From Cellulomonas sp. RIT-PI-Y (lineage in GTDB: Bacteria; Actinomycetota; Actinomycetes; Actinomycetales; Cellulomonadaceae): a DNA stretch of 64,000 nucleotides. The notes below the pieces were generated by a model. The model was not told the origin of the DNA and made no database searches. It saw nothing but the letters and a program-made list of their open reading frames with translations. A program made the translations under genes and the position numbers. Location of the stretch: positions 1-64,000 of the forward strand of contig NZ_JANZKP010000006.1 of NCBI RefSeq assembly GCF_025642745.1, written 5' to 3'. Below, one piece after another: positions 1-64,000 of this stretch (its first letter is position 1; each line of letters starts with the position of its first letter).

Positions 1-179
1 GGGTCGGACCGCCTGGCAACCAAAAGCTTCAACCCCCCCTTCACCAACCCCATCACGAGGCCAGATCCAAGAAGCCGAGCCATTTGGCATCAACTACTTA
101 GGCACACTGTTGAGTTCTCAAAGAACAGACGCGCATCCCTCACCGCTCTTACGAGCACCTGACCGGAGGCAACCGTTCA
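1..179 (-). ncRNA. rRNA operon leader (5' part of rrn transcript, 16S lies outside window)
   Basis: Read on the minus strand, positions 126-102 give TGTTCTTTGAGAACTCAAC followed by AGTGTGCC. This is the leader motif (box-type antitermination/processing element) found upstream of actinobacterial 16S rRNA genes. It lies downstream of two good promoters pointing left, so the 16S gene should begin left of position 1. No protein gene is credible here. Seen: motif and promoters. Inferred: an rrn operon beyond the edge. Confidence 0.8.
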
Positions 180-208
180 AACTTAGCGGACCCGCCCCAG
201 CCGGTCAA
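180..208 (-). promoter_or_regulatory. rrn proximal promoter
   Basis: On the minus strand, -35 TTGACC (208-203) and -10 TAAGTT (185-180) are separated by exactly 17 bp. This matches the vegetative sigma consensus well and lies about 55 bp upstream of the conserved rrn leader motif. Confidence 0.75.
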
Positions 209-369
209 GTCCGTCCGGACCCTCCCCACCAGCGAATCCACCCCGGCAGCGCCATCCCCAGGAACCGAAGCTCCCAAGAGGTCTCATACCGAGGGGGTGA
301 TCACCCGCGGGGACCAGCCACCGGGTGTGATCCGCGGTGTCCGTTCCTCCCTGCCGGGCGATGTCGAGA

Positions 370-399
370 ACATTACGCAGCGGCCGGAGCGGGCGTCAA
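370..399 (-). promoter_or_regulatory. rrn distal promoter
   Basis: On the minus strand, -35 TTGACG (399-394) and -10 TAATGT (375-370) are separated by 18 bp. Together with the promoter at 180-208 this forms the tandem arrangement usual for actinobacterial rRNA operons. Confidence 0.6.
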
Positions 400-456
400 C
401 TCGCCGAGGGGTGACGGCGGCCACACAGTCGCAGGTCAGACGCGCGGGCGCCGGTA

Positions 457-504
457 CGACGACACCCCCGCCGGTTCCGAGGGGAACGGGCGGGGGTGTC
501 GTCG
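457..504 (-). terminator. Terminator downstream of the YbbN-like gene
   Basis: A perfect 16-bp inverted repeat (457-472 against 489-504) has an inner GTTCC/GGAAC stem and a small loop. It starts just after the stop codon at 512 on the minus strand and would insulate the rrn promoters from read-through. No U-tract is visible, as is common in high-GC actinobacteria. Confidence 0.75.
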
Positions 505-511
505 ATCGAGC

Positions 512-1453
512 TCAGTAGAGGGCGCTGGCCAGTGCGCGTCGCGCGGCCTGGACCCGCGGATCCTCCGAGCCGACCACCTCGAACAGGTCGACGAGCCGGG
601 TGCGGATCCGCTCGCGATCGGGCCCGAAGGTGACCCTGATGGTGTCGATCAACCGTCCGAACGCGTCGTCGATCTGGCCCCCGAGGACATCCAGGTCCGC
701 CACCGCCAACTGGGCGTCCACATCTCCCGGGGCGTCGGCCGCCGCCTTCCGCACCGACGCCGGGTCCGCTCCCCTGGTCCGGGTGAGCAGTCCGACCTGC
801 GCCAGACCGGCCTTGGCCAGGTCGTCGCGCGGGTTCTCGCGCAGCGCCTGCTCGTACGCGGCGGTCGCCGCGGGGAAGTCGTCGGCCTCGATCGCGTCGT
901 AGGCGGCCTGGTGCAGGGGCGGGAGCGGCGGCTCCTCGGGCTCGGCGACCGGGGCAGGCGCACCGTCGGTGCCGGGTGCCGAGCCGGTGATGCCGTTCGC
1001 CTCGGCGGCCTGCAGCACCTGGTCCAGGACGTCCTTGATCTGCGCGCGCTCGGGCGCGCCCTGGAACAGGGGCAGCGGCTGCCCCGCCAGCACCGCGACC
1101 ACCGTCGGCACCGACTGGCTCTGGAACGCTGCCGCCACCTGCGGGTTGGCGTCGGCGTCGATCCGAGCCAGCTGCAGGCGACCGCCGTACTCGCCGATCA
1201 GGGATCCGAGATCAGTGGCCAAGGTGGTGCTCGCCTCGCTCCAGGAGGCCCAGAGCAGCACGATCACGGGGTGGCCGGTCGAGGACTGCACCAGGGCGGG
1301 GAAGCCCTCGGTGTCCACGTCGATCACCCACGGACCGGGCGCGGCCAGTCCCCCGGGCGTCCCGGGCGGCGGAGTGGCCGGCCGGGCCAGGCTCGACAGG
1401 TCCACCGCGCCGCGCATGTTGAGCCGGGGTTCGCCGGCCGGGTTCTGGGTCAT
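512..1453 (-). CDS. Thioredoxin-fold / TPR co-chaperone, YbbN (CnoX) family
   Basis: 313 aa, ATG start with GGAG upstream. A thioredoxin fold (about residues 40-150) is followed by a Pro/Glu-rich linker and a TPR-like helical C-terminus (from about 185). At the thioredoxin active site the protein reads WASWSEAS (68-75), so both redox cysteines are missing; the fold probably acts as a holdase or binding module, as in YbbN/CnoX. Last gene of a three-gene minus-strand unit, 34 nt after the lipoprotein gene. The same family (Rv1324) lies near nucS in mycobacteria. Family assignment is strong; the partner is unknown. Confidence 0.88.
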   Translation of the reverse strand: MTQNPAGEPRLNMRGAVDLSSLARPATPPPGTPGGLAAPGPWVIDVDTEGFPALVQSSTGHPVIVLLWASWSEASTTLATDLGSLIGEYGGRLQLARIDADANPQVAAAFQSQSVPTVVAVLAGQPLPLFQGAPERAQIKDVLDQVLQAAEANGITGSAPGTDGAPAPVAEPEEPPLPPLHQAAYDAIEADDFPAATAAYEQALRENPRDDLAKAGLAQVGLLTRTRGADPASVRKAAADAPGDVDAQLAVADLDVLGGQIDDAFGRLIDTIRVTFGPDRERIRTRLVDLFEVVGSEDPRVQAARRALASALY

Positions 1454-1487
1454 GCTGCTCTCGCTCCTGCTCTGCTGGGTAGAACGT

Positions 1488-2483
1488 TCACTCGCCGGTG
1501 ACGGCGGTCCGGGCGTGCTCGGCGGCCAGCACCTGCACGCCGGTGTCGCTGCCCGCGGGGGGCACGTAGAAGGCGACGACGTCGGTCCAGGTGCGCACCA
1601 GGTTCTGGCTGACGCTGTCCTTGCCCGCCAGCGCGGCGTCCAAGGGGTCGTTCAGCGTGATGCTGCCCTGGCTGAGTGCCGCGGTCGTGACGGTGGTCAG
1701 CTGCCCGACCACGATCGCTCCCCCGTCGACGGTGCCCAACGCGGTGACCGCCCCGGCCTCGGGGGAGACCGTCTCGGTGACCGTGGCCACCGCCTGCAGA
1801 CTCTGCACGGTCTGCGCCCGGGCGGCCTCGATCGCGGTGCGGAAGAAGTTGGTCCCGAAGGTCGCGGCGTAGGGCGACGCGTCACCGTTGGTGAGGACGT
1901 CGGCGTACTGGCCGACCACGTCCTGGGGCGTGACCAGCAGCGAGTCGTCGTCCGCGGTGATCAGCGGACTGCCGGTGTCCGGCTCGGCGGTGGCGGGCAT
2001 CTGGACCCCCTCGCCGAGTCGGGCCCAGGCCCAGAGGTGGTAGTCGTCGCGCGGGCTCTCCTGGATCAGCACCAGGAGCAACGGCGCCTGCAGATCCGCC
2101 GGCTGCTCGGTCACGACCATCTGGGTCCGCGGCCAGGTCGTGGTGTCCGGGGTGATCGTGGTCTGCGCGGTCGTCGGGATGACCACCGGCGCACGCTCCC
2201 CGTTGGTCGCCTGCGCCCGGGTGTACTCCGCACCGCGGATCGCCAGTGCGGGACCGCTCAGCCGCGCGCTGAGACCGGCCGGGTCGAGCGCGCTGTCCCC
2301 GGCGGCGAGCACCTCCCCCACCTGCTCGAGGATCGAGGTCGACTGGGTCGCGTCCAGGACGGGCGGCGCCTGCGCGGGGACCGCCTCCGGCTGCGGTTCG
2401 GGAACGGGGTTGGCGCAGCCTGCCAGAGCGATCACGGCGGTGAGGGCCAGGGCGAGCGAGCCACGACGTCGGCGGGCGGTCAT
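1488..2483 (-). CDS. Uncharacterised lipoprotein
   Basis: 331 aa. The start is the ATG at 2483, which overlaps the preceding stop (ATGA) and puts a typical lipoprotein signal at the N-terminus: basic MTARRRRG, a hydrophobic core and lipobox LAGC with Cys23. The mature part is acidic and alanine/threonine-rich with no motif I recognise; repeated short beta-like segments suggest a folded extracytoplasmic domain. Translationally coupled to the membrane protein gene upstream, and followed by the YbbN-like gene. I do not recognise a function; an envelope role together with the membrane partner is an inference. Confidence 0.85.
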   Translation of the reverse strand: MTARRRRGSLALALTAVIALAGCANPVPEPQPEAVPAQAPPVLDATQSTSILEQVGEVLAAGDSALDPAGLSARLSGPALAIRGAEYTRAQATNGERAPVVIPTTAQTTITPDTTTWPRTQMVVTEQPADLQAPLLLVLIQESPRDDYHLWAWARLGEGVQMPATAEPDTGSPLITADDDSLLVTPQDVVGQYADVLTNGDASPYAATFGTNFFRTAIEAARAQTVQSLQAVATVTETVSPEAGAVTALGTVDGGAIVVGQLTTVTTAALSQGSITLNDPLDAALAGKDSVSQNLVRTWTDVVAFYVPPAGSDTGVQVLAAEHARTAVTGE

Positions 2484-4306
2484 CGGTCCTCCTCCCGATC
2501 GGTGCTGCGGTCGGCTTCGGGCTGGTCGGGCTCGGCGTCGGCGGGGAAGCCCCACATCCGGCGCCACGAGTCGGCGCGCTGGGTGCTGGACAGGCTGTCG
2601 TCCTCCTCGTCGACCCCCGGGACCGCCGGTGCGGCGTCGTCGTCGGGTGTCGTGGACGCCCCGGGCGCGGGCGTGGGTCCGTCGGTCGCCGGGGCCGCCG
2701 GTTCCTGGTCACGCGAGCGGCGCCACGGCAGGCGGTCGGCGAGCCCGCGGCGGGGCGCCGTCTCGTCGGTGCGCGGCTCGGCGGCCGCATCCCCGGTGTC
2801 CGCTCCGCTCGGTGCGGCATCGGGGGCGGCTGTGGCACCGGGCCCGCCCTGGCCGATCGGACGCGCACCGCCGTCCGGACTGCTCGTGGGAGCGCTCGGC
2901 GACGAGGGGGATCCGGCTCCCCCGGTCGGGGTCGTGCTCCCGCTCGGGGTCGCGGTCGACGGCGCGGGCGGGGCGACCTGAGTGGACGCTGCTCCGGAGG
3001 ACGCGCTGTCCGGTGCGGTCGCGGTCGCGTCCGTGCCGGTCTCCTCGGTCGCGGACGGATCGCGTCGACGGCCGAACAACGGGCGACGGCCGCTGCGGGC
3101 TCCCGGCGTGCCGGGCTGCTGGTCGACCGCGGTCTCCGCCGGTGCGGGAGCGTCCTCGGTGTGCGAGGAGTCGACCGGGGTGGCCGCACCGACGTCGTCG
3201 ACCGGTCCCTTTCCTGCCGGGGTCGTCACGGCGGTCGTGCCCGAGCCGGACTCGGTCGGACCGGTCGGGGACGGGTCGGCGGGCGGAGCGGCCGGGATCG
3301 GACCGGTCGCCGTGGGGGTCGCCCCGGTCGCCGTGGGGGTCGCCCCGGTCGTCGTCGGGATCGCACCGGTGACGGTCGGGATCGCGCCGGTGACGGTCGG
3401 GATCGCACCGGTGGCGCCACGCCGACCGCGGCGGGCGGCGATCGCAGCGGCCTCGGCCTCCCGGATCTGGCGGCGGGTCAGCGGCAGACCGGTGGCCGGG
3501 TCGATCGGCGGGATCGTGCCGGTGGTGGCGGGTGCGGGGCCTCCGGTTGCCGGGTCGCCGCCGGGGACCTGCGGGGTCACGACGGCGATCATGCCGGTGG
3601 AGACGTCGTGCCAGTCCGCGCCGGAGGCGGAACGCCGGATCCGGATGGCCAGGACGACCGCGACGGCGATCAGCAGGACTCCGGCGGCCACCCCGGGCCA
3701 CAGCCAGGGAGTGGTCACCTCCTGCGGCCAGGACAGCTCGAGCGTCGGGTCGCTGGCGCCGAGGCTGACCGCCATCAGCGACCAGCGGCCGGACGGGGGT
3801 GCAGTCCACTCCAGCGAGGCCGATCCGTCGCCGGTCACCTCGGTGACCCACATGTCCGAACCGGTGGGGTCGGCCGCGGTCCCCGCCTCGGCGGCGTCGG
3901 CGGACGCGGACGGGCTGGGCTCGACGGCGTCGGCCGTGGCCTCGGCGGACGCGGTGGCGTCGGCGGACGCGGTCGGCTCCGGGGTGGTGCCGTCGCTCAG
4001 CGCCAGGTCGTGCCAGTCGGACAGTCCGGTGACCAGTTGGTGCGGGTCGGTCCCGATCCAGGCCGAGACGTCCGTGTCCCGGCCGACGACCAGGACGACC
4101 GGTGAGCCGTCCGCGCGGACGGTGACCGTGACGGGCTCACCCGCGACCTCGAGCACACCGGGTTCGGTGACCAGGGTCGGGGTGTCGGCGGTCGCCGAGG
4201 CGACCAGGGGGTCGTCCGCACGCCAGGCGGTCGCCGAGGCGATCCCCAGAGCCGCGGCGGCGAGGCCCAGCAGCCCGAGCAGGGCGGCGATGAGTCGCTG
4301 AAGCAC
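2480..4306 (-). CDS. Uncharacterised two-TM membrane protein with long repetitive C-terminal tail
   Basis: 608 aa. The GTG at 4306 is chosen because GGAAGGAAC precedes it and translation then opens directly with a hydrophobic segment (LQRLIAALLGLLGLAAAAL). An extracytoplasmic domain of about 200 aa, with an alanine/glutamate/serine low-complexity patch, leads to a second TM helix (GVAAGVLLIAVAVVLAIRIR). The cytoplasmic tail is disordered and includes about six 7-residue repeats (consensus TGAIPTV) coded at 3303-3413. Coupled (ATGA) to the lipoprotein gene. The topology is clear; the function is unknown. Confidence 0.82.
   Translation of the reverse strand: MLQRLIAALLGLLGLAAAALGIASATAWRADDPLVASATADTPTLVTEPGVLEVAGEPVTVTVRADGSPVVLVVGRDTDVSAWIGTDPHQLVTGLSDWHDLALSDGTTPEPTASADATASAEATADAVEPSPSASADAAEAGTAADPTGSDMWVTEVTGDGSASLEWTAPPSGRWSLMAVSLGASDPTLELSWPQEVTTPWLWPGVAAGVLLIAVAVVLAIRIRRSASGADWHDVSTGMIAVVTPQVPGGDPATGGPAPATTGTIPPIDPATGLPLTRRQIREAEAAAIAARRGRRGATGAIPTVTGAIPTVTGAIPTTTGATPTATGATPTATGPIPAAPPADPSPTGPTESGSGTTAVTTPAGKGPVDDVGAATPVDSSHTEDAPAPAETAVDQQPGTPGARSGRRPLFGRRRDPSATEETGTDATATAPDSASSGAASTQVAPPAPSTATPSGSTTPTGGAGSPSSPSAPTSSPDGGARPIGQGGPGATAAPDAAPSGADTGDAAAEPRTDETAPRRGLADRLPWRRSRDQEPAAPATDGPTPAPGASTTPDDDAAPAVPGVDEEDDSLSSTQRADSWRRMWGFPADAEPDQPEADRSTDREEDR
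3303..3413. repeat. 21-bp in-frame tandem repeats
   Basis: About five to six tandem 21-bp units inside the membrane-protein gene, coding TG(A/P)(I/T)PT(V/A) heptads. Two adjacent units are almost identical, which suggests copy-number change by slippage or recombination. Confidence 0.8.
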
Positions 4307-4333
4307 GCATGTTCCTTCCTGACGTGACGCACC

Positions 4334-4339
4334 AGGATA
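4334..4339 (-). promoter_or_regulatory. Possible -10 box for the membrane-protein/lipoprotein/YbbN unit
   Basis: TATCCT on the minus strand, about 30 nt upstream of the GTG at 4306. No convincing -35 is visible at 17-18 bp, so confidence is modest. The 248-bp divergent region 4307-4554 also has TACCCT (4462-4467, plus strand), a possible -10 for the coiled-coil gene. Confidence 0.35.
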
Positions 4340-4554
4340 GGCAGCTGAGCAGGCATCCGGACACTTCGGGCACCTCGCGACCGGTTGTCCACGGTCCCGA
4401 TCGGCCGTCGATGGTCCCCAGGTCCGCACGTCGGCACTGCCTCGACCACCCTGGTGGCGGATACCCTGGATCGCGGACGCCGGCCGTGGCCGCAGCCGTG
4501 TGTCCCTCCCGATCCGTCGGGAGCCACCGCTGCCATGCCCCAGGAGGATCTTCC

Positions 4555-6900
4555 GTGCCAGAGGACCGCATGCTGTTCCCGGTCGTCAATTTCCGCGGTT
4601 ACGACCGCGAACAGGTCGACAGCCGGATGGCCGAGCTGGAACACGCTCTCGGCGAGGCCCGCTCGCAGGTGTCGTCGCTGGACGAGCGGATGCTGCAGAT
4701 CTCCGGAGAGCTCTCCGAGGCGCACCGACAGCTCCGGGAGGCGGAGCGTCCCACCTACTCGGGGCTCGGCTCGCGGATCGAGATGCTGCTGCGGTCCGCG
4801 GAGGAGCAGTCCTCCGACGTCGTGCAGCAGGCGAACGCGCAGGCCTCCGACGCCCTGGCCCGGGCGCGGCTCGCCGCCGGGCAGCTGCGCGCCCGGGCGG
4901 AGAACGAGGTCGCCGAGCTGATCGCCACCGCCAAGCGGGAGGCCACCGAGGAGCGGACCACCGCCCACGCCGAGGCGGAGAGCGTCCTGACCGCGGCCCA
5001 GCGCCGTGCGGAGGAGATGGTCGGGTCCGCGGAGCGCGAGGCCGCCCGGATCCAGACCTCCCAGGCCACCGAGTCCAGCGAGCGGCGGGCGAGCCTGGAG
5101 CGTGAGCTCGGCACGCTGCGCGCGACCGTGGAGCGGGAGACCACCGAGCTGCGGATCAGCACCGAGCAGACCGCCGAGCAGCTGCGCAGCACCACCGAGG
5201 CCGAGACCTCGGCACTGCGCGCCGAGGCCGAGCACTACGACCAGGACCTGCGCCAGCGCGCGGACGCCGACACCTCCGCCCAGCGTCAGCTGGCCGAGTC
5301 CGAGACGTCCGAGCAGCGCCGGCAGGCCGCGACCGAGATCGCCGAGCTGCGGACCGAGACCGAGCGGTGGGCGGCCGAACAGCGGTCCACCGCTTCCGCC
5401 GAGGCCGCGCAGCTGCGGCAGTCCGTCGGCGAGGAGGTCAACCGGCTGCGCGCCGAGGCCGCCGCCTACGCCGACCAGGTGCGGTCCGCCGCCGAGCGGT
5501 CCGCGACCGAGCTGCAGCAGAAGGTCGCCGCCGAGACCAGCGCGGTGCGGGCCGAGGCGGACCAGTACTCCGGGTTCGTGCGGGCCACCGCGGACCGCGA
5601 GACCGCCGAGTTCCGGGCCCAGGTCGCGGAGGAGATCGCCGCGACCCGCCAGCAGGCGGAGCAGGAGCTCAGCACGGTGCGCGCGGAGTCCGAGCAGTAC
5701 GTGGCCGAGCTGCGGGCCACCGCGGAGCGGGAGACCACCGAGCTGCGCGAGCGCACCGACCACGAGACCACGACCCTGCGGGCGCAGGCCGAGCAGTACG
5801 CGAACGAGCTGCGCGCCACCGCCGAACGGGAGACCACCGAGCTCCGGGCCACCACCCAGCGTGAGACCGACGAGCTGCGCGCCGACACCCGGCGCGAGAC
5901 CGACGACCTGCGCGAGCAGACCCGCCTGCAGGTCGAGCGCCAGCTGACCGAGGCCGGCCGCCAGGCCGAGGAGCTCGCCGGCCGGGCGCGGACCGAGGCG
6001 GACACGCTCCAGCAGCGGGCCCGCCAAGCCCTGGCCGATGCCGAGCTCTCGATCGCGACCCAGCGGGAGGAGGCCGAGCGCGCCGACGCCGAGCGGCACG
6101 CGGTCGCCCGTACCGAGACCGAGAAGCTGGTCTCCGACGCGGAGGCGCACGCCGCCGCGGCCGAGCAGCGGGTGGCGAAGGCGCTCGAGCAGGCCGAGAG
6201 GGTCCGGCTCGACTCGCAGAACCAGGCCAAGGAGCTGCTGTCCAACGCCCGGCAGAACGCCGACCGGGTCGTGGCCGAGGCGCGCGAGCACGCCGAGAAG
6301 ACGCTGTCCGAGTCGATGAGCGAGGCCGAGCGCGAGCGGACGACCGCCCAGCGTCAGGTCGAGGACCTGAACCGTCAGCGCGAGTCGATCACCAGCTACC
6401 TGGACGAGCTGCGGAATCTGCTCGGATCCGACCCGGTGCCCAACCGCCAGACCCTGGAGCGGGCGGACAAGGCGCAGGCCAAGTTCGAGCGCGAGGCCAC
6501 GCCCGCGGCGGCCAAGCCCGCGCGGACCCCGGCCAAGTCCAAGGCGCGGCCGGCTCCGGTGTCGGCAGCCGGTCCGAAGAAAGCAGCGGCCCAGCCGATC
6601 GAGGAGACCGACGAGGCCGCGACGACGGCGACCCAGGACGACGCCGGGACCTCGGGCGAGGCGAAGGCACCGGAGGACGTGCAGGGCACGGAGGCGGTGC
6701 AGGCCACGCAGACGGCGGGGAGCACGGAGGCCACCACGGGGACGGAGGCCGAGCCGGCCGCCTCGGGCGAGGACCGCTCCGGCGCCGGCCGTCCCGAGGA
6801 CAGCTCCGACGAGGACAGGTCCGGCGGAGATGACTCCGACGGCACCGTGACCTCGGTCGAGCCGGCGACCGACGACCGGTCCGGGGCCGAGCAGAAGTGA
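4555..6900 (+). CDS. DivIVA-domain giant coiled-coil protein (Scy/FilP-like cytoskeletal protein)
   Basis: 781 aa. The GTG at 4555 is preceded by AGGAGG with 7-nt spacing. The N-terminus (FPVVNFRGYDREQVDSRM) matches the membrane-binding DivIVA head. Residues about 60-620 are almost unbroken coiled coil built from repeats such as AERETTELRA and AEQYANEL, rich in Glu, Arg, Ala and Thr. The last 150 aa are a disordered Lys/Ala- then acidic Glu/Asp-rich tail. Similar proteins organise polar growth or filamentous scaffolds in actinobacteria. Coupled to the next small gene through GTGA. Role inferred from architecture. Confidence 0.85.
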   Translation: MPEDRMLFPVVNFRGYDREQVDSRMAELEHALGEARSQVSSLDERMLQISGELSEAHRQLREAERPTYSGLGSRIEMLLRSAEEQSSDVVQQANAQASDALARARLAAGQLRARAENEVAELIATAKREATEERTTAHAEAESVLTAAQRRAEEMVGSAEREAARIQTSQATESSERRASLERELGTLRATVERETTELRISTEQTAEQLRSTTEAETSALRAEAEHYDQDLRQRADADTSAQRQLAESETSEQRRQAATEIAELRTETERWAAEQRSTASAEAAQLRQSVGEEVNRLRAEAAAYADQVRSAAERSATELQQKVAAETSAVRAEADQYSGFVRATADRETAEFRAQVAEEIAATRQQAEQELSTVRAESEQYVAELRATAERETTELRERTDHETTTLRAQAEQYANELRATAERETTELRATTQRETDELRADTRRETDDLREQTRLQVERQLTEAGRQAEELAGRARTEADTLQQRARQALADAELSIATQREEAERADAERHAVARTETEKLVSDAEAHAAAAEQRVAKALEQAERVRLDSQNQAKELLSNARQNADRVVAEAREHAEKTLSESMSEAERERTTAQRQVEDLNRQRESITSYLDELRNLLGSDPVPNRQTLERADKAQAKFEREATPAAAKPARTPAKSKARPAPVSAAGPKKAAAQPIEETDEAATTATQDDAGTSGEAKAPEDVQGTEAVQATQTAGSTEATTGTEAEPAASGEDRSGAGRPEDSSDEDRSGGDDSDGTVTSVEPATDDRSGAEQK

Positions 6901-7319
6901 CCGGGTCCGCGGCCGCCGACTGGCGGGATCGACGCCGGGAGGCGGCCACGGCACACGAGGCGGCGCTGCTCGCTCGGCAGCGTGCCGAATCCGATCGCGC
7001 CCGGGCGTTGATCCAGGGGTTCCTGGTCGACGCCCGAGCGCGCGGGGTGAGGCCGGAGCCACTGCGCGCTCAGGGCTACGGCGGCCGGGGATCGTTCCGC
7101 ACCGGGATCGACGGGTGGTACCTGCGCCGCGACCGCACGGTGGCGATCGGGACCGACGGGGAGTTCTACGTGCTCACCGTGCCGGGATCGCTCGGTGCCC
7201 GGTGGCGTGGGGTGCACCTCGAGCCGCAGGACCCGCCGCTGGTGATCGGTGCCGGGGGCAAGGACGGGGAGTCGCTGGACCTGCCGCTCGCCCTGTCCCG
7301 GGTGCTGGGCGACGACTGA
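6897..7319 (+). CDS. Conserved small actinobacterial protein of unknown function
   Basis: 140 aa. The GTG start overlaps the stop of the coiled-coil gene (GTGA), so the two are translationally coupled. An Arg/Ala/Glu-rich N-terminal helix (about 1-50) precedes a compact domain with GYGGRGSFRTGIDGWYLRRD, an aromatic/glycine-rich beta-type pattern. No signal peptide or TM helix. Likely acts with the DivIVA-like protein, an inference from coupling only. The downstream gene is convergent, 4 bp away. Confidence 0.8.
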   Translation: MTGSAAADWRDRRREAATAHEAALLARQRAESDRARALIQGFLVDARARGVRPEPLRAQGYGGRGSFRTGIDGWYLRRDRTVAIGTDGEFYVLTVPGSLGARWRGVHLEPQDPPLVIGAGGKDGESLDLPLALSRVLGDD

Positions 7320-7323
7320 ACGG

Positions 7324-8097
7324 TCAGAGCCGGGCGAGCAAGTCGTTCAGCGCGCCCGCGACGGCCTCCGGCTGCTCGACGGCGGTGAGGTGTCCCGCTG
7401 CGGGCACGACGACCGCTGTCACGCCGAGCTCCGCGGCCATCAGCTCGGCCTGCTCCGGCGGAGTGGGGCCGTCCTCGGCACCGACCAGCACCAGTGCGGG
7501 CGCGGTCCAGCCGCGGAGCACCGCCGTCCGGTCCGGGCGAGCGGCCATCGCTCGCTGGGACCAGGCGATCCCCGCGGGGGCCTGGTCGTCGATCCACCCG
7601 GTCACGACGTCGACGAGCGCGGGACGCTCGGCCAGCGTCGTGGCGCCGAGCAGTGACCGGGCCATGCCACGTACCGGGTCGACCGAACCGGTGCGCTCGG
7701 CCTCGTCCGCGATCCGTCGGCGGTGGGCGGCGGCCTCGTCGGTGTCGGCGACCGCCTTGGTGTCCAGGAGCGCGAGTCCGGCGACCAGCTGCGGGTGCCG
7801 CTCGGCGAGCGCGAGTGTCACGTAGCCGCCCATCGACAGTCCGGCGATCACCGCGGGGCCGGGCAACGCCGCCGCGACCGCATCCGCGGCGGCCTCGACC
7901 GACGGGGTGGCGTCCGTGCGCGCGTCGGGGAGGCCCGCCGCGCCCATACCGGGCAGGTCGAAGGCCAGGACCGGGGTCCCGTCGGACACGAGCGGCGCCA
8001 GCCCGGACCACATCCGCGCGTCGACCGGGAAGGCGTGCAGCAGGACCAGCGGGGTGCGGCCCGGATTCCCGGGACGCAGGGTGTGCTGGACGATCAT
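7324..8097 (-). CDS. Alpha/beta hydrolase
   Basis: 257 aa. Canonical alpha/beta-hydrolase fold: oxyanion-hole region LLHAFPVDARMW (about 18-30), nucleophile elbow GLSMGG (Ser about 97), a late acid in LVGAEDGPTP and the catalytic histidine in PAAGHLTAVEQP near the C-terminus. ATG at 8097 overlaps the upstream stop by one base (TGATG), so it is co-translated with a second hydrolase. The sequence does not reveal the substrate; esterases of the 3-oxoadipate-enol-lactonase type look similar. Confidence 0.88.
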   Translation of the reverse strand: MIVQHTLRPGNPGRTPLVLLHAFPVDARMWSGLAPLVSDGTPVLAFDLPGMGAAGLPDARTDATPSVEAAADAVAAALPGPAVIAGLSMGGYVTLALAERHPQLVAGLALLDTKAVADTDEAAAHRRRIADEAERTGSVDPVRGMARSLLGATTLAERPALVDVVTGWIDDQAPAGIAWSQRAMAARPDRTAVLRGWTAPALVLVGAEDGPTPPEQAELMAAELGVTAVVVPAAGHLTAVEQPEAVAGALNDLLARL

Positions 8098-8873
8098 CAG
8101 CCCTCCTCGGTCCGGGGCTCCGGGTCGGCCTGCTGCACGGGGCCGTCCCAGGTGGTGGGCAGCGGGAGGGCGAACCCGGGCCGGACGTGGCCGACGATCT
8201 CGTCCAGGACCCGGCGGACGTAGGGCTCGCCGACCCACAGGTGCTTGGCGCCGTCGATGCCGATGACCTCGGCCTGGCGCACCCGGGCGAATCGGCGGCG
8301 CGCCTCGTCGGGGCGCAGGTAGTCGTCGTGCTCGGGGACCAGCGCCACCAGCGGACGGCCGTCGGCGTCCCAGGCGTCCAGGTCGGTGTCCGTCGCGCGG
8401 TGCAGGGGCGGGGAGAGCAGGATCGCGCCCTCGATCAGCGGGTCGAGTCCGTGCATCAGGGTGAGCTCGGTGCCGAAGGACCAACCGACCAGCCAGGGGT
8501 GCGGCAGGTCGCGGAACTCGGCGAACTCGATCGCGGCGTGCACGTCGAAGCGCTCGGAGCGGCCCTCGTCGAAGCTGCCCTCGCTGGTGCCGCGCGGGCT
8601 GCTGGTGCCTCGGGTGTTGAACCGCAGCACCGCGATGTCGGCGAGGGCGGGCAGCCGCCACGACGCCTTGCGCAGCACGTGCGAGTCCATGTACCCGCCG
8701 TGCGTGGGCAGGGGGTGCAGCGTGACCAGCGTGGCGGCCGGGGTGCGGGGCGTGCCGTCGGGGTCGACCGGGAGCGCGAGCTCCCCGACCAGGGTCAGGC
8801 CGTCGGCGGTGTGCAGCTCGATGTCCTCCCGATGTGCGGGCAGGACGGTCAGGGATCGGATCTCGGCGCTCAT
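8097..8873 (-). CDS. Alpha/beta hydrolase (dienelactone-hydrolase/serine-aminopeptidase-like)
   Basis: 258 aa, ATG at 8873. N-terminal beta-strands (LHTADGLTLVGELALP), then LHPLPTHGG, the strand LRFNTRGTSSPRG, nucleophile elbow GWSFGTEL (Ser), acidic residue in EHDDYLRP and histidine in DGAKHLWVG. This pattern is that of small bacterial hydrolases acting on acyl or peptide esters. Cytoplasmic, no signal peptide. Coupled to the next hydrolase. Substrate unknown. Confidence 0.85.
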   Translation of the reverse strand: MSAEIRSLTVLPAHREDIELHTADGLTLVGELALPVDPDGTPRTPAATLVTLHPLPTHGGYMDSHVLRKASWRLPALADIAVLRFNTRGTSSPRGTSEGSFDEGRSERFDVHAAIEFAEFRDLPHPWLVGWSFGTELTLMHGLDPLIEGAILLSPPLHRATDTDLDAWDADGRPLVALVPEHDDYLRPDEARRRFARVRQAEVIGIDGAKHLWVGEPYVRRVLDEIVGHVRPGFALPLPTTWDGPVQQADPEPRTEEG

Positions 8874-8993
8874 CGCCGCCGAGCCTACGCGCCCGTCGAG
8901 AAGCCGGTTCGTGTCGGCCCGCGGGCGATCTGGGCGACGTGAGGTGGCTTCTCGGCGGCCGGGGCGCACGGAGGAATGGGCTCTCGCGCGACA

Positions 8994-9121
8994 TGGGGCG
9001 CGTGGAGTGAGGGAGCGCGCGGGACGGAGTGCGCGGAGTGCGGGTGCGCGGGGAACGGAGCGCGCGGAGTGCGAGGAACGGGGCACGCGGAGTGACCGCG
9101 CGCGGGGAACGGGTCGCGGTG
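8994..9121. repeat. Intergenic imperfect direct repeats
   Basis: The 248-bp region between two minus-strand genes (8874-9121) holds interspersed copies of GCGCGGAGTGCG (9031-9042, 9062-9073) and GCGCGGGGAACGG (9046-9058, 9100-9112) with degenerate variants. No credible ORF or clear promoter is seen. Confidence 0.6.
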
Positions 9122-9430
9122 TCAGCGGGTCGGGCGGCGGCGGAGCCGGGCCTCCCAGCAGGAGGTGTGCCAGTGCCGGCGGTTCTCCAGCGCGGCGGTG
9201 TCGCCGAGGATGCCGTCCGCCTGCCAGGCGACGACGTGCGGGGTGCCGGTCGCGATCAGCTGGTCGCAGCCGGGGCAGCGGAAGGTGCGGTCGGAGCCAC
9301 GGACCCGTTGGGTGGTCCACTCGCCGTCGGGTCCGGACTCCGCGCGACGGATGCCACCGACCCGGTCGAGGTCGAGCGGAACGTGCTCGGCGCTGTAGGG
9401 GCGCTTGCCGGAGCGACGGGAACGGGGCAC
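9122..9430 (-). CDS. Small conserved actinobacterial protein with Cys-rich (zinc-ribbon-like) motif
   Basis: 102 aa from the GTG at 9430 (VPRSRRSGKR). The C-terminal half has FRCPGCDQLIATGTPHVVAW and RRHWHTSCW, so CxxC...H...HxxxC-type ligands for a metal are visible. Proteins of this size and motif order are widespread in actinobacteria and often loosely labelled ATP/GTP-binding protein; no P-loop is present here, so I would not use that name. Basic N-terminus may contact nucleic acid. Function unknown. Confidence 0.78.
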   Translation of the reverse strand: MPRSRRSGKRPYSAEHVPLDLDRVGGIRRAESGPDGEWTTQRVRGSDRTFRCPGCDQLIATGTPHVVAWQADGILGDTAALENRRHWHTSCWEARLRRRPTR

Positions 9431-9559
9431 GGGTCCATCTTCCCCGATCGCGCACGGTGCGGCGACGAGGTGCGGGGACCTCGGTCGCACGACCTGTGCG
9501 CGCTGTTCGGCGGATCGCCCCACGACCGGGTCGATCGGGAACGACGGCCCCCGGGCGCA

Positions 9560-9601
9560 GCGCACCGCCCGCCACCGAAGGGTCGGGGGCGGGCGGTGCG
9601 C
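9560..9601 (-). terminator. Terminator downstream of GH1 beta-glucosidase
   Basis: A perfect 14-bp inverted repeat (9560-9573 against 9588-9601) with a 14-nt loop begins 20 nt after the GH1 stop on the minus strand. Confidence 0.75.
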
Positions 9602-9620
9602 GGTGTCCGGCTCCGGCCGG

Positions 9621-11075
9621 TCAGGTCAGATCGGCGGCCGTCTCGGCCGGGGCGATGGCACCGGTGCGGATCAGCTCGGCGTACCAGAGCGCGGAGTCCT
9701 TGGGGATCCGCTCCAGGGTGTCGTAGTCGACCCGGACGATCCCGAACCGGCGGTCGTAGCCGTAGGCCCACTCGAAGTTGTCGAACAGCGACCAGACGAA
9801 GTAGCCGCGCACGTCGGCGCCCTGGTCCATCGCGGCGCCCACGGCGTCGATGTGGTCGTGCAGGTAGCTGACCCGGTCCAGGTCGTGCACCCGTCCGTCG
9901 GCGGAGACCTCGTCGGCGAAGGCGGCACCGTTCTCGGTGATGGCCATCGGCAGTCCGGGGTAGCGCTGGTGCAGCGAGACCAGCAGGTCGGTCAGGCCCT
10001 GCGGCTCCTGGTTCCAGCCCATCGCGGTGTGGGGACCGGGCTGCGGGAGCCACTCGACGTCCTCGGCACCGACCCAGGTGCTGACCGCGGAGGACTTGTG
10101 GCCGTCGACGCCGGGGCTGCCGTCACCGACCTTGGCCTCACCCTGCAGGCGGCGGACCCGCCCGGTGGAGTAGTAGTTGACGCCGAGCAGGCTGAGCGGC
10201 TGGTGGATCAGGTCGAGGTCGCCGTCCTGGACGAAGGACCAGTCGGAGATCGCGGCGGTCTGAGCGAGGACCTCCTCCGGGTAGTGGCCGTCCAGGATGG
10301 GCTGCAGGAAGACTTCGTTGGCGATCAGGTCGATCTTGTGGCGCGCGGCGAGGTCCTCGGCCGACTCGGAGTCGGCGCGGGTGACGTGCAGGTTGAGCGT
10401 GATCGAGATCGTGGTGTCCTCGCCGAGCACCTCGCGGATCGCGGTCGATGCCAGGCCGTGCGCCAGGTTGAGGTGGTGGACGGCGGCGAGCGAGGCGGCC
10501 TGGTCCTGGCGGCCCGGGGCGTGCACCCCGGAGGCGTAGCCCAGATACGCGGAGCACCACGGCTCGTTCAGGGTGGTCCAGATCTCGATCTTGTCGCCCA
10601 GGACCTCGGCCATCTTGCGGGCGTAGTCGGCGAACAGCTCGGCGGTGCGCCGGTTGGTCCAGCCGCCCTGGTCCTCCAGCGGTTGCGGCAGGTCCCAGTG
10701 GTAGAGCGTGACGACCGGGTTGATCCCGGCGGCGAGCAGCCGGTCGACCAGATCCACGTAGAAGGCGATGCCCTCGGCGTTCCACTCCCCCGAGCCGTCG
10801 GGCTGGACCCGCGGCCAGGAGATGGAGAACCGGTAGGCCTCCAGCCCGATCTGCTGCATCAGGGCGATGTCCTCGGGCACCCGGTGGTAGTGGTCGTCGG
10901 CGACCAGGCCGGTGTCGCCGTTGAGCACGGCACCGGGAACGGCGGCGAAGGTGTCCCAGATGGACGGGCCACGACCACCCTCGGTGGCGGCACCCTCGAT
11001 CTGATAGGCGGCGGTGGCCGAGCCCCAGACGAAGTCGGCGGGGAACTGGCGTCCGGACGGTCGGGTGGAGCTCAT
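9621..11075 (-). CDS. GH1 beta-glucosidase
   Basis: 484 aa; ATG at 11075 with GAAGG upstream. Full-length GH1 TIM barrel: N-terminal FVWGSATAAYQIEG, acid/base Glu171 in TLNEP, nucleophile Glu381 in ITENG and the C-terminal WSLFDNFEWAYGY. No signal peptide, so it acts on imported oligosaccharides, hydrolysing beta-glucosyl (possibly beta-galactosyl) ends. Divergent from a LacI gene; an operator-like site (11158-11171) lies upstream. In this locus the natural role would be to remove backbone glucose from xyloglucan oligosaccharides once xylose is trimmed off. Family certain, physiological substrate inferred. Confidence 0.95.
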   Translation of the reverse strand: MSSTRPSGRQFPADFVWGSATAAYQIEGAATEGGRGPSIWDTFAAVPGAVLNGDTGLVADDHYHRVPEDIALMQQIGLEAYRFSISWPRVQPDGSGEWNAEGIAFYVDLVDRLLAAGINPVVTLYHWDLPQPLEDQGGWTNRRTAELFADYARKMAEVLGDKIEIWTTLNEPWCSAYLGYASGVHAPGRQDQAASLAAVHHLNLAHGLASTAIREVLGEDTTISITLNLHVTRADSESAEDLAARHKIDLIANEVFLQPILDGHYPEEVLAQTAAISDWSFVQDGDLDLIHQPLSLLGVNYYSTGRVRRLQGEAKVGDGSPGVDGHKSSAVSTWVGAEDVEWLPQPGPHTAMGWNQEPQGLTDLLVSLHQRYPGLPMAITENGAAFADEVSADGRVHDLDRVSYLHDHIDAVGAAMDQGADVRGYFVWSLFDNFEWAYGYDRRFGIVRVDYDTLERIPKDSALWYAELIRTGAIAPAETAADLT

Positions 11076-11157
11076 GCGGATCCTTCGGATCGGTGGGTGG
11101 CCGGGCGTCCGGTCCCCGGGCGCGGGGCCACGGTGCGGACGACGATGTCGGCGGGTG

Positions 11158-11171
11158 TCGAAACGATACGA
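11158..11171. promoter_or_regulatory. LacI-type operator upstream of GH1
   Basis: TCGAAACGATACGA, one base off the dyad TCGAAACGnTnCGA shared by eight sites in this island; 83 bp upstream of the GH1 start. Confidence 0.6.
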
Positions 11172-11282
11172 TAGCGCGGTGGGAACGCTCCCGCGACCCT
11201 CCCGACGACGTGTCGACATCGGGTTCGACGACCGGGCGCGTCGCTGGCGGCACGAGGGGCGCCATCACGGGGCGGGACGCGG

Positions 11283-11312
11283 TCGAATCGCTTCGCCACC
11301 GCGCACTAGGGT
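11283..11312 (+). promoter_or_regulatory. Operator plus -10 box of the leaderless lacI gene
   Basis: Operator-like TCGAATCGCTTCGC (11283-11296) lies where -35/spacer DNA would be, before -10 TAGGGT (11307-11312). The ATG starts 7 nt after the -10, the spacing expected for a leaderless mRNA. This suggests autoregulation by promoter occlusion. Confidence 0.6.
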
Positions 11313-11319
11313 GTCGGCC

Positions 11320-12324
11320 ATGGCGACGATCGACGAGGTGGCGAAGGCCGCGGGGGTCTCGGCCTCCACGGTGAGCTACGTGCTCAGCGGTAAACGACCG
11401 ATCTCGCCGCGGACCCGGGAACGGGTGGAGCGCACCATCCGCGACCTCGGCTACCGACCCCATGCCGGTGCCCGCGCCCTGGCTTCCAGCCGGAGCAACA
11501 TCATCGCCCTGATGGTGCCGTTCCGGCCCGGGATCAACGTCCAGATCATCATGCAGTTCGTCGGCGGGGTGGTGACCGCGGCCCGCGCGCACGACCACGA
11601 CGTCCTGCTGCTCACCCAGGACGACAGCAACGGGGTGGACCGGGTGGCGTCGTCGTCGATGGCCGACGCGATCATCGTGATGGACGTCGAGGCCGAGGAC
11701 GAGCGGCTGCCCGCCCTGCGCGCCCTGAAGCAGCCGTCGGTCCTGATCGGTGTGCCCTCCGACCCGAGCGGGCTGTCCTGCGTGGACCTGGACTTCACCG
11801 CCGCCGGGCGGTCGGCGGTCCGCACGCTCACGGACGCGGGCCACCGCCGGCTCGCCCTGATCGGTGCCTCGCAGGAGCGGATCGACCGCCGGGCGAACTA
11901 TGCGATCCGGATGCGGGCCGGGGTGGCTGAGGAGTCGGAGCTGCGCGGGGCCGAGGTCACCATGCTGCCGTGCGACCCGCACTTCGCCGGCGGCGTCGCG
12001 GCCCTGGAGCGGGTGCTGGACGAGACCCCGGGCGTCACCGGGCTGGTGGTGCACAACGAGCTGGCGCTGCCCGGCGTGATGTCGGCGCTGGAGCGACGCG
12101 GGGTGCGGGTGCCGGAGGACATCTCGGTGGTGGCGATCGGCGCCGCGGACACCGGCACCGCGCTCCCCCGGCCGCTGACCGGGATCGACGTGCCGGGCGA
12201 GGACATCGGCCGGGTCGCACTGGAGATGGCGATGGCCCAGCTGGAGGGTGACGCACTGGCCAGCACCCGGCTGGTGTCGCCGCAGGTCACCGACCGCGGA
12301 TCGGTCACGCCGCCCACGGACTGA
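11320..12324 (+). CDS. LacI-family transcriptional regulator (first copy)
   Basis: 334 aa. N-terminal LacI helix-turn-helix (TIDEVAKAAGVSASTVSYVL, residues 3-22), hinge helix RPHAGARALAS, then a periplasmic-binding-protein-like effector domain. ATG at 11320 is favoured because a -10 TAGGGT ends 7 nt before it (leaderless); a GTG 9 nt upstream is an alternative. Divergent from GH1 and convergent with GH31. Operator-like sites sit in its own promoter and before GH1, GH42 and the transporter genes, so it is a candidate regulator of the island. Effector sugar unknown. Confidence 0.9.
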   Translation: MATIDEVAKAAGVSASTVSYVLSGKRPISPRTRERVERTIRDLGYRPHAGARALASSRSNIIALMVPFRPGINVQIIMQFVGGVVTAARAHDHDVLLLTQDDSNGVDRVASSSMADAIIVMDVEAEDERLPALRALKQPSVLIGVPSDPSGLSCVDLDFTAAGRSAVRTLTDAGHRRLALIGASQERIDRRANYAIRMRAGVAEESELRGAEVTMLPCDPHFAGGVAALERVLDETPGVTGLVVHNELALPGVMSALERRGVRVPEDISVVAIGAADTGTALPRPLTGIDVPGEDIGRVALEMAMAQLEGDALASTRLVSPQVTDRGSVTPPTD

Positions 12325-12339
12325 CAGCCCGGCCGTCGT

Positions 12340-12387
12340 CCGAGGTCGGTAGTCGCACCCGAGCTCGGCAGTTCAGCCCGAGGTCGG
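12340..12387. repeat. 19-bp-period palindrome array (3 units)
   Basis: CCGAGGTCGG at 12340, CCGAGCTCGG at 12359 and CCGAGGTCGG at 12378: short inverted-repeat cores placed exactly 19 bp apart. A second array of the same family, in opposite orientation, is at 23196-23281. Confidence 0.8.
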
Positions 12388-12533
12388 CAGTCGGCCAGGG
12401 GATTCGTGGCCGGAAGTGCCGCACTCGACGCGGGCAGGGGCGGCGGGCCGGGGCCTGCAGGCGCTGGAACTCCGGCGATCACGCCTCGCGGGCCAAGTGC
12501 CCGGCCTGGGTCCGGGTCCCACGGAGCCAGGAA

Positions 12534-12596
12534 CCAAGCGCCAAGCGCCAAGCGCCAAGCGCCAAGAGGCCACGAGGCCACGAGGCCACGAGGCCA
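12534..12596. repeat. Heptamer and octamer tandem repeats
   Basis: Four full copies of CCAAGCG (12534-12561) plus a partial copy, followed directly by three copies of AGGCCACG (12567-12590) plus a partial copy. Two different short tandem repeats abut each other in a noncoding region. Confidence 0.85.
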
Positions 12597-12601
12597 AGGT
12601 C

Positions 12602-12631
12602 GTGCGGTGCCGGGTCGCCCCGGCACCGCAC
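12602..12631. terminator. Bidirectional terminator between lacI and GH31
   Basis: Perfect 13-bp inverted repeat (12602-12614 against 12619-12631) with a 4-nt loop, 8 nt after the GH31 stop on the minus strand. Confidence 0.78.
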
Positions 12632-12638
12632 ACCCTGC

Positions 12639-14882
12639 TCAGAGCGTGAACTCGGCCCGGTCGCCCTCGGCGGCGATCACCCGGTCGCCGATCCGGACCG
12701 ACCACGGAGCGGAGGCCCCGGTGGCAGTGGCGGTGACGGTGTCACCGGAGCGCACCACCCGGAAGGACACCGCACCCACGACCGTGGTGGAGTCGTGCCC
12801 GTCGGCCGGTTCGAACACGCGCAGGGTGACCCCGTCGGCGTGGTCGTAGTCCGGGCGGTCGGTGCGGGCGCCCACCGGGAGCACGCTGTCCGGCCGGGCG
12901 AGCAACGGCACCGACAGGAAGTCGTGCCGCTGACGGTGCCAGCGCGGACCGACCACGGTGGAGTCGTCGATCAGGCTGGTCCAGGTGCCCTCCGGCACGT
13001 AGACGTCGACCTCGCCGTCGGCGGAGAACACCGGGGCGACCAGCAGGTTCTCGCCGAGCATGTACTGGGTGTCGACGGTGGCCGTCGCCGGGTCCTCCGG
13101 GAACTCCAGCAGCATCGGGCGCATCACGGGCAGACCGTCGGTGTGCGCCGTCCGGCCGACCCGGGACAGGTACGGCATCAGGGACAGCTTGAGCTCGGTG
13201 AACCGGCGGGTGACCTCGACGGCCTCCTCGTCGAAGGCCCACGGCACCCGGTAGGAGTCCGATCCGTGCAGCCGGGAGTGGCTGGACAGCAGGCCGAAGG
13301 CCAGCCAGCGCTTGAACACCGCCGGGTCCGGGGTGCCCTCGAACCCGCCGATGTCGTGCGACCAGTAGCCGAAGCCGCTCATCGACAGCGACAGCCCGCC
13401 GCGCAGCGACTCGGCCATCGAGACGAAGGTCGACTCGCAGTCTCCGCCCCAGTGCACCGGGAACTGCTGACCGCCCGCGGTGGCGGACCGGGCGAACAGC
13501 ACAGCCTCACCCTCGCCGCGCTCGGCGACCAGCAGGTCGAAGACGGCCTGGTTGTAGAGGTGCGTGTAGTAGTTGTGCATCGCCTGCGGGTCGGAGCCGT
13601 CGTGCCAGACCACGTCGGTCGGGATCCGCTCGCCGAAGTCGGTCTTGAAGCAGTCGACGCCGAGGTCGAGCAGCGCACGCAGCTTGCCCTGGAACCAGGC
13701 CACCGCGTCCGGGTTGGTGAAGTCGACCAGCGCCATGCCGGCCTGCCACATGTCCCACTGCCAGACCGAGCCGTCCGGGTTCTTCACCAGGTAGCCGAGC
13801 TCGCGGCCCTCATCGAACAGGTAGCTGCGCTGGGCGATGTACGGGTTGATCCAGACGCAGACCTTGAGGTCGCGCTCGTGCAGCCGGGTCAGCAGCCCCT
13901 GCGGGTCCGGGAAGGTCGCCGGGTCCCAGACGAAGTCGCTCCAGTGGAACTGCCGCATCCAGAAGCAGTCGAAGTGGAAGACGCTGAGCGGCAGCCCGCG
14001 GTCGGCCATCCCGTCGATGAAGGACATCACGGTGTCCTCGTCGTAGGAGGTGGTGAAGGAGGTGGACAGCCACAGGCCGTAGGACCAGTCCGGCACCGCG
14101 GCGGGCCGGCCGGTGAGCGCGGTGTAGCGGCGCAGCACGTCCTTGGGGGTCGGTCCGGCGACGACGTAGTAGCGCAGGCGCTGGCCCGGCACGCTGAACT
14201 GGGTGCGGGAGACCGCCTCGGAGCCGATCTCGAACGAGACGTGCTCGGGGTGGTCGACGAAGACGCCGTAGCCCTTGTCCGACAGCAGGAAGGGCACGTT
14301 CTTGTACGCCTGCTCGGAGGAGGTGCCGCCGTCGGCGTTCCAGATGTCGACGGTCTGCGAGTTCTTGACGAACGCGGTGAACCGCTCGCCCAGACCGTAG
14401 ACGTGCTCGCGCACGCCCAGGTCCAGCTGCTCGCGGACGTAGGGGGTGCCGTTGTCGTCGACGACGGCCAGCCCGCGGGCGTCCGAGCCGGTGACCCGGC
14501 GACCGTCGACCGCGATGTCCAGCGACCAGCCGCCCTCGGTGGCGACGGTGGCGGTGAGGTTGCCGGTGGTGAGGGTGGCGGGGCCCTGCTCCGGGCGCTC
14601 GACGGTGGCGACCGGCAGGCCGCCGTCGTTGATCGCGAAGTGCGGACCGCGGTCGACCCCGCCCCGGAAGTGCTCCACGGTCACGCCGAGCACGCCCTCC
14701 GCCGGGGAGTCCAGCGTGATGGTGACCAGCGGGCGGTTCAGGGTGTCTCCGCGCTTGGTCAGCCGAGCGGTGGCGGCGTAGACGGTGAGCGTGCCGTCGC
14801 CGGCCACCACCTCGTCGATGCCGACCGGCTTGAGCATGCTCACTCCGGGTCGGGTCATCCAGTAGCCGTCGGTGAACTTCAT
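12639..14882 (-). CDS. yicI: GH31 alpha-xylosidase, YicI type
   Basis: 747 aa. It matches E. coli alpha-xylosidase YicI along the whole length: N-terminus MKFTDGYWMTRPG, EHVYGLGERFTAFVKN, FHFDCFWM, nucleophile Asp415 in FKTDFGERIPTD, acid/base Asp481 in VHWGGDCES, and GFWSHDIGGFE-like GFGYWSHDIGGFE. FxxDCFWM and KTDFGE are hallmarks separating alpha-xylosidases from alpha-glucosidases. Cytoplasmic. It removes non-reducing alpha-1,6-xylose from xyloglucan oligosaccharides or isoprimeverose. ATG at 14882 overlaps the GH42 stop (ATGA), so both enzymes are co-translated. Confidence 0.95.
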   Translation of the reverse strand: MKFTDGYWMTRPGVSMLKPVGIDEVVAGDGTLTVYAATARLTKRGDTLNRPLVTITLDSPAEGVLGVTVEHFRGGVDRGPHFAINDGGLPVATVERPEQGPATLTTGNLTATVATEGGWSLDIAVDGRRVTGSDARGLAVVDDNGTPYVREQLDLGVREHVYGLGERFTAFVKNSQTVDIWNADGGTSSEQAYKNVPFLLSDKGYGVFVDHPEHVSFEIGSEAVSRTQFSVPGQRLRYYVVAGPTPKDVLRRYTALTGRPAAVPDWSYGLWLSTSFTTSYDEDTVMSFIDGMADRGLPLSVFHFDCFWMRQFHWSDFVWDPATFPDPQGLLTRLHERDLKVCVWINPYIAQRSYLFDEGRELGYLVKNPDGSVWQWDMWQAGMALVDFTNPDAVAWFQGKLRALLDLGVDCFKTDFGERIPTDVVWHDGSDPQAMHNYYTHLYNQAVFDLLVAERGEGEAVLFARSATAGGQQFPVHWGGDCESTFVSMAESLRGGLSLSMSGFGYWSHDIGGFEGTPDPAVFKRWLAFGLLSSHSRLHGSDSYRVPWAFDEEAVEVTRRFTELKLSLMPYLSRVGRTAHTDGLPVMRPMLLEFPEDPATATVDTQYMLGENLLVAPVFSADGEVDVYVPEGTWTSLIDDSTVVGPRWHRQRHDFLSVPLLARPDSVLPVGARTDRPDYDHADGVTLRVFEPADGHDSTTVVGAVSFRVVRSGDTVTATATGASAPWSVRIGDRVIAAEGDRAEFTL

Positions 14883-16936
14883 CGATCCTCCTCGATCAGG
14901 GCGACGGCGGACTCGGCCGGAAGCACGAGGTCGCCGGGGGTGCGGGTGCCGCCGATCAGGTCGGTGGCGGGGAAGGGCAGTCGGACCGTGCGGGTCTCGA
15001 CGCCGTGGTTCAGCAGGAAGAGCACGTCGCCGCGGCGGATCGCCTCGACGTCCGGCGGGCAGGCCACCGGGCCGTGCACACCGGCGGCGTCGGCGCAGTC
15101 CCGCAGGATCCGGGCCAGCACGTCGGAGGGCGGGACGGTGGACAGGTACCAGGCCTGGCCCCCGCTCGGGTGCAGCCGCCGGGTGATCGCCGGGCGACCG
15201 GCCAGTCCGGCATCGGCGTACCACGCCAGCACCTCGGCGCCGTCGGCACGCAGCAGTTCGGACCAGGTCACGGCGCGGAAGTCGCCGAACCGGTCGCTGC
15301 GCACCTGGGCACCGGTCTCCGGCAGGGGGCGGTGCTGCTCGCCGCTGACCCCGAGCACCTCGGCCCACGGTCCGGGGAACCGACCGGCCCGCACGTGGGC
15401 GTCGGGATCGGCGACCGCGGAGAACGGGCCGACGAGCAGCACTCCCCCGCGCTCGGGCACCCGGGCCAGGTTGGCCGCGTCGGCGTCCGAGACCAGGTAG
15501 AGCCCCGGTACGACGACCAGGTCGTAGCCGTCGAGCTCCCCGCCGGGGTGCACGACGTCGACTGCGATGCCTTCGCGCCAGAGCGGCTCGTACGCGGCGA
15601 GCAGCTGGTCGACGGCGTCCATCCGGTCGCTCGGACTGCCCGGCGCGCGACCGGCCCACCAGGACTGCCAGTCGAAGACCAGCGCGGCGCGGGCGTCGAC
15701 CCGGGTGCCCGCGACCCGACGCAGCCGCGACAGCACGGCGCCCTGGTCGACCACGGAGCGGTGCAGGTCGGTGTCCGGCCCGGCGTGCGGCAGCATCGCG
15801 GAGTGGAAGCGCTCGGCACCGGCCACCGAGGCCCGCCACTGGAAGTAGCAGATCGCGTCCGCCCCGTGCGCGACCGCTCGCAGGGAGTCGACCAGCATGG
15901 TCCCGGCGGAGCGCGGCAGGTTGTGCGGCCGCCAGTTCACCGCGCTGGTGGCCTGCTCCATCAGCGCCCACGGCCGACCGTCGCCGAGCGACCGCATCAG
16001 GTCGTGGGTGAGGGCGGCACGGGCCGGGCTGCGGGGGTCGGCCGGGTCCGCGTACCAGTCGTCGGCGACGACATCGAGGTCGCCGGCCCAGCTCCGGTAG
16101 TCGACCAGTGGGAAGAAGCCCATGAAGTTGGTGGTCACCGGAACGCCCGGAGCCAGCTCCCGCAGCAGGTCGGCCTGCACCCGGTACAGGTCGCGCAGCT
16201 GGTCGGAGGCGAACCGGCGGTAGTCCAGCTCCTGGGTGGGGTTGTGCAGGTACGGCGCGGTGCGCGGCGGGACGACCTCGGACCAGCGGCCGTGGTGCTG
16301 CGACCAGAACGCGGTCCCCCACGCGCGGTTCAGCTCGTCCAGGGTGCCGTAGCGCTGCCGCAGCCAGCCGCGGAACGCCTCGGCGCACAGGTCGCAGTAG
16401 CAGACCTGGCCGAACTCGTTGCCGACGTGCCACATGCTCAGTGCGGGGTGATCGGCGTACCGCTCCGCGAGCACCCGGACGATCCGCAGCACGTGCTCGC
16501 GGAAGACCGGCGAGGTCGGGCAGAAGTGATTGCGGGAGCCGTGACTCATCCGCACGCCGTCCGGGTTCACCGCGGAGGTCTCCGGGTGGTCGACCGCCAA
16601 CCAGGGCGGTGCCGAAGCGGAGGGGGTCGCCAGGTCGACCGCGATCCCGGCCTCGGCGAGCAGGTCGAGCACCCGGTCCAGCCACGCCAGGTCGAGGGCA
16701 CCGGGCTGCGGTTCGAGCCTCCCCCAGGAGAAGACGCCGACCGTGACCAGGTTGACCCCGGCGGCCGTCATCAGCGCGACGTCCTCCGGCCAGACCTCGG
16801 CGGGCCACTGCTCGGGGTTGTAGTCACCGCCGTAGAGCAGGCCGCGTCCGGCCACGAGTGCGGTGAAGGACGCCTGACCGGCCGCACGCGCGGTGGGGTC
16901 GGCGGGCGGGGCGTGGGGGGCGGGATCAGGCTGCAC
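14879..16936 (-). CDS. GH42 beta-galactosidase
   Basis: 685 aa, GTG at 16936. GH42 motifs: YGGDYNPEQWP at the N-terminus, acid/base Glu174 in HVGNEFG, nucleophile Glu327 in ALMEQATS, and the four cysteines of the family zinc site (Cys139, Cys179, Cys181, Cys184 in NHFCP and CYCDLC). A trimerisation domain and C-terminal beta domain follow. No signal peptide. Likely releases beta-galactose from imported oligosaccharides, here probably the beta-1,2-galactose on xyloglucan side chains exposed by the fucosidase. It has its own promoter and a perfect operator upstream. An ATG 10 nt upstream is out of frame. Confidence 0.94.
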   Translation of the reverse strand: MQPDPAPHAPPADPTARAAGQASFTALVAGRGLLYGGDYNPEQWPAEVWPEDVALMTAAGVNLVTVGVFSWGRLEPQPGALDLAWLDRVLDLLAEAGIAVDLATPSASAPPWLAVDHPETSAVNPDGVRMSHGSRNHFCPTSPVFREHVLRIVRVLAERYADHPALSMWHVGNEFGQVCYCDLCAEAFRGWLRQRYGTLDELNRAWGTAFWSQHHGRWSEVVPPRTAPYLHNPTQELDYRRFASDQLRDLYRVQADLLRELAPGVPVTTNFMGFFPLVDYRSWAGDLDVVADDWYADPADPRSPARAALTHDLMRSLGDGRPWALMEQATSAVNWRPHNLPRSAGTMLVDSLRAVAHGADAICYFQWRASVAGAERFHSAMLPHAGPDTDLHRSVVDQGAVLSRLRRVAGTRVDARAALVFDWQSWWAGRAPGSPSDRMDAVDQLLAAYEPLWREGIAVDVVHPGGELDGYDLVVVPGLYLVSDADAANLARVPERGGVLLVGPFSAVADPDAHVRAGRFPGPWAEVLGVSGEQHRPLPETGAQVRSDRFGDFRAVTWSELLRADGAEVLAWYADAGLAGRPAITRRLHPSGGQAWYLSTVPPSDVLARILRDCADAAGVHGPVACPPDVEAIRRGDVLFLLNHGVETRTVRLPFPATDLIGGTRTPGDLVLPAESAVALIEEDR

Positions 16937-16978
16937 CGTGCGTCATTGCCTCGGGGTCGGGCTCCGATCGACGGGACG

Positions 16979-16992
16979 TCGAAGCGCTTCGA
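16979..16992. promoter_or_regulatory. Perfect LacI-type operator upstream of GH42-GH31
   Basis: TCGAAGCGCTTCGA, a perfect 14-bp palindrome, 43 bp upstream of the GH42 start and just downstream of a promoter-like sequence, where bound repressor would block transcription start. Confidence 0.8.
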
Positions 16993-17004
16993 TTGACGGG
17001 GTCG

Positions 17005-17034
17005 ACTGTAGCAATCAGGAGGGAACGATGTCGA
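17005..17034 (-). promoter_or_regulatory. Promoter for GH42-GH31
   Basis: On the minus strand, -35 TCGACA (17034-17029) and -10 TACAGT (17010-17005) with an 18-bp spacer. The perfect operator starts 12 bp downstream of the -10. Confidence 0.55.
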
Positions 17035-17095
17035 GGTCCGGGAGAGGTGGCGGCCCTGCTCGGCTGCTGCGATGCCGCAGCGCGCCGACCTGCCC

Positions 17096-19459
17096 TCACA
17101 CCGGCACCCGCACCGGCTTCCCGGCGGCCAGCTCGACGCGCCAGAGCCGGTGCCGCCACCGGACCTCGCACGGTCCCGCCGAGCGCGCGGACAGCGCCGT
17201 GAGCTCGACCGCGCGCGGGACGGCCGCCGTCCACTGCAGAGCGACCGCGACGCCGGGGTGCACGATCAGACCGTGCACCTCCCCCGCCTCCGCGAGCGCC
17301 GCCGGGAGCGCCGGCAACAGGCGGATCGTCCCGTCGACACCGCTGACCAGAAGCTCGGCCACCGCCGCGGTGAGGCCGAGGTTGCCGTCGATCTGGAACG
17401 GCGGGTGGGCGGCGAACAGGTTCCGGTAGACGCCCCCGGCGTGCGGGCCTCGGGCCTCCGGTGCCGGGCGCGACGGCCCGGCCGGCTCCGGATCGTCGTC
17501 CCACGCCGCACGCAGCGCCAGGCCGAGCACCCGGCCGGCCCGTTCGCCGTCGCCCAGCCGCGCCCACAACGCCGCCTTCCAGGCCACCGACCAGCCGGTG
17601 GAGTCGTCACCGCGCCGGTCCAGGGTCGCCGCCACGGCCTCGGCGTGCTCTCCGGGCCCCTCCCCGGGATAGGCGAACACCAGAGCAGACACGTGCCGGT
17701 GCTCCGGCTCGACCTCGACCCGAGGGCCGTCCCACTCGCGCACGGTCCCGTCGTCGGCGACCACCGGTCCGGGGACCCGGGGCAGGGCGGCGTCCAGTTC
17801 GGCCAGCACCGGGTGCGACTCCCCCAGCTCGGTCGCCAGACCGCGCACGGTCGCGGCCAGCTCGTGCAGCAGCGCCCGGTCCATCCCGGATCCCCGGGTC
17901 AGCGAGGCCGGACCGCGCGGGGTGTCGAAGCGGTTCTCCGGCGAGGTCGACGGCCAGCTCGCGAGCGTGCCGTCCGGACGCTCGGTCAGCAGGTCCAGCG
18001 CACCCTGCGCGGCACCGACTGCGAGCGGCCAGAGCCGCGCACGCCAGGCGTCGTCGACCACGCCGAGTCGTCGCAGCTCGTCGAGCTGGCGCACCAGCCA
18101 CACCCCACCCATCGGCCACAGTGCCCAGGACGCGTCCCCGGCGGTCGGGCGGGTGTTCGCCCAGGCGTCGGTGTTGTGGTGCGCCACCCAGCCCCGCGCG
18201 CCGTACAACCGCCGGGCGGTGTCCGCGCCGTGCACCGCGAGCGCCTCGGCCAGCTCGAGCAGCGGCTCGGCGGTCTCGGCCAGGCCGGTGGGCCCGGCCG
18301 GCCAGTAGTTCATCTCGGTGTTGATGTTCAGGGTGTACGCGCTGGACCACGGCGGCCGCAGGTCGTCGTTCCACAGGCCCTGGAGGGTGGCGGGCAGACC
18401 ACCCGGGCGGGACGCGGCGATCAGCAGGTACCGGCCGTAGTCGGCGAGCAGCGCCAGCAGGTCCGGGTCACCGGCCAGCGGGCCGTCCGGGTGGCGCTCG
18501 GCGTGCCGCACCCGGAGATCGGTGTCGGTGCCGGAGTCCGGCCTCGGGATCCCGAGGGACAGCCCGAACCGGTCCATCAGTCCGCGGTGGTCCGCGAGGT
18601 GCCGCTCACGCAGCTCGGACCAGGTGGCGGACGCGGTCGCCGCCAGCACGGCCGTGGCCCGGTCGGCCGCGACCCCGTGCGGACAGCCGCCGATCCGGTC
18701 GAAGGTGGTCGCGGTCGCAAGTCGGAGCTCCAGGACCCGGACCCCGACCAGCCTGACCCCGTCCGCCGTGGTGACATGGGTGCCGTCGTGCCGCCAGGAG
18801 AGCGCGACCGCACCGGTCAACGGGGTCACGCCGTCGACCTGCCAGGTGAGCGCGGGCTCGTCCGGCTCGTGCCCGGGAGCGACATCCGCCGGGAGGGTCA
18901 TCCGCAGCACGGCGCCGTCCGCGTCGACCGTCAGCTCCGGTGCGCCCAGCGGGGTGGTCAGCGACAGGTCGAGGTCCACCGGGTCGTCGCTGGTCAGACG
19001 GTGCACCAGGAGGCCGTCCGGCGCGCTGAGGAAAGTGCGGTGCCGCAGGGCTCCCGCGGTGACCAGGTGCTCCCCGTCACGCAGCCGGAGTCGCCGCTCG
19101 ACCGGGGCCGCGGAGTGGTCGATCCGCAGCACCAGGTCGGCGAACGGCAGGTAGGCCTGGACGTAGTCCTGCTGCAGCGCGGACAGCGCACGTTCGGCGT
19201 CCACGATCCGCCCCTGGTCCCACAGCGCCGCGGCCTCGGCACGTGCGCGGGCGGCCTCCTCGGCGGGGAGCGTCCCACGCCGAGCGGCCGACCCCACGCC
19301 GCCGGACCAGGCGGTGCCGTCGTTCAGCTGCAGGTGCAGCCGGTCGGCGGCGGCCAGCACCATCGCTCCGGTGCGGCCGTTCCCGAGCGGGAGCCCGTCC
19401 AGCCAGCCCGCACTGGGCCGGCCGTACCGCAGCTCCCGCCCGGGGTGGTCGATCGTCAT
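17096..19459 (-). CDS. GH95 alpha-L-fucosidase (or alpha-L-galactosidase)
   Basis: 787 aa; ATG at 19459, one base after the permease stop, so transcribed with the ABC genes. GH95 signature segments are in order: LPLGNGRTGAMV (about 28-39), NINTEMNYWPAG (central barrel, with the paired Asn used to activate water), SWALWPMGGVWL, PSTSPENRF (expected general-acid Glu) and HPPFQIDGNLG near the C-terminus. Cytoplasmic, no signal peptide. GH95 enzymes are inverting 1,2-alpha-L-fucosidases; some prefer alpha-L-galactose. With GH42, GH31 and GH1 beside it, fucosylated xyloglucan side chains are the best-fitting substrate. Confidence 0.93.
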   Translation of the reverse strand: MTIDHPGRELRYGRPSAGWLDGLPLGNGRTGAMVLAAADRLHLQLNDGTAWSGGVGSAARRGTLPAEEAARARAEAAALWDQGRIVDAERALSALQQDYVQAYLPFADLVLRIDHSAAPVERRLRLRDGEHLVTAGALRHRTFLSAPDGLLVHRLTSDDPVDLDLSLTTPLGAPELTVDADGAVLRMTLPADVAPGHEPDEPALTWQVDGVTPLTGAVALSWRHDGTHVTTADGVRLVGVRVLELRLATATTFDRIGGCPHGVAADRATAVLAATASATWSELRERHLADHRGLMDRFGLSLGIPRPDSGTDTDLRVRHAERHPDGPLAGDPDLLALLADYGRYLLIAASRPGGLPATLQGLWNDDLRPPWSSAYTLNINTEMNYWPAGPTGLAETAEPLLELAEALAVHGADTARRLYGARGWVAHHNTDAWANTRPTAGDASWALWPMGGVWLVRQLDELRRLGVVDDAWRARLWPLAVGAAQGALDLLTERPDGTLASWPSTSPENRFDTPRGPASLTRGSGMDRALLHELAATVRGLATELGESHPVLAELDAALPRVPGPVVADDGTVREWDGPRVEVEPEHRHVSALVFAYPGEGPGEHAEAVAATLDRRGDDSTGWSVAWKAALWARLGDGERAGRVLGLALRAAWDDDPEPAGPSRPAPEARGPHAGGVYRNLFAAHPPFQIDGNLGLTAAVAELLVSGVDGTIRLLPALPAALAEAGEVHGLIVHPGVAVALQWTAAVPRAVELTALSARSAGPCEVRWRHRLWRVELAAGKPVRVPV

Positions 19460-19460
19460 C

Positions 19461-20387
19461 TCAGAACCGCACACCGCCCGCGGCCAGGCCGGAGCGCCAG
19501 AACCGCTGCAGGGAGATGAAGATGACGATGATCGGGATGATCGAGACCAGGGCGCCGATGATCACCAGGGTCTGCAGGCCCGGGATGGTGATCGCGGCCT
19601 GGCTCCAGCCGGACAGCCCGACCGTGACCGGCTGCAACCGGGTGTCGGTCAGCACCAGCAACGGCAGCATGTAGCTGTTCCAGGAGCCGATGAACGCGAA
19701 CAGCAGGATCGTGACCGACCCGGAGCTGAGCAGCCGGGACGCGATGGACCGGAAGATCCGCCACTCGCCGGCACCGTCCAGCCGGGCCGCCTCCAGGATC
19801 TCCCCCGGTACCGCGGACCCCGCGAACACGAAGCCCAGCATCACGCCGAACGGGTACACCAGCTGCGGCAGCAGGACGCCGAGCATGGTGTTGTTCAGCC
19901 CGATCTCGACCAGCAGGACGTAGATCGGCTGGGCGAGCACGGTCTGCGGGACCAGCATCGACCCGAGGACCGCACCCAGCACCACCGAGCGGCCCCGGAA
20001 CCGGTACACCGCCAGGGCATAGCCGGTGATCACGCAGATGAAGGTCATCAGGATCGAGCCGACACCGGAGTAGACCACCGAGTTGCCCAGCCAGCGCCAG
20101 AAGATGCCGCCGTCCCGCGCGGTGAGGTCGGCCAGGTTCTGGAACAGGTGGAAGTCCGCGAACCAGAACCCCGGGGTGGAGAACAGGTCGCCGGTGCTCT
20201 TGGTCGAGGCGACGATCAGCCAGTACACCGGCACCAGGAAGTAGACCGCCGTGACGATCATGACCGCCCAGCCGATCACCCGGGCGCCGCGGCTCGGGCG
20301 TTCGCCCTCGGCGGTGGTCCGCGGCTTCGGCGGCTTGCCGGGGGTCGTCGACGCCGGGCGTCCGCTGACGATGGTCGGGGCGGTCAT
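19461..20387 (-). CDS. Sugar ABC transporter permease, MalG/CUT1 type
   Basis: 308 aa, about six TM helices after a hydrophilic 35-residue N-terminus. The cytoplasmic EAA loop reads EILEAARLDGAGEWRIF, the contact site for the transport ATPase. ATG at 20387 overlaps the upstream permease stop (ATGA). Forms a heterodimer with the next permease and works with the lipoprotein binding protein upstream. No ATPase gene is in the locus; CUT1 systems of actinobacteria usually share one (MsiK) encoded elsewhere. Confidence 0.93.
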   Translation of the reverse strand: MTAPTIVSGRPASTTPGKPPKPRTTAEGERPSRGARVIGWAVMIVTAVYFLVPVYWLIVASTKSTGDLFSTPGFWFADFHLFQNLADLTARDGGIFWRWLGNSVVYSGVGSILMTFICVITGYALAVYRFRGRSVVLGAVLGSMLVPQTVLAQPIYVLLVEIGLNNTMLGVLLPQLVYPFGVMLGFVFAGSAVPGEILEAARLDGAGEWRIFRSIASRLLSSGSVTILLFAFIGSWNSYMLPLLVLTDTRLQPVTVGLSGWSQAAITIPGLQTLVIIGALVSIIPIIVIFISLQRFWRSGLAAGGVRF

Positions 20388-21331
20388 CGCGCACCGCCCT
20401 TCTTCCGGTTGGAGGCGGCGGACAGCACGATCGACAGGACCATGGTCGCGATGCCCAGCAGCACCGCCATCGCGGAGCCGAGGTTGAGGTTCCCGCCCAG
20501 GGTGGTGGTCTGGTAGATCGCCATGTTCGGCGTGTAGGAGCCGGAGATGTTCGAGGTGATCGACCGCAGGGTCATCGGCTCGTTGAACAGCTGCAGCGTC
20601 CCGATGATCGAGAACAGCGTGGTGAGCAGCACGGCGGGCATGATCATCGGCACCTTGATCTGCAGCGCCAGCCGCAGCTCGTTCGCCCCGTCGATCCGGG
20701 CGGCCTCGTACATCTCCCGGGGCACGGTCTGCAGCGAGCTGAAGATGATGATCATGTTGACGCCGGTGACCGACCAGATCACCACGTTCACCAGCGACCA
20801 CATCACGGTGCCGGGCGCCAGGAACTGCGGGTCGACGCCCATGCCGCGCAGCAGCTCGACGATCGGGCTGACCTTCGGCTGGTACAGGAAACCCCAGATC
20901 AGCGCCGCGACCACCGACGGCACCGCGTACGGCAGGAACACCGACAGCTGGAAGAACTTCTTCCCGCGCACCATCGCGGAGTCGAACAGCAGGGCGAGCG
21001 CCAGCGCGATCAGCAGCATCACCGGCACCTGCACCGCGCCGAACAGCAGCACCCGGCCGAAGGAGCGCAGGAACTCGGAGTTCCCGAACGCCTGCACGTA
21101 GTTGTCCAGACCGACGAACGCCTCCTCACCGCCGCCGAAGCCGAGCCCGGAGCGCTGCACCGCGAAGAAGCTCTTGTAGACCGCGATCACGATCGGCAGC
21201 ACCAGGAAGACCACGAACAGCGCGACGAACGGCGCGATGAACACGTAGGGAGCGGCCCGCAGCCCCCCGCTGAGCCGACCGCGCGAGCGGCCGGGGCGGG
21301 GGGCCACGGTGGCCGGGGAGGCCGAGGTCAC
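20384..21331 (-). CDS. Sugar ABC transporter permease, MalF/CUT1 type
   Basis: 315 aa, six predicted TM helices starting with APYVFIAPFVALFVVFLV. EAA motif: REMYEAARIDGANELRLA. The GTG start overlaps the stop of the binding-protein gene (GTGA). Gene order binding protein-MalF-MalG is canonical for oligosaccharide importers. Lies in the same transcription unit as the GH95 enzyme. Confidence 0.93.
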   Translation of the reverse strand: MTSASPATVAPRPGRSRGRLSGGLRAAPYVFIAPFVALFVVFLVLPIVIAVYKSFFAVQRSGLGFGGGEEAFVGLDNYVQAFGNSEFLRSFGRVLLFGAVQVPVMLLIALALALLFDSAMVRGKKFFQLSVFLPYAVPSVVAALIWGFLYQPKVSPIVELLRGMGVDPQFLAPGTVMWSLVNVVIWSVTGVNMIIIFSSLQTVPREMYEAARIDGANELRLALQIKVPMIMPAVLLTTLFSIIGTLQLFNEPMTLRSITSNISGSYTPNMAIYQTTTLGGNLNLGSAMAVLLGIATMVLSIVLSAASNRKKGGAR

Positions 21332-22632
21332 TCCCGCACCTCGAGGCCCATGTCCTTCAGGTCCTTCACCGTCTTGGCCTGGACCTGGTCCAGCGCCTCG
21401 GCGAAGGTGAGCCGGCCGTTGGCGACCTGGGCGAAGGCGTCCTTCAGCGCGTCCTGCGTCAGGTCGAAGGTCGGGCCGTCCACCCAGGAGTCCGGCACCG
21501 TCGCGGCGGCGTCGGCGAAGGTCTGGTTCGCGACCGCCCCGCCGAAGTACTCGTCCTCGACCAGCAGGTTGCTGTTCTCCTGGCCCACGTAGGCCGAGGG
21601 GAACACACCCCCGTCGATCAGGTGCGTGGTGCCCTCCTCGCTGGCGTTCAGCCAGCTGATGAACTCGACCGCCTGCTCGACGTGCTCGGTGCCGCGCGGC
21701 ACCACGTTCACCGAGCCGCCGGACTCACCGGCCGCGTCGGAGCCGCTGAACGTCGGGGTCGGGGCGATCCCCCACTGGCCGGACAGGTCCGCGGCGCTCT
21801 CCTTGAGCAGAGCCGGGAACCAGGCGCCGTAGTTGATCGTGGCGATGGTGCCGTCGTTGACCTCGGCCCAGTACTCCGGGGTCCACATCTCGACGACCTT
21901 CACCAGGTCCTCGTCCAGCAGGGTCTGCCACACGTCGGCGACCGCCATGCTCGCGTCGTCGTTGACGGTGACCTGCCACGAGTCGCCGTCGATGCCGTAC
22001 CACGACCCGGAGTTCTGCCACACGGACTGGATCCAGAACCCGGCCTCGTTCGGGGAGAACTGGGCGATGTACACGTCGGGGTCGGCGGCGTGCAGCGCGC
22101 GGGCCGCGTCCAGGTACTCGTCCCAGGTGGTCGGCACGTCGATGCCGTACTGCTGGAACAGGTCGGTCCGGTACAGCAGGCCGGAGGGACCGGAGTCCTG
22201 CGGGACCGCGTAGACCGCCGAGTCGAAGACCACGGTGCCCCAGGAGGACGGCGTGAACTGGTCCTCCAGGTCACCGGCGTACTCGGTGATGTCGGTCAGC
22301 CGGTCGTTGACGATGTGGCCCGGCAGCGAGTGGCTGGACATCTGCACGATGTCCGGGGCGGTGCCGGCGTCGATCGCGGCGGGGATCTTGTCGCCGTCGT
22401 CGCCGGTCATCCGGAAGAAGTCGATCTGGATGTCGGGGTTCGCCGCGTTCCACTCGGCGACGGTGTCCTCCAGTCCGGGGACCCAGCCCCAGAACTCGAG
22501 GGTGACCGGCTCGCCGTCGCTGCCCGATCCGCTGCCGCCGTCGCCGCCGCCCGAGCAGGCCGTCACGGCCAGGCTCAGCACTCCGACAGTCGCCGCAGCC
22601 GCGAACAGCCGCTTCTTGTTCCCACTGGCCAT
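21328..22632 (-). CDS. Sugar ABC transporter substrate-binding lipoprotein
   Basis: 434 aa. Lipoprotein signal with basic NKKR, hydrophobic core and lipobox VTAC (Cys26), then a Gly/Ser linker and a CUT1 extracellular binding domain (EPVTLEFWGWVPG; PDIVQMSSHSLPGH). Anchored outside the membrane, it would capture oligosaccharides for the two permeases. First gene of the unit ending with GH95; SD AGAGGAA upstream of the ATG. Two operator-like sites and a promoter lie upstream. The ligand is inferred as xyloglucan oligosaccharides from the enzymes. Confidence 0.92.
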   Translation of the reverse strand: MASGNKKRLFAAAATVGVLSLAVTACSGGGDGGSGSGSDGEPVTLEFWGWVPGLEDTVAEWNAANPDIQIDFFRMTGDDGDKIPAAIDAGTAPDIVQMSSHSLPGHIVNDRLTDITEYAGDLEDQFTPSSWGTVVFDSAVYAVPQDSGPSGLLYRTDLFQQYGIDVPTTWDEYLDAARALHAADPDVYIAQFSPNEAGFWIQSVWQNSGSWYGIDGDSWQVTVNDDASMAVADVWQTLLDEDLVKVVEMWTPEYWAEVNDGTIATINYGAWFPALLKESAADLSGQWGIAPTPTFSGSDAAGESGGSVNVVPRGTEHVEQAVEFISWLNASEEGTTHLIDGGVFPSAYVGQENSNLLVEDEYFGGAVANQTFADAAATVPDSWVDGPTFDLTQDALKDAFAQVANGRLTFAEALDQVQAKTVKDLKDMGLEVRE

Positions 22633-22709
22633 CGTTGGCGTTCCTCTCTGAAGCCACCGCTCGGGTGGACCCGGTGGGCAGCCGGGGCGCTGCTCACCTG
22701 TGCGATCGG

Positions 22710-22723
22710 TTGAAGCGCTTCGA
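22710..22723. promoter_or_regulatory. LacI-type operator, proximal, upstream of first binding protein
   Basis: TTGAAGCGCTTCGA, one base from the perfect palindrome, 78 bp upstream of the ATG. Confidence 0.7.
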
Positions 22724-22886
22724 CCTCGACGAGGGCGGTGGCCGCCGCGGATCCGTGGACAGGCGTCCGGGATCGTTGTGCGGAAATGTGCGACTCAGAG
22801 CGTCGGACGGGAGCAGTCCTCGCAGCGTGCCGGGTGGCCCGATGCGACAGAACTGCGCCCTCGGAGGTCTCCATTGCCCTGGATTG

Positions 22887-22900
22887 CGCAAGCGCTTCGA
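22887..22900. promoter_or_regulatory. LacI-type operator at the promoter of first binding protein
   Basis: CGCAAGCGCTTCGA: one perfect half-site and core, with the other arm degenerate. It lies 17 bp downstream of the -10 box, overlapping the expected early transcribed region. Confidence 0.6.
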
Positions 22901-22916
22901 CGGTCTCGCTGGTGTG

Positions 22917-22946
22917 ACCATACGGGCTGTGCGACAGCTGTGACAA
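22917..22946 (-). promoter_or_regulatory. Promoter for the first transporter-GH95 unit
   Basis: On the minus strand, -35 TTGTCA (22946-22941), 18-bp spacer, -10 TATGGT (22922-22917). The transcript would have a leader of about 275 nt containing both operators. Confidence 0.6.
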
Positions 22947-23195
22947 GTCCCTGCGATCAACCCCGCACACGACCGCGCAACACCGGACATGGCCGGCGCG
23001 GCGTCCGGTTCCGCCGGCACGCCTCCCCCGCGCGGTCACGCCGACCCACGCCCGCGTGCCCACCTCCACCTCAGCGCGGGCCCCGACCACCCCGCCAGTT
23101 CGGCACCTCCGCCCCACCACGGCACCCACGCCACCGCACTCGCGGCACGCGTCGACGAACTCGGCACTGTGCGCCCGATCTGCCCCGGTGAAGTG

Positions 23196-23281
23196 CCGAT
23201 TTCGGGGCGGGCTGCCGACCTCGAAGCGAACTGCCGAATTCGGAGCAAGCTGCCGACCTCGGGGCGGGCTGCCGACCTCGA
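23196..23281. repeat. 19-bp-period palindrome array (5 units)
   Basis: CCGAttTCGG 23196, CCGAccTCGA 23215, CCGAatTCGG 23234, CCGAccTCGG 23253 and CCGAccTCGA 23272: start-to-start distance is 19 bp every time, with a semi-conserved GGGCGGGCTG-type linker. It is in the opposite orientation to the array at 12340-12387. Confidence 0.85.
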
Positions 23282-23322
23282 CAGCAGGTGACGGGGCGAG
23301 CACCCCGGGCAGGCAGCGCGAC

Positions 23323-23351
23323 GGGGCGGGCACGTGATCCGTGCCCGCCCC
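23323..23351 (-). terminator. Terminator downstream of the second transporter
   Basis: Perfect 12-bp inverted repeat (23323-23334 against 23340-23351) with a TGATC loop, about 70 nt after the MalG-type stop at 23422. Confidence 0.78.
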
Positions 23352-23421
23352 GTGGCGGTCGACCGGGTGGCAGGCCCGGCCGGTTGCGGCGCATCCCCCG
23401 AGGCGCCGGCCCGATGTCAGC

Positions 23422-24339
23422 TCACTTCACCGCACCCGCCGTGATGCCACGGGTCAGGGTCCGCTGGAACAGGATGAAGAAGATGATCGCCGGGATCATC
23501 GACACCAGGGCACCGGCGTTGGTGGTCGGCGCGTCCATCATCCGGTCGCCCTGGAGCGAGGCCAGCGCCACCGGGATGGTCTGGGTGGCGTTGGTGGTCA
23601 GCATGACCAGCGGGATGAAGAACTCGTTCCAGGTCCAGATGAAGAAGAAGATCACCAGCACCGACATGGTCGGCCGGACCACCGGGAACACCACGCTCCA
23701 CAGGGTCCGCCAGCGACCGGCGCCGTCCAGCGCGGAGGCTTCCAGCAGCGCCTTCGGGAAGGTGCCGAGCACGGAGGACAGCAGGTAGGTGCCGAATGCC
23801 GCCTGGATCACGGTGAAGATGAGGATGATCGACCACTGGTTGTTGCTCAGCCCGACCTTCTGCGCCATCTGGAACAGCGGGTAGACCAGCACCTCCTGCG
23901 GCAGCATGTTCGCCAGCAGGAACAGGGTGACGATCGACATCCGGCCCTTGATCTTGCCCACGCCGAGCGCGTAGGCGCTGAGCAGGGAGACGAACACCGC
24001 GAAGATCGCGACGGTGCCGGAGATCCACACCGAGTTGACCAGCTTCTGCGGGAAGTTGACCCGCTCCCAGAAGTTGACCAGTCCGTCGGTGTACACCTCC
24101 TTCGGGATGCTCAGCGGGCCGTTGGTGGAGTAGTCGGCGGGCGACTTGAAGGCGTTGAGCACCATGATGACGAACGGGATCATCATCGCCACGGCGACGA
24201 CGATCGCCGCGGCCAGCACGAACCAGCGGGCCGCGCCGCGCCGGTGCCGGCGGTCGGTGTCGGTGGCCTTGGCCTTGCGCGGGGGCTTGCCCGTGCCGAC
24301 CGAACCGGAGCTCGGCAGGGTCTCGATCTGGGTGGCCAT
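23422..24339 (-). CDS. Sugar ABC transporter permease, MalG type (second system)
   Basis: 305 aa. A charged cytoplasmic N-terminus (about 1-38) is followed by six TM helices; EAA loop ALLEASALDGAGRWRTLW. ATG at 24339 shares a base with the stop of the partner permease (TGATG), with GAGGAGG before it. Last gene of the lacI-binding protein-MalF-MalG unit. It belongs to CUT1 but is clearly different in sequence from the MalG-type permease of the first system, so this is not a recent duplication. Confidence 0.93.
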   Translation of the reverse strand: MATQIETLPSSGSVGTGKPPRKAKATDTDRRHRRGAARWFVLAAAIVVAVAMMIPFVIMVLNAFKSPADYSTNGPLSIPKEVYTDGLVNFWERVNFPQKLVNSVWISGTVAIFAVFVSLLSAYALGVGKIKGRMSIVTLFLLANMLPQEVLVYPLFQMAQKVGLSNNQWSIILIFTVIQAAFGTYLLSSVLGTFPKALLEASALDGAGRWRTLWSVVFPVVRPTMSVLVIFFFIWTWNEFFIPLVMLTTNATQTIPVALASLQGDRMMDAPTTNAGALVSMIPAIIFFILFQRTLTRGITAGAVK

Positions 24340-25274
24340 CAGTGCCCCTCCTCCTCGCGGCGGGCGCTGCGTGCCTGCAGCACCATGATCACGACGGCGA
24401 CCAGGATGATCAGCAGCGTCAGGACGTTGGCGATCGCGGCGCCGTAGCCGACCTTCGACTTGTCGAAGAAGTTCAGGTACGAGTAGTAGCTCGGCACCAG
24501 GGTCGAGCTCTCCGGGCCCCCGCGGGTCAGCACGTAGATCGGCCCGAACACCTTCAGCGCCGCGACCGTGCAGGTCAGCGTGATGACGAACGTCTCCGGC
24601 TTGATCTGCGGGACGGTGATCGCCCGGAACCGGTGCCACCAGCCCGCGCCGTCCAGCTCGGCCGCCTCGTAGAGCTCGGGGTCGACCCGCTGCAGCGCGG
24701 ACATGAAGATGACGACCGGGTAGCCGATCTGGATCCAGATCAGCACCAGCATCACGCTGGGCAGCGCGGTGTCGGTCGAGCCCAGCCAGTTCGGCGGGTT
24801 GTCGATGCCGATCCCGCGCAGGACCACGTTGACCGCACCGGTCTGGGAGTTCAGGATCCAGTTCCACAGCACACCGGCGACGGCGACCGGGAGGATCTGC
24901 GGCAGGTAGTACAGCGCGCGCAGGGTCGAGGCGACCCGCGGTCCGAACCGCTTGCCGAGCACGTCGAACAGCACGGTGGCGAGCAGCAGACCGACGACGG
25001 TCGGGACGATCACCATCGCGCCGATCATGGCGATCGAGTTCTTGAACGAGGTCCAGAACTGCTCGTCCTGCAGCAGGTCGGCGTAGTTGCCCAGGCCGTA
25101 CCAGCGCATCGGGGCGTTGCCGCCCTTCCACTTGTGCAGGGAGTAGTAGATGTTCATCCCGAACGGGATCAGGACGATGACGATGAAGCCGATCAGGCCG
25201 GGCAGCAGGTAGGGCACGTAGCCCCACCTGGCGCGGTTCTTCCGTCGGCGCGGGGTGGTGGTGGTCGTGGACAT
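24339..25274 (-). CDS. Sugar ABC transporter permease, MalF type (second system)
   Basis: 311 aa, six TM helices beginning at YVPYLLPGLIGFIVIVLIPFG; EAA motif ELYEAAELDGAGWWHRFR. ATG at 25274. Separated from the binding-protein gene by 94 bp carrying a strong hairpin, which would lower permease expression relative to the binding protein. Needs an ATPase encoded elsewhere. Confidence 0.93.
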   Translation of the reverse strand: MSTTTTTPRRRKNRARWGYVPYLLPGLIGFIVIVLIPFGMNIYYSLHKWKGGNAPMRWYGLGNYADLLQDEQFWTSFKNSIAMIGAMVIVPTVVGLLLATVLFDVLGKRFGPRVASTLRALYYLPQILPVAVAGVLWNWILNSQTGAVNVVLRGIGIDNPPNWLGSTDTALPSVMLVLIWIQIGYPVVIFMSALQRVDPELYEAAELDGAGWWHRFRAITVPQIKPETFVITLTCTVAALKVFGPIYVLTRGGPESSTLVPSYYSYLNFFDKSKVGYGAAIANVLTLLIILVAVVIMVLQARSARREEEGH

Positions 25275-25322
25275 CAGGGGGCCGCTCTCCTCGCAGGTCT
25301 CCGCGGTTCGGGGGATGGGAGG

Positions 25323-25362
25323 GCGCCGGTCCCGCCGCCGGTGACGACGGCGGGACCGGCGC
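25323..25362 (-). terminator. Intra-operon hairpin between binding protein and permeases
   Basis: Perfect 15-bp inverted repeat (25323-25337 against 25348-25362), 10-nt loop, 6 nt after the binding-protein stop. Such hairpins between binding protein and permease genes usually act as partial terminators or mRNA 3'-end stabilisers, giving excess binding protein. Confidence 0.75.
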
Positions 25363-25368
25363 GGAGGA

Positions 25369-26679
25369 TCAGCCCTCGAGCAGGTCGGTCTTGCCCTGCT
25401 CGTAGGCGCTGGACAGCGAGTCGAGGACCTCGTCCGGGGTCTTCGACTGGTTGATCAGCGACTGCATCTCGGACACGATCACGTCGTAGAAGCCGGCGAC
25501 CGGCCAGTCCGGGTAGAACGCCAGGCCGTCCTCGTCGAGGATGGTGTTGAAGTTGTCCGTCATCGCCTTGGTCTTCTCGTCCGTGATGGTGGACGCGTCA
25601 CCGGCGACCGGCAGACCACCGGCCTGGCCGAGGATCTCCTGCACCTCGTCGCTCAGCGTGATGTCGATGAAGTCGTAGGCCAGCTCCTTGTTCGCCGCGT
25701 TCTCCGGGACGACCCACAGGTTGCCGGAGGAACCCGGGTGCAGGTCGTTGCCCGGGAACAGGCCCTGGCTCCACTGGAACGGGATCTCCTCGTTCAGGCG
25801 GCCGAACCACCAGGAGCCGGAGACCATGATCGGGTAGGTGCCGTTGATGAACGAGACGCCCATGTCCTCGGCGGTGAGCGCGGCAGAGTCCGAGGCGATG
25901 TATCCGGCCTTGATCCACTCGTCGAGCTTGTTCGTCGCCTGGGTGAAGGCGTCGTCGTGGAAGTCCACGTCGTCGGCGAACAGCTGGTAGTCGTCGACCA
26001 GGTCGCGGTCGCCGTAGTGCAGCACCAGCTCGTACCAGAGCTGACCCATCGGGTACTCCGAGCCGGCCTCGGCCAGCGGGGTGATCCCCTTCTCCTTGAA
26101 CGCCGCGAGGGCCGACTCGAAGGAGTCGAAGTCGGTCGGGATCTCGATGCCGTTCGCGGTGAACATGTCGTCGTTGTAGTAGTTGCCGACGAACTCGCCG
26201 TAGTTCGCGACGCCGTACCAGTCGCCGGAGCCCATCAGCCCCTGCTCGTCGTACATCCCGGTGGTCTGGATCGACGCGGGCAGGATGTCGTCCCAGCCGC
26301 GGGACTCGGCCTCGTCGGTGAGCGGGCTGATCAGCCCCTGGGCGGCCAGCTGGCCCGCCGTGGCGTTGCCCTTGTTGTACTCCATCACGTCCGGCACGTC
26401 GTCGCCGGTCAGGAAGATGGAGGCGTTCTTCTGGATCTGCTCGAAGGTCTGGTTCTCGACCTTGACCGTGACGTCCGGGTGCTCGTCCTCGAAGATCTCG
26501 ATCGCCCGGGCCCAGGCCTGGCCCATCGCCGACTCGTCGTTCTCGTAGTGCCAGACGGTGAGCGTGTCGGCGTCGGAGCCCCCACCGCCACCGCCGTTGT
26601 CGCCACCACAGGCCGCCAGGGCCAGGGGCAGGGCGAGCGCCATCGCGCCCGCCACGTACCTGGTGCGCTGAGCCTTCAC
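25369..26679 (-). CDS. Sugar ABC transporter substrate-binding lipoprotein (second system)
   Basis: 436 aa. I place the start at the GTG at 26679: AGGAGG lies 6 nt before it, whereas the in-frame ATG at 26694 actually contains that Shine-Dalgarno and has none of its own. Signal with lipobox LAAC (Cys24) and Gly-rich linker, then a CUT1 binding domain (LTVWHYENDESAMGQAW; aromatic GSWWFGRL). Downstream of a LacI gene and upstream of two permeases. Ligand unknown; shared operator sequence suggests a related oligosaccharide. Confidence 0.92.
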   Translation of the reverse strand: MKAQRTRYVAGAMALALPLALAACGGDNGGGGGGSDADTLTVWHYENDESAMGQAWARAIEIFEDEHPDVTVKVENQTFEQIQKNASIFLTGDDVPDVMEYNKGNATAGQLAAQGLISPLTDEAESRGWDDILPASIQTTGMYDEQGLMGSGDWYGVANYGEFVGNYYNDDMFTANGIEIPTDFDSFESALAAFKEKGITPLAEAGSEYPMGQLWYELVLHYGDRDLVDDYQLFADDVDFHDDAFTQATNKLDEWIKAGYIASDSAALTAEDMGVSFINGTYPIMVSGSWWFGRLNEEIPFQWSQGLFPGNDLHPGSSGNLWVVPENAANKELAYDFIDITLSDEVQEILGQAGGLPVAGDASTITDEKTKAMTDNFNTILDEDGLAFYPDWPVAGFYDVIVSEMQSLINQSKTPDEVLDSLSSAYEQGKTDLLEG

Positions 26680-26728
26680 GTCGTTCCTCCTCATCGAGTT
26701 ACTGCTGGGTCGTGCCGTGCGCCGGTGG

Positions 26729-27790
26729 TCACCGATGCAGGGTCGGGGGGTTCCGGGGTGCGTCCGCGGCCGGCTCGGGCACCGGCGCCGAGCCGGTGCT
26801 GCCGAGATCGACCAGTCCGCAGCCGATCAGCACCGGCTCGGGCACCTGTCCGGTGTCGAGCACGGTGAGCAGGGTGTCGACCCCGGCACGTCCGAGGGCG
26901 CTCCCCGGTGCGTGCCAGGTGGTCAGCGGCGGCACGGTCTGCCCGGCCACCGCGGGGGTGGAGACCACGGCGGCCACCGACACCTCGCCGGGGACGCGGA
27001 TCCCCCGGGCGGCGAGCTCCGCGACCAGCCCGAAGGCGGCCTCCTCGTTCATCACGATCACCGCGGTCGGGGCCTCCGAGCCGTCCAGCAGTTCCTCCGC
27101 GGCGAGTCGCCCACCAGCGACCGACTCCCCCGCGTGCAGCTCGCGCGGGGTCAGGCCCAGGGAGGTGCTGGCACGGTGGTAGGCCCGTCCGGCCCGGATC
27201 GTGGGCCCGTGCCCCTCGACGACCCGGTGGGCGGCGTGGTTGATCAGCGCGATCCGGCGGTGGCCGAGCCCGGCCAGGTGCTGCACCGCCGCGTTCAGCG
27301 TCGCCTCGAAGTCGACGTCCACCACCGGGAGGCCGCCCTGCGCGGTGCGGCCGATCAGCGTCAGCGGGATCCCCGCCTCGCTCAGCGCCCGCACCCGGGG
27401 GTCGGCCAGCCCGACCTCCATCAGCAGCACACCGTCGGCCAGGCCCTGCGCCGCGACGTCGAGCAACGGCCCCGCGGCGTCGGCCGCGAACGGCCAGAGC
27501 ACCAGCTGGTAGCCCCGGTCCTGCGCGGCCTCGGTGGCGCCGAGCACGAACTCGGCGGAGGTCCGGGACAGGCCGGCCGGTCCCATCGGGAACGCCAGCG
27601 CCAGCACCCGGCTGCGCTTGGTCGCCAGTCCCCGGGCCAGGGCGTTCGGGCGGTAGCCGAGTGCGGTCATCGACGTCTCGACCCGGGCGCGGGTGGCGGC
27701 GGAGACCGGTCGGGCGGCGGTCAGGGTCGCGGACACGGTGGACAGGGCGACACCGGCGTGCCGGGCTACGTCCTGCATGGTCACCACCAC
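26729..27790 (-). CDS. LacI-family transcriptional regulator (second copy)
   Basis: 353 aa from the GTG at 27790, which has AGAGG 8 nt upstream; ATG at 27778 and an earlier ATG at 27829 are alternatives. N-terminal HTH (VTMQDVARHAGVALSTVS), hinge RPNALARGLAT, then a sugar-binding effector domain ending in a long Pro/Ala-rich tail. Heads the unit with the second transporter, 49 nt before the binding-protein start. Three operator-like sites lie upstream, so autoregulation is likely. Its recognition helix differs from the first LacI (ALSTVSATL versus SASTVSYVL), so which protein binds which site is open. Confidence 0.9.
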   Translation of the reverse strand: MVVTMQDVARHAGVALSTVSATLTAARPVSAATRARVETSMTALGYRPNALARGLATKRSRVLALAFPMGPAGLSRTSAEFVLGATEAAQDRGYQLVLWPFAADAAGPLLDVAAQGLADGVLLMEVGLADPRVRALSEAGIPLTLIGRTAQGGLPVVDVDFEATLNAAVQHLAGLGHRRIALINHAAHRVVEGHGPTIRAGRAYHRASTSLGLTPRELHAGESVAGGRLAAEELLDGSEAPTAVIVMNEEAAFGLVAELAARGIRVPGEVSVAAVVSTPAVAGQTVPPLTTWHAPGSALGRAGVDTLLTVLDTGQVPEPVLIGCGLVDLGSTGSAPVPEPAADAPRNPPTLHR

Positions 27791-27836
27791 TCCACTGCCC
27801 TCTTCCTCGACGGCACGGCCCCACTCCATCGCGGGG

Positions 27837-27850
27837 TCGAAGCGCTTCGC
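27837..27850. promoter_or_regulatory. LacI-type operator, promoter-proximal, second lacI
   Basis: TCGAAGCGCTTCGC, 9 bp downstream of the -10 box and about 47 bp upstream of the GTG start. Confidence 0.7.
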
Positions 27851-27858
27851 GCGCCGTT

Positions 27859-27888
27859 ACTCTAACCACCGAACTAATCGGCGGTCCA
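27859..27888 (-). promoter_or_regulatory. Promoter of the second lacI-transporter unit
   Basis: Minus strand: -35 TGGACC (27888-27883), 18-bp spacer, -10 TAGAGT (27864-27859). It sits between two operator-like sites. Confidence 0.5.
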
Positions 27889-27896
27889 GCTCTGCG

Positions 27897-27910
27897 CGGA
27901 AACGCTTCGA
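27897..27910. promoter_or_regulatory. LacI-type operator upstream of the -35
   Basis: CGGAAACGCTTCGA, with one good half-site, 8 bp upstream of the -35. Together with the site at 27837 it brackets the promoter, centres 60 bp apart. Confidence 0.55.
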
Positions 27911-27954
27911 TAACGGAATCATCGGCCACCCGCCGCACCCAGGCCCCACCTGGG

Positions 27955-27968
27955 TCGAAACGGTTCGA
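27955..27968. promoter_or_regulatory. LacI-type operator, distal
   Basis: TCGAAACGGTTCGA, both half-sites intact, centres 58 bp from the middle site. No gene reads away from it, so a looping or auxiliary operator is plausible. Confidence 0.6.
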
Positions 27969-28162
27969 CTTTTGAGAGCCGCGGCCGGCGACGGCCGCCC
28001 GCGCCGGAAGGGGAACGTGCACAGAGCTCACGCCGGGCGAGGAAGGCGGCGGATCCGGTGCCCGTCCTCACCGGACCGGACGATCCGCGGGACCGCATGG
28101 AAGCCGGGCGATCCGCTCGACCGCACGCAGGCCCGGGGGCCCGTCCGGCTACCGCTGGGCGC

Positions 28163-29434
28163 TCAGTCCTCGACGAGCTCCCCGCCCCGGTACACCGCGA
28201 TCGGCGACAGGTCGTCCTGCGTGATCAGGACGTCCCCGCGCCGCCCGGCCACCAGGGCGCCCAGGTCGTCGCGTCCCACCACCGTCGCCGGCGTGGTGGC
28301 CGCGGCGCGGACCGCGGACACCAGCGGCACCCCCGCCGCCACCGTCGCCCGCACCACGTCGATCAGATGCGCGGTCCCCCCGGCGATCGCACCGGACGTC
28401 CCGTCCTCGGCGATCAGCCGTGCCACGCCGTCGCCGACCCGCACCGCCATCGGGCCGAGCCGGTAGTCGCCGTCCGGCATCCCCGCCGCGGCCATCGCAT
28501 CGGTCACCAGCATGATCTGCTCCGGGCCGACCAGATCGAAGACGCTGCGCACCGTCGCCGGGTCCAGGTGGGTGCCGTCGGCGACCAGCTCGACCACCAG
28601 CTCACCGCGGGAGGCGGCGGCCAGGCAGGCGGCGATCGGGCCCGGATCCCGATGGTGCAGCGGCCGCATGCCGTTGAACAGGTGCGTCGCGGTCAGTCGC
28701 GGCGACCGGCCGGGCAGCGTCCCGCCGCCGACGGACTCCGCCCGCTCGCCACCCGCCAGCAGCGCACGTCCCCGGGCGATCGCGGCCTCGACCACCGGGG
28801 CGTGCGCGTCGGTGTGGCCGATCGACGGGACCGCACCGGCCTCGACCAGTGCGGACAGCGCGTCAGGGCGGCCCGGGCCCCCGTCGGCGACACCGGGCAC
28901 CTCGGGCGCGACGGTCATGGTGACCAGGTGACCGCGCGCGGCGGCCGCCAGCTCGGCGACCAGCACCGGGTCACCGCCGAGCATGTCGTCCGGGTTCTGC
29001 GCACCGCAGCGGTCCGCGGACAGGAACGGGCCCTCGGCGTGGATGCCGATCAGCTCACCGGCGTCGACCAGGTCCGCCAGCAGCGCGACACGGGCCAGCA
29101 GCACCTCGCGCGGGGCGGTCACCAGGGAGGCGACCAGGGCGGTCGTGCCGTGCCGGAGGTGCTCCCGGGCGGCGGTCCGGGCCTGGTCGGCGCCGGTGGC
29201 GTCCGGGAAGGACTCGCCGCCACCGCCGTGGTCGTGGACGTCGACCAGGCCGGGGAGCACGGTGGTGCCCGGTGCCGGCTCGGCCGGCAGGTCCTCGCGC
29301 CACTGGCCCGGCAGGTCGGCGACGGAGCCGACCCAGGCGATCCGGTCGTCGATCAGCACGACGGCACCGTCGGTCAGGATCTCGGTGGGGGTGACGACCT
29401 CGCCACGCAGGACGGTCGGGATGCGCTCGCTCAC
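28163..29434 (-). CDS. nagA: N-acetylglucosamine-6-phosphate deacetylase
   Basis: 423 aa, GTG at 29434. Amidohydrolase barrel with PGLVDVHDHGGGG (metal-site histidines), HAEGPFLS (metal-binding Glu), GHTDAH, THLFNGMRPLHHRDPG and LVTDAMAAAG (catalytic Asp). It converts GlcNAc-6-P to glucosamine-6-P plus acetate in amino-sugar recycling. It is not preceded by an island operator and seems not part of that regulon. No nagB nearby. Confidence 0.93.
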   Translation of the reverse strand: MSERIPTVLRGEVVTPTEILTDGAVVLIDDRIAWVGSVADLPGQWREDLPAEPAPGTTVLPGLVDVHDHGGGGESFPDATGADQARTAAREHLRHGTTALVASLVTAPREVLLARVALLADLVDAGELIGIHAEGPFLSADRCGAQNPDDMLGGDPVLVAELAAAARGHLVTMTVAPEVPGVADGGPGRPDALSALVEAGAVPSIGHTDAHAPVVEAAIARGRALLAGGERAESVGGGTLPGRSPRLTATHLFNGMRPLHHRDPGPIAACLAAASRGELVVELVADGTHLDPATVRSVFDLVGPEQIMLVTDAMAAAGMPDGDYRLGPMAVRVGDGVARLIAEDGTSGAIAGGTAHLIDVVRATVAAGVPLVSAVRAAATTPATVVGRDDLGALVAGRRGDVLITQDDLSPIAVYRGGELVED

Positions 29435-29495
29435 CCGGCCATTGTGGCCCCGGCGACCCCGCGACGGCCACGGTCCCCCGCCGGGCGTGTGCAGG

Positions 29496-30191
29496 TCAGA
29501 ACAGGCGGGAGTCCACGTCGTCGACCCCGCGCATGGCGTCGTAGTCCAGCACCAGGCAGGTGATCCCCCGGTCGGTGGCCAGCACCCGGGCCTGCGGCTT
29601 GATCTCCTGGGCGGCGAACACGCCCTGCACCGGAGCCAGCAGCGGGTCGCGGTTCAGCAGCTCCAGGTAGCGGGTCAGCTGCTCGACCCCGTCGATGTCC
29701 CCGCGACGCTTGATCTCCACGGCGATCGTGCCGCCGGCGGGGCTCTTCGCCAGGATGTCGACCGGGCCGATCGCGGTCGGGTACTCGCGCCGGACCAGGG
29801 TGTGCCCGGAGCCGAGCACCTCGATCTGCGCGGCCATCAGCTCCTGGAGGTGCGCCTCGACGCCGTCCTTGATCAGGCCGGGGTCCACCCCCAGGTCGTG
29901 CTCGGAGTCGTGCAGCACCTCGTGGATCTCGATCACCAGGCGGTCGTCGCTCTTGGTGTGCTGGACGGTCCAGACCTGCTCGACGCCGCGCTCGACGGCC
30001 TCGCCCTCGGCCGGGGCGGTGCGCAGCGTGCAGGGCGGGCTCATCCAGTTCAACGGCTTGTACGAGCCGCCGTCGGAGTGCAGCAGCACCGAACCGTCGG
30101 CCTTGACCACGACCAGCCGGGTCGCGAGCGGCAGGTGGGCGTTCAGGCGGCCGCTGTACCGAGCGGCACAGCGGGCGACGAGCAGACGCAT
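29496..30191 (-). CDS. nucS: Mismatch-specific endonuclease NucS/EndoMS
   Basis: 231 aa, ATG at 30191. N-terminal DNA-binding region with the [10 protein letters not shown] signature, C-terminal RecB-like nuclease core with GPVDILAK and [21 protein letters not shown] (catalytic Asp, Glu, Lys). The C-terminus ends SRLF, consistent with a sliding-clamp-binding tail. NucS replaces MutS/MutL mismatch repair in most actinobacteria. Located 12 nt after the DUF2550 gene, in the conserved order seen in mycobacteria. Confidence 0.95.
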
Positions 30192-30203
30192 GGAAGTCCT
30201 TTG

Positions 30204-30629
30204 TCAGATCACCAGGTGCGGGGCGGTCGGGCCGGCCTCCAGCCAGGAGGTCAGGCCAGCGTAGGCCTCACGGGACATCACCAGCTCGACCTGTTCCTCC
30301 AGGCCGACCGGTCCCCCGGCGACGCGGCACCGGACCCGCAGCGGACCGGTGGGCCGGTCCGGGTGCAGCGGTTCGCGCTCCAGCACGCTCAGGGCCAGCC
30401 GGGACCACGCCCGGGTGGCGCGGAACGCGATCGAGCGCCGCTTGTACCAGTACAGGCTCCGTGCCCCGTAATGCGCGACGCCGGGGACCAGACGGCCCCC
30501 GGCGCGCAGAGCACAGGAGAAGGAACCCACCCGACGGGTCAGCGAGTGCCAGCGCGACAGCGCGACACCGGCGACCCCCAGACACACGGCCAGCACCAGC
30601 AGCGTGAGCAGCCAGCCGACCCCGTGCAC
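30204..30629 (-). CDS. DUF2550 membrane-anchored protein
   Basis: 141 aa, GTG at 30629. One N-terminal TM helix (WLLTLLVLAVCLGVAGVAL), then a small cytoplasmic beta-rich domain (SFSCALRAGG; GVAHYGARSLYWYKRRSI). Located 7 nt after atpC, as in many actinobacteria (Rv1312 in M. tuberculosis). Function not established; conserved linkage to the ATP synthase suggests membrane association only. Confidence 0.88.
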   Translation of the reverse strand: MHGVGWLLTLLVLAVCLGVAGVALSRWHSLTRRVGSFSCALRAGGRLVPGVAHYGARSLYWYKRRSIAFRATRAWSRLALSVLEREPLHPDRPTGPLRVRCRVAGGPVGLEEQVELVMSREAYAGLTSWLEAGPTAPHLVI

Positions 30630-30636
30630 GGGTGGA

Positions 30637-30926
30637 TCAGGCGGCCGGGGTGGTGGCGGAGTCGTCGACCCCGTCCACCACCACCGTGACCTGGTCGTCG
30701 TCGACGGACAGGAAGCCGCCCTCGACGACCCACGACAGAGCGGAGCCGCCGCCAGAGCCTTCGACCGTCACCCGCAGGCTGCCCCGGCCGAGCACCGACA
30801 GCACCGGCGTGTGACCGGGCAGGATGCCGATCTCACCGTCGGACGCGGGGGCGCTCAGCGACCGGGCGGCACCGGACCAGATGGTGCCGTCGGTGCCGAC
30901 CAGGTCGACCTCCAGCTGCTTGGCCA

Positions 30927-30927
<1 letters not shown>
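30637..30927 (-). CDS. atpC: ATP synthase F1 epsilon subunit
   Basis: 96 aa, shorter than the usual 130-140 aa: the N-terminal beta-sandwich (LEVDLVGTDGTIWSGAARSL; GEIGILPGHTPVLSVLG) is complete but the C-terminal helical hairpin is absent, as in several actinobacteria. ATG overlaps the atpD stop by one base. Confidence 0.95.
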
Positions 30928-32468
<1,541 letters not shown>

Positions 32469-33362
32469 TCAGGAGGCGAGTGCGTCGGCACCCGACACGA
32501 TCTCGCTGATCTCCTGGGTGATCTCGGACTGACGGGCCTGGTTGGCCAGTCGGGTGTACATGCGGATCAGGTCCTCCGCGTTCTCCGTGGCGGTGTGCAT
32601 GGCGCGCTGCCGGGAGGCGAGCTCCGAGGCGGCGGCGTGCAGCAGGCAGGAGTAGATCCGGGTCCGGACGTACCGCGGCAGCAGCGCGTCCAGGACCTCC
32701 TCCACGCTCGGCTCGAACTCGTAGAGCGGGAGGATCTCCTCGGCGTCGTGCTCGACGACGCCGTCCACGACCTCCAGCGGGAGCATCCGGATCACCTGGG
32801 GACGCTGGGTCACCATGTTCTGGAACCGGGTGGAGACGATGTGCAGCGCGGACACGCCGCCCTCGTCCGCCGGTGCCGCGAAGTCCGCCAGCAGTCGGCC
32901 GGCGATCTCCTCGGCGAGGTCGGCGGTCGGGGCGTCCGACTGACCGGTCCACGACGCCGCGAGCTCGCGGTGCCGGAAGGTGTAGAACGCCTCGGCCCGA
33001 CGTCCCGCGACGTAGAGCGCGACCTCCTTGCCCTCGCCCTGCAGCCGCTCGATCAGCGCCTCGGCCTCCCGGATGACGCTCGCCGAGTAGGCGCCCGCCA
33101 TGCCGCGGTCCGACGCGATGAGCAGGACGGCCACCCGGTCGGTGTCGCCGCGGTCCGCGAGGAGCGGGTGCCGCACGTCCGAGTGGGTCGCCACCGCCGA
33201 CACGGCCTTGGTGATCGCCGTGGCGTAGGGGCTCGCCGCCGCCATCCGGTCCCGGGCGCGACCGATCCGCGAGGCGGCGATCAGCTCCTGGGCACGGAAC
33301 ATCTTCTTCAAGGACTGGGTCGACCTGATCCGCTGGCGGTAGACCCGCTGCTGTCCGGCCAT
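32469..33362 (-). CDS. atpG: ATP synthase F1 gamma subunit
   Basis: 297 aa, ATG at 33362, 2 nt after the atpA stop. Rotor shaft subunit: N-terminal helix [21 protein letters not shown] and C-terminal helix ending in [20 protein letters not shown] form the coiled-coil axle. The loop [10 protein letters not shown] matches the conserved SDRGLCG-like family segment. Confidence 0.97.
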
Positions 33363-33364
33363 GC

Positions 33365-34993
33365 TCAGCCCTTCTTCTGTCGGACGATCTGCTCCTGCTC
33401 GACCGGGGTCTCGGACTCCTCCTCGGCGCCACCCACCAGCGGGGTGCCGTCGCCCTTGAGGAAGCCGTTGCGGAACTCCTCGACCGCGGCCGCCAGGGCG
33501 TCCTCGGTGTCCTCCTCCAGCTTGCCGGTGGAGACGATCGTGGAGAGCACGTCGGTGTTGCGGCGCAGGTGGTCCAGCAGCTCGGACTCGAAGCGGGCGA
33601 TGTCCGAGACCGGCACGTCGTCCAGCTTGCCCTTGGTGCCGGCCCACACGGAGGCGACCTGCTCCTCGGCCGGGTACGGCGAGTACTGGGGCTGCTTGAG
33701 CAGCTCCATCAGGCGCGCACCCCGGGTCAGCTGGGCACGGGAAGCGGCGTCCAGGTCGGAGGCGAACATCGCGAACGCCTCCAGGGACCGGAACTGTGCC
33801 AGGTCCAGCTTCAGCGTGCCGGAGACCTTCTTCATCGCCTTGATCTGCGCGTCACCACCGACGCGGGAGACCGAGATGCCGACGTCGACCGCGGGGCGCT
33901 GGTCCGCGTTGAACAGGTCGGACTGCAGGAAGATCTGCCCGTCGGTGATGGAGATGACGTTGGTCGGGATGTACGCCGACACGTCGTTCGCCTTGGTCTC
34001 GATCACCGGCAGACCGGTCATCGAGCCCGCGCCGAGCTCGTCCGAGAGCTTGGCACAACGCTCCAGCAGGCGGGAGTGCAGGTAGAACACGTCACCCGGG
34101 TAGGCCTCGCGGCCCGGCGGGCGACGCAGCAGCAGGGAGACGGCGCGGTAGGCCTCGGCCTGCTTCGACAGGTCGTCGAACACGATCAGCACGTGCTTGC
34201 CCTCGTACATCCAGTGCTGGCCGATGGCCGAGCCGGTGTAGGGCGCGAGGTACTTGAAGCCCGCGGGGTCCGAGGCGGGAGCGGCCACGATGGTGGTGTA
34301 CTCCAGCGCGCCGGCCTCCTCCAGGGCACCGCGCACCGAGGCGATGGTGGAGCCCTTCTGGCCGATCGCCACGTAGATGCAGCGCACCTGCTGGGTCGGG
34401 TCGCCGGTCTCCCAGTTCGCCTTCTGGTTGATGATCGTGTCGATCGCGATCGCGGTCTTGCCGGTCTGGCGGTCACCGATGATCAGCTGACGCTGGCCCC
34501 GGCCGATCGGGATCATGGTGTCGATCGCCTTGATGCCGGTCTGCAGCGGCTCGTGCACCGACTTGCGGGACATCACGCCGGGGGCCTGGAGCTCCAGGGC
34601 ACGACGAGCGGTGGAGGCGACCTCGCCCAGACCGTCGATCGGCTGACCCAGCGGGTCCACCACGCGGCCGAGGAAGTCGTCGCCGACCGGCACGGAGAGC
34701 ACCTCGCCGGTCCGGCGGACCTCCTGGCCCTCCTCGATCCCGGAGAACTCGCCGAGGACGATCACACCGATCTCGCGGACGTCCAGGTTCAGCGCCAGGC
34801 CGAGCGTCCCGTCCTCGAACCGGAGCAGCTCGTTGGCCATGCACCCCGGCAGGCCCTCGACCTGCGCGATGCCGTCGGCGGCCAGGGTGACGCGGCCGAC
34901 CTCCTCGGAGGCGGCGGCGGTGGGCTCGTAGGACTTCACGAAGCTGTCGAGCGCAGCCTTGATCTGGTCCGGCCCGATGGTCAGCTCAGCCAT
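33365..34993 (-). CDS. atpA: ATP synthase F1 alpha subunit
   Basis: 542 aa, ATG at 34993 with GAGAG upstream. Non-catalytic nucleotide-binding subunit with P-loop [13 protein letters not shown] and the family segment [18 protein letters not shown] [17 protein letters not shown]. The C-terminus has an acidic, Gln-rich extension ending in QKKG. Confidence 0.98.
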
Positions 34994-35053
34994 AGTTCTC
35001 TCCTGTCGAGACCGCGCCGGGGAGGGGCGAGGTCAAGTCTTGGTTGCGCCGGG

Positions 35054-35877
35054 TCATCCGGCCAGACGGCGGCGGGCGTCGGCGACTCGCGCCGACACGG
35101 TGCCGTCGATGACGTCCGGACCGACCTGGACACGCATCCCGCCGAGGACCGCGGGGTCCACGGTGACGTTCAGCTGTACCTGGCGGCCGTAGGCACGGGC
35201 GAGGCCGGACCGCAGACGGTCCTCCTGCTCCCGTGTGAGTGCGGTGGCACTGGTGACCACCGCGACGGTGCGTGCACGACGCTCGGCCGCGGCATCCGCC
35301 AGGGCGGCGACCGCCGAGACGGAGCCCGCTGCGGCAGTGCTGTCGTCCTGGTGGGTGATCCGCTCCAGCAGGGTCAGCGTCCGCGGGTGCACCGCGGGGC
35401 CGAACAGCTGCCGGATCAGCGCCGCGCGGGCGGTGGCGGGGGTGGACCGGGCGGTGAGTGCCTCCCGGACGTCCCGCTGCCCGACCAGGAACCGCTGGGT
35501 GCGGAACAGGTCCTCCTCGACGGTGTCGAGCGCGCCGTCGGCGTCGGCACCGGCCAGCACGGCCTGGCGGCCCAGCTGCTCCAGCGCCTCGGCCAGGTCG
35601 GACTCGTGCGACCAGCGCGAACGGACCACACCGGCGAGCAGGTCGACCACCCGGCCGTCGGCCGACGAGCCGAGCAGGCTCGACACCAGTGCGGCCTTGG
35701 CCTCACCGGGGGCGGCCGGGTCGGTGAGCGCCCGGCGGAGCTGACCCGATCCGCGGACCACGTCCGCGAAGGTCAGCACCTGAGCGCCCAGCTCGGCCGC
35801 GTCCGCACCGACCTGCTGCCAGAGCGTCTCGAAACGCTCGGCAGCGGCCGACAGGGATGCCTGGCTCGCCGCGCGCA

Positions 35878-35878
<1 letters not shown>
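35054..35878 (-). CDS. atpH: ATP synthase F1 delta subunit
   Basis: 274 aa, the long actinobacterial form (E. coli about 177 aa). Peripheral-stalk subunit joining F1 to b. C-terminal segment VTSATALTREQEDRLRSGLARAYG and GGMRVQVGPDVIDGTVSARV is the recognised delta domain. ATG shares one base with the atpF stop (TGATG). 60 nt before atpA. Confidence 0.96.
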
Positions 35879-37550
<1,672 letters not shown>

Positions 37551-37640
37551 AGGTTCAGGCTCCTGGGGTCAAAGGGGCGCAGCCGGCACCGTAGTGGCTG
37601 TCGGACGTCGTGCAGCCTAACTCACAGGATGACTCGTTCA

Positions 37641-38261
37641 TCACATCTGTTCAGAGTTGGGCGAATCGGGCGAGACGTACGGGACCCGATGGCGCACGAC
37701 TGCACGGTAATCGAGAAGAGCCGAGGCGGCTACACCCACGAGCAGGACGATCCCGAACACCCGGTGGTCGTAGAAGTCGAGGCCACGCAGCACCACCAGC
37801 ACGGCGATGACGACCACGACCTTGACCAGCCAGGTCACCATGACGACGGCGGTCATCCGCTGCACGGTCGAGCCCGCGGTCAGCAGCATGGACAGCGGCG
37901 TGGCGCCGGAGAACAGCAGCGCGAGGCCGGCACCGATCAGCGCACCCCACAGCCCGGACGTCCCGGACACCGCCAGCCCGATCCCGCCGCCGAGCACCAC
38001 CAGCGCCGCGGTGAGCAGCAGGGTGCCGGTCAGGGCGGTGCGGAACACCGGGGCGGTCTGCGGCGCGGCCGTGGCGGCCAAAATCTCCCGTTCGCGGGCG
38101 GCCCTGATCTGCTCCGGGGTCCGGGCGGGCGTCGTGCTCCCGGGCGCGGTGCCCTCGGGGTCCGTCGTGTCGGGGTCCGTCGTGTCGGGGTCCGTCGTGT
38201 CGGGGTCCGTCGTGTCGGGTACGGCGGCGTCGCGCGCGCTGTCGTCGGGCTCGGTGCTCAC
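37641..38261 (-). CDS. AtpI-like membrane protein with acidic repeat N-terminus
   Basis: 206 aa, GTG at 38261 overlapping the wecA stop (GTGA). A hydrophilic N-terminus carries four TTDPD-type repeats (15-bp DNA repeats, 38160-38219), then four TM helices with a basic loop. Position just before atpB and four-helix topology match the poorly conserved AtpI-like gene of actinobacteria (Rv1303 position), which may help c-ring assembly or ion uptake. Assignment rests mainly on context. Confidence 0.75.
   Translation of the reverse strand: MSTEPDDSARDAAVPDTTDPDTTDPDTTDPDTTDPEGTAPGSTTPARTPEQIRAAREREILAATAAPQTAPVFRTALTGTLLLTAALVVLGGGIGLAVSGTSGLWGALIGAGLALLFSGATPLSMLLTAGSTVQRMTAVVMVTWLVKVVVVIAVLVVLRGLDFYDHRVFGIVLLVGVAASALLDYRAVVRHRVPYVSPDSPNSEQM
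38160..38219. repeat. Four perfect 15-bp tandem repeats in coding sequence
   Basis: Four identical copies of GTCCGTCGTGTCGGG, coding Thr-Asp-Pro-Asp-Thr on the minus strand. Perfect identity at DNA level implies recent expansion. Confidence 0.9.
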
Positions 38262-39451
38262 GGGTGCGTCCTCGGGTCGGTCAGGGCGGTGCGGGCCAGC
38301 GGGGCCGGGCGGTCCGGGCCGGGCGGGTTCTCCCCCGGTGCCCGGCCGGCGTCGTCGGGGGTGCCGGCCGATCCGCCGCGCAGCGGACCGAGGGTCAGCA
38401 GCAGGGCGACCACCACGCCCACCCCCATGCCGATCAGCACGGCGGTGGTGGAGAACCAGACCAGCGCGACGGCGCCGCCGGTGAACACCGCGGTCCAGAC
38501 GTAGAGGATCACCACGGCGCGGCGGTGGGAGTGCCCCAGCGCGAGCATCCGGTGGTGCAGGTGCATCCGGTCCGGGTGGAACGGCGACTTGCCCGAGCCG
38601 ATCCGCCGGATCACCGCCATCCCCATGTCCAGCAGCGGCAGCAGCAGCACCGCCACCGGCAGCAGGATCGGCAGGAACGCGGGGAAGGACTGCCGCGGCA
38701 GGGTGCCGGTGTCGATCTGCCCGGTGACCCGGATCGCGGCGGCGGCGATCAGCAGGCCGATCAGCATCGAGCCGGAGTCGCCCATGAAGATCCGCGCCGG
38801 GTGGAAGTTGTGCGGCAGGAAGCCCACGCACGCGCCCACCAGCAACGCCATGATCAGGGTCGCCAGGCTGGCGTAGCTGGTCGATCCCGCGCTCACGGTC
38901 AACCAGTACGAGTACAGGAAGAACCCGGTGCCGCCGATCGCGATCAGGCCCGCGGCCAGCCCGTCCAGCCCGTCGACGAAGTTCACCGCGTTCATCGCGA
39001 CCACCACCGTCAGCACCGTCAGCACGAGCCAGACCCGGCTGGAGCCGAGCACCACCCCGCCGATCGGCAGCTGGTAGAGCTGCAGACCCTGCGAGGCCAT
39101 CACGAGCGCGGCCAGCACCTGTCCGACCAGCTTGGTGATCCAGTCCAGATCCCAGATGTCGTCGGCGACCCCGAGCAGGCAGACCATCACCGCCGCCGCC
39201 AGCACGCCCAGCACCGGCCGCGGATTGATGAACACGTCGGCCAGGAACCGCATCTGGGAGGCGAAGGCGAAGGCCACCAGGACCCCGGCCAGGATCGCCA
39301 GGCCGCCGAGCCGCGGGGTCGGGATCGTGTGCACGTCCCGGGAGCGCACGGCGGTGATCGCGCCCCAGCGCAGGGCACACCACCGGGCCAGCGGGGTCAG
39401 CAGATAGGTGGACGCCGCCGCGACCAGCAGGAGGAGGACGTAGACCCTCAC
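38258..39451 (-). CDS. wecA: MraY/WecA-family UDP-GlcNAc:undecaprenyl-phosphate GlcNAc-1-P transferase
   Basis: 397 aa, GTG at 39451 overlapping the tsaC stop. About 11 TM helices with cytoplasmic motifs DVHTIPTPRLGG, GVADDIWDLDW (Asp pair), NAVNFVDGLDGLAAG, FMGDSGSMLIG and HPDRMHLHHRM (HxHH). It starts a lipid-linked glycan (arabinogalactan or teichoic-acid type linkage unit). The C-terminal 50 aa are Pro/Gly-rich and disordered. In the same position as rfe/wecA in mycobacteria. Confidence 0.94.
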   Translation of the reverse strand: MRVYVLLLLVAAASTYLLTPLARWCALRWGAITAVRSRDVHTIPTPRLGGLAILAGVLVAFAFASQMRFLADVFINPRPVLGVLAAAVMVCLLGVADDIWDLDWITKLVGQVLAALVMASQGLQLYQLPIGGVVLGSSRVWLVLTVLTVVVAMNAVNFVDGLDGLAAGLIAIGGTGFFLYSYWLTVSAGSTSYASLATLIMALLVGACVGFLPHNFHPARIFMGDSGSMLIGLLIAAAAIRVTGQIDTGTLPRQSFPAFLPILLPVAVLLLPLLDMGMAVIRRIGSGKSPFHPDRMHLHHRMLALGHSHRRAVVILYVWTAVFTGGAVALVWFSTTAVLIGMGVGVVVALLLTLGPLRGGSAGTPDDAGRAPGENPPGPDRPAPLARTALTDPRTHP

Positions 39452-40122
39452 CGGCCGGCGTCGCCTTGCACCGGAGCCACCGCCCGGAGGTCCTCCAGCG
39501 AGATCGCGCCCTCGCGGACCACGGTGAGGTCGTCGCCGGTGGCGTCCACGATGGTCGAGGCCACCCCGCCCGGGGTCGGGCCGCCGTCCAGGTAGACCTG
39601 CACCGAGGCGCCGAGCTGCTCGTGCGCCTCGGCCACGTCCAGCGCGGAGGGCTGACCGGTCCGGTTCGCGGAGGAGACGGCCAACGGGCCGGTCCGGCGC
39701 AGCAACGCCAGCGACACCGGGTGGTCCGGGACCCGCAGCGCGACGGTGCCGTGGGTCTCCCCCAGGTCCCAGACCAGCGAGGGCTGGGCACGCACGATGA
39801 GGGTGAGCCCGCCGGGCCAGAAGGCCGAGGCCAGATCGCGCACCGCGGGGTGCAGCGAGACGGCCAGACCGTCCAGCGTCGCCACGTCCGGCATCAGCAC
39901 GGGGGGCGGCTGCTGGCGGCCCCGGCCCTTGGCGGCCAGCAGCGCGGCCACCGCCTCCGGGGTGAAGGCGTCGGCGCCGATGCCGTACACGGTGTCGGTG
40001 GGCAGGACGATCAGACCGCCGCGGGACACCGTGTGCACCGCCGCGTCGATCGCCGGTCCCCAGGCAGCGGGGTCGGTGGCGTCCAGGACCGGGTCGGCAC
40101 TCACGGGACGTGAGTCTGTCAC
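39448..40122 (-). CDS. tsaC: L-threonylcarbamoyladenylate synthase (Sua5/YrdC/YciO)
   Basis: 224 aa from the GTG at 40122, which overlaps the prmC stop (GTGA); a second GTG at 40104 is possible. YrdC fold: GGLIVLPTDTVYGIGADA (nucleotide pocket), KGRGRQQPPPVL, LTLIVRAQP, VALRVPDHP and PLAVSSANRTGQPS. Makes threonylcarbamoyl-AMP for t6A37 of tRNAs. The order prmC-sua5-wecA is conserved. Confidence 0.93.
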   Translation of the reverse strand: MTDSRPVSADPVLDATDPAAWGPAIDAAVHTVSRGGLIVLPTDTVYGIGADAFTPEAVAALLAAKGRGRQQPPPVLMPDVATLDGLAVSLHPAVRDLASAFWPGGLTLIVRAQPSLVWDLGETHGTVALRVPDHPVSLALLRRTGPLAVSSANRTGQPSALDVAEAHEQLGASVQVYLDGGPTPGGVASTIVDATGDDLTVVREGAISLEDLRAVAPVQGDAGR

Positions 40123-41027
40123 GTCGAGCTGGCTGCCGGGGACGGCTCGCCCGGCGCGGACGCCCGTCGGGCCACCAGCATGCGGGGCCGGCCGGTGAGA
40201 TCCGGCTCGGTCCGCACGTCCACGAACGCCCCGGTGCCGATCGCCGCGGCGCGGGCCTGGGCGTCCTGGACCTCGGCGTGCTCCATCACCAGCAGTCCGC
40301 CCGGCACCAGCAGCCGGATCGCGGCGTCGATCACCGCGCGCGGCACGTCCAGGCCGTCCGCTCCCCCGCCGTACAGCGCGAGGTCGGGGTCGTGGTCGCG
40401 GACCTCCGGGTCCACCGGGACCGCGTCCGGCGGGATGTACGGCGGGTTGGAGACCAGCACGTCGACCCGGCCGTCCAGCTCGGCGAACAGCGCGGGGTCG
40501 CGCACGTCGCCGGTCACCACGGTCAGGTCGGCACCGGCGATCTCCGCGTTGCGCCGGGTGAGGGCGACCGCCTCCGGCGAGGCGTCGACCGCCGACACCC
40601 GGGTTCCGGGCACCTCGGTCGCCACCGACAGCGCGATCCCGCCCGCGCCGCAGCACAGGTCGACGACCACCGGGTCCTGTCCGAGCACCGCCAGCCGGGC
40701 CGCCTCGTCGACGGCGACCTGGGCCACCGTCTCGGTCTCGGGCCGCGGTACGAACACGCCGGGCTCCACCCGCATGGTCAGGTACCGGAACACCGTGCTG
40801 CCGACGATGTGCTGCAACGGCTCGCGGCGACGACGGCGGTCCACCACCGCGGCGTAGTCGGCGGCGAAGCCCTCCGGCACCGGCGGCGGCAGCACCAGGT
40901 CGACCCGGGGCAGGTCCAGGACGTGGGCGGCCAGCGCCAGCGCGTCGTGCCGCGGCGAGCCCACCCCCGCGTCCGCCAGCAGGCGTGCGGCACCGTCGAC
41001 CAGCGCGCGCAGGGACACGTCGCTCAT
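40119..41027 (-). CDS. prmC: Peptide chain release factor N5-glutamine methyltransferase
   Basis: 302 aa, ATG at 41027 overlapping the prfA stop (ATGA). N-terminal helical domain that binds the release factor, then a Rossmann methyltransferase with [14 protein letters not shown] and VSNPPYIP (catalytic NPPY). It methylates the GGQ glutamine of RF1/RF2, and lies directly after the RF1 gene. Confidence 0.96.
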
Positions 41028-42118
41028 GCCTGCTCCGCCGCCGCGGCGAGCTGGGCGGCCTCGTCGGCGTCGATCGCGGACTGGATCACCGGTGCCAGAT
41101 CCCCGTCCAGCACCGCGTCCAGGTTGTAGGCCTTGTAGCCGGTGCGGTGGTCCGCGATCCGGTTCTCCGGGAAGTTGTAGGTGCGGATCCGCTCCGAGCG
41201 GTCCACGGTGCGCACCTGCGAACGACGCGCGGCACTGGCGGCGGCCGCCGCGGCCTCCTGCTGGGCCGCGAGCAGCCGTGCCCGCAGCACCCGCATCGCC
41301 TGGTCGCGGTTCTGCAGCTGCGACTTCTCGTTCTGCATCGACACCACGATGCCGGTGGGCAGGTGGGTGATCCGGACCGCGGAGTCGGTGGTGTTCACCG
41401 ACTGCCCGCCCGGACCCGAGGACCGGTAGACGTCGATCCGCAGGTCGTTCGGGTCGATCTCGACCTCACCCGGATCGTCGACCTCGGGGAAGACCAGCAC
41501 CCCGGCGGCCGAGGTGTGGATCCGGCCCTGCGACTCGGTGACCGGCACCCGCTGCACCCGGTGCACGCCGCCCTCGTACTTCAGTGCGGCCCACACGCCG
41601 TCGGCCGGGTCGGTGACCGAGCCCCGGGCCTTCACCGCGACCTGGACGTCCTTGTACCCGCCCAGGTCCGAGCCGGTGGACTCGAGGACCTCGGTGCGCC
41701 AGCCGCGCTGTTCGGCGAACCGCAGGTACATCCGCAACAGGTCGCCGGCGAACAGGGCGGACTCCTCGCCGCCCTCCCCGGCCTTGATCTCCAGGATCAC
41801 GTCCCGGGCATCGTCGGGGTCGCGGGGTACCAGCACCCGGCGCAACCGGTCGGCCGCCTGCTCGGCGGCGGCGGTCAGCTCGGGGAGCTCCGCGGCGAAC
41901 GCCGGGTCGGTCTCGGCCAGTTCGGTGGCGTCGGAACGATCCTGCTCGGCGGCCTCCCACTCCCGGTAGGCGGCCGTCACCCGGCCCAGCTCGGCGTAGC
42001 GGCGACCCAGTCGGCGGGCCTCCACCGCGTTCGCGTGCACCGCCGGGTCGGCGAGCTGCTGCTCGATCCGGGCGTGCTCGTCCAGCATCGGTCGCGCTGC
42101 CGCGAAGGACTCACTCAT
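41024..42118 (-). CDS. prfA: Peptide chain release factor 1
   Basis: 364 aa, ATG at 42118. The peptidyl-tRNA hydrolysis motif [10 protein letters not shown] and the preceding [11 protein letters not shown] region are intact; the stop-codon region with a PxT-type tripeptide falls in the usual segment. Recognises UAA and UAG. 76 nt after the rpmE stop with a hairpin between. Confidence 0.97.
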
Positions 42119-42145
42119 CGACACTCCCGGGTCCGGACATGACGA

Positions 42146-42186
42146 GCGCCGGTGACCACGGGCTCGCGGCCCGCCGTCACCGGCGC
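42146..42186 (-). terminator. Hairpin between rpmE and prfA
   Basis: Perfect 11-bp inverted repeat (42146-42156 against 42176-42186) with a 19-nt loop, in the 76-bp gap between two co-directional genes. Could be a partial terminator or an attenuator that sets rpmE above prfA. Confidence 0.6.
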
Positions 42187-42194
42187 CAGGATCG

Positions 42195-42407
42195 TCAGTT
42201 GGAGCGCTTGCCGTAGCGCGCCTCGAACCGGGCCACGCGGCCACCGGTGTCCAGGATCTTCTGCTTGCCCGTGTAGAACGGGTGGCAGGCGCTGCAGACG
42301 TCGGCGCGGATCTCGCCGGAGGCCTCGGTGGACCGGGTGGTGAAGGTGTTGCCACAGGTGCAGGTCACCGTGGTCACCACGTACTCGGGGTGGATACCAG
42401 ACTTCAT
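42195..42407 (-). CDS. rpmE: Ribosomal protein bL31, zinc-binding form
   Basis: 70 aa. Starts [10 protein letters not shown]; ligands CTCG and [13 protein letters not shown] give the four-cysteine/histidine C+ form that holds zinc. C+ bL31 is usually replaced by a Cys-less paralogue under zinc limitation. ATG at 42407. Confidence 0.97.
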
Positions 42408-42556
42408 GGGGTGCTCTCCTAGTCAGAGTGTCTCCGGGTCGTGCACGGGGGTGCGCACGTGAACCGCAGACCGACGGAACATTGTGCCAGAACAGAGCCG
42501 GGCGGTGAAATCTTCCCGACCTGCGGAATCCGCGGCACGGTTCTAGCGTCGGAGCA

Positions 42557-43297
42557 ATGAGCCGTCAGCACCTGCTCCCCGTGATCGCGATCGCCGCGCT
42601 CGCCCTGCTCACCGCCTGTTCCGACGACGGCGACGACACGGCGACCCCCACCGTCACCGCCCCCGGGCCGACGGTCACCGCGACCACGGAGCCCACCGAG
42701 CCCGTCACCACACCGACCTCGACCGGCTGCGCCGCGTCCGGCAAGGGGGTCCCGGCCACCGCTCAGGTGACCACGACCATCGACCTGGACGGCGACGGCA
42801 GCCCCGACCAGCTGTGGATCGCCGACGACGTCGGCACCCGCACCCTGGGCGTGACCACCGCCTCCGGCGCCACCTTCACCCATCCGATCGACCTGGCCGG
42901 CCCGGCCGGGGCCTCCGCCTTCGCGCTGCGCCCGTCCGCCGAGGACCCCGGTCTGGTGCTGCTCTCCGACAACCGGGTGGCCGACCTGCTGATGGTGCAG
43001 GACTGCGGACTGGTGGACGTCACCGACGCCGAGGGACAGCCGTGGCAGTTCGACCAGGGATTCGCCGGGAACGGCACCGGCGTGGGCTGCGTGGACATGA
43101 CCGGCAGCGGCGAGCTCGACCTGGTCGGGCTCAACGACGTGGACGGCACCATCGAGCGCACCCAGATCACACTGACCGGCACCGTGGCCGCCGCCGGGGT
43201 GAAGGACACCGTGACCGGCGACACCGACACCGCGCACGCGATCACCTGCGGCGACCGGACCCTGCAGGCCGACGGTGTGCACGAGGCCGCCGCCTGA
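42557..43297 (+). CDS. Uncharacterised lipoprotein with FG-GAP/EF-hand-like calcium motif
   Basis: 246 aa, ATG at 42557. Lipobox LTAC (Cys21), Thr/Pro-rich linker to about 58, then a domain with DLDGDGSPDQLWIAD (DxDxDGxxD calcium-loop pattern) and a second weaker DMTGSGELDLVG, suggesting a short VCBS/FG-GAP-type beta repeat. Opposite in strand to its neighbours. The next gene follows within 19 nt. Function unknown; an extracytoplasmic binding role is inferred. Confidence 0.85.
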   Translation: MSRQHLLPVIAIAALALLTACSDDGDDTATPTVTAPGPTVTATTEPTEPVTTPTSTGCAASGKGVPATAQVTTTIDLDGDGSPDQLWIADDVGTRTLGVTTASGATFTHPIDLAGPAGASAFALRPSAEDPGLVLLSDNRVADLLMVQDCGLVDVTDAEGQPWQFDQGFAGNGTGVGCVDMTGSGELDLVGLNDVDGTIERTQITLTGTVAAAGVKDTVTGDTDTAHAITCGDRTLQADGVHEAAA

Positions 43298-43303
43298 TCC
43301 CCC

Positions 43304-43309
43304 TACGAT
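43304..43309 (+). promoter_or_regulatory. -10 box for leaderless glycosyltransferase mRNA
   Basis: TACGAT ends 7 nt before ATG 43317, the geometry of leaderless actinobacterial transcripts. No clear -35. Confidence 0.5.
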
Positions 43310-43316
43310 GACCGCC

Positions 43317-44435
43317 ATGCTGCGGATCGGTTTGGTCATCGACGACGGACTCGATCGACCGGACGGGGTCCAGCAGATCATCCTCACGCTGGGCCGTCGG
43401 CTCTCCGCGCTCGGCCACGAGGTGCACTACCTGACGTCCGCCACCGAGCGCACCGATCTGCCGAACCTGCACGTGCTGTCCCGGACGGTCGGGGTGCGGT
43501 TCAACGGCAACCGGCTGGGCACCCCGCTGCCGCTGCGCCGATCGGCGGCCCGGTCCCTGCTGGCCCGGCTCGACCTGGACGTGCTGCACGTGGCCATGCC
43601 CTACAGCCCGTTCCTGGCCGGTCAGCTGGTCTCGGCCGCCGGACCGCGCACCGTCGTCGCCGGGTCGTTCATGATCTACCCGCAGGACGCGCTCACCCGG
43701 TGGGGCATCCGCGGGCTCGGCCTGCTGGAACGGTCCCGACTGCGCCGGTTCGACACCCTGTCCGCGCTGTCCGAGGCCGCGCAGCGCTCCGCCGAGGGCG
43801 CGTACCGCCGCGAGGTCCCGGTGATCGGGGCCCCGGTGGAGCTGCCCGACCCGGTCGCCGCCCCGCACGACGGTCCCCCGCGGATCCTGTTCCTCGGTCG
43901 GCTGGTCGAGCGCAAGGGGCCCAGGGAGCTGATCGCCGCCGCCGGGGCGCTGTACCGCGCCGACCCCGCGCGCCGGTGGTCCCTGACCCTCGCCGGCCGG
44001 GGCCCGCTCCTCGACGACCTGCGTGCCGCCGCCGAGCGCGAGGGCATCGCGGACCGGGTGGACTTCCCCGGCTTCGTCGCGGAGGAGGACAAGACCGCGC
44101 TGCTGTCCGGCGCCGAGCTGGTCGTGCTGCCCTCGCTCGGCGGGGAGAGCTTCGGCATCTCGGTGGTCGAGGCGCAGGCCGTCGCCACCGGCGTGGTGAT
44201 CGCCGGGGACAACCCGGGGTACCGCACCACCATGGCCGGGCTGACCTCCCAGCTGGTCGATCCCCGGGACACCGGGGCGTTCGCCCGGGTGCTGGCGCGC
44301 TGGCTGGACGACCCGTCCGGGCGGGCCTCGGTGGTGCGCGAGCAGCGCCGAGCGGCGCAGCGGTTCGAGGCCGGGGCGATCACCGAGCGGACGCTGGCCT
44401 GGTACGACGAGGCGCTGGAGCGCCGGCGGGGCTGA
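43317..44435 (+). CDS. GT4-family glycosyltransferase
   Basis: 372 aa from ATG 43317, preferred because a -10 TACGAT ends 7 nt upstream (leaderless); ATG 43308 is in frame too. GT-B fold: N-terminal Rossmann domain (RIGLVIDDGLDRPDGVQQ), C-terminal donor domain with ILFLGRLVERKGPRELI and the E-x7-E-like GGESFGISVVEAQAVATG. Transfers a nucleotide-activated sugar, probably to a lipid or envelope glycan. Acceptor unknown. Convergent with rho through a shared terminator. Confidence 0.88.
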   Translation: MLRIGLVIDDGLDRPDGVQQIILTLGRRLSALGHEVHYLTSATERTDLPNLHVLSRTVGVRFNGNRLGTPLPLRRSAARSLLARLDLDVLHVAMPYSPFLAGQLVSAAGPRTVVAGSFMIYPQDALTRWGIRGLGLLERSRLRRFDTLSALSEAAQRSAEGAYRREVPVIGAPVELPDPVAAPHDGPPRILFLGRLVERKGPRELIAAAGALYRADPARRWSLTLAGRGPLLDDLRAAAEREGIADRVDFPGFVAEEDKTALLSGAELVVLPSLGGESFGISVVEAQAVATGVVIAGDNPGYRTTMAGLTSQLVDPRDTGAFARVLARWLDDPSGRASVVREQRRAAQRFEAGAITERTLAWYDEALERRRG

Positions 44436-44453
44436 TCCGGCGATCCGGACGCC

Positions 44454-44488
44454 GGACGGCGGCGACCCCGAGGGGATCACCGCCGTCC
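44454..44488. terminator. Bidirectional terminator between glycosyltransferase and rho
   Basis: Perfect 9-bp outer stem (44454-44462 against 44480-44488) with an inner CCCC/GGGG stem, in the 65-bp gap between convergent genes. Confidence 0.75.
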
Positions 44489-44500
44489 ATGGGTCGGGCG

Positions 44501-46618
44501 TCAGTCCTCGGACTTGCCGCCGGTGCCCGGGGTGGTCTTCTGCACCTGGAGCAGGAACTCCACGTTCGACTTGGTCTCCCGCAGCTTGCCGAGCAGCAGC
44601 TCGATCGCCTGCTGCTGGTCCAGGGCACCCATCACCCGGCGCAGCTTCCAGATGATCTTGAGCTCGTCCGGGGAGATCAGGATCTCCTCGCGGCGGGTGC
44701 CGGAGGCGTTGACGTCCACCGCCGGGAAGATCCGCTTGTCCGCGAGCGACCGGGACAGCCGGAGCTCCATGTTCCCGGTGCCCTTGAACTCCTCGAAGAT
44801 GACCTCGTCCATCTTGGACCCGGTCTCCACCAGGGCGGAGGCCAGGATGGTGAGCGAGCCGCCGTTCTCGATGTTGCGGGCCGCGCCGAAGAACCGCTTG
44901 GGCGGGTAGAGCGCGGAGGCGTCCACACCACCGGACAGGATGCGCCCGGAGGCGGGGGCCGCCAGGTTGTAGGCGCGGGACAGCCGGGTCAGCGAGTCCA
45001 GCAGCACCACGACGTCCTGGCCCAGCTCGACCAGGCGCTTGGCCCGCTCGATCGCGAGTTCCGCGACCATGGTGTGGTCCGACGCGGGGCGGTCGAAGGT
45101 GGAGGCGATGACCTCACCCTTCACGGTCCGCTCCATGTCCGTGACCTCCTCGGGGCGCTCGTCGACGAGCACGACCATGAGGTGGACCTCGGGGTTGTTC
45201 GCGGTGATCGCATTCGCGATCTGCTGCATGATGATCGTCTTGCCCGCCTTCGGCGGCGCCACGATCAGACCACGCTGGCCCTTGCCGATCGGCGCGACGA
45301 TGTCGATCACCCGCGGGGTGATGTGCGCCGAGTCGTGCTCCAGGCGGAGCCGGTCCTGCGGGTACAGCGGGGTGAGCTTGCTGAACTCCGGCCGCTGGCG
45401 GGCCAGCTCCGGGGCCATCCCGTTGACGGTGTCCAGCCGGACCAGGGCGTTCGCCTTGTTCGGGCGGTTGCCCTGCTGCTGGGGCTGCTCGCCCTCGCGG
45501 GGGGCGCGAACCGCACCGGTGATCGCGTCACCGCGGCGCAGCCCGGCCTTGCGGACCTGGGCGAGCGGCAGGTAGACGTCGCCCTCGCCGGGCAGGTAGC
45601 CGGTGGTGCGGACGAAGGCGTAGCTGTCCAGCACGTCCAGGATGCCGGCCACCGGGACCAGCACGTCGTCCTCGGAGATCTCGATCTCCTCGTAGGACGC
45701 CTCCTGGCCACCACTGCCGCGACGGTTGCGCTTGGTGCGGTCCCGGTCGCGGTAGCGGTCCCGCGAGCGGCGACGTCGACCGCCGCGCTCGTCGTCGTCC
45801 TCACCGTGCGCGGACTGCTGGTTCGAGGACTGCTGACCCTGGTTGCCGCCGGACTGCTGGGCCTGATTGCCGCCCTGCTGGCCCTGGTTCCCGCCCTGGC
45901 GCTGCTGGCGCTGACCGCGCTGCTCGCCGTCCTGGGCGTTCTTGTCCTGACGCTCGCGGCGGTCGCCGCCGGTCGGGCCCTCGGGGAGGGTCACGTCGAT
46001 CACGGGCGCTCCCGCGCCACGGCCGGCGCGACGGGAGCGACGCTCACCGCCGTCGGCGCTGCCGTGCTGGCCGTTCTGACCCTGCTGGCGGTCCAGCGCG
46101 GCCTCCAGGCCGGCCAGGGCGTCCTGCTTGTCGGTGCGGCCGCCGTCGCCGCCACGACGCTCGGCGGTGTCGGTCGTCGGACCCGCATCGGCGGAACGGC
46201 CTCGGCCGGAACGCGTCGGACGGGACGGACGCTCGGCACCCTCGGCCGGGGCGTCGGGACGCCCGGCGGCGACCGGTGCGCCGGTGACCTCGACACCGGC
46301 GGCCGGGGCCTCGGCGGCGCGGGTGGCCCGGCGGCTGCGGGTCGGGGCGGACGCGCTCGGCGCGGACTCGCCGGATGCCGGCTGGGCGGGCGCGGACTCG
46401 GCCGTCGGCTGCGTCGCCGCGGTCTTCCTGCCGCCCCGGGCCGTGGCGCCGTCGCCGCCGGAACGGGACTGGATGGCGTCGACCAGGTCGCTCTTGCGCA
46501 TCCGGGACGTGCCCGTCACGCCGAGCTGTGCCGCCAGTGCCTGGAGCTCCGGCATCCGGAGCCCGGAGATGGAGCCGCCCGAGCGTGCGCTCGATGCCGA
46601 CTCGATGGTGTCTGTCAC
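44501..46618 (-). CDS. rho: Transcription termination factor Rho with long N-terminal insertion
   Basis: 705 aa from the GTG at 46618 (SD GGGAAGGG 6 nt before); a longer in-frame reading up to 46711 lacks a site. Rho_N helix bundle (about 15-50), then a low-complexity Ala/Arg/Gly- and Gln/Gly/Asn-rich insertion of about 240 residues, RNA-binding core (EISEDDVLVPVAGILDVLDSYAFVRT), Walker A PPKAGKTIIMQQ and Q-loop LLDSLTRLSRAYN. Such insertions are typical of actinobacterial Rho and add RNA affinity. About 230-nt leader upstream. Confidence 0.96.
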   Translation of the reverse strand: MTDTIESASSARSGGSISGLRMPELQALAAQLGVTGTSRMRKSDLVDAIQSRSGGDGATARGGRKTAATQPTAESAPAQPASGESAPSASAPTRSRRATRAAEAPAAGVEVTGAPVAAGRPDAPAEGAERPSRPTRSGRGRSADAGPTTDTAERRGGDGGRTDKQDALAGLEAALDRQQGQNGQHGSADGGERRSRRAGRGAGAPVIDVTLPEGPTGGDRRERQDKNAQDGEQRGQRQQRQGGNQGQQGGNQAQQSGGNQGQQSSNQQSAHGEDDDERGGRRRRSRDRYRDRDRTKRNRRGSGGQEASYEEIEISEDDVLVPVAGILDVLDSYAFVRTTGYLPGEGDVYLPLAQVRKAGLRRGDAITGAVRAPREGEQPQQQGNRPNKANALVRLDTVNGMAPELARQRPEFSKLTPLYPQDRLRLEHDSAHITPRVIDIVAPIGKGQRGLIVAPPKAGKTIIMQQIANAITANNPEVHLMVVLVDERPEEVTDMERTVKGEVIASTFDRPASDHTMVAELAIERAKRLVELGQDVVVLLDSLTRLSRAYNLAAPASGRILSGGVDASALYPPKRFFGAARNIENGGSLTILASALVETGSKMDEVIFEEFKGTGNMELRLSRSLADKRIFPAVDVNASGTRREEILISPDELKIIWKLRRVMGALDQQQAIELLLGKLRETKSNVEFLLQVQKTTPGTGGKSED

Positions 46619-46848
46619 GAAGGACCCTTCCCCCTCGTCAGGACCGTCGCCCGCCTCTGGGGCACGGTCGGCGTCCACCTCGCTGGGGGCGGATCGCATC
46701 GGAGACCGCACAACTCACGTCAGTGCTGACATGGCATGTGGGGTTGGATGTTCCCGGCCGAGGCACGTGGTGTCCCACCCCTCCTGCGGCAGCAGATGCC
46801 GGGAGACTGATCGGTGGGTCCGTCGGACGATGTCCGGGGAACAGCGCG

Positions 46849-46878
46849 ACTATAGCACCGCGATCTCAGGGCAGTCGA
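46849..46878 (-). promoter_or_regulatory. Promoter for rho
   Basis: Minus strand: -35 TCGACT (46878-46873), 18-bp spacer, -10 TATAGT (46854-46849). The leader of about 220 nt to GTG 46618 is long enough for Rho autoregulation; the -35 overlaps the end of thrB. Confidence 0.55.
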
Positions 46879-47819
46879 CGCCAGAGCGCGCCCTCGTGGC
46901 TGAGCCCGAGCCGCAGGATCCGCCAGCCGCCCATCGCGCCACCGAAGACGTCGAGCAGCGCCTGGTCCGCGTCGGTGACCCGGTGGTCGACCGGGCGGTC
47001 GTCGCCGGGTGCGGTCCGCCCCAGCGCCAGCACGGTCGGGCCCGCGCCGGAGACCACGGCGGGGACGCCGTGCGAGCGGAGCGCGTCGACCAGGGCGAGC
47101 GACTCCGGCATCACCGCGCGGCGCTGCTCCTGGTGCAGCCGGTCCCCGGTGGCGTCGAACAGCAGGTCCGGGCGGCGGCCGAGCGCCTCGACCAGCAGCG
47201 AGGCCCGGCCCGCCTGCCAGGCGGCGTCGGCGTGCGCGACCTGGGCGGGAAGCACACCGCGCGCATGGCTGGTGGACAGCCGGCTCGGCGGCACGATCGC
47301 GATCGGCACCACGGTCGGGTGCACGTCGATCCGGGTCGCCCGGACCGCGTCGCCCTCGGACCAGGCCAGGGTGGCGCCGCCGAGCAGCGCCGGGGCGGCG
47401 TTGTCCGGGTGCCCCTCGAGGTCGGTGGCCAGGCGCAGCAGCACGTCGTCGCCGAGCGACTCCGGCTCGGCGACCAGCGCCCGGGCACCGAGCAGTCCGG
47501 CGATCACGGCGGCGGCCGACGAGCCGAGTCCCCGGCCGTGCGGGATCCGGTTCCGGCACACCAGGTGCACCCCGGTCTGCGGCGCGCCCACGTGGTCGAG
47601 CGCGTGCCGCATGGCCCGCACCACCAGGTGGTCCTCACCGGAGGGCAGGTCCTCGGCGCCCTCCCCCACCACGTCCACCCGCACGTCCGCGACGCCCAGC
47701 GCCCGGACCTCGACGTCGTCGTACAGCCCGAGCGCCATGCCCGCGGTGTCGAACCCCGGCCCGAGGTTCGCGCTCGTCGCGGGCACCCGCACCCGGGCCC
47801 GATCGGCTCCCAGTCGCAC
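46866..47819 (-). CDS. thrB: Homoserine kinase
   Basis: 317 aa, GTG at 47819. GHMP kinase: N-terminal VRVPATSANLGPGFDTAG, ATP loop PHGRGLGSSAAAVIAG and C-terminal VVSGAGPTVLALG. Phosphorylates homoserine in threonine synthesis. 9 nt after thrC. Confidence 0.96.
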   Translation of the reverse strand: MRLGADRARVRVPATSANLGPGFDTAGMALGLYDDVEVRALGVADVRVDVVGEGAEDLPSGEDHLVVRAMRHALDHVGAPQTGVHLVCRNRIPHGRGLGSSAAAVIAGLLGARALVAEPESLGDDVLLRLATDLEGHPDNAAPALLGGATLAWSEGDAVRATRIDVHPTVVPIAIVPPSRLSTSHARGVLPAQVAHADAAWQAGRASLLVEALGRRPDLLFDATGDRLHQEQRRAVMPESLALVDALRSHGVPAVVSGAGPTVLALGRTAPGDDRPVDHRVTDADQALLDVFGGAMGGWRILRLGLSHEGALWRRLP

Positions 47820-47828
47820 GGCCGTGCC

Positions 47829-48920
47829 TCAGCCGAGGTCCAGGGCGGCGGCGATCTCCATCACGTCGGGGCGGACCCGCACGGTCTCGACCTCGTCGCC
47901 GTCGGCGTTGCGCAGCGCCCACTGCGGGTCCTTGAGGCCGTGACCGGTGACGGTGATGACGATCCGCGCGCCCGCGGGCACCCGGCCCTGCTCCGCGGCG
48001 GCCAGCACCCCGGCCACCCCCGCGGCGGAGGCGGGCTCGACGAACACGCCGACCTGCGAGGACAGGAGCCGGTGCGCGTGCAGGATCTGCTGGTCGGTGA
48101 CGGCCTCGATCAGGCCGCCGGAGACGTCACGGGCCTGCTCGGCCTGCGCCCAGGACGCGGGGTTGCCGATCCGGATCGCGGTGGCGATGGTCTCCGGCTC
48201 GGTGATCGGGTGCCCGGCGACGATCGGGGCCGCGCCGGCCGCTTGGAAGCCCCACATCGCCGGCGTCCGGCTGGACACCGCGGGCAGGTCCGCGCCGCCG
48301 TCCAGGCCCGCGTACTCGCGGTAGCCCTTCCAGTAGGCGGTGATGTTGCCGGCGTTGCCGACCGGCAGCGCGTGGATGTCCGGCGCGTCGCCGAGCGCGT
48401 CGACCACCTCGAAGGCACCGGTCTTCTGACCCTCGATCCGGTCCGGGTTCACCGAGTTCACCAGCTCGACCGGGTAGGCCTCGGCCAGCTTGCGGGCGGC
48501 GATCAGGCAGTCGTCGAAGTTGCCGTCCACCTGGAGCAGGCGGGCACCGTGCGCCACGGCCTGGCTGAGCTTGCCCATCGCGATCTTGCCGTCCGGCACC
48601 AGCACCGCGCAGAGCATGCCCGCGTGGGTGGCGTAGGCGGCGGCGGAGGCCGAGGTGTTGCCGGTGGAGGCGCAGACCACCGCCTTGGCACCCCGTCCGG
48701 CGGCCGCGGAGATCGCGGTGGTCATCCCACGGTCCTTGAACGACCCGGTCGGGTTCATCCCCTCGACCTTGACCCAGACCTCCGCGCCGGTGAGCGCGGA
48801 CAGCGCCGGGGCGGACACCAGCGGCGTCCCGCCCTCCCCCAGGCTCACCACGCGCTCACGCACGTGGGCCGGCAACCGGTCGGCGTACTCCGCGATCACG
48901 CCGCGCCACTGCTGTGCCAT
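47829..48920 (-). CDS. thrC: Threonine synthase
   Basis: 363 aa, ATG at 48920 sharing a base with the hom stop. PLP enzyme of fold type II: Lys62 in [10 protein letters not shown], phosphate loop [27 protein letters not shown]. Converts O-phosphohomoserine to threonine. Confidence 0.97.
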
Positions 48921-50254
48921 CAGACTCCCTCAACCCTCAGGACGGACACGACCTCGCGCACGGAATCGTGCTCGGCGATCGCGGCGACGGTGGCCGACAG
49001 CGCGGCCTCCGTCGCCTCGTGTGTGGTGATCACCAGACGCGCCACGGACTCGGCGGGCTGGACGGACTGCCGGACGGCCTCGATCGAGACCCCGTGCTCG
49101 GCCAGGATCGTGGCGACCTGCGCCAGCACGCCGGGGCGGTCGGTGACGTCGATCCGGACCTGGTACCGGGTGCGGGCGGCCCGGGCGGGCAGCACCGGCA
49201 GGGCGGCGTAGAACGACTCGGCCGGTCCTCGCCCACCGTGCACCCGGTGCCGGGCCACCGACACCAGGTCGCCGAGCACCGCCGACGCGGTCGGAGCGCC
49301 ACCGGCGCCGCGACCGTAGAACATCAGCTCGCCCGCGGCCTCGGCCTCGACGAACACCGCGTTGAACGCGCCGCGCACCCCGGCCAGCGGGTGGGAGCTC
49401 GGCACCAGGGCGGGGTGCACGCGCACCTGCACGCCCTCCGGGCCGTCGTCGTCCGCCAGGCGGTGCTCGGCGATCGCGAGCAGCTTGACCACGTGCCCGG
49501 TGCGCGCCGCCCAGGCGACGTCCTCGGCGGTGATCGACGTGATGCCCTGCCGGTCGACGTCGGCCAGCGACACCCGGGTGTGGAACGCCAGCGAGGCCAG
49601 GATCGCGGCCTTGGCCGCCGCGTCGTAGCCCTCCACGTCCGCGGTCGGGTCGGCCTCGGCGTAGCCGAGCTCCTGCGCCTCGGCCACCGCGGCGTCCAGG
49701 TCCAGCCCGTCGGTCGCCATCCGGTCCAGGACGAAGTTGGTGGTGCCGTTCACGATGCCGAGCACCCGGCGCACCCGATCACCGGTCAGCGACTCGCGCA
49801 CCGGCCGGACCAGCGGGATCGCCCCGGCGACGGCGGCCTCGAAGTAGATGTCCACGCCCGCGGCGTCCGCGGCGGCGTAGAGCGTCGGGCCGTCCTCGGC
49901 CAGCAGCGCCTTGTTCGCGGTGACCACCGAGGCGCCGTTCCGGATCGCCCGCAGCAGCAGGGTCCGGGCGGGCTCGATGCCGCCGACCACCTCGACCACG
50001 AGGTCCGCCCGGTCCACCAGCGACTCCGCGTCCTCGGTGAGCAGCGCCGGGTCGACGACCGGGTCGCGGGGGGCCGTGGCGTCCCGCACCGCGATGCCCA
50101 CCAGCTCCAGCGGGGCACCGACCCGGGCCGCGAGATCCGCGGACTCGGTGGTCAGCAGCCGCACCACCTCCGTGCCCACCACCCCGCAGCCGAGCAGGGC
50201 CACCCGCACCGGGGCGGGCTGGGACGTGACATCGGACGTGTGCTGCTGGGTCAC
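48920..50254 (-). CDS. hom: Homoserine dehydrogenase
   Basis: 444 aa, GTG at 50254 with GGAG 5 nt before. NAD(P)-binding [14 protein letters not shown], catalytic region [11 protein letters not shown] and [24 protein letters not shown], then a C-terminal ACT domain ([19 protein letters not shown]) for threonine feedback. First gene of hom-thrC-thrB. A -10 TATCCT at 50345-50340 (minus) fits an own promoter, needed since the toxin-antitoxin pair separates it from lysA. Confidence 0.97.
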
Positions 50255-50339
50255 CGGGTCTCCGTTCGCATCGGGCCGAACCGTGGCCGCGCGCGCCGGG
50301 ACGGATGCGGTCCGCCGACCGCGCGGGCGGCCGACGCCC

Positions 50340-50345
50340 AGGATA
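50340..50345 (-). promoter_or_regulatory. Possible -10 box of hom-thrC-thrB
   Basis: TATCCT on the minus strand, 86 nt upstream of the hom start; no clear -35. Confidence 0.4.
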
Positions 50346-50393
50346 GGGGTGCCGTGCGCGGGCGCAGGCGGGTATCCACAGCGTGGGCGCGGG

Positions 50394-50747
50394 TCACCGC
50401 AGCTCGGGCTCCAGGCCGGGGGCGTGCCGGTCGACGAGGTGGCGGACACCGGTGGTGAACCGGCCGAGCCGATGCTCGAGGATCTGCCGGATCCGCGCCG
50501 GGTCGACGCTGCGGTAGTCGTGGGCGATGAGGTTCCGGGTCGCGCGGATGCGGGGCCATTCATCACCGAACTCCGCGGCCAGCCAGGGTTCGGGCAACCG
50601 GGCGACGACCTCGATCGCGGCGGACAGCCGCATGCACACGGCGTCGAAGGTCATCGCACTGTCGAGCCGTCCGGTCGCGAGATGACGGTCCAGCACCGCG
50701 AGATGGTCGAGTGCGATGCCCAGGTTGTCCCGCGGGTCCCGGCTCAC
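50394..50747 (-). CDS. HepT-like HEPN-domain toxin
   Basis: 117 aa from GTG 50747, overlapping the MNT-gene stop (GTGA). The HEPN RNase/AMPylation-target motif R-x4-H-x-Y is intact in RNLIAHDYR (about residues 76-84). All-helical DUF86-type protein. With an MNT partner gene this forms a HepT/MntA type VII toxin-antitoxin system: the toxin is an RNase that the partner inactivates by adding AMP to the motif tyrosine. Inserted between hom and lysA. Confidence 0.85.
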   Translation of the reverse strand: MSRDPRDNLGIALDHLAVLDRHLATGRLDSAMTFDAVCMRLSAAIEVVARLPEPWLAAEFGDEWPRIRATRNLIAHDYRSVDPARIRQILEHRLGRFTTGVRHLVDRHAPGLEPELR

Positions 50748-51448
50748 AGGGCCACCGCCTCGGGGATCGCCTTCCGTGCGATCCGCGGCCACAGCGCAGC
50801 GGCCTCGACCACGTCGACCCGGCGATCGAGCAGTCGTTCGAGGTCGACGGTCAGACTCCCGAGGTCCCAGAGGCTGGTCTCCTGTGCCACGTCGACCAGC
50901 AGGTCCACGTCCGACTCCACGTCGTCCTCCCCCCTGGCCACCGACCCGAACACCCGGACGTTGCTCGCCCCGTTCGCGGCGGCGATCCGGACGATCTCCT
51001 CGCGCTTGTCCCGCAGCACCCAGGTCAGGGTGCTCGGCACCCGCGCGGCGGGCGGCGCGGTCGCAGGCTCCGCGGTCTCCGGCACCGTGCTTTCCGGCCT
51101 TGCGGTCTCCGGCACTGCGGTCTCCGGCCTCGCGGTCTCCGGCCTCGCGGTCTCCGGCCTCGCGGTCTCCGGCCTCGCGGTCTCCGGCACCGCGCTCTCC
51201 GGCATCGCGAACGCGTACTCCACCCTCGGCCGGGTCGCCCGCAGCAGCCGCGCCACCTCCGGCTGACTCCGCCCGACCGCCGCGGCGATCTTCCGTTGGC
51301 TCCAGCCGAAGTCCGCCGCCTGCCGTACCGCACGGGTCAACGCCCGTGAGGCCTCCTCGCGCAGTCGGTCGACGTAGTCGTTTACGTCGTCCAGGTACTC
51401 GAGCAGCGCTCCGTCGACCGCGCTCGGTTCCGAGCCCTCGTCATCCAT
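50744..51448 (-). CDS. HTH-MNT fusion: MntA-like nucleotidyltransferase antitoxin with N-terminal DNA-binding domain
   Basis: 234 aa, ATG 51448 with AGGAGG 6 nt upstream. Residues about 1-65 contain a helix-turn-helix (WSQRKIAAAVGRSQPEVARLL); about 75-125 is a linker of PETAR pentapeptide repeats; the rest is an MNT domain with NVRVFGSVARGEDD followed by ESDVDLLVDV, so G-S-x10-D-x-D is complete. A perfect TGATAG/CTATCA palindrome lies just upstream. The DNA-binding module on an MntA-type antitoxin could let it repress its own operon. Most MntA proteins are the MNT domain alone. Confidence 0.85.
   Translation of the reverse strand: MDDEGSEPSAVDGALLEYLDDVNDYVDRLREEASRALTRAVRQAADFGWSQRKIAAAVGRSQPEVARLLRATRPRVEYAFAMPESAVPETARPETARPETARPETARPETAVPETARPESTVPETAEPATAPPAARVPSTLTWVLRDKREEIVRIAAANGASNVRVFGSVARGEDDVESDVDLLVDVAQETSLWDLGSLTVDLERLLDRRVDVVEAAALWPRIARKAIPEAVAL
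51069..51208. repeat. 15-bp tandem repeats in the antitoxin linker
   Basis: About nine copies of a GGTCTCCGGCCTCGC-like unit; four central copies are identical. They code Pro-Glu-Thr-Ala-Arg on the minus strand. Confidence 0.85.
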
Positions 51449-51459
51449 CCGGCACCTCC

Positions 51460-51477
51460 TGATAGGAGATGCTATCA
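51460..51477. promoter_or_regulatory. Palindromic operator candidate for the toxin-antitoxin pair
   Basis: TGATAG-6 nt-CTATCA, a perfect inverted repeat just upstream of the SD; TAGCAT inside it may be a -10, with TCGACC 17 bp upstream. Fits autorepression by the HTH domain. Confidence 0.5.
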
Positions 51478-51483
51478 ACGTCG

Positions 51484-52827
51484 TCAGCCCAGGTCGAGGG
51501 CCAGCAGGTCGTCCTCGGTCTCCCGGCGCACCAGCACCCGGGTCCGCCCCGAGCCGACCGCCAGCACCGGCGGGCGGGGCACGTGGTTGTAGTTGGAGGC
51601 CATCGACCGGCCGTAGGCGCCCGTGGCCGCGACCGCCAGCAGGTCACCGGCGGCGATGTCCTCGGGCAGCTGCACCTCGCGCACGACGATGTCGCCGCTC
51701 TCGCAGTGCTTGCCCACCACTCGGGCGAGCACGGTCCGCTCGGCGCCCACCCGGTTCATCAGGGCCGCGGTGTAGTCGGCGCCGTAGAGCGCGGGGCGGA
51801 TGTTGTCGCTCATCCCGCCGTCGACCGAGACGTAGGTCCGGACCCGGCCGTCGTCCAGGCGCACCGGCTTGACGGTGCCGACCCGGTACAGGGTGAGCGT
51901 GGTCGGACCGACGATCGTGCGACCGGGCTCGAAGGACAGCCGGGGCGCGGGGGTACCGAGCTCGGCACAAGCGTCGGTCACCGCGGCGGCGATGTCCTTC
52001 GCCATCCGTTCCGGGTCCAACGGCACCTCACCGGGCAGGTAGGCGATCCCGAACCCGCCGCCCAGGTCGACCTCCGGCACCAGCACGCCGGTCCGGGCGG
52101 CCAGGTCGGCGCGGAGCGCGAGCACGGCGCGGGCGGAGACCGTGAAGCCCTCCGGGTCGAGGATCTGCGAGCCGATGTGCGAGTGGATGCCGAGCAGGCG
52201 CAGCTCGGGCAGCTCGACCGCGCGCAGCAGGGCGGTGAGCGCGGGCGAGTCCTGCCCGGCGATCGACAGGCCGAACTTCTGGTCCTCGTGCGCGGTGGAG
52301 ATGTACTCGTGTCCACCGGCGTGCACGCCGGTGGTGACCCGGACCATCACCGGAGCGGGCTCGCCACCGCGCTCCCGCACGAGGGCGGCGATCCGGTCCA
52401 GTTCCGGCAGCGAGTCGACGATGATCCGGCCGACCCCGGCGTCCAGCGCCCGGGAGATCTCGGCGTCCGACTTGTTGTTGCCGTGCAGGCCGATGTCCGC
52501 GCCCGGCACTCCGGCCCGGAGCGCCACCGCGAGCTCGCCGCCGGTGGCGGTGTCCACCCGCAGACCTTCCTCGTGCGCCCAGCGCGCGACGGCGACCGAC
52601 AGGAACGCCTTGCCCGCGTAGTACACGTCGACCCCGCCGAACGCGGCCTCGAAGGCGGTGCGCAGGGTGCGCGCCCGGGCGCGGAAGTCGGCCTCGTCCA
52701 GCACGTAGGCCGGGGTGCCCTGGGCCTCGGCCAGCTCGCGCAGGTCGACCCCGGCCACCCGGACCGCTCCGTCGGGGTCGCGGACGGCGGAGGCGGGCCA
52801 GGGCAGACCGAGGCCGACCGGGTTCAC
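51484..52827 (-). CDS. lysA: Diaminopimelate decarboxylase
   Basis: 447 aa; GTG 52827 overlaps the argS stop (GTGA). Alanine-racemase-fold barrel: PLP Lys73 in [37 protein letters not shown] and HCESGD with the catalytic Cys from the partner subunit. Last step of lysine synthesis. Normally followed by hom; here the toxin-antitoxin genes intervene. Confidence 0.97.
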
Positions 52828-54506
52828 ATCCGCTCCGGCGCGGACACCCCGAGCAGGTCCAGACCGTTGGCCAGCACCTGGCGGGTGGCGTCGTTCAGCC
52901 AGAGCCGGGTGCGGTGCTCGTCGGAGACGGCCTCCTCGCCCCACGGCACGACCCGGCGCTTCTGGTCGTACCACTTGTGGTATCCACCGGCGACGGTCTC
53001 CAGATAGCGGGCGATCCGGTGCGGCTCGCGCAGCTCGGCGGCCTGCGCGACCACCCGGGGGAACTCCGCGAGCAGGCCGAGCAGCGAGGACTCGGACGGG
53101 TGGTCCAGCAGGGCGGCGTCGAAGCCGTCCTCCCGCCGCACCCCGGCCTCGGCCGCGTTCCGCGCCATGCTCGCGGTGCGCGAGTGGGCGTACTGCACGT
53201 AGAACACCGGGTTCTCGTTGGTGGCGGTCGACAGCAGGTCGAGGTCCAGGTCGATGCTCGAGTCCACCGAGGACCGGGCGAGGGAGTACCGCGCGGCGTC
53301 CACGCCGACCGCCTCGACCAGGTCGTCCAGGGCGACGACCGTCCCGGCCCGCTTGGACATCCGTACCGGCTGGCCGTCCTTCACCAGGTTGACCATCTGG
53401 CCGATCAGGATCTCCAGGTTGACCCCCGGCACGTCCCCGAACGCGGCGCAGGCGGCCATCATCCGGCCGATGTAGCCGTGGTGGTCGGCACCGAGCATCA
53501 GGATGGCCCGGTCGAAGCCGCGCTCGCGCTTGTCCAGGTAGTACGCCAGGTCACCGGCGATGTAGGCGGCGTCGCCGTCGGACTTCACGATGACGCGGTC
53601 CTTGTCGTCACCGAAGTCGGTGGTGCGCAGCCAGACCGCGCCGTCGGCCTCGAAGATGTGGCCCAGCTCGCGCAGCCGGGCGACCGCCCGCTCCACGGCG
53701 CCGGACTCGTGCAGGGAGTCCTCGTGGAAGTACACGTCGAAGTCGACGCCGAAGTCGTGCAGCGCCTTCTTGATCTCGTCGAACATCAGGTCGACGCCCC
53801 GGGACCGGAACACCTCCTGCGCCTCGGCGTCGGGCAGCTCGCGCGGGTCGGTGCGCCCGGAGGTCACCTCGTCGGCGATCACCCGGTCGGCGATGTCCTG
53901 GATGTACTGGCCGCCGTAGCCGTCCTCCGGCGCCTCCAGACCGCGGGCCCGGGCCAGCAGCGAGCGGGCGAACCGGTCGATCTGGGCGCCGTGGTCGTTG
54001 AAGTAGTACTCGCGGGTCACGTCCGCACCGGCGGCGGCGAGGATCCGGGCCAGGCTGTCGCCGACCGCGGCCCAGCGGGCCCCGCCGATGTGGATCGGGC
54101 CGGTCGGGTTGGCCGAGACGAACTCCAGGTTGATCCTCTGGCCGGTCTGGCTCTCGCCGCGGCCGTAGGCCTCGCCGGAGTCGACGATCGACCGTGCCAG
54201 CTCGCCGGCGGCCGCCGCGTCCAGCGTGATGTTGAGGAAGCCGGGGCCGGCGATGTCCACGGCGGCGATGCCGGGCACGTCGGCCAGCCGGCGGGTGAGC
54301 TCCTCGGCGAAGGCGCGCGGGTTCATCCCGGCCTTCTTGCCCAGCTGCAGGGCGACGTTGGTGGCCCAGTCGCCGTGCTCGCGCTGACGGGGTCGCTCCA
54401 CGTGCACGGTGTCGGGCAGGTCGTCGGCGGCGAGGGCGAAGGTGCCGTCGGCCACCGCCGCGGTGAGGGCGGCGTGCAGGGAGGCGGAGAGCTCAGCGGG
54501 GGTCAC
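52824..54506 (-). CDS. argS: Arginyl-tRNA synthetase
   Basis: 560 aa, GTG 54506. Class I synthetase: N-terminal Add-1 domain, HIGH-type site [19 protein letters not shown]-equivalent [10 protein letters not shown] and C-terminal anticodon-binding helices. Charges tRNA-Arg; the CCG-decoding tRNA lies 2.1 kb away. argS-lysA order is conserved in actinobacteria. Confidence 0.97.
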
Positions 54507-54549
54507 CGGCCCAGGGTATCGAGCCCCGGCCGGTGCCCGGTACGCCGAT

Positions 54550-55824
54550 TCAGTGCTCGGGACGGGCCTTCGGCAGCCAGGAGTCCTCCAGGAACGCCGG
54601 CCGGCAGGCGACGACCGCGCCGGCCATCAGCACCGCCAGCGTGCCGATCAGGAACACCAGTGGCCAGGTCCAGGCGGCGGTGGCGTCGTAGAGCACGCCG
54701 ATCAGCAGCGGACCGACCGCCGCGATGGCGTAGCCGATCCCCTGGGTGAACCCGGACAGCGAGGCGGCACCGGCGGAGGTCCGGGTGCGCAGGTTGATCA
54801 GGGCGAGCAGCAGCGGGAACGCGCCCGGGCCGAGTCCGCCGACCAGCACCCACAGCCAGACCGGGCCGGACGGGTGCACCAGCAGGCCGACGTAGCTGAA
54901 CAGCCAGCAGGCGACGAAGAAGATCACCAGGCCGATCGGGTTGCGCATCCTGGTGGCCGCGATCGGGGCGATCAGCGCCGGGGGCAGTCCGAGGATCGCG
55001 TAGACGCTCAGCCAGGTCCCGGCGGAGTGCGGCGAGGTGCCCGAGTCGATCAGGATCTGCGGCAGCCAGGCGAACATGGCGTAGGAACCGAGGGAGTTCA
55101 TCGCGAAGGTGACACCCATCCCCCAGGCCAGCGGACTGCGGTACACCCGGCCGCCGGAGCGGTGCCGGCTGGTCAGGGCCGGCGTGGTCGCCGGTCCACG
55201 GCGCAGCAGCCCTGCCAGCTCGACCCGCGTCGCCGCCGACCGGACCACCACGACGATCCAGGGCAGCGCGGCGAGGATGCCGATCAGCGCCCAGACGGAC
55301 AGCGCCGGGCGCCAGCCCACCCGGTCCGCGACCGGCACCACCACCGCGGCCGGCAGGGCGGTGCTCACGCTCAGCGTCACCGAGTAGGCGGAGGTCACCA
55401 CGCCGACCCGGTCCGGGAAGTACCGCTTCACCAACGGGGGCAGCAGCACATTGCCCATGCCCATCCCGGCCAGGGCCACCACCGTCCAGGCCAGGAACCC
55501 GGTGGAGGTACCCGCGGCGGAGCGGACGATCTCCCCCGCCGCGGACAACGCCATCGCCGCGATCAGCAGCGGCTCCAGCCCGACCCGCCGGGCCAGCAGC
55601 GGGGTCAGCGCACCGAAGACCGCGAAGGACGCGACCGGGATCGTCCCCAGCAGACCGGCCTGGGTCGCCGACAACGCGACATCCGCGCGCACCAGGTCCA
55701 GGATCGGCGACACCGACGCCACCGCGATCCGGAGGTTCAGGGCGACCAGCAGCACCCCGACCAGCACCACGACGCGTCCCCGCCAGGGACGCAGCTCGGG
55801 CTGGACGGTCTCGGGCGCGGGCAT
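54550..55824 (-). CDS. MFS transporter, CynX/NimT family
   Basis: 424 aa, ATG 55824 (GGAG 5 nt before). Twelve TM helices with [26 protein letters not shown] opening, the family's NLR motif, and TM segments through [21 protein letters not shown]. Divergent from a GntR regulator, which probably controls it. The substrate is not predictable; family names come from cyanate and 2-nitroimidazole export. Confidence 0.9.
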
Positions 55825-55874
55825 GGGAACTCCGAATTCATGGGAAGGTGGCGTCGCCCGCACGGCGGCGGGAT

Positions 55875-55880
55875 TTGACA
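55875..55880 (+). promoter_or_regulatory. -35-like box in the MFS/GntR divergent region
   Basis: Perfect TTGACA in the 106-bp divergent gap; no good -10 is found at 17-18 bp, so promoter status is uncertain. Confidence 0.3.
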
Positions 55881-55930
55881 CGATGTCGGTCGGCACCGTT
55901 GCCGCACACCTGACCTGGGAGAGTACCCGC

Positions 55931-56584
55931 ATGACGCGACGCACCGGCTTGATCGACGCCACGGTGTCCCAGCTCCGTGGGCGGATCTCCTCGGGCGAGT
56001 GGCCGGTCGGCACCCGGATCCCGGCCGAGCCGGCCCTGGTCGAGCTGCTGGGTGTGGGTCGCAACACGGTGCGTGAGGCGGTGCAGTCCCTGGTGCACTC
56101 CGGCCTGGTCGAGCGCCGCCAGGGCTCGGGCACCTACGTGCTCAGCGCGTCGGAGCTGTCGGTGACCTTCTCCCGGCAGATCGCCGACGCCCGGCAGCGG
56201 GACGTGGTCGAGGTCCGCCGGTCGCTGGAGGTCGAGGCCGCCCGGCTGGCCGCCCGGCGCCGCACCTCCTCCGACGTCGCCTCGATCACCGCCCTGCGCG
56301 AGGCGCGCGCCGAGGCCTACGCCGCCCACGCCCTGGACCGGATGGTCGCCGCCGACCTGGCCCTGCACCGCGCCATCGCCCGCGCCGCCCGCAACCCGGT
56401 GCTGCTGTCCCTGTACGAGAGCCTGATCGACGCGATCACGGAGAACATCCGGTTCAACTTCGCCCAGGTGCTCCAGGACGGGGACAACCACGACGGCCTG
56501 GTGGACGCGATCGTGCGCGGGGACGTGGCGGGGGCGGTCGACGAGACCTCGGACTACCTGTCGGGGCTGCTCGGGGAGGAGTGA
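55931..56584 (+). CDS. GntR/FadR-family transcriptional regulator
   Basis: 217 aa, ATG 55931 with GGGAGAG upstream. Winged HTH (VSQLRGRISSGEWPVGTRIP; NTVREAVQSLVHSGLV; RQGSGTYV) and a helical FCD domain with D-x3-H in ADLALHRAIARAARNPVL, a metal/ligand site of the family. Divergently transcribed from the MFS gene, the usual regulator-target layout. Confidence 0.92.
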   Translation: MTRRTGLIDATVSQLRGRISSGEWPVGTRIPAEPALVELLGVGRNTVREAVQSLVHSGLVERRQGSGTYVLSASELSVTFSRQIADARQRDVVEVRRSLEVEAARLAARRRTSSDVASITALREARAEAYAAHALDRMVAADLALHRAIARAARNPVLLSLYESLIDAITENIRFNFAQVLQDGDNHDGLVDAIVRGDVAGAVDETSDYLSGLLGEE

Positions 56585-56610
56585 GTGCCCTCAGCACTCC
56601 GCGGTGCTGG

Positions 56611-56616
56611 TAAGGT
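56611..56616 (+). promoter_or_regulatory. -10 box for the tRNA gene
   Basis: TAAGGT, 30 nt upstream of the tRNA 5' end. Confidence 0.45.
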
Positions 56617-56646
56617 CATCCCTCGTACCGACCACGGTCGGAACAC

Positions 56647-56719
56647 GCCCTCGTAGCTCAGTGGATAGAGCGTCTGCCTCCGGAGCAGAAGGTCGTAGGT
56701 TCGAATCCTATCGAGGGCA
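56647..56719 (+). tRNA. tRNA-Arg (anticodon CCG)
   Basis: 73 nt cloverleaf: acceptor GCCCTCG/CGAGGGC, D-arm GCTCAGTGGATAGAGC, anticodon stem TCTGC/GCAGA around loop CTCCGGA (anticodon CCG, codon CGG), T-arm GTAGG-TTCGAAT-CCTAT. Discriminator A; CCA is not encoded. Confidence 0.97.
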
Positions 56720-56727
56720 CCCCGGTC

Positions 56728-56759
56728 GAAGGCCCGGCATCCCAGGATGCCGGGCCTTC
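56728..56759 (+). terminator. Terminator of the tRNA gene
   Basis: Perfect 13-bp inverted repeat (56728-56740 against 56747-56759) with a 6-nt loop, starting 9 nt after the tRNA. Confidence 0.8.
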
Positions 56760-56806
56760 GTCGTCGGCGGCACCCCGCGGCGACGAGCGGGTCCTGTCGG
56801 ACCCGT

Positions 56807-57217
56807 TCAGGCCGCGATCGCGGTGACCTCCAACTCGACCCGCACGTCGGGCTCGAAGAGGTGGTCCACGCCGATCAGCGACGCGGGCGGGAGGGGCTGC
56901 GGGATGCCCAGTTCCCCGGCGACCCGTTCGACGCCCGCCATGAAGTCCCCGATCTGGGCGGGCGACCACCGCGTCACGTAGAAGGTCATGCGTACGACAT
57001 CGGCGAACGACGCATCGGCTCCCGCGAGAGCGCGGTGCGTGTTGCGCAGCGTCTGCTCGACCTGCGTGCCCAAGTCGTCACCGCCGACGGGATCACCTTC
57101 CGAGTCACGGGCGATCTGGCCGCTGATGTGGATGTGCCGGGCGCCCTCGGCGACCGCGACGTGCGCGTAGGGCGTGTGGGGCTGGAGACCGGCCGGGCTG
57201 AAACGATGGACGGACAT
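56807..57217 (-). CDS. RidA-family (YjgF/YER057c/UK114) protein
   Basis: 136 aa, ATG 57217. Typical RidA length and fold: HIHISGQIARDSEGD, TLRNTHRALAGADASFADVVRMTFYVT (conserved Arg contacting substrate carboxylate), and PPASLIGVDHLFEPDVRVELEVTAIA. Deaminates reactive enamine/imine intermediates or a related small-molecule role. Divergent from an HxlR regulator that probably controls it. Confidence 0.9.
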   Translation of the reverse strand: MSVHRFSPAGLQPHTPYAHVAVAEGARHIHISGQIARDSEGDPVGGDDLGTQVEQTLRNTHRALAGADASFADVVRMTFYVTRWSPAQIGDFMAGVERVAGELGIPQPLPPASLIGVDHLFEPDVRVELEVTAIAA

Positions 57218-57252
57218 GGAACTCTCCTGGCTCTGATGGACAACGGTCTACT

Positions 57253-57274
57253 CTTGATACCTAGTTCCCTCAAG
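57253..57274. promoter_or_regulatory. Inverted repeat in the RidA/HxlR divergent region
   Basis: CTTGA-12 nt-TCAAG, in the middle of the 80-bp divergent gap; spacing fits a winged-helix dimer such as HxlR. Confidence 0.45.
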
Positions 57275-57297
57275 CCACTTCAAGGAGACCTGGTGTC

Positions 57298-57702
57298 ATG
57301 CCGGATACCGCACCAGGCGGTCCGCGGCCGCACGTGAGCGCGGCCGACGAGCTGCGAGTGACCGCACCGCACCGCGAACTCCTGGACCAGGTGCTGGACA
57401 AGTGGTCCCTCAGCGTCCTGAACGAGCTGTGCGAGCGACCCTGCCGGTTCAACGCCCTGCGCCGGGCCATCCCCGAGGTCACGCAGAAGTCGCTCACGGC
57501 GACCTTGCGTCGTCTGGAGCGCAACGGCGTGGTGCAACGCTGTGTGACCGGCACACGGCCGGTGTCCGTGGAGTACCGGATCACCCCCCTGGGCAAGACG
57601 CTGCGTGGGCCGGTCGACGCGCTGCTCTCCTGGGCCGACCGACAGCTCCCCGCCATCGAGCGCGCACGGCAGGCGTTCGACCAGGCACTCGACGAGCGCT
57701 AG
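57298..57702 (+). CDS. HxlR-family transcriptional regulator
   Basis: 134 aa, ATG 57298, AAGGAG upstream. Winged HTH of the HxlR type: DKWSLSVLNELCERPCRFNALRRAIPEVTQKSLTATLRRLERNGVV with wing VSVEYRITPLGKTL. A cysteine (about 47) in CERPCRF may sense redox or electrophiles, an inference. Divergent from ridA. Confidence 0.9.
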   Translation: MPDTAPGGPRPHVSAADELRVTAPHRELLDQVLDKWSLSVLNELCERPCRFNALRRAIPEVTQKSLTATLRRLERNGVVQRCVTGTRPVSVEYRITPLGKTLRGPVDALLSWADRQLPAIERARQAFDQALDER

Positions 57703-57817
57703 CCCCGTTCCCGAGGTGTTCGGCGGGTGCGCCGCCCACGCCGAGCCCGGTTGCGTGGCTCGTGGTCCCCGTTACGTTCGAGAAGCCACGTGAGCCATCA
57801 CCAGGAGGACGACCCCC

Positions 57818-58441
57818 GTGATCACGACTTCTCCGTACACCCGTCGCGTCATCGCCGCCGCGCTCACCGCGAGCGCCGTCACCCTATGGGCCTCGGGCTG
57901 TTCGGGCGACGACGCCGAGGCCGACAGCACCACCGACACCGCGACGGTCGCGCCCGCCCCGACCGAGGCGGCCACCGACGAGGACGCCGCCACCACGGAG
58001 CCGACGAGTGACGCCGGACCGCTGTTCGACGGCAGCACGCTGGTCGACCTCCAGACCTACGCCGGCACCTGGGTGGCCACCACCGCCGAGGGTGCGGTGA
58101 CCACCATCGACGACCCGGCCGCCTCCGAGGTGCCGAGCACCTGGGTGATCGAGCCGGCCGACGCCGAGGGGACCTACCACCTGGTGTCCAGCGCCACCAC
58201 GGACGACCGGGAGATGTGCCTGACCCTGCCCGGCGACGACGTGGTGAACGTGAGCACCTGCGACCCGGCCGACGCCGGACAGCAGCTGAGCATCGCCTCC
58301 CTCGACCAGGTGGAGCAGGTGAACATCTCGAACGCGAACGGCTACCTGGTGTCCGACCCGGAGGGCGGCCTGGCGGTGGAGCCGGACCCGTCCAGCCCGG
58401 CGAGCGTGTTCACCCTGGTGGAGCGGGGAGCGGCGGGCTGA
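57818..58441 (+). CDS. Uncharacterised lipoprotein
   Basis: 207 aa, GTG 57818 with AGGAGG 9 nt upstream. Lipobox ASGC (Cys28), Asp/Thr/Ala-rich linker to about 70, then a domain with two cysteines (MCLTLPGDD; STCDPADAGQQLS) that likely form a disulfide and a beta-rich pattern faintly reminiscent of ricin-type carbohydrate modules. Function unknown. Confidence 0.85.
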   Translation: MITTSPYTRRVIAAALTASAVTLWASGCSGDDAEADSTTDTATVAPAPTEAATDEDAATTEPTSDAGPLFDGSTLVDLQTYAGTWVATTAEGAVTTIDDPAASEVPSTWVIEPADAEGTYHLVSSATTDDREMCLTLPGDDVVNVSTCDPADAGQQLSIASLDQVEQVNISNANGYLVSDPEGGLAVEPDPSSPASVFTLVERGAAG

Positions 58442-58456
58442 TCCCACCGCGTTCCG

Positions 58457-58491
58457 ACGGTGCCCCGAGCCGGTCCGGCCCGGGGCACCGT
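58457..58491 (+). terminator. Terminator after the lipoprotein gene
   Basis: Perfect 11-bp inverted repeat (58457-58467 against 58481-58491), 13-nt loop, starting 15 nt after the stop. Confidence 0.75.
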
Positions 58492-58495
58492 TGTC

Positions 58496-58501
58496 TAGGC
58501 T
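58496..58501 (+). promoter_or_regulatory. -10 box of leaderless P-type ATPase mRNA
   Basis: TAGGCT ends 6 nt before GTG 58508; no separate Shine-Dalgarno is visible. Confidence 0.45.
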
Positions 58502-58507
58502 GGCTCC

Positions 58508-60826
58508 GTGCAGCCGTTGACCAGCAGTGAGGTGGCCGACCGCGTCCGCCGGGGCGAGATAAACCGGGTCGAGCGGGTGACCAGCCGTCGTACGCGCGAC
58601 ATCGTGGTCGCGAACGTCGTCACCCGGGTCAACGCGATCTACTTCGTGCTGTTCTGCGTCGTCGCGTCCACCGGCCACTGGATCGACGGGCTGTTCGGTC
58701 TGCTGATCGTGGTCAACAGCGGGGTCGGGATGGTGCAGGAGATCCGCGCGAAGCGGACCCTGGACCGGTTGGCGATCCTGAACGCGTCGACGGTGACGGT
58801 GCTGCGGGCCGAGGGCGCGGTGCCGATCGACCCGGGCGACATCGTGGTCGACGACGTGGTCGAGGTGGCCGCGGGCGATCAGGTGCCGGTGGACGGCGAG
58901 CTGCTGGCCAGCACCGGGCTCGAGGTGGACGAGTCGCTGCTGACCGGGGAGTCGGACGCGCTGGCCCCGGAGGTGGGTGCGGCGCTGCTGTCGGGGAGCC
59001 TGGTGGTCGCGGGCAGCGGTCTGCTGCGGGCGACCCGGGTGGGCGATCAGGCTTACGCCGCGCAGCTGGCCCGGGAGGCGGCGACCTACTCGACGCCGTC
59101 GTCGGGGCTGCGGGCCGGGATCGACACGATCCTGAGGTACCTGACCTGGGTGCTGATCCCGGTCGGTGCGCTGATGATCTGGAATCAGCTGACCCGGACG
59201 GAGCTGCCGCTGGGCGACGCGCTGCGCGGGATGGTGGCCGCCCTGGTGCCGATGGTGCCGGAGGGGCTGGTGCTGATGACCAGCGTGGCGATGGCGGTCG
59301 GGGTGATCCGGCTCGGTCAGCGTCAGTGCCTGGTGCAGGACCTGCCAGCGATGGAGGCACTGGCCCGGGTGGACGTGGTCTGCTTCGACAAGACCGGGAC
59401 GCTGACCGAGGACGGGATGCGGGTCCGGGAGCTGGTGGTGCTGGAGGGCGACGACGCCGAGGCACGCTCCGCCCTGGCGCTGATCGGGGCGGGCGAGAAC
59501 CGGCCGAACGCGAGCATGCAGGCGATCCTGGAGGCGACCGAGCCGAACGCCGCCGAGGCGCTGGCCCGGGTGCCGTTCTCCTCGGCTCGACGGTGGGCGG
59601 CCGCACAGGTGGCCGGGACGACCTGGGCGGTGGGCGGTCCGGATGTCCTGCTGCCCGGGCACCCGGCACTCGACCGGGCGGCGCACGAGTCGTCGCAGGG
59701 CCGTCGGGTGCTGGCACTGGTCCGGAGCGGACAGCCGCTGGCGGGGCAGTCGCTGCCCGAGGACCTGACCGCGGTCGCCCTGGTGGTCCTGGACCAGCGG
59801 GTGCGACCGGAGGCGGCGGAGACGCTGCGGTTCTTCGACGAGCAGGGGGTCACGCTCAAGGTGATCTCCGGCGATGCACCGGTGGCGGTCGGCGCGGTGG
59901 CGGCGCAGGTCGGGCTGGAGTCGTCGGTGACGGTGGACGGGCGGGACCTGCCGGAGGACGTCGCGGAGCTGGGTCGGGTCGCGGCGGGATCGAGCGTGTT
60001 CGGCCGGGTGCGTCCCGACCAGAAGCGCGAGCTGGTCCGGGCCCTGACCGACCGGGGCCACACGGTCGCGATGACCGGCGACGGGGTGAACGACGTGCTG
60101 GCCATGAAGGAGGCGGACGTCGGGGTGGCGATGGGCGGCGGCAGCCCGGCGGCGCGTGCGGTGGCCCGCCTGGTGCTGCTGGACTCCTCGTTCGCGACCC
60201 TGCCGTTCGTGGTGGCCGAGGGACGCCGGGTGGTGGCGAACATCGAGCGTGTCGCCACCCTGTTCCTGTCCAAGACGGTCTACTCGGTGCTGCTCGCGCT
60301 GGTGGTCGCGGTGACCGCGCTGCCGTTCCCGCTGCTCCCCCGGCACGTCACCCTGATCGCCTGGTTCACCATCGGCATCCCGGCGGCGGTGCTCGCGCTG
60401 GCACCCAACCGGGAGCCCGCCCGGGACGGGTTCGTGGCCCGGGTGCTGACCGCGGCGGTGCCCGGCGGGGTGGCGGTGGCGGTGTCCGCCTACGGGGCGT
60501 ACGCGGTGGCCAGGTCGGTGATCGGCACCGGTCCCGGCGACGCGGTGCTGACCGCGACGGCGGCGTTCCTGGCCCTGGTGGTGGTGGCCTTCGACATCCT
60601 GATCGACGTGGCCCGGCCGTTGCAGGCGTGGAAGGTCGGCCTGCTGGTGGCGATGATCGGGGCGATGGCCGCGGTCGTGGCGATCCCGCTCGGCCAGCGA
60701 CTGTTCCAGCTGGATCCGACCGACGGCCGGGTGCTGATGATCGCGGGGGCGGCCGCGGTGGTGGGGCTGGTGCTGCGCCGGGTGGCACGGGTCGTGGTCG
60801 GGCTGGTGCTGGCCCGGCGGGGCTGA
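58508..60826 (+). CDS. P-type cation ATPase, CtpE-like
   Basis: 772 aa, GTG 58508 (leaderless: -10 TAGGCT 6 nt upstream). Actuator TGES (145-149 region), phosphorylation site DKTGTLT (Asp294), hinge GDGVNDVLAMKEADVG; TM segment with VPEGLVLMTS. No N-terminal metal-binding domain and no CPx motif, so not a heavy-metal pump. The profile is closest to mycobacterial CtpE, a calcium uptake pump; the ion here is inferred. Confidence 0.9.
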   Translation: MQPLTSSEVADRVRRGEINRVERVTSRRTRDIVVANVVTRVNAIYFVLFCVVASTGHWIDGLFGLLIVVNSGVGMVQEIRAKRTLDRLAILNASTVTVLRAEGAVPIDPGDIVVDDVVEVAAGDQVPVDGELLASTGLEVDESLLTGESDALAPEVGAALLSGSLVVAGSGLLRATRVGDQAYAAQLAREAATYSTPSSGLRAGIDTILRYLTWVLIPVGALMIWNQLTRTELPLGDALRGMVAALVPMVPEGLVLMTSVAMAVGVIRLGQRQCLVQDLPAMEALARVDVVCFDKTGTLTEDGMRVRELVVLEGDDAEARSALALIGAGENRPNASMQAILEATEPNAAEALARVPFSSARRWAAAQVAGTTWAVGGPDVLLPGHPALDRAAHESSQGRRVLALVRSGQPLAGQSLPEDLTAVALVVLDQRVRPEAAETLRFFDEQGVTLKVISGDAPVAVGAVAAQVGLESSVTVDGRDLPEDVAELGRVAAGSSVFGRVRPDQKRELVRALTDRGHTVAMTGDGVNDVLAMKEADVGVAMGGGSPAARAVARLVLLDSSFATLPFVVAEGRRVVANIERVATLFLSKTVYSVLLALVVAVTALPFPLLPRHVTLIAWFTIGIPAAVLALAPNREPARDGFVARVLTAAVPGGVAVAVSAYGAYAVARSVIGTGPGDAVLTATAAFLALVVVAFDILIDVARPLQAWKVGLLVAMIGAMAAVVAIPLGQRLFQLDPTDGRVLMIAGAAAVVGLVLRRVARVVVGLVLARRG

Positions 60827-60924
60827 GGCGGCTCGCGGCGCACCACCCGGCGGCAGACCGGGGCTCGATGGCGCTGGTCGTGGGCGCCTAGACTCGACCC
60901 GACCAACCGCGAAGGGGGCACAGC

Positions 60925-61122
60925 ATGGGCGTGATCGGTGAGGCCGACGACGGCACCACCCGGGCGCTGCTGAGCGTGTTCGGCCCGGCGCAGATCGGCG
61001 ACCCGCTGGCCCCGGACCGGGACGTGCCGGACGAGGACCGCGAGCGCGACCGGGCGTTGCAGGACGGGTTCGTCCGGGTGGTCGGCGCGGACGGCCGTTC
61101 GTACCTGGTGCCGCGGGGCTAG
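60925..61122 (+). CDS. Small acidic protein of unknown function
   Basis: 65 aa, ATG 60925 preceded by AAGGGGG; -10 TAGACT at 60889-60894. Acidic (APDRDVPDEDRERD) with a C-terminal VRVVGADGRSYLVPRG beta-hairpin-like stretch. No signal or TM. Its stop codon shares CTAG with the convergent HAD gene. Real gene judged by promoter and SD; function unknown. Confidence 0.7.
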   Translation: MGVIGEADDGTTRALLSVFGPAQIGDPLAPDRDVPDEDRERDRALQDGFVRVVGADGRSYLVPRG

Positions 61123-61973
61123 CGGGCCTCGATCAGCCCGAGCTCGACGAACGCGGTGGCCAGTCCCTCGTGCTTCGGACCGGGCGCGGTGCGGTCCGCG
61201 ACCGCCAGCGCGGACGGGTCGCCGCCCTCGATGCCGACGCCGATCCCGGCGAACTCCAGCATCTCCAGGTCGTTCAGGCCGTCGCCGAACGCGATCGTGT
61301 CCTCACGCGGGACGCCCAGGTGCGCGATGACGTCCCGGATGCCGACCGACTTGTCGACCGCGGCGACGTAGATCTCGCCCGCGCGGTCGCCCAGGCCCGG
61401 GATCGAGCTGGGCAGTGCGGCGATCTCCGGCCCCATCTCGACCGCCAGTTCGGTGACCGTGACCGGGGAGTCGAAGCAGGTGATCTTGGCGAAGGACGCG
61501 GTCGACAGGTCGGCGTCCGCGGTCAGCCCGTCCAGGATGTCCAGCGGCCCCTCGTGCCGGGACTCCTCCGGGTCGACCGCCATCCGGGCGGACCAGGCGG
61601 CGCGCAGCCGCTCCTTCACGTCCGGCGGGCCGTACAGCGCGTCCGGCGCCTCCAGCACGTAGGCCGCGTCGTGCCGGGTCAGCACCTCGACCGCGTGTGC
61701 CGCGATCCCCGGCGGGAACCGGCGGTCGGCGAGCAGCTCGCCGCCGACCTCCACGTAGCCGCCGGCGCTGGCCACGATGCCGTCGAACCCGGCCGCCAGG
61801 ATGCGCTCGGGCAGCATGGACTTGGGCCGGCCGGTGCACAGCAGCACCAGGTGTCCGGCGGCGCGGGCGGCCCGGACCGCGGCGACATGGCCCGGGGGCA
61901 CGTCACCGTGGTCGGCGAAGGTGCCGTCCACATCGAGGAAGATGATCCGGCGGTGTGCGGGGTTCCCAGTCAT
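61119..61973 (-). CDS. Cof-type HAD-superfamily phosphatase
   Basis: 284 aa, ATG 61973. HAD motif I FLDVDGTFADHG (nucleophile Asp), motif II LLCTGRPKSML, a C2 cap domain, motif IV IAFGDGLNDLEML. Hydrolyses a small phosphorylated metabolite such as a sugar phosphate. 35 nt downstream of the GH43 gene on the same strand, so possibly in its operon. Confidence 0.9.
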   Translation of the reverse strand: MTGNPAHRRIIFLDVDGTFADHGDVPPGHVAAVRAARAAGHLVLLCTGRPKSMLPERILAAGFDGIVASAGGYVEVGGELLADRRFPPGIAAHAVEVLTRHDAAYVLEAPDALYGPPDVKERLRAAWSARMAVDPEESRHEGPLDILDGLTADADLSTASFAKITCFDSPVTVTELAVEMGPEIAALPSSIPGLGDRAGEIYVAAVDKSVGIRDVIAHLGVPREDTIAFGDGLNDLEMLEFAGIGVGIEGGDPSALAVADRTAPGPKHEGLATAFVELGLIEAR

Positions 61974-62008
61974 CGAGGCCGACCCTATCGTGCCCCGCGG
62001 AGCAATCC

Positions 62009-63670
62009 TTACCGGGCGGTCGACAGTGGGCGGTAGCTGAGCCGGACGCGGACCGTGCTCGGCGCGGGCTGACCTGCGGGGGCACGACCGGCCGTGTCTC
62101 CGCGCACCGTGGCCGTCTTCGTGGCCGTCGCCGTGGTCGTGGCCGTCACGTACGGTCCGATCCACAGGCCGAGGAATCCACCCGCCGCGACCGAGTCCAG
62201 GTCGCGACCGTCCGCGACCGCGATCTCGCTCAGATGGTCGAGGTCGGGTCCGGACAGCAGGGCGTACTCCTGGCCGCGGGTCCGCAGCACCAGGGTGTTC
62301 CCCGCCGGGCCGGCGCCGAGCTCTTCGGGCTCCCCCGCCCGGACCAGCACCGCCCGGGTCACGGTGCCGTCGGTGAGCAGGGTCAGGTGGTCGGTCTCGG
62401 ACTGCCGCACCGCCAGCCCGGCCCAGGTCCCCGGTGCGAGGCCGGCGGCGACGCTGACGACGACCTCGCAGTCCTGATGCCGCTGCCGCACGCCGAGGAA
62501 CGACGACGGCTCGGTGTCGGCGAGCGTGGTCGTGCGGGCCGGCAGCAGCCAGTCGTCGCCGTCGGGGGTGGCCAGGTCGGTCGGCAGGTGCCGGGGCGCG
62601 CACCACGCCGGGTCGTCGGCCGGCACCACCGCGGGGCCGTCCGATACCGGCACCGCGCCGGCGGCGTCGGTTCGGTACAACGGCGGCGAGTTCGGCACCC
62701 GGGCGACCGAACTCACGGCCGAAATACCGAAGTCGGTGCGGGCGGACGCGGCGGGAGCGGACGCGGCGAACGGGACCTCGACCTCGCGGGGCACCCGGCC
62801 CTCCCCCGGCGCGAAGACCGGCCAGCCGTCCTGCCAGGTCACCGGGACCAGGAACGTCTCGCGGCCCAGGTTGTGGTGGAAGCCGCCGTACGGCCGCACG
62901 CCGAGCAGCAGCGCCCACCAGGAGCCGTCGACCGCCTGCACCAGGTCGGCGTGACCGACGGCGGCCACGTCCACGTCCCGGCCGAGGTGCCGATGGGTGA
63001 GCACCGGGTTGGCCGGATCGCCGAGGTAGGGGCCGGTGACGCGGTCGGCGCGGGCCACGACGACGGCGTGGTGGAACTCGGTGCCGCCCTCCGCGGTGAG
63101 CAGGTAGTACTGCCCGTCGATCCGGTAGAGGTGTGGGCCCTCGGACCAGACGGCACCGCGCACCGCGCCGGTCCAGAGCACGTGCTCCGGTCCGACCAGG
63201 GCGCCGTCGACCAGCTCGCGCAGCCAGATCTCGGTCTGGCCGTCCCACTCCGGGTCGGCGGCCGGGCGGGTGGCGTGGAACCAGACCCGGCCGTCGTCGT
63301 CGACGAACAGGGACGGGTCGATGCCCTCCCCCGCCAGCCACATCGGTGCGGACCACGGACCGGCGGCGTCCTCGGCGGTGAGCAGGAAGTGCCCGCCCGC
63401 GTCGACCGCGGTGCAGACCAGCCAGAACCGGCCGTCGTGATGCCGCAGGGTCGGCGCATACAGCCCGCGCGAGGACCCCACCCCCGCCAGGTCGAGCCGG
63501 TCGGTCACCGCATGACCGACCGGCTCCCAGTGCACCAGGTCCCGGCTGCGGTGGACCGGCAGCCCGGGCAGGTACTCGAAGGTCGAGTTGACCACGTAGA
63601 ACCACTCCCCGACCCGGCACACGCTCGGGTCGGGGTAGCAGCCGGCCAGCACCGGGTTGGCGACCCTCAC
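62009..63670 (-). CDS. GH43 beta-xylosidase / alpha-L-arabinofuranosidase
   Basis: 553 aa, GTG 63670 overlapping the GH3 stop (GTGA). Five-bladed propeller: PVLAGCYPDPSVCRVG (catalytic base Asp), GIDPSLFVDDDG (pKa-modulating Asp), WSEGPHLYRI (acid Glu), then a C-terminal beta-sandwich (SFLGVRQRHQDCEVV), the domain order of XynB3-type enzymes. Near its end a Thr/Ala-rich run (TTTATATKTATV) interrupts the sandwich. No signal peptide: acts on imported xylo- or arabino-oligosaccharides. Confidence 0.92.
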   Translation of the reverse strand: MRVANPVLAGCYPDPSVCRVGEWFYVVNSTFEYLPGLPVHRSRDLVHWEPVGHAVTDRLDLAGVGSSRGLYAPTLRHHDGRFWLVCTAVDAGGHFLLTAEDAAGPWSAPMWLAGEGIDPSLFVDDDGRVWFHATRPAADPEWDGQTEIWLRELVDGALVGPEHVLWTGAVRGAVWSEGPHLYRIDGQYYLLTAEGGTEFHHAVVVARADRVTGPYLGDPANPVLTHRHLGRDVDVAAVGHADLVQAVDGSWWALLLGVRPYGGFHHNLGRETFLVPVTWQDGWPVFAPGEGRVPREVEVPFAASAPAASARTDFGISAVSSVARVPNSPPLYRTDAAGAVPVSDGPAVVPADDPAWCAPRHLPTDLATPDGDDWLLPARTTTLADTEPSSFLGVRQRHQDCEVVVSVAAGLAPGTWAGLAVRQSETDHLTLLTDGTVTRAVLVRAGEPEELGAGPAGNTLVLRTRGQEYALLSGPDLDHLSEIAVADGRDLDSVAAGGFLGLWIGPYVTATTTATATKTATVRGDTAGRAPAGQPAPSTVRVRLSYRPLSTAR

Positions 63671-64000
63671 GCGGGCTCCGGCACCGTCGCGCGCGAGACC
63701 CGGACCAGTCGGCCGTCCGCGGCGGTGACCGGGTACACGTCACCGTCGATCGTCAGCCGGGCACGGGTGGTGGCCGTACCGGGCACCACCCGGGCCGCGC
63801 TCGCCCGGTGATTGGTGATGGTGCCGGAAGTGGTGTCCCGTGCGGCGTCGGTGCCTCCACCGGCGGCCGCCGCGTGGTCGCCGACCCACACGTCCACGTC
63901 GCCGGGCTCCACGATCCGGGTCATCGACCGGTCGCTGAACGCCAGCCGCGCGGTCGGCACCACGAACCGCAGCCGCACGGACTCCCCCGGCTCCAGCGCC
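63667..64000 (-). CDS. C-terminal part of a GH3 glycoside hydrolase (partial, runs off window)
   Basis: Only the last 111 codons are in the window; the frame is open to 64000. The segment LEPGESVRLRFVVPTARLAFSD followed by VEPGDVDVWVGD is the fibronectin-III-like C-terminal domain of GH3 beta-glucosidases/beta-xylosidases. Followed by extra residues (DAARDTTSGTITNHRASAARVV) common in actinobacterial GH3. Pairing with GH43 suggests beta-xylosidase, an inference. Confidence 0.8.
   Translation of the reverse strand, partial: ALEPGESVRLRFVVPTARLAFSDRSMTRIVEPGDVDVWVGDHAAAAGGGTDAARDTTSGTITNHRASAARVVPGTATTRARLTIDGDVYPVTAADGRLVRVSRATVPEPA

Follow-up and report, generated by a model that had tools for sequence, protein, structure and literature searches.

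A probable LacI-regulated system in a Cellulomonas for import-first use of xyloglucan oligosaccharides, including those with fucose

Xyloglucan is one of the main hemicelluloses in the primary walls of plant cells. Among the described systems for its use, that of Ruminiclostridium cellulolyticum (Ccel_2451-2458; PMC4780118) resembles the Cellulomonas locus analyzed here in having a CUT1-type importer, cytosolic GH42 and GH31 enzymes, and a β-glucosidase, as well as in cellobiose being an end product, which a cellobiose phosphorylase is proposed to use. It differs from this locus in the family of the β-glucosidase (GH3 instead of GH1), in regulation by a two-component system with an AraC-like regulator instead of LacI, and in having endo-xyloglucanases, none of which were found here. 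The R. cellulolyticum genome encodes a cytoplasmic GH95, but the cluster as described in that paper is without one; α-fucosidase genes are marked in similar clusters, some of them in more distant Gram-positives (PMC4780118, Fig. 12 legend). Anaerocellum bescii (Athe_2052-2054), also Gram-positive, imports xyloglucan oligosaccharides by a solute-binding protein (SBP)-dependent ABC transporter, with GH42 and a fucosidase as proposed helpers (PMC12710961). Its binding protein is of the 551-aa cluster G type, whereas both binding proteins of the Cellulomonas locus are shorter (SBP1, 434 aa; SBP2, 441 aa) and proteins of about 550 aa are found in its relatives instead. Import-first use of xyloglucan is thus already known in Ruminiclostridium and Anaerocellum, and the Cellulomonas locus is a further version. 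The sequence-only reading of this DNA had called an import-first actinobacterial version with GH95 next to the permease gene little described. For actinobacteria, a literature search found no paper on xyloglucan import or its own regulator; import-first use through GH42, GH31, and CUT1 genes had already been shown in R. cellulolyticum (PMC4780118).

The loci of Xanthomonas (PMC8245568) and Cellvibrio japonicus (PMC4285296; content as given in PMC8245568) likewise combine a GH95 α-1,2-fucosidase with a GH31 α-xylosidase for xyloglucan. Both differ in being Gram-negative, with TonB-dependent outer-membrane uptake and GH35 instead of GH42, and the Xanthomonas locus includes GH74 (PMC8245568). On the regulatory side, the actinobacterial CelR/CebR regulons (PMC3377646) share with this locus LacI regulators, 14-base palindromes, a CUT1 importer, and an intracellular β-glucosidase. 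The box in front of the GH1 gene is identical to theirs, whereas the half-sites of the palindrome TCGAAGCGCTTCGA differ (PMC3377646). The main text of that paper does not contain AAGCGCTT; two C. flavigena motifs given there share the looser core AA(T/A)CGNTT.

The window analyzed comprises 64,000 nucleotides of Cellulomonas sp. RIT-PI-Y (contig NZ_JANZKP010000006.1, positions 1 to 64,000). With a probability of about 0.8, it encodes a system, controlled by LacI, that imports xyloglucan oligosaccharides, including those with fucose, before degrading them. From gene content, operators, operator conservation, and protein families, we infer the substrates, the cleavage order, the pairing of regulator and operator, and the inducer. 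The genes are the following.

9621..11075, minus strand: GH1 β-glucosidase, predicted cytosolic (PF00232; TIGR03356, 582 bits, cut-off 478.5; nearest solved structure 1gnx, a β-glucosidase, 589 bits)
11320..12324, plus strand: LacI1 (PF00356/PF13377)
12639..14882, minus strand: GH31 α-xylosidase of the YicI type, predicted cytosolic (Pfam; NF007940; YicI alignment)
14879..16936 (alternative start 16855), minus strand: GH42 β-galactosidase, predicted cytosolic (PF02449/PF08532/PF08533; nearest solved structure 9ta3, 562 bits)
17096..19459, minus strand: GH95 α-L-fucosidase (or α-L-galactosidase), predicted cytosolic (PF22124, E 8e-125; best solved matches 2rdy, 7kmq, which we take to be the Xanthomonas enzyme, 8zbv, and 4ufc)
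19461..20387, minus strand: CUT1 permease (MalG type), importer 1 (PF00528)
20384..21331, minus strand: CUT1 permease (MalF type), importer 1 (PF00528)
21328..22632, minus strand: SBP1, solute-binding lipoprotein of importer 1 (PF01547; best solved matches 6q5g, 6h0h, and 2z8d)
23422..24339, minus strand: CUT1 permease, importer 2 (PF00528)
24339..25274, minus strand: CUT1 permease, importer 2 (PF00528)
25369..26694, minus strand: SBP2, solute-binding lipoprotein of importer 2 (PF13416/PF01547)
26729..27829, minus strand: LacI2, first gene of the importer 2 operon (PF00356/PF13377)

The gene set named in the sequence-only reading is real: GH1, LacI, GH31, GH42, GH95, and the CUT1 importer, all within 9621-22632, each have a Pfam match, with best E-values between 9e-158 (GH1) and 1.6e-9 (a permease). 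The boundaries drawn there were too narrow: a further CUT1 cassette under the shared operator, with a LacI gene of its own, lies at 23422-27829. This moves the end of the locus from 22946, a position that coincides with the -35 element of a promoter-like site, to about 27970. The refined start of the GH1 gene sits inside the listed ORF. The intergenic gaps from SBP1 to GH95 (-4, -4, and +1 nt) and between GH42 and GH31 (-4 nt) are operonic; LacI2 and SBP2 are separated by 34 nt. Two SBP-dependent CUT1 importers are thus encoded with the cytosolic enzymes. Judged by eye, both SBPs have a lipobox and none of the four glycosidases has a signal peptide, in agreement with the intracellular location first proposed for them. 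The gene order is kept in C. denverensis and C. taurus. Rfam and tRNA scans found a single tRNA, outside the locus.

The GH31 protein scored 1228 bits against the NCBIfam α-xylosidase equivalog NF007940 (cut-off 606) and aligned with Escherichia coli YicI across 732 residues. It retains the active-site Cys-Phe of YicI, a marker of xylosidases, in an identical HFDCFWM motif. In GH95, the Asn-x-Asn base and Asp acid of α-1,2-L-fucosidases (residues named as in PMC8245568) are present as N378, N380, and D691, and these residues, together with E508, are invariant in 25 aligned sequences. T376, at the polymorphic -1 position two residues ahead of the first catalytic Asn, is equally invariant and corresponds to T395 of XacAfc95 (PMC8245568). 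A His or Thr at this -1 subsite was considered as a marker for fucose and dropped, because PMC8245568 reports that the position does not set fucose versus L-galactose specificity. Judging by their families, the four enzymes would cover the four linkages of xyloglucan, with the debranched β-1,4-glucan backbone as the expected substrate of GH1.

The following regulatory sites were found; those without a strand are given as unstranded.

11180..11193, plus strand: CelR/CebR-type cellobiose box TGGGAACGCTCCCG, upstream of GH1
11283..11296, plus strand: weaker operator copy, 2 mismatches, between GH1 and LacI1
16979..16992, unstranded: operator TCGAAGCGCTTCGA, perfect, before GH42-GH31
17005..17034, minus strand: promoter-like site TCGACA-18-TACAGT, with TG before the -10, 12 nt before the GH42 operator
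22710..22723, unstranded: operator, 1 mismatch, before SBP1
22889..22900, minus strand: second, weaker operator copy TCGAAGCGCTTG, 16 nt behind the promoter-like site at 22946-22917
22917..22946, minus strand: promoter-like site TTGTCA-18-TATGGT of the SBP1-GH95 operon
27837..27850, unstranded: operator, 1 mismatch, before LacI2-SBP2
27955..27968, unstranded: weaker operator copy, 2 mismatches, before LacI2

Allowing one mismatch at most, TCGAAGCGCTTCGA was found at only four places in the 3.5 Mb genome, and all four precede genes of the proposed scheme: GH42, the importer-GH95 operon, the importer 2 operon, and a cellobiose phosphorylase on contig C15 (operator at C15:7940; 1585 bits against the cellobiose phosphorylase 2cqs). 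Two-mismatch sites, taken alone, mean little, because 24 such places were found compared with 11 for the reversed pattern; in the 5 of 17 stretches outside the window that were read by eye, no glycosidase was found behind the site. The two promoter-like sites (0.4 expected in 18.7 kb) lie 12 and 16 nt ahead of operators. LacI1 has a LacI-type HTH and a sugar-binding domain, is encoded beside the palindromic operator, and is probably the xyloglucan repressor acting on it; the helix STVSY(V/A)LSGKR was found in 9 of the 11 sequences compared, this one included, and in the other two the HTH is cut by the gene caller. Besides the one at GH1, the genome has two more boxes of the form TGGGANCGCTCCCR, three in all: one lies ahead of a CUT1 operon that includes a LacI gene, the other ahead of the cellobiose phosphorylase. 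The 14 bases of the GH1 box are also given for C. flavigena, as a CelR-like site (two mismatches) ahead of an ABC transporter operon (PMC3377646).

Across 10 relatives, the operator with at most one mismatch was found at 35 places (reversed pattern, 14), of which 27 are at xyloglucan-type genes and the remaining 8 are at unrelated or unclear ones. Perfect operators precede secreted GH74-CBM2 proteins in C. biazotea (128 nt) and in a further Cellulomonas genome, G130 (90 nt); in both genomes they also precede GH5-CBM_X2-CBM46 proteins (237 and 146 nt, respectively). The C. biazotea GH74 matched solved xyloglucanases with more than 1000 bits. Independent support for the assignment of the locus to xyloglucan, proposed from the sequence at the outset, comes from this operator: shared by GH42-GH31 and importer-GH95, it stands ahead of GH74 xyloglucanase and GH5-CBM46 genes in relatives, and in the genome itself also ahead of a cellobiose phosphorylase gene. 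A point against the proposed scheme is that in C. denverensis and C. taurus the operator, allowing one mismatch, occurs at three places, all of them within the locus; at that threshold the phosphorylase has none. No GH74 was detected in the lineage of these two species and Cellulomonas sp. RIT-PI-Y. Two candidates for GH74 were rejected: a third PF15902 match (G346) is a 368-aa gene call with no signal peptide by eye and not of GH74 length, and a 731-aa secreted protein between the importers of C. denverensis (L019:4255-6450) is a DUF5122 propeller with Ig domains. In two further relatives, G060 and Microbacterium sp. HD4P20, SBP2 and GH31 are found in one operon-like run adjoining LacI1.

The history of GH95 in these loci was analyzed with a tree of 52 hand-picked rows, comprising the protein of this locus, 38 of 89 loci, and 13 of 120 listed proteins. 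The label of L165 was assigned by hand, because its GH31 would fall beyond the fetched stretch. The xyloglucan-linked label requires four changes, three of them forced by the starred branches; 93 of 500 shuffles were as low, so the label shows no clustering beyond that of shuffled labels. Repeated recruitment of GH95 to xyloglucan loci may be one reading of this pattern; losses could also account for it.

In the proposed scheme, oligosaccharides would be freed outside the cell, a step that other organisms probably carry out here. SBP1, SBP2, or both would bind them, and the two pairs of CUT1 permeases would bring them into the cytosol, where GH95 would remove the terminal α-1,2-fucose, GH42 the β-1,2-galactose, GH31 the α-1,6-xylose, and GH1 glucose from the backbone, and the leftover cellobiose would pass to the phosphorylase. 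LacI1 bound to TCGAAGCGCTTCGA just behind the promoters would block transcription until an oligosaccharide or a breakdown product releases it; GH1 and the phosphorylase additionally have the cellobiose box.

A secreted endo-xyloglucanase under the same operator, which the sequence-only reading had suggested looking for in this genome, was found only in relatives. Of the four families searched in the draft assembly, PF15902, PF01670, and PF00759 (GH74, GH12, and GH9) had no match and PF00150 (GH5) matched below cut-off only; this counts against the xyloglucan scheme. Since GH74, GH12, GH9, and above-cut-off GH5 were not found, this Cellulomonas looks like a scavenger of xyloglucan fragments made by others, and its genome fits only the import and debranching half of an R. 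cellulolyticum type system. Also against the scheme, fuconate dehydratase had no match in the genome at E 1e-60, and for a xyloglucanase of A. mirum, also an actinobacterium, the predicted regulator is CelR (PMC3377646).

The substrate could differ from the one proposed in kind or in size. If the locus served fucosyl-galactosides (2'-fucosyllactose, mucin or blood-group type), SBP1 would import them, GH95 and GH42 would cut them, and GH31 and GH1 would serve something else. The best named solved relative of SBP1, 2z8d, is a galacto-N-biose/lacto-N-biose binding protein, and an SBP1-GH95 cassette with no GH31 in the 20-kb stretch is present in six (L132-L137) of the 11 relatives that were retrieved for SBP1, as well as at L034 and L057. 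In the six, which belong to other genera, the SBP1-permease-GH95 cassette stands beside genes for an AXE1-type esterase (6/6), GH2 (4/6), or an enolase-type dehydratase (2/6), so that GH95 beside a permease gene is not xyloglucan-specific; one of these genomes, G031, has GH31, GH42, and LacI1 at a separate place under the operator (L174). The relationship of SBP1 to 2z8d and the cassettes without GH31 weigh against the xyloglucan scheme. The fucosyl-galactoside explanation is nevertheless very improbable, as one operator unites GH42-GH31, importer-GH95, importer 2, and the cellobiose phosphorylase and stands before GH74 and GH5-CBM46 genes in relatives; milk-type fucosyl glycans were rejected as the main substrate on these grounds. 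To our knowledge, milk and mucin glycans contain no α-xyloside. Moreover, no galacto-N-biose/lacto-N-biose phosphorylase or hexosaminidase was found among the called genes of 9621-27829, all of which were Pfam-scanned. Within the xyloglucan reading, a doubtful but possible variant is that only small pieces (isoprimeverose, Gal-Xyl-Glc, Fuc-Gal-Xyl-Glc) are taken up instead of XXXG-type hepta- to nonasaccharides. YicI-type enzymes act on isoprimeverose, and the lack of a detected endo-xyloglucanase points the same way. Furthermore, a binding protein of about 550 aa (A2) is encoded with a CUT1 importer under the same operator in the GH74/GH5-bearing C. biazotea and G130, while none was found at the four best operators here; its length is close to that of the XXXG-binding protein of A. 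bescii (551 aa; PMC12710961). On the other hand, GH1 and the GH94 phosphorylase, being tied to the regulon, suggest a backbone of more than one glucose.

Regulation of the shared operator by LacI2 instead of LacI1 would be compatible with the rest of the xyloglucan scheme. LacI2 is the first gene of the operon with operators at 27837 and 27955, and an operator precedes it in C. denverensis and C. taurus too, which makes it a competitor for the operator and a point against the scheme. We regard this alternative as improbable: among the loci examined, LacI2 was seen only in this genome and those two species, whereas LacI1 orthologues were also found in operator-bearing loci of C. biazotea, G130, G060, G031, Microbacterium, Promicromonospora, and two Arthrobacter.

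Returning to LacI1 and TCGAAGCGCTTCGA, we lean cautiously towards the view that they form an undescribed xyloglucan regulator across several actinobacterial families, which would run the endo-xyloglucanases, importers, and debranching enzymes of degraders. Where GH74 was not detected, in the lineage that comprises this genome, C. taurus, and C. denverensis, the operator stands before a different importer pair and a fucoside cassette, so that a degrader's regulon would have become a scavenger's; two regulators, one for xyloglucan and one for cellobiose, would gate GH1 and, in this genome, the cellobiose phosphorylase. The operator allows xyloglucan genes to be listed from sequence alone in Cellulomonas, Promicromonospora, Microbacterium, and Arthrobacter. 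One switch is common to degraders with GH74 and GH5 and to likely scavengers without them, and cross-feeding is therefore testable within one genus.

Every gene behind the sequence-only reading of a fucosylated xyloglucan oligosaccharide locus (GH1, LacI, GH31, GH42, GH95, and a CUT1 importer) was found in the window, which lies on contig C56 of the genome (3.52 Mb, 94 contigs, 99.98% complete). By spacing, these genes form three units, with the regulator LacI1 apart: SBP1-permease-permease-GH95, SBP1 being the solute-binding lipoprotein of importer 1; GH42-GH31; and GH1, divergent from LacI1. An extra unit, encoding importer 2, is located directly upstream of SBP1, beyond the coordinates originally proposed:

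9621-22946, locus as originally proposed
11180-11193, CelR/CebR-type cellobiose box TGGGAACGCTCCCG
11320-12324 (+), LacI1
27829-23422, LacI2-SBP2-permease-permease, with LacI2 at 26729-27829 (-)

The gap between the two importer operons contains an imperfect tandem repeat (23190-23280; period 19, 4.6 copies) and no called gene, unlike that of C. denverensis, which encodes a secreted 731-aa DUF5122 beta-propeller protein with Ig-like domains (L019:4255-6450). Elsewhere, the window contains a tRNA-Arg (CCG) gene at 56647-56721 and the beginning of a second hemicellulose-type cluster (62009-64000, continued in L013:2010-10364; together C56:62009-70363). By Pfam, this cluster encodes a GH43 with a beta-xylosidase C-terminal domain and a GH3; from their first residues, the genes after them look permease-like, SBP-like, and LacI-like.

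The GH31 enzyme was assigned as a YicI-type alpha-xylosidase (NF007940, 1228 bits vs. a cut-off of 606; 965 bits against YicI) and GH1 as a beta-glucosidase (TIGR03356), while GH42 closely matches solved GH42 beta-galactosidases. In GH95 the catalytic residues are kept; the solved structures matching it best are 2rdy (BH0842), 7kmq, 8zbv, and 4ufc. Of these, 7kmq is presumably the enzyme of the Xanthomonas xyloglucan locus. This enzyme may be an alpha-L-fucosidase or an L-galactosidase, between which sequence does not discriminate; both activities are compatible with xyloglucan. The match 4ufc is the alpha-L-galactosidase of B. ovatus (PMC8245568).

The palindromic operator TCGAAGCGCTTCGA was found with up to two mismatches at 6 places in the window (0.19 expected; maximum of 2 in 100 shuffles). 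With up to one mismatch, it occurs at four places in the genome: before GH42, SBP1, and LacI2, and on contig C15, 88 nt upstream of a GH94 cellobiose phosphorylase gene (PF17167; 2cqs, 1585 bits) and 80 nt upstream of a divergent 209-aa gene. At the two-mismatch threshold, there are 24 places vs. 11 for the reversed pattern. Two promoter-like sites were found in 9500-28200 (0.4 expected), ending, by coordinates, 12 and 16 nt ahead of the operators 16992-16979 and 22900-22889, respectively; this order would be the layout of a repressor blocking initiation or escape. The same scan found no promoter-like site upstream of LacI2.

In 10 relatives, the operator with up to one mismatch was found at 35 places, vs. 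14 for the reversed pattern, and 27 of them adjoin genes fitting the proposed xyloglucan scheme. The other eight are unrelated or unclear: two within genes resembling the phenylalanyl-tRNA synthetase beta chain and one between clpP-like and clpX-like genes (all by eye), one near tatA-like and unclear genes in G130, a genome of the same genus as C. biazotea, three adjoining genes without placement, and one in C. biazotea (C196). In the latter (L175:4261-4289), a one-mismatch operator lies one base from a CelR-like box, the pair being upstream of a 286-aa gene. None of 31 operator copies lies inside a called gene (18 stretches; off-target stretches L169 and L175-L178 left out).

Perfect operators precede a secreted GH74-CBM2 protein (by 128 nt in C. 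biazotea and 90 nt in G130) and a GH5-CBM_X2-CBM46 protein (by 146 nt in G130 and 237 nt in C. biazotea, where the gene begins further upstream than the call used). The C. biazotea GH74 scores >1000 bits against solved xyloglucanases, e.g., 5fkr and 6p2o. Xyloglucan activity is less certain for the G130 GH5, since its top three structures are named cellulase or endoglucanase (5xrc, 5e09, and 4v2x) and the xyloglucan-specific endoglucanase 4w85 ranks lower. Promicromonospora has two operators ahead of a GH5 gene whose product carries a ricin-type lectin domain and is ~31% identical to the other GH5s. Judged from sequence, the operator ahead of GH74 and GH5 in relatives appears to be the decisive link to xyloglucan.

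The same operator accompanies a third CUT1 importer type, whose binding protein has ~550 aa (in Arthrobacter, the genes were called shorter), with a GH3 gene opposite wherever scanned; it is possibly a large-oligosaccharide importer of degraders:

L165:10687-12351
L082:6250-7908
L171:12672-14324
L172:9035-10528
L173:2062-3432

LacI1 has orthologs, encoded at loci that contain the operator, in C. denverensis, C. taurus, C. biazotea, G130, G060, G031, Promicromonospora, Microbacterium, and two Arthrobacter. The helix STVSY(V/A)LSGKR is present in 9 of 11 aligned sequences, including the one studied here; in the other two, the HTH was cut by the gene caller. LacI2 has a different helix and was seen in only three genomes. 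From this spread and the shared helix, we infer that the operator pairs with LacI1.

The box TGGGAACGCTCCCG is located 105 nt upstream of the GH1 start. The other two such boxes in the genome precede the GH94 gene and, on contig C7, a CUT1 operon that includes a LacI of its own (stretches L011 and L012). An identical CelR-like site is given for an ABC transporter operon of Cellulomonas flavigena, upstream of it (PMC3377646). Related boxes were found ahead of GH1 in C. denverensis, C. taurus, C. biazotea, and G060. The GH94 gene has both the xyloglucan operator and the cellobiose box; the former is not general, because every best operator copy in C. taurus and C. denverensis is within the locus.

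Among the best 80 of at least 588 GH95 loci (neighborhoods up to 10 kb, shorter at contig ends), GH31 (≥50% identity) was found near GH95 in four (Arthrobacter L015, C. denverensis L019, Microbacterium HD4P20 L025, and C. biazotea L082) and SBP1 (≥45% identity) in five (L019, L022, L025, L034, and L057). The L022 contig, filed as an Acidobacteria MAG, has an SBP1-permease-GH95 cassette with SBP1 and permeases 68-77% identical, perhaps reflecting a binning error or transfer. Across 396 genomes of the order, 12, including this one, encode SBP1 at E 1e-90 or better. In the 11 others, C. taurus has the full locus, with GH1 cut by the stretch end, and G346 has the order LacI-type ORF, GH42, SBP1, permeases, GH95, GH31, GH1 (LacI and GH95, missed by the gene caller, were recovered as ORF or by tblastn). 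Six (L132-L137) have SBP1-permeases-GH95 in a stretch lacking GH31; the last three (L138-L140) are more distantly related or have poor gene calls. The six are accompanied by an AXE1-type esterase (6/6), GH2 (L132-L135), or an enolase-type dehydratase (L136 and L137), presumably for L-fucose oxidation, and contain no operator with up to two mismatches. ROK regulators or FAA hydrolase genes are also among the neighbors of these cassettes from other genera. Because such stretches have other neighbors, the SBP1-GH95 cassette looks like a general fucoside module, apparently placed under the xyloglucan operator in this lineage. Fuconate dehydratase (E 1e-60) was found in 9 of 14 genomes and is absent from this genome, C. 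taurus, G346, C. denverensis, and C. biazotea.

Four endo-xyloglucanase-type families were searched for in this draft assembly: PF15902 (GH74), PF01670 (GH12), and PF00759 (GH9) had no match, and two PF00150 (GH5) matches were below cut-off. By this search, the organism may be a scavenger of xyloglucan fragments released by others. PF15902 matched in 3 of 14 genomes, and in neither C. taurus nor C. denverensis. Since the GH74 genes of C. biazotea (above cut-off) and G130 (E 2.9e-4, below cut-off) were recovered, this search can detect GH74, with little margin.

For R. cellulolyticum, an import-first route is described that combines an ABC importer with GH42, GH31, and beta-glucosidase and yields cellobiose; comparable clusters are stated to occur in more distant Gram-positives, and the Fig. 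12 legend marks alpha-fucosidase genes (PMC4780118). An XXXG-binding importer is described in Anaerocellum bescii (PMC12710961), and a locus with GH95/GH31/GH35/GH74 in Xanthomonas (PMC8245568). Our literature search, covering few subscription journals, found no actinobacterial xyloglucan importer or such regulator. The xyloglucan reading is supported, with amendments, by the operator preceding GH74 in C. biazotea and G130. The locus is a variant on a known kind, here actinobacterial, LacI-controlled, GH95-linked, and equipped with two importers, no endo-xyloglucanase having been detected among the families searched.
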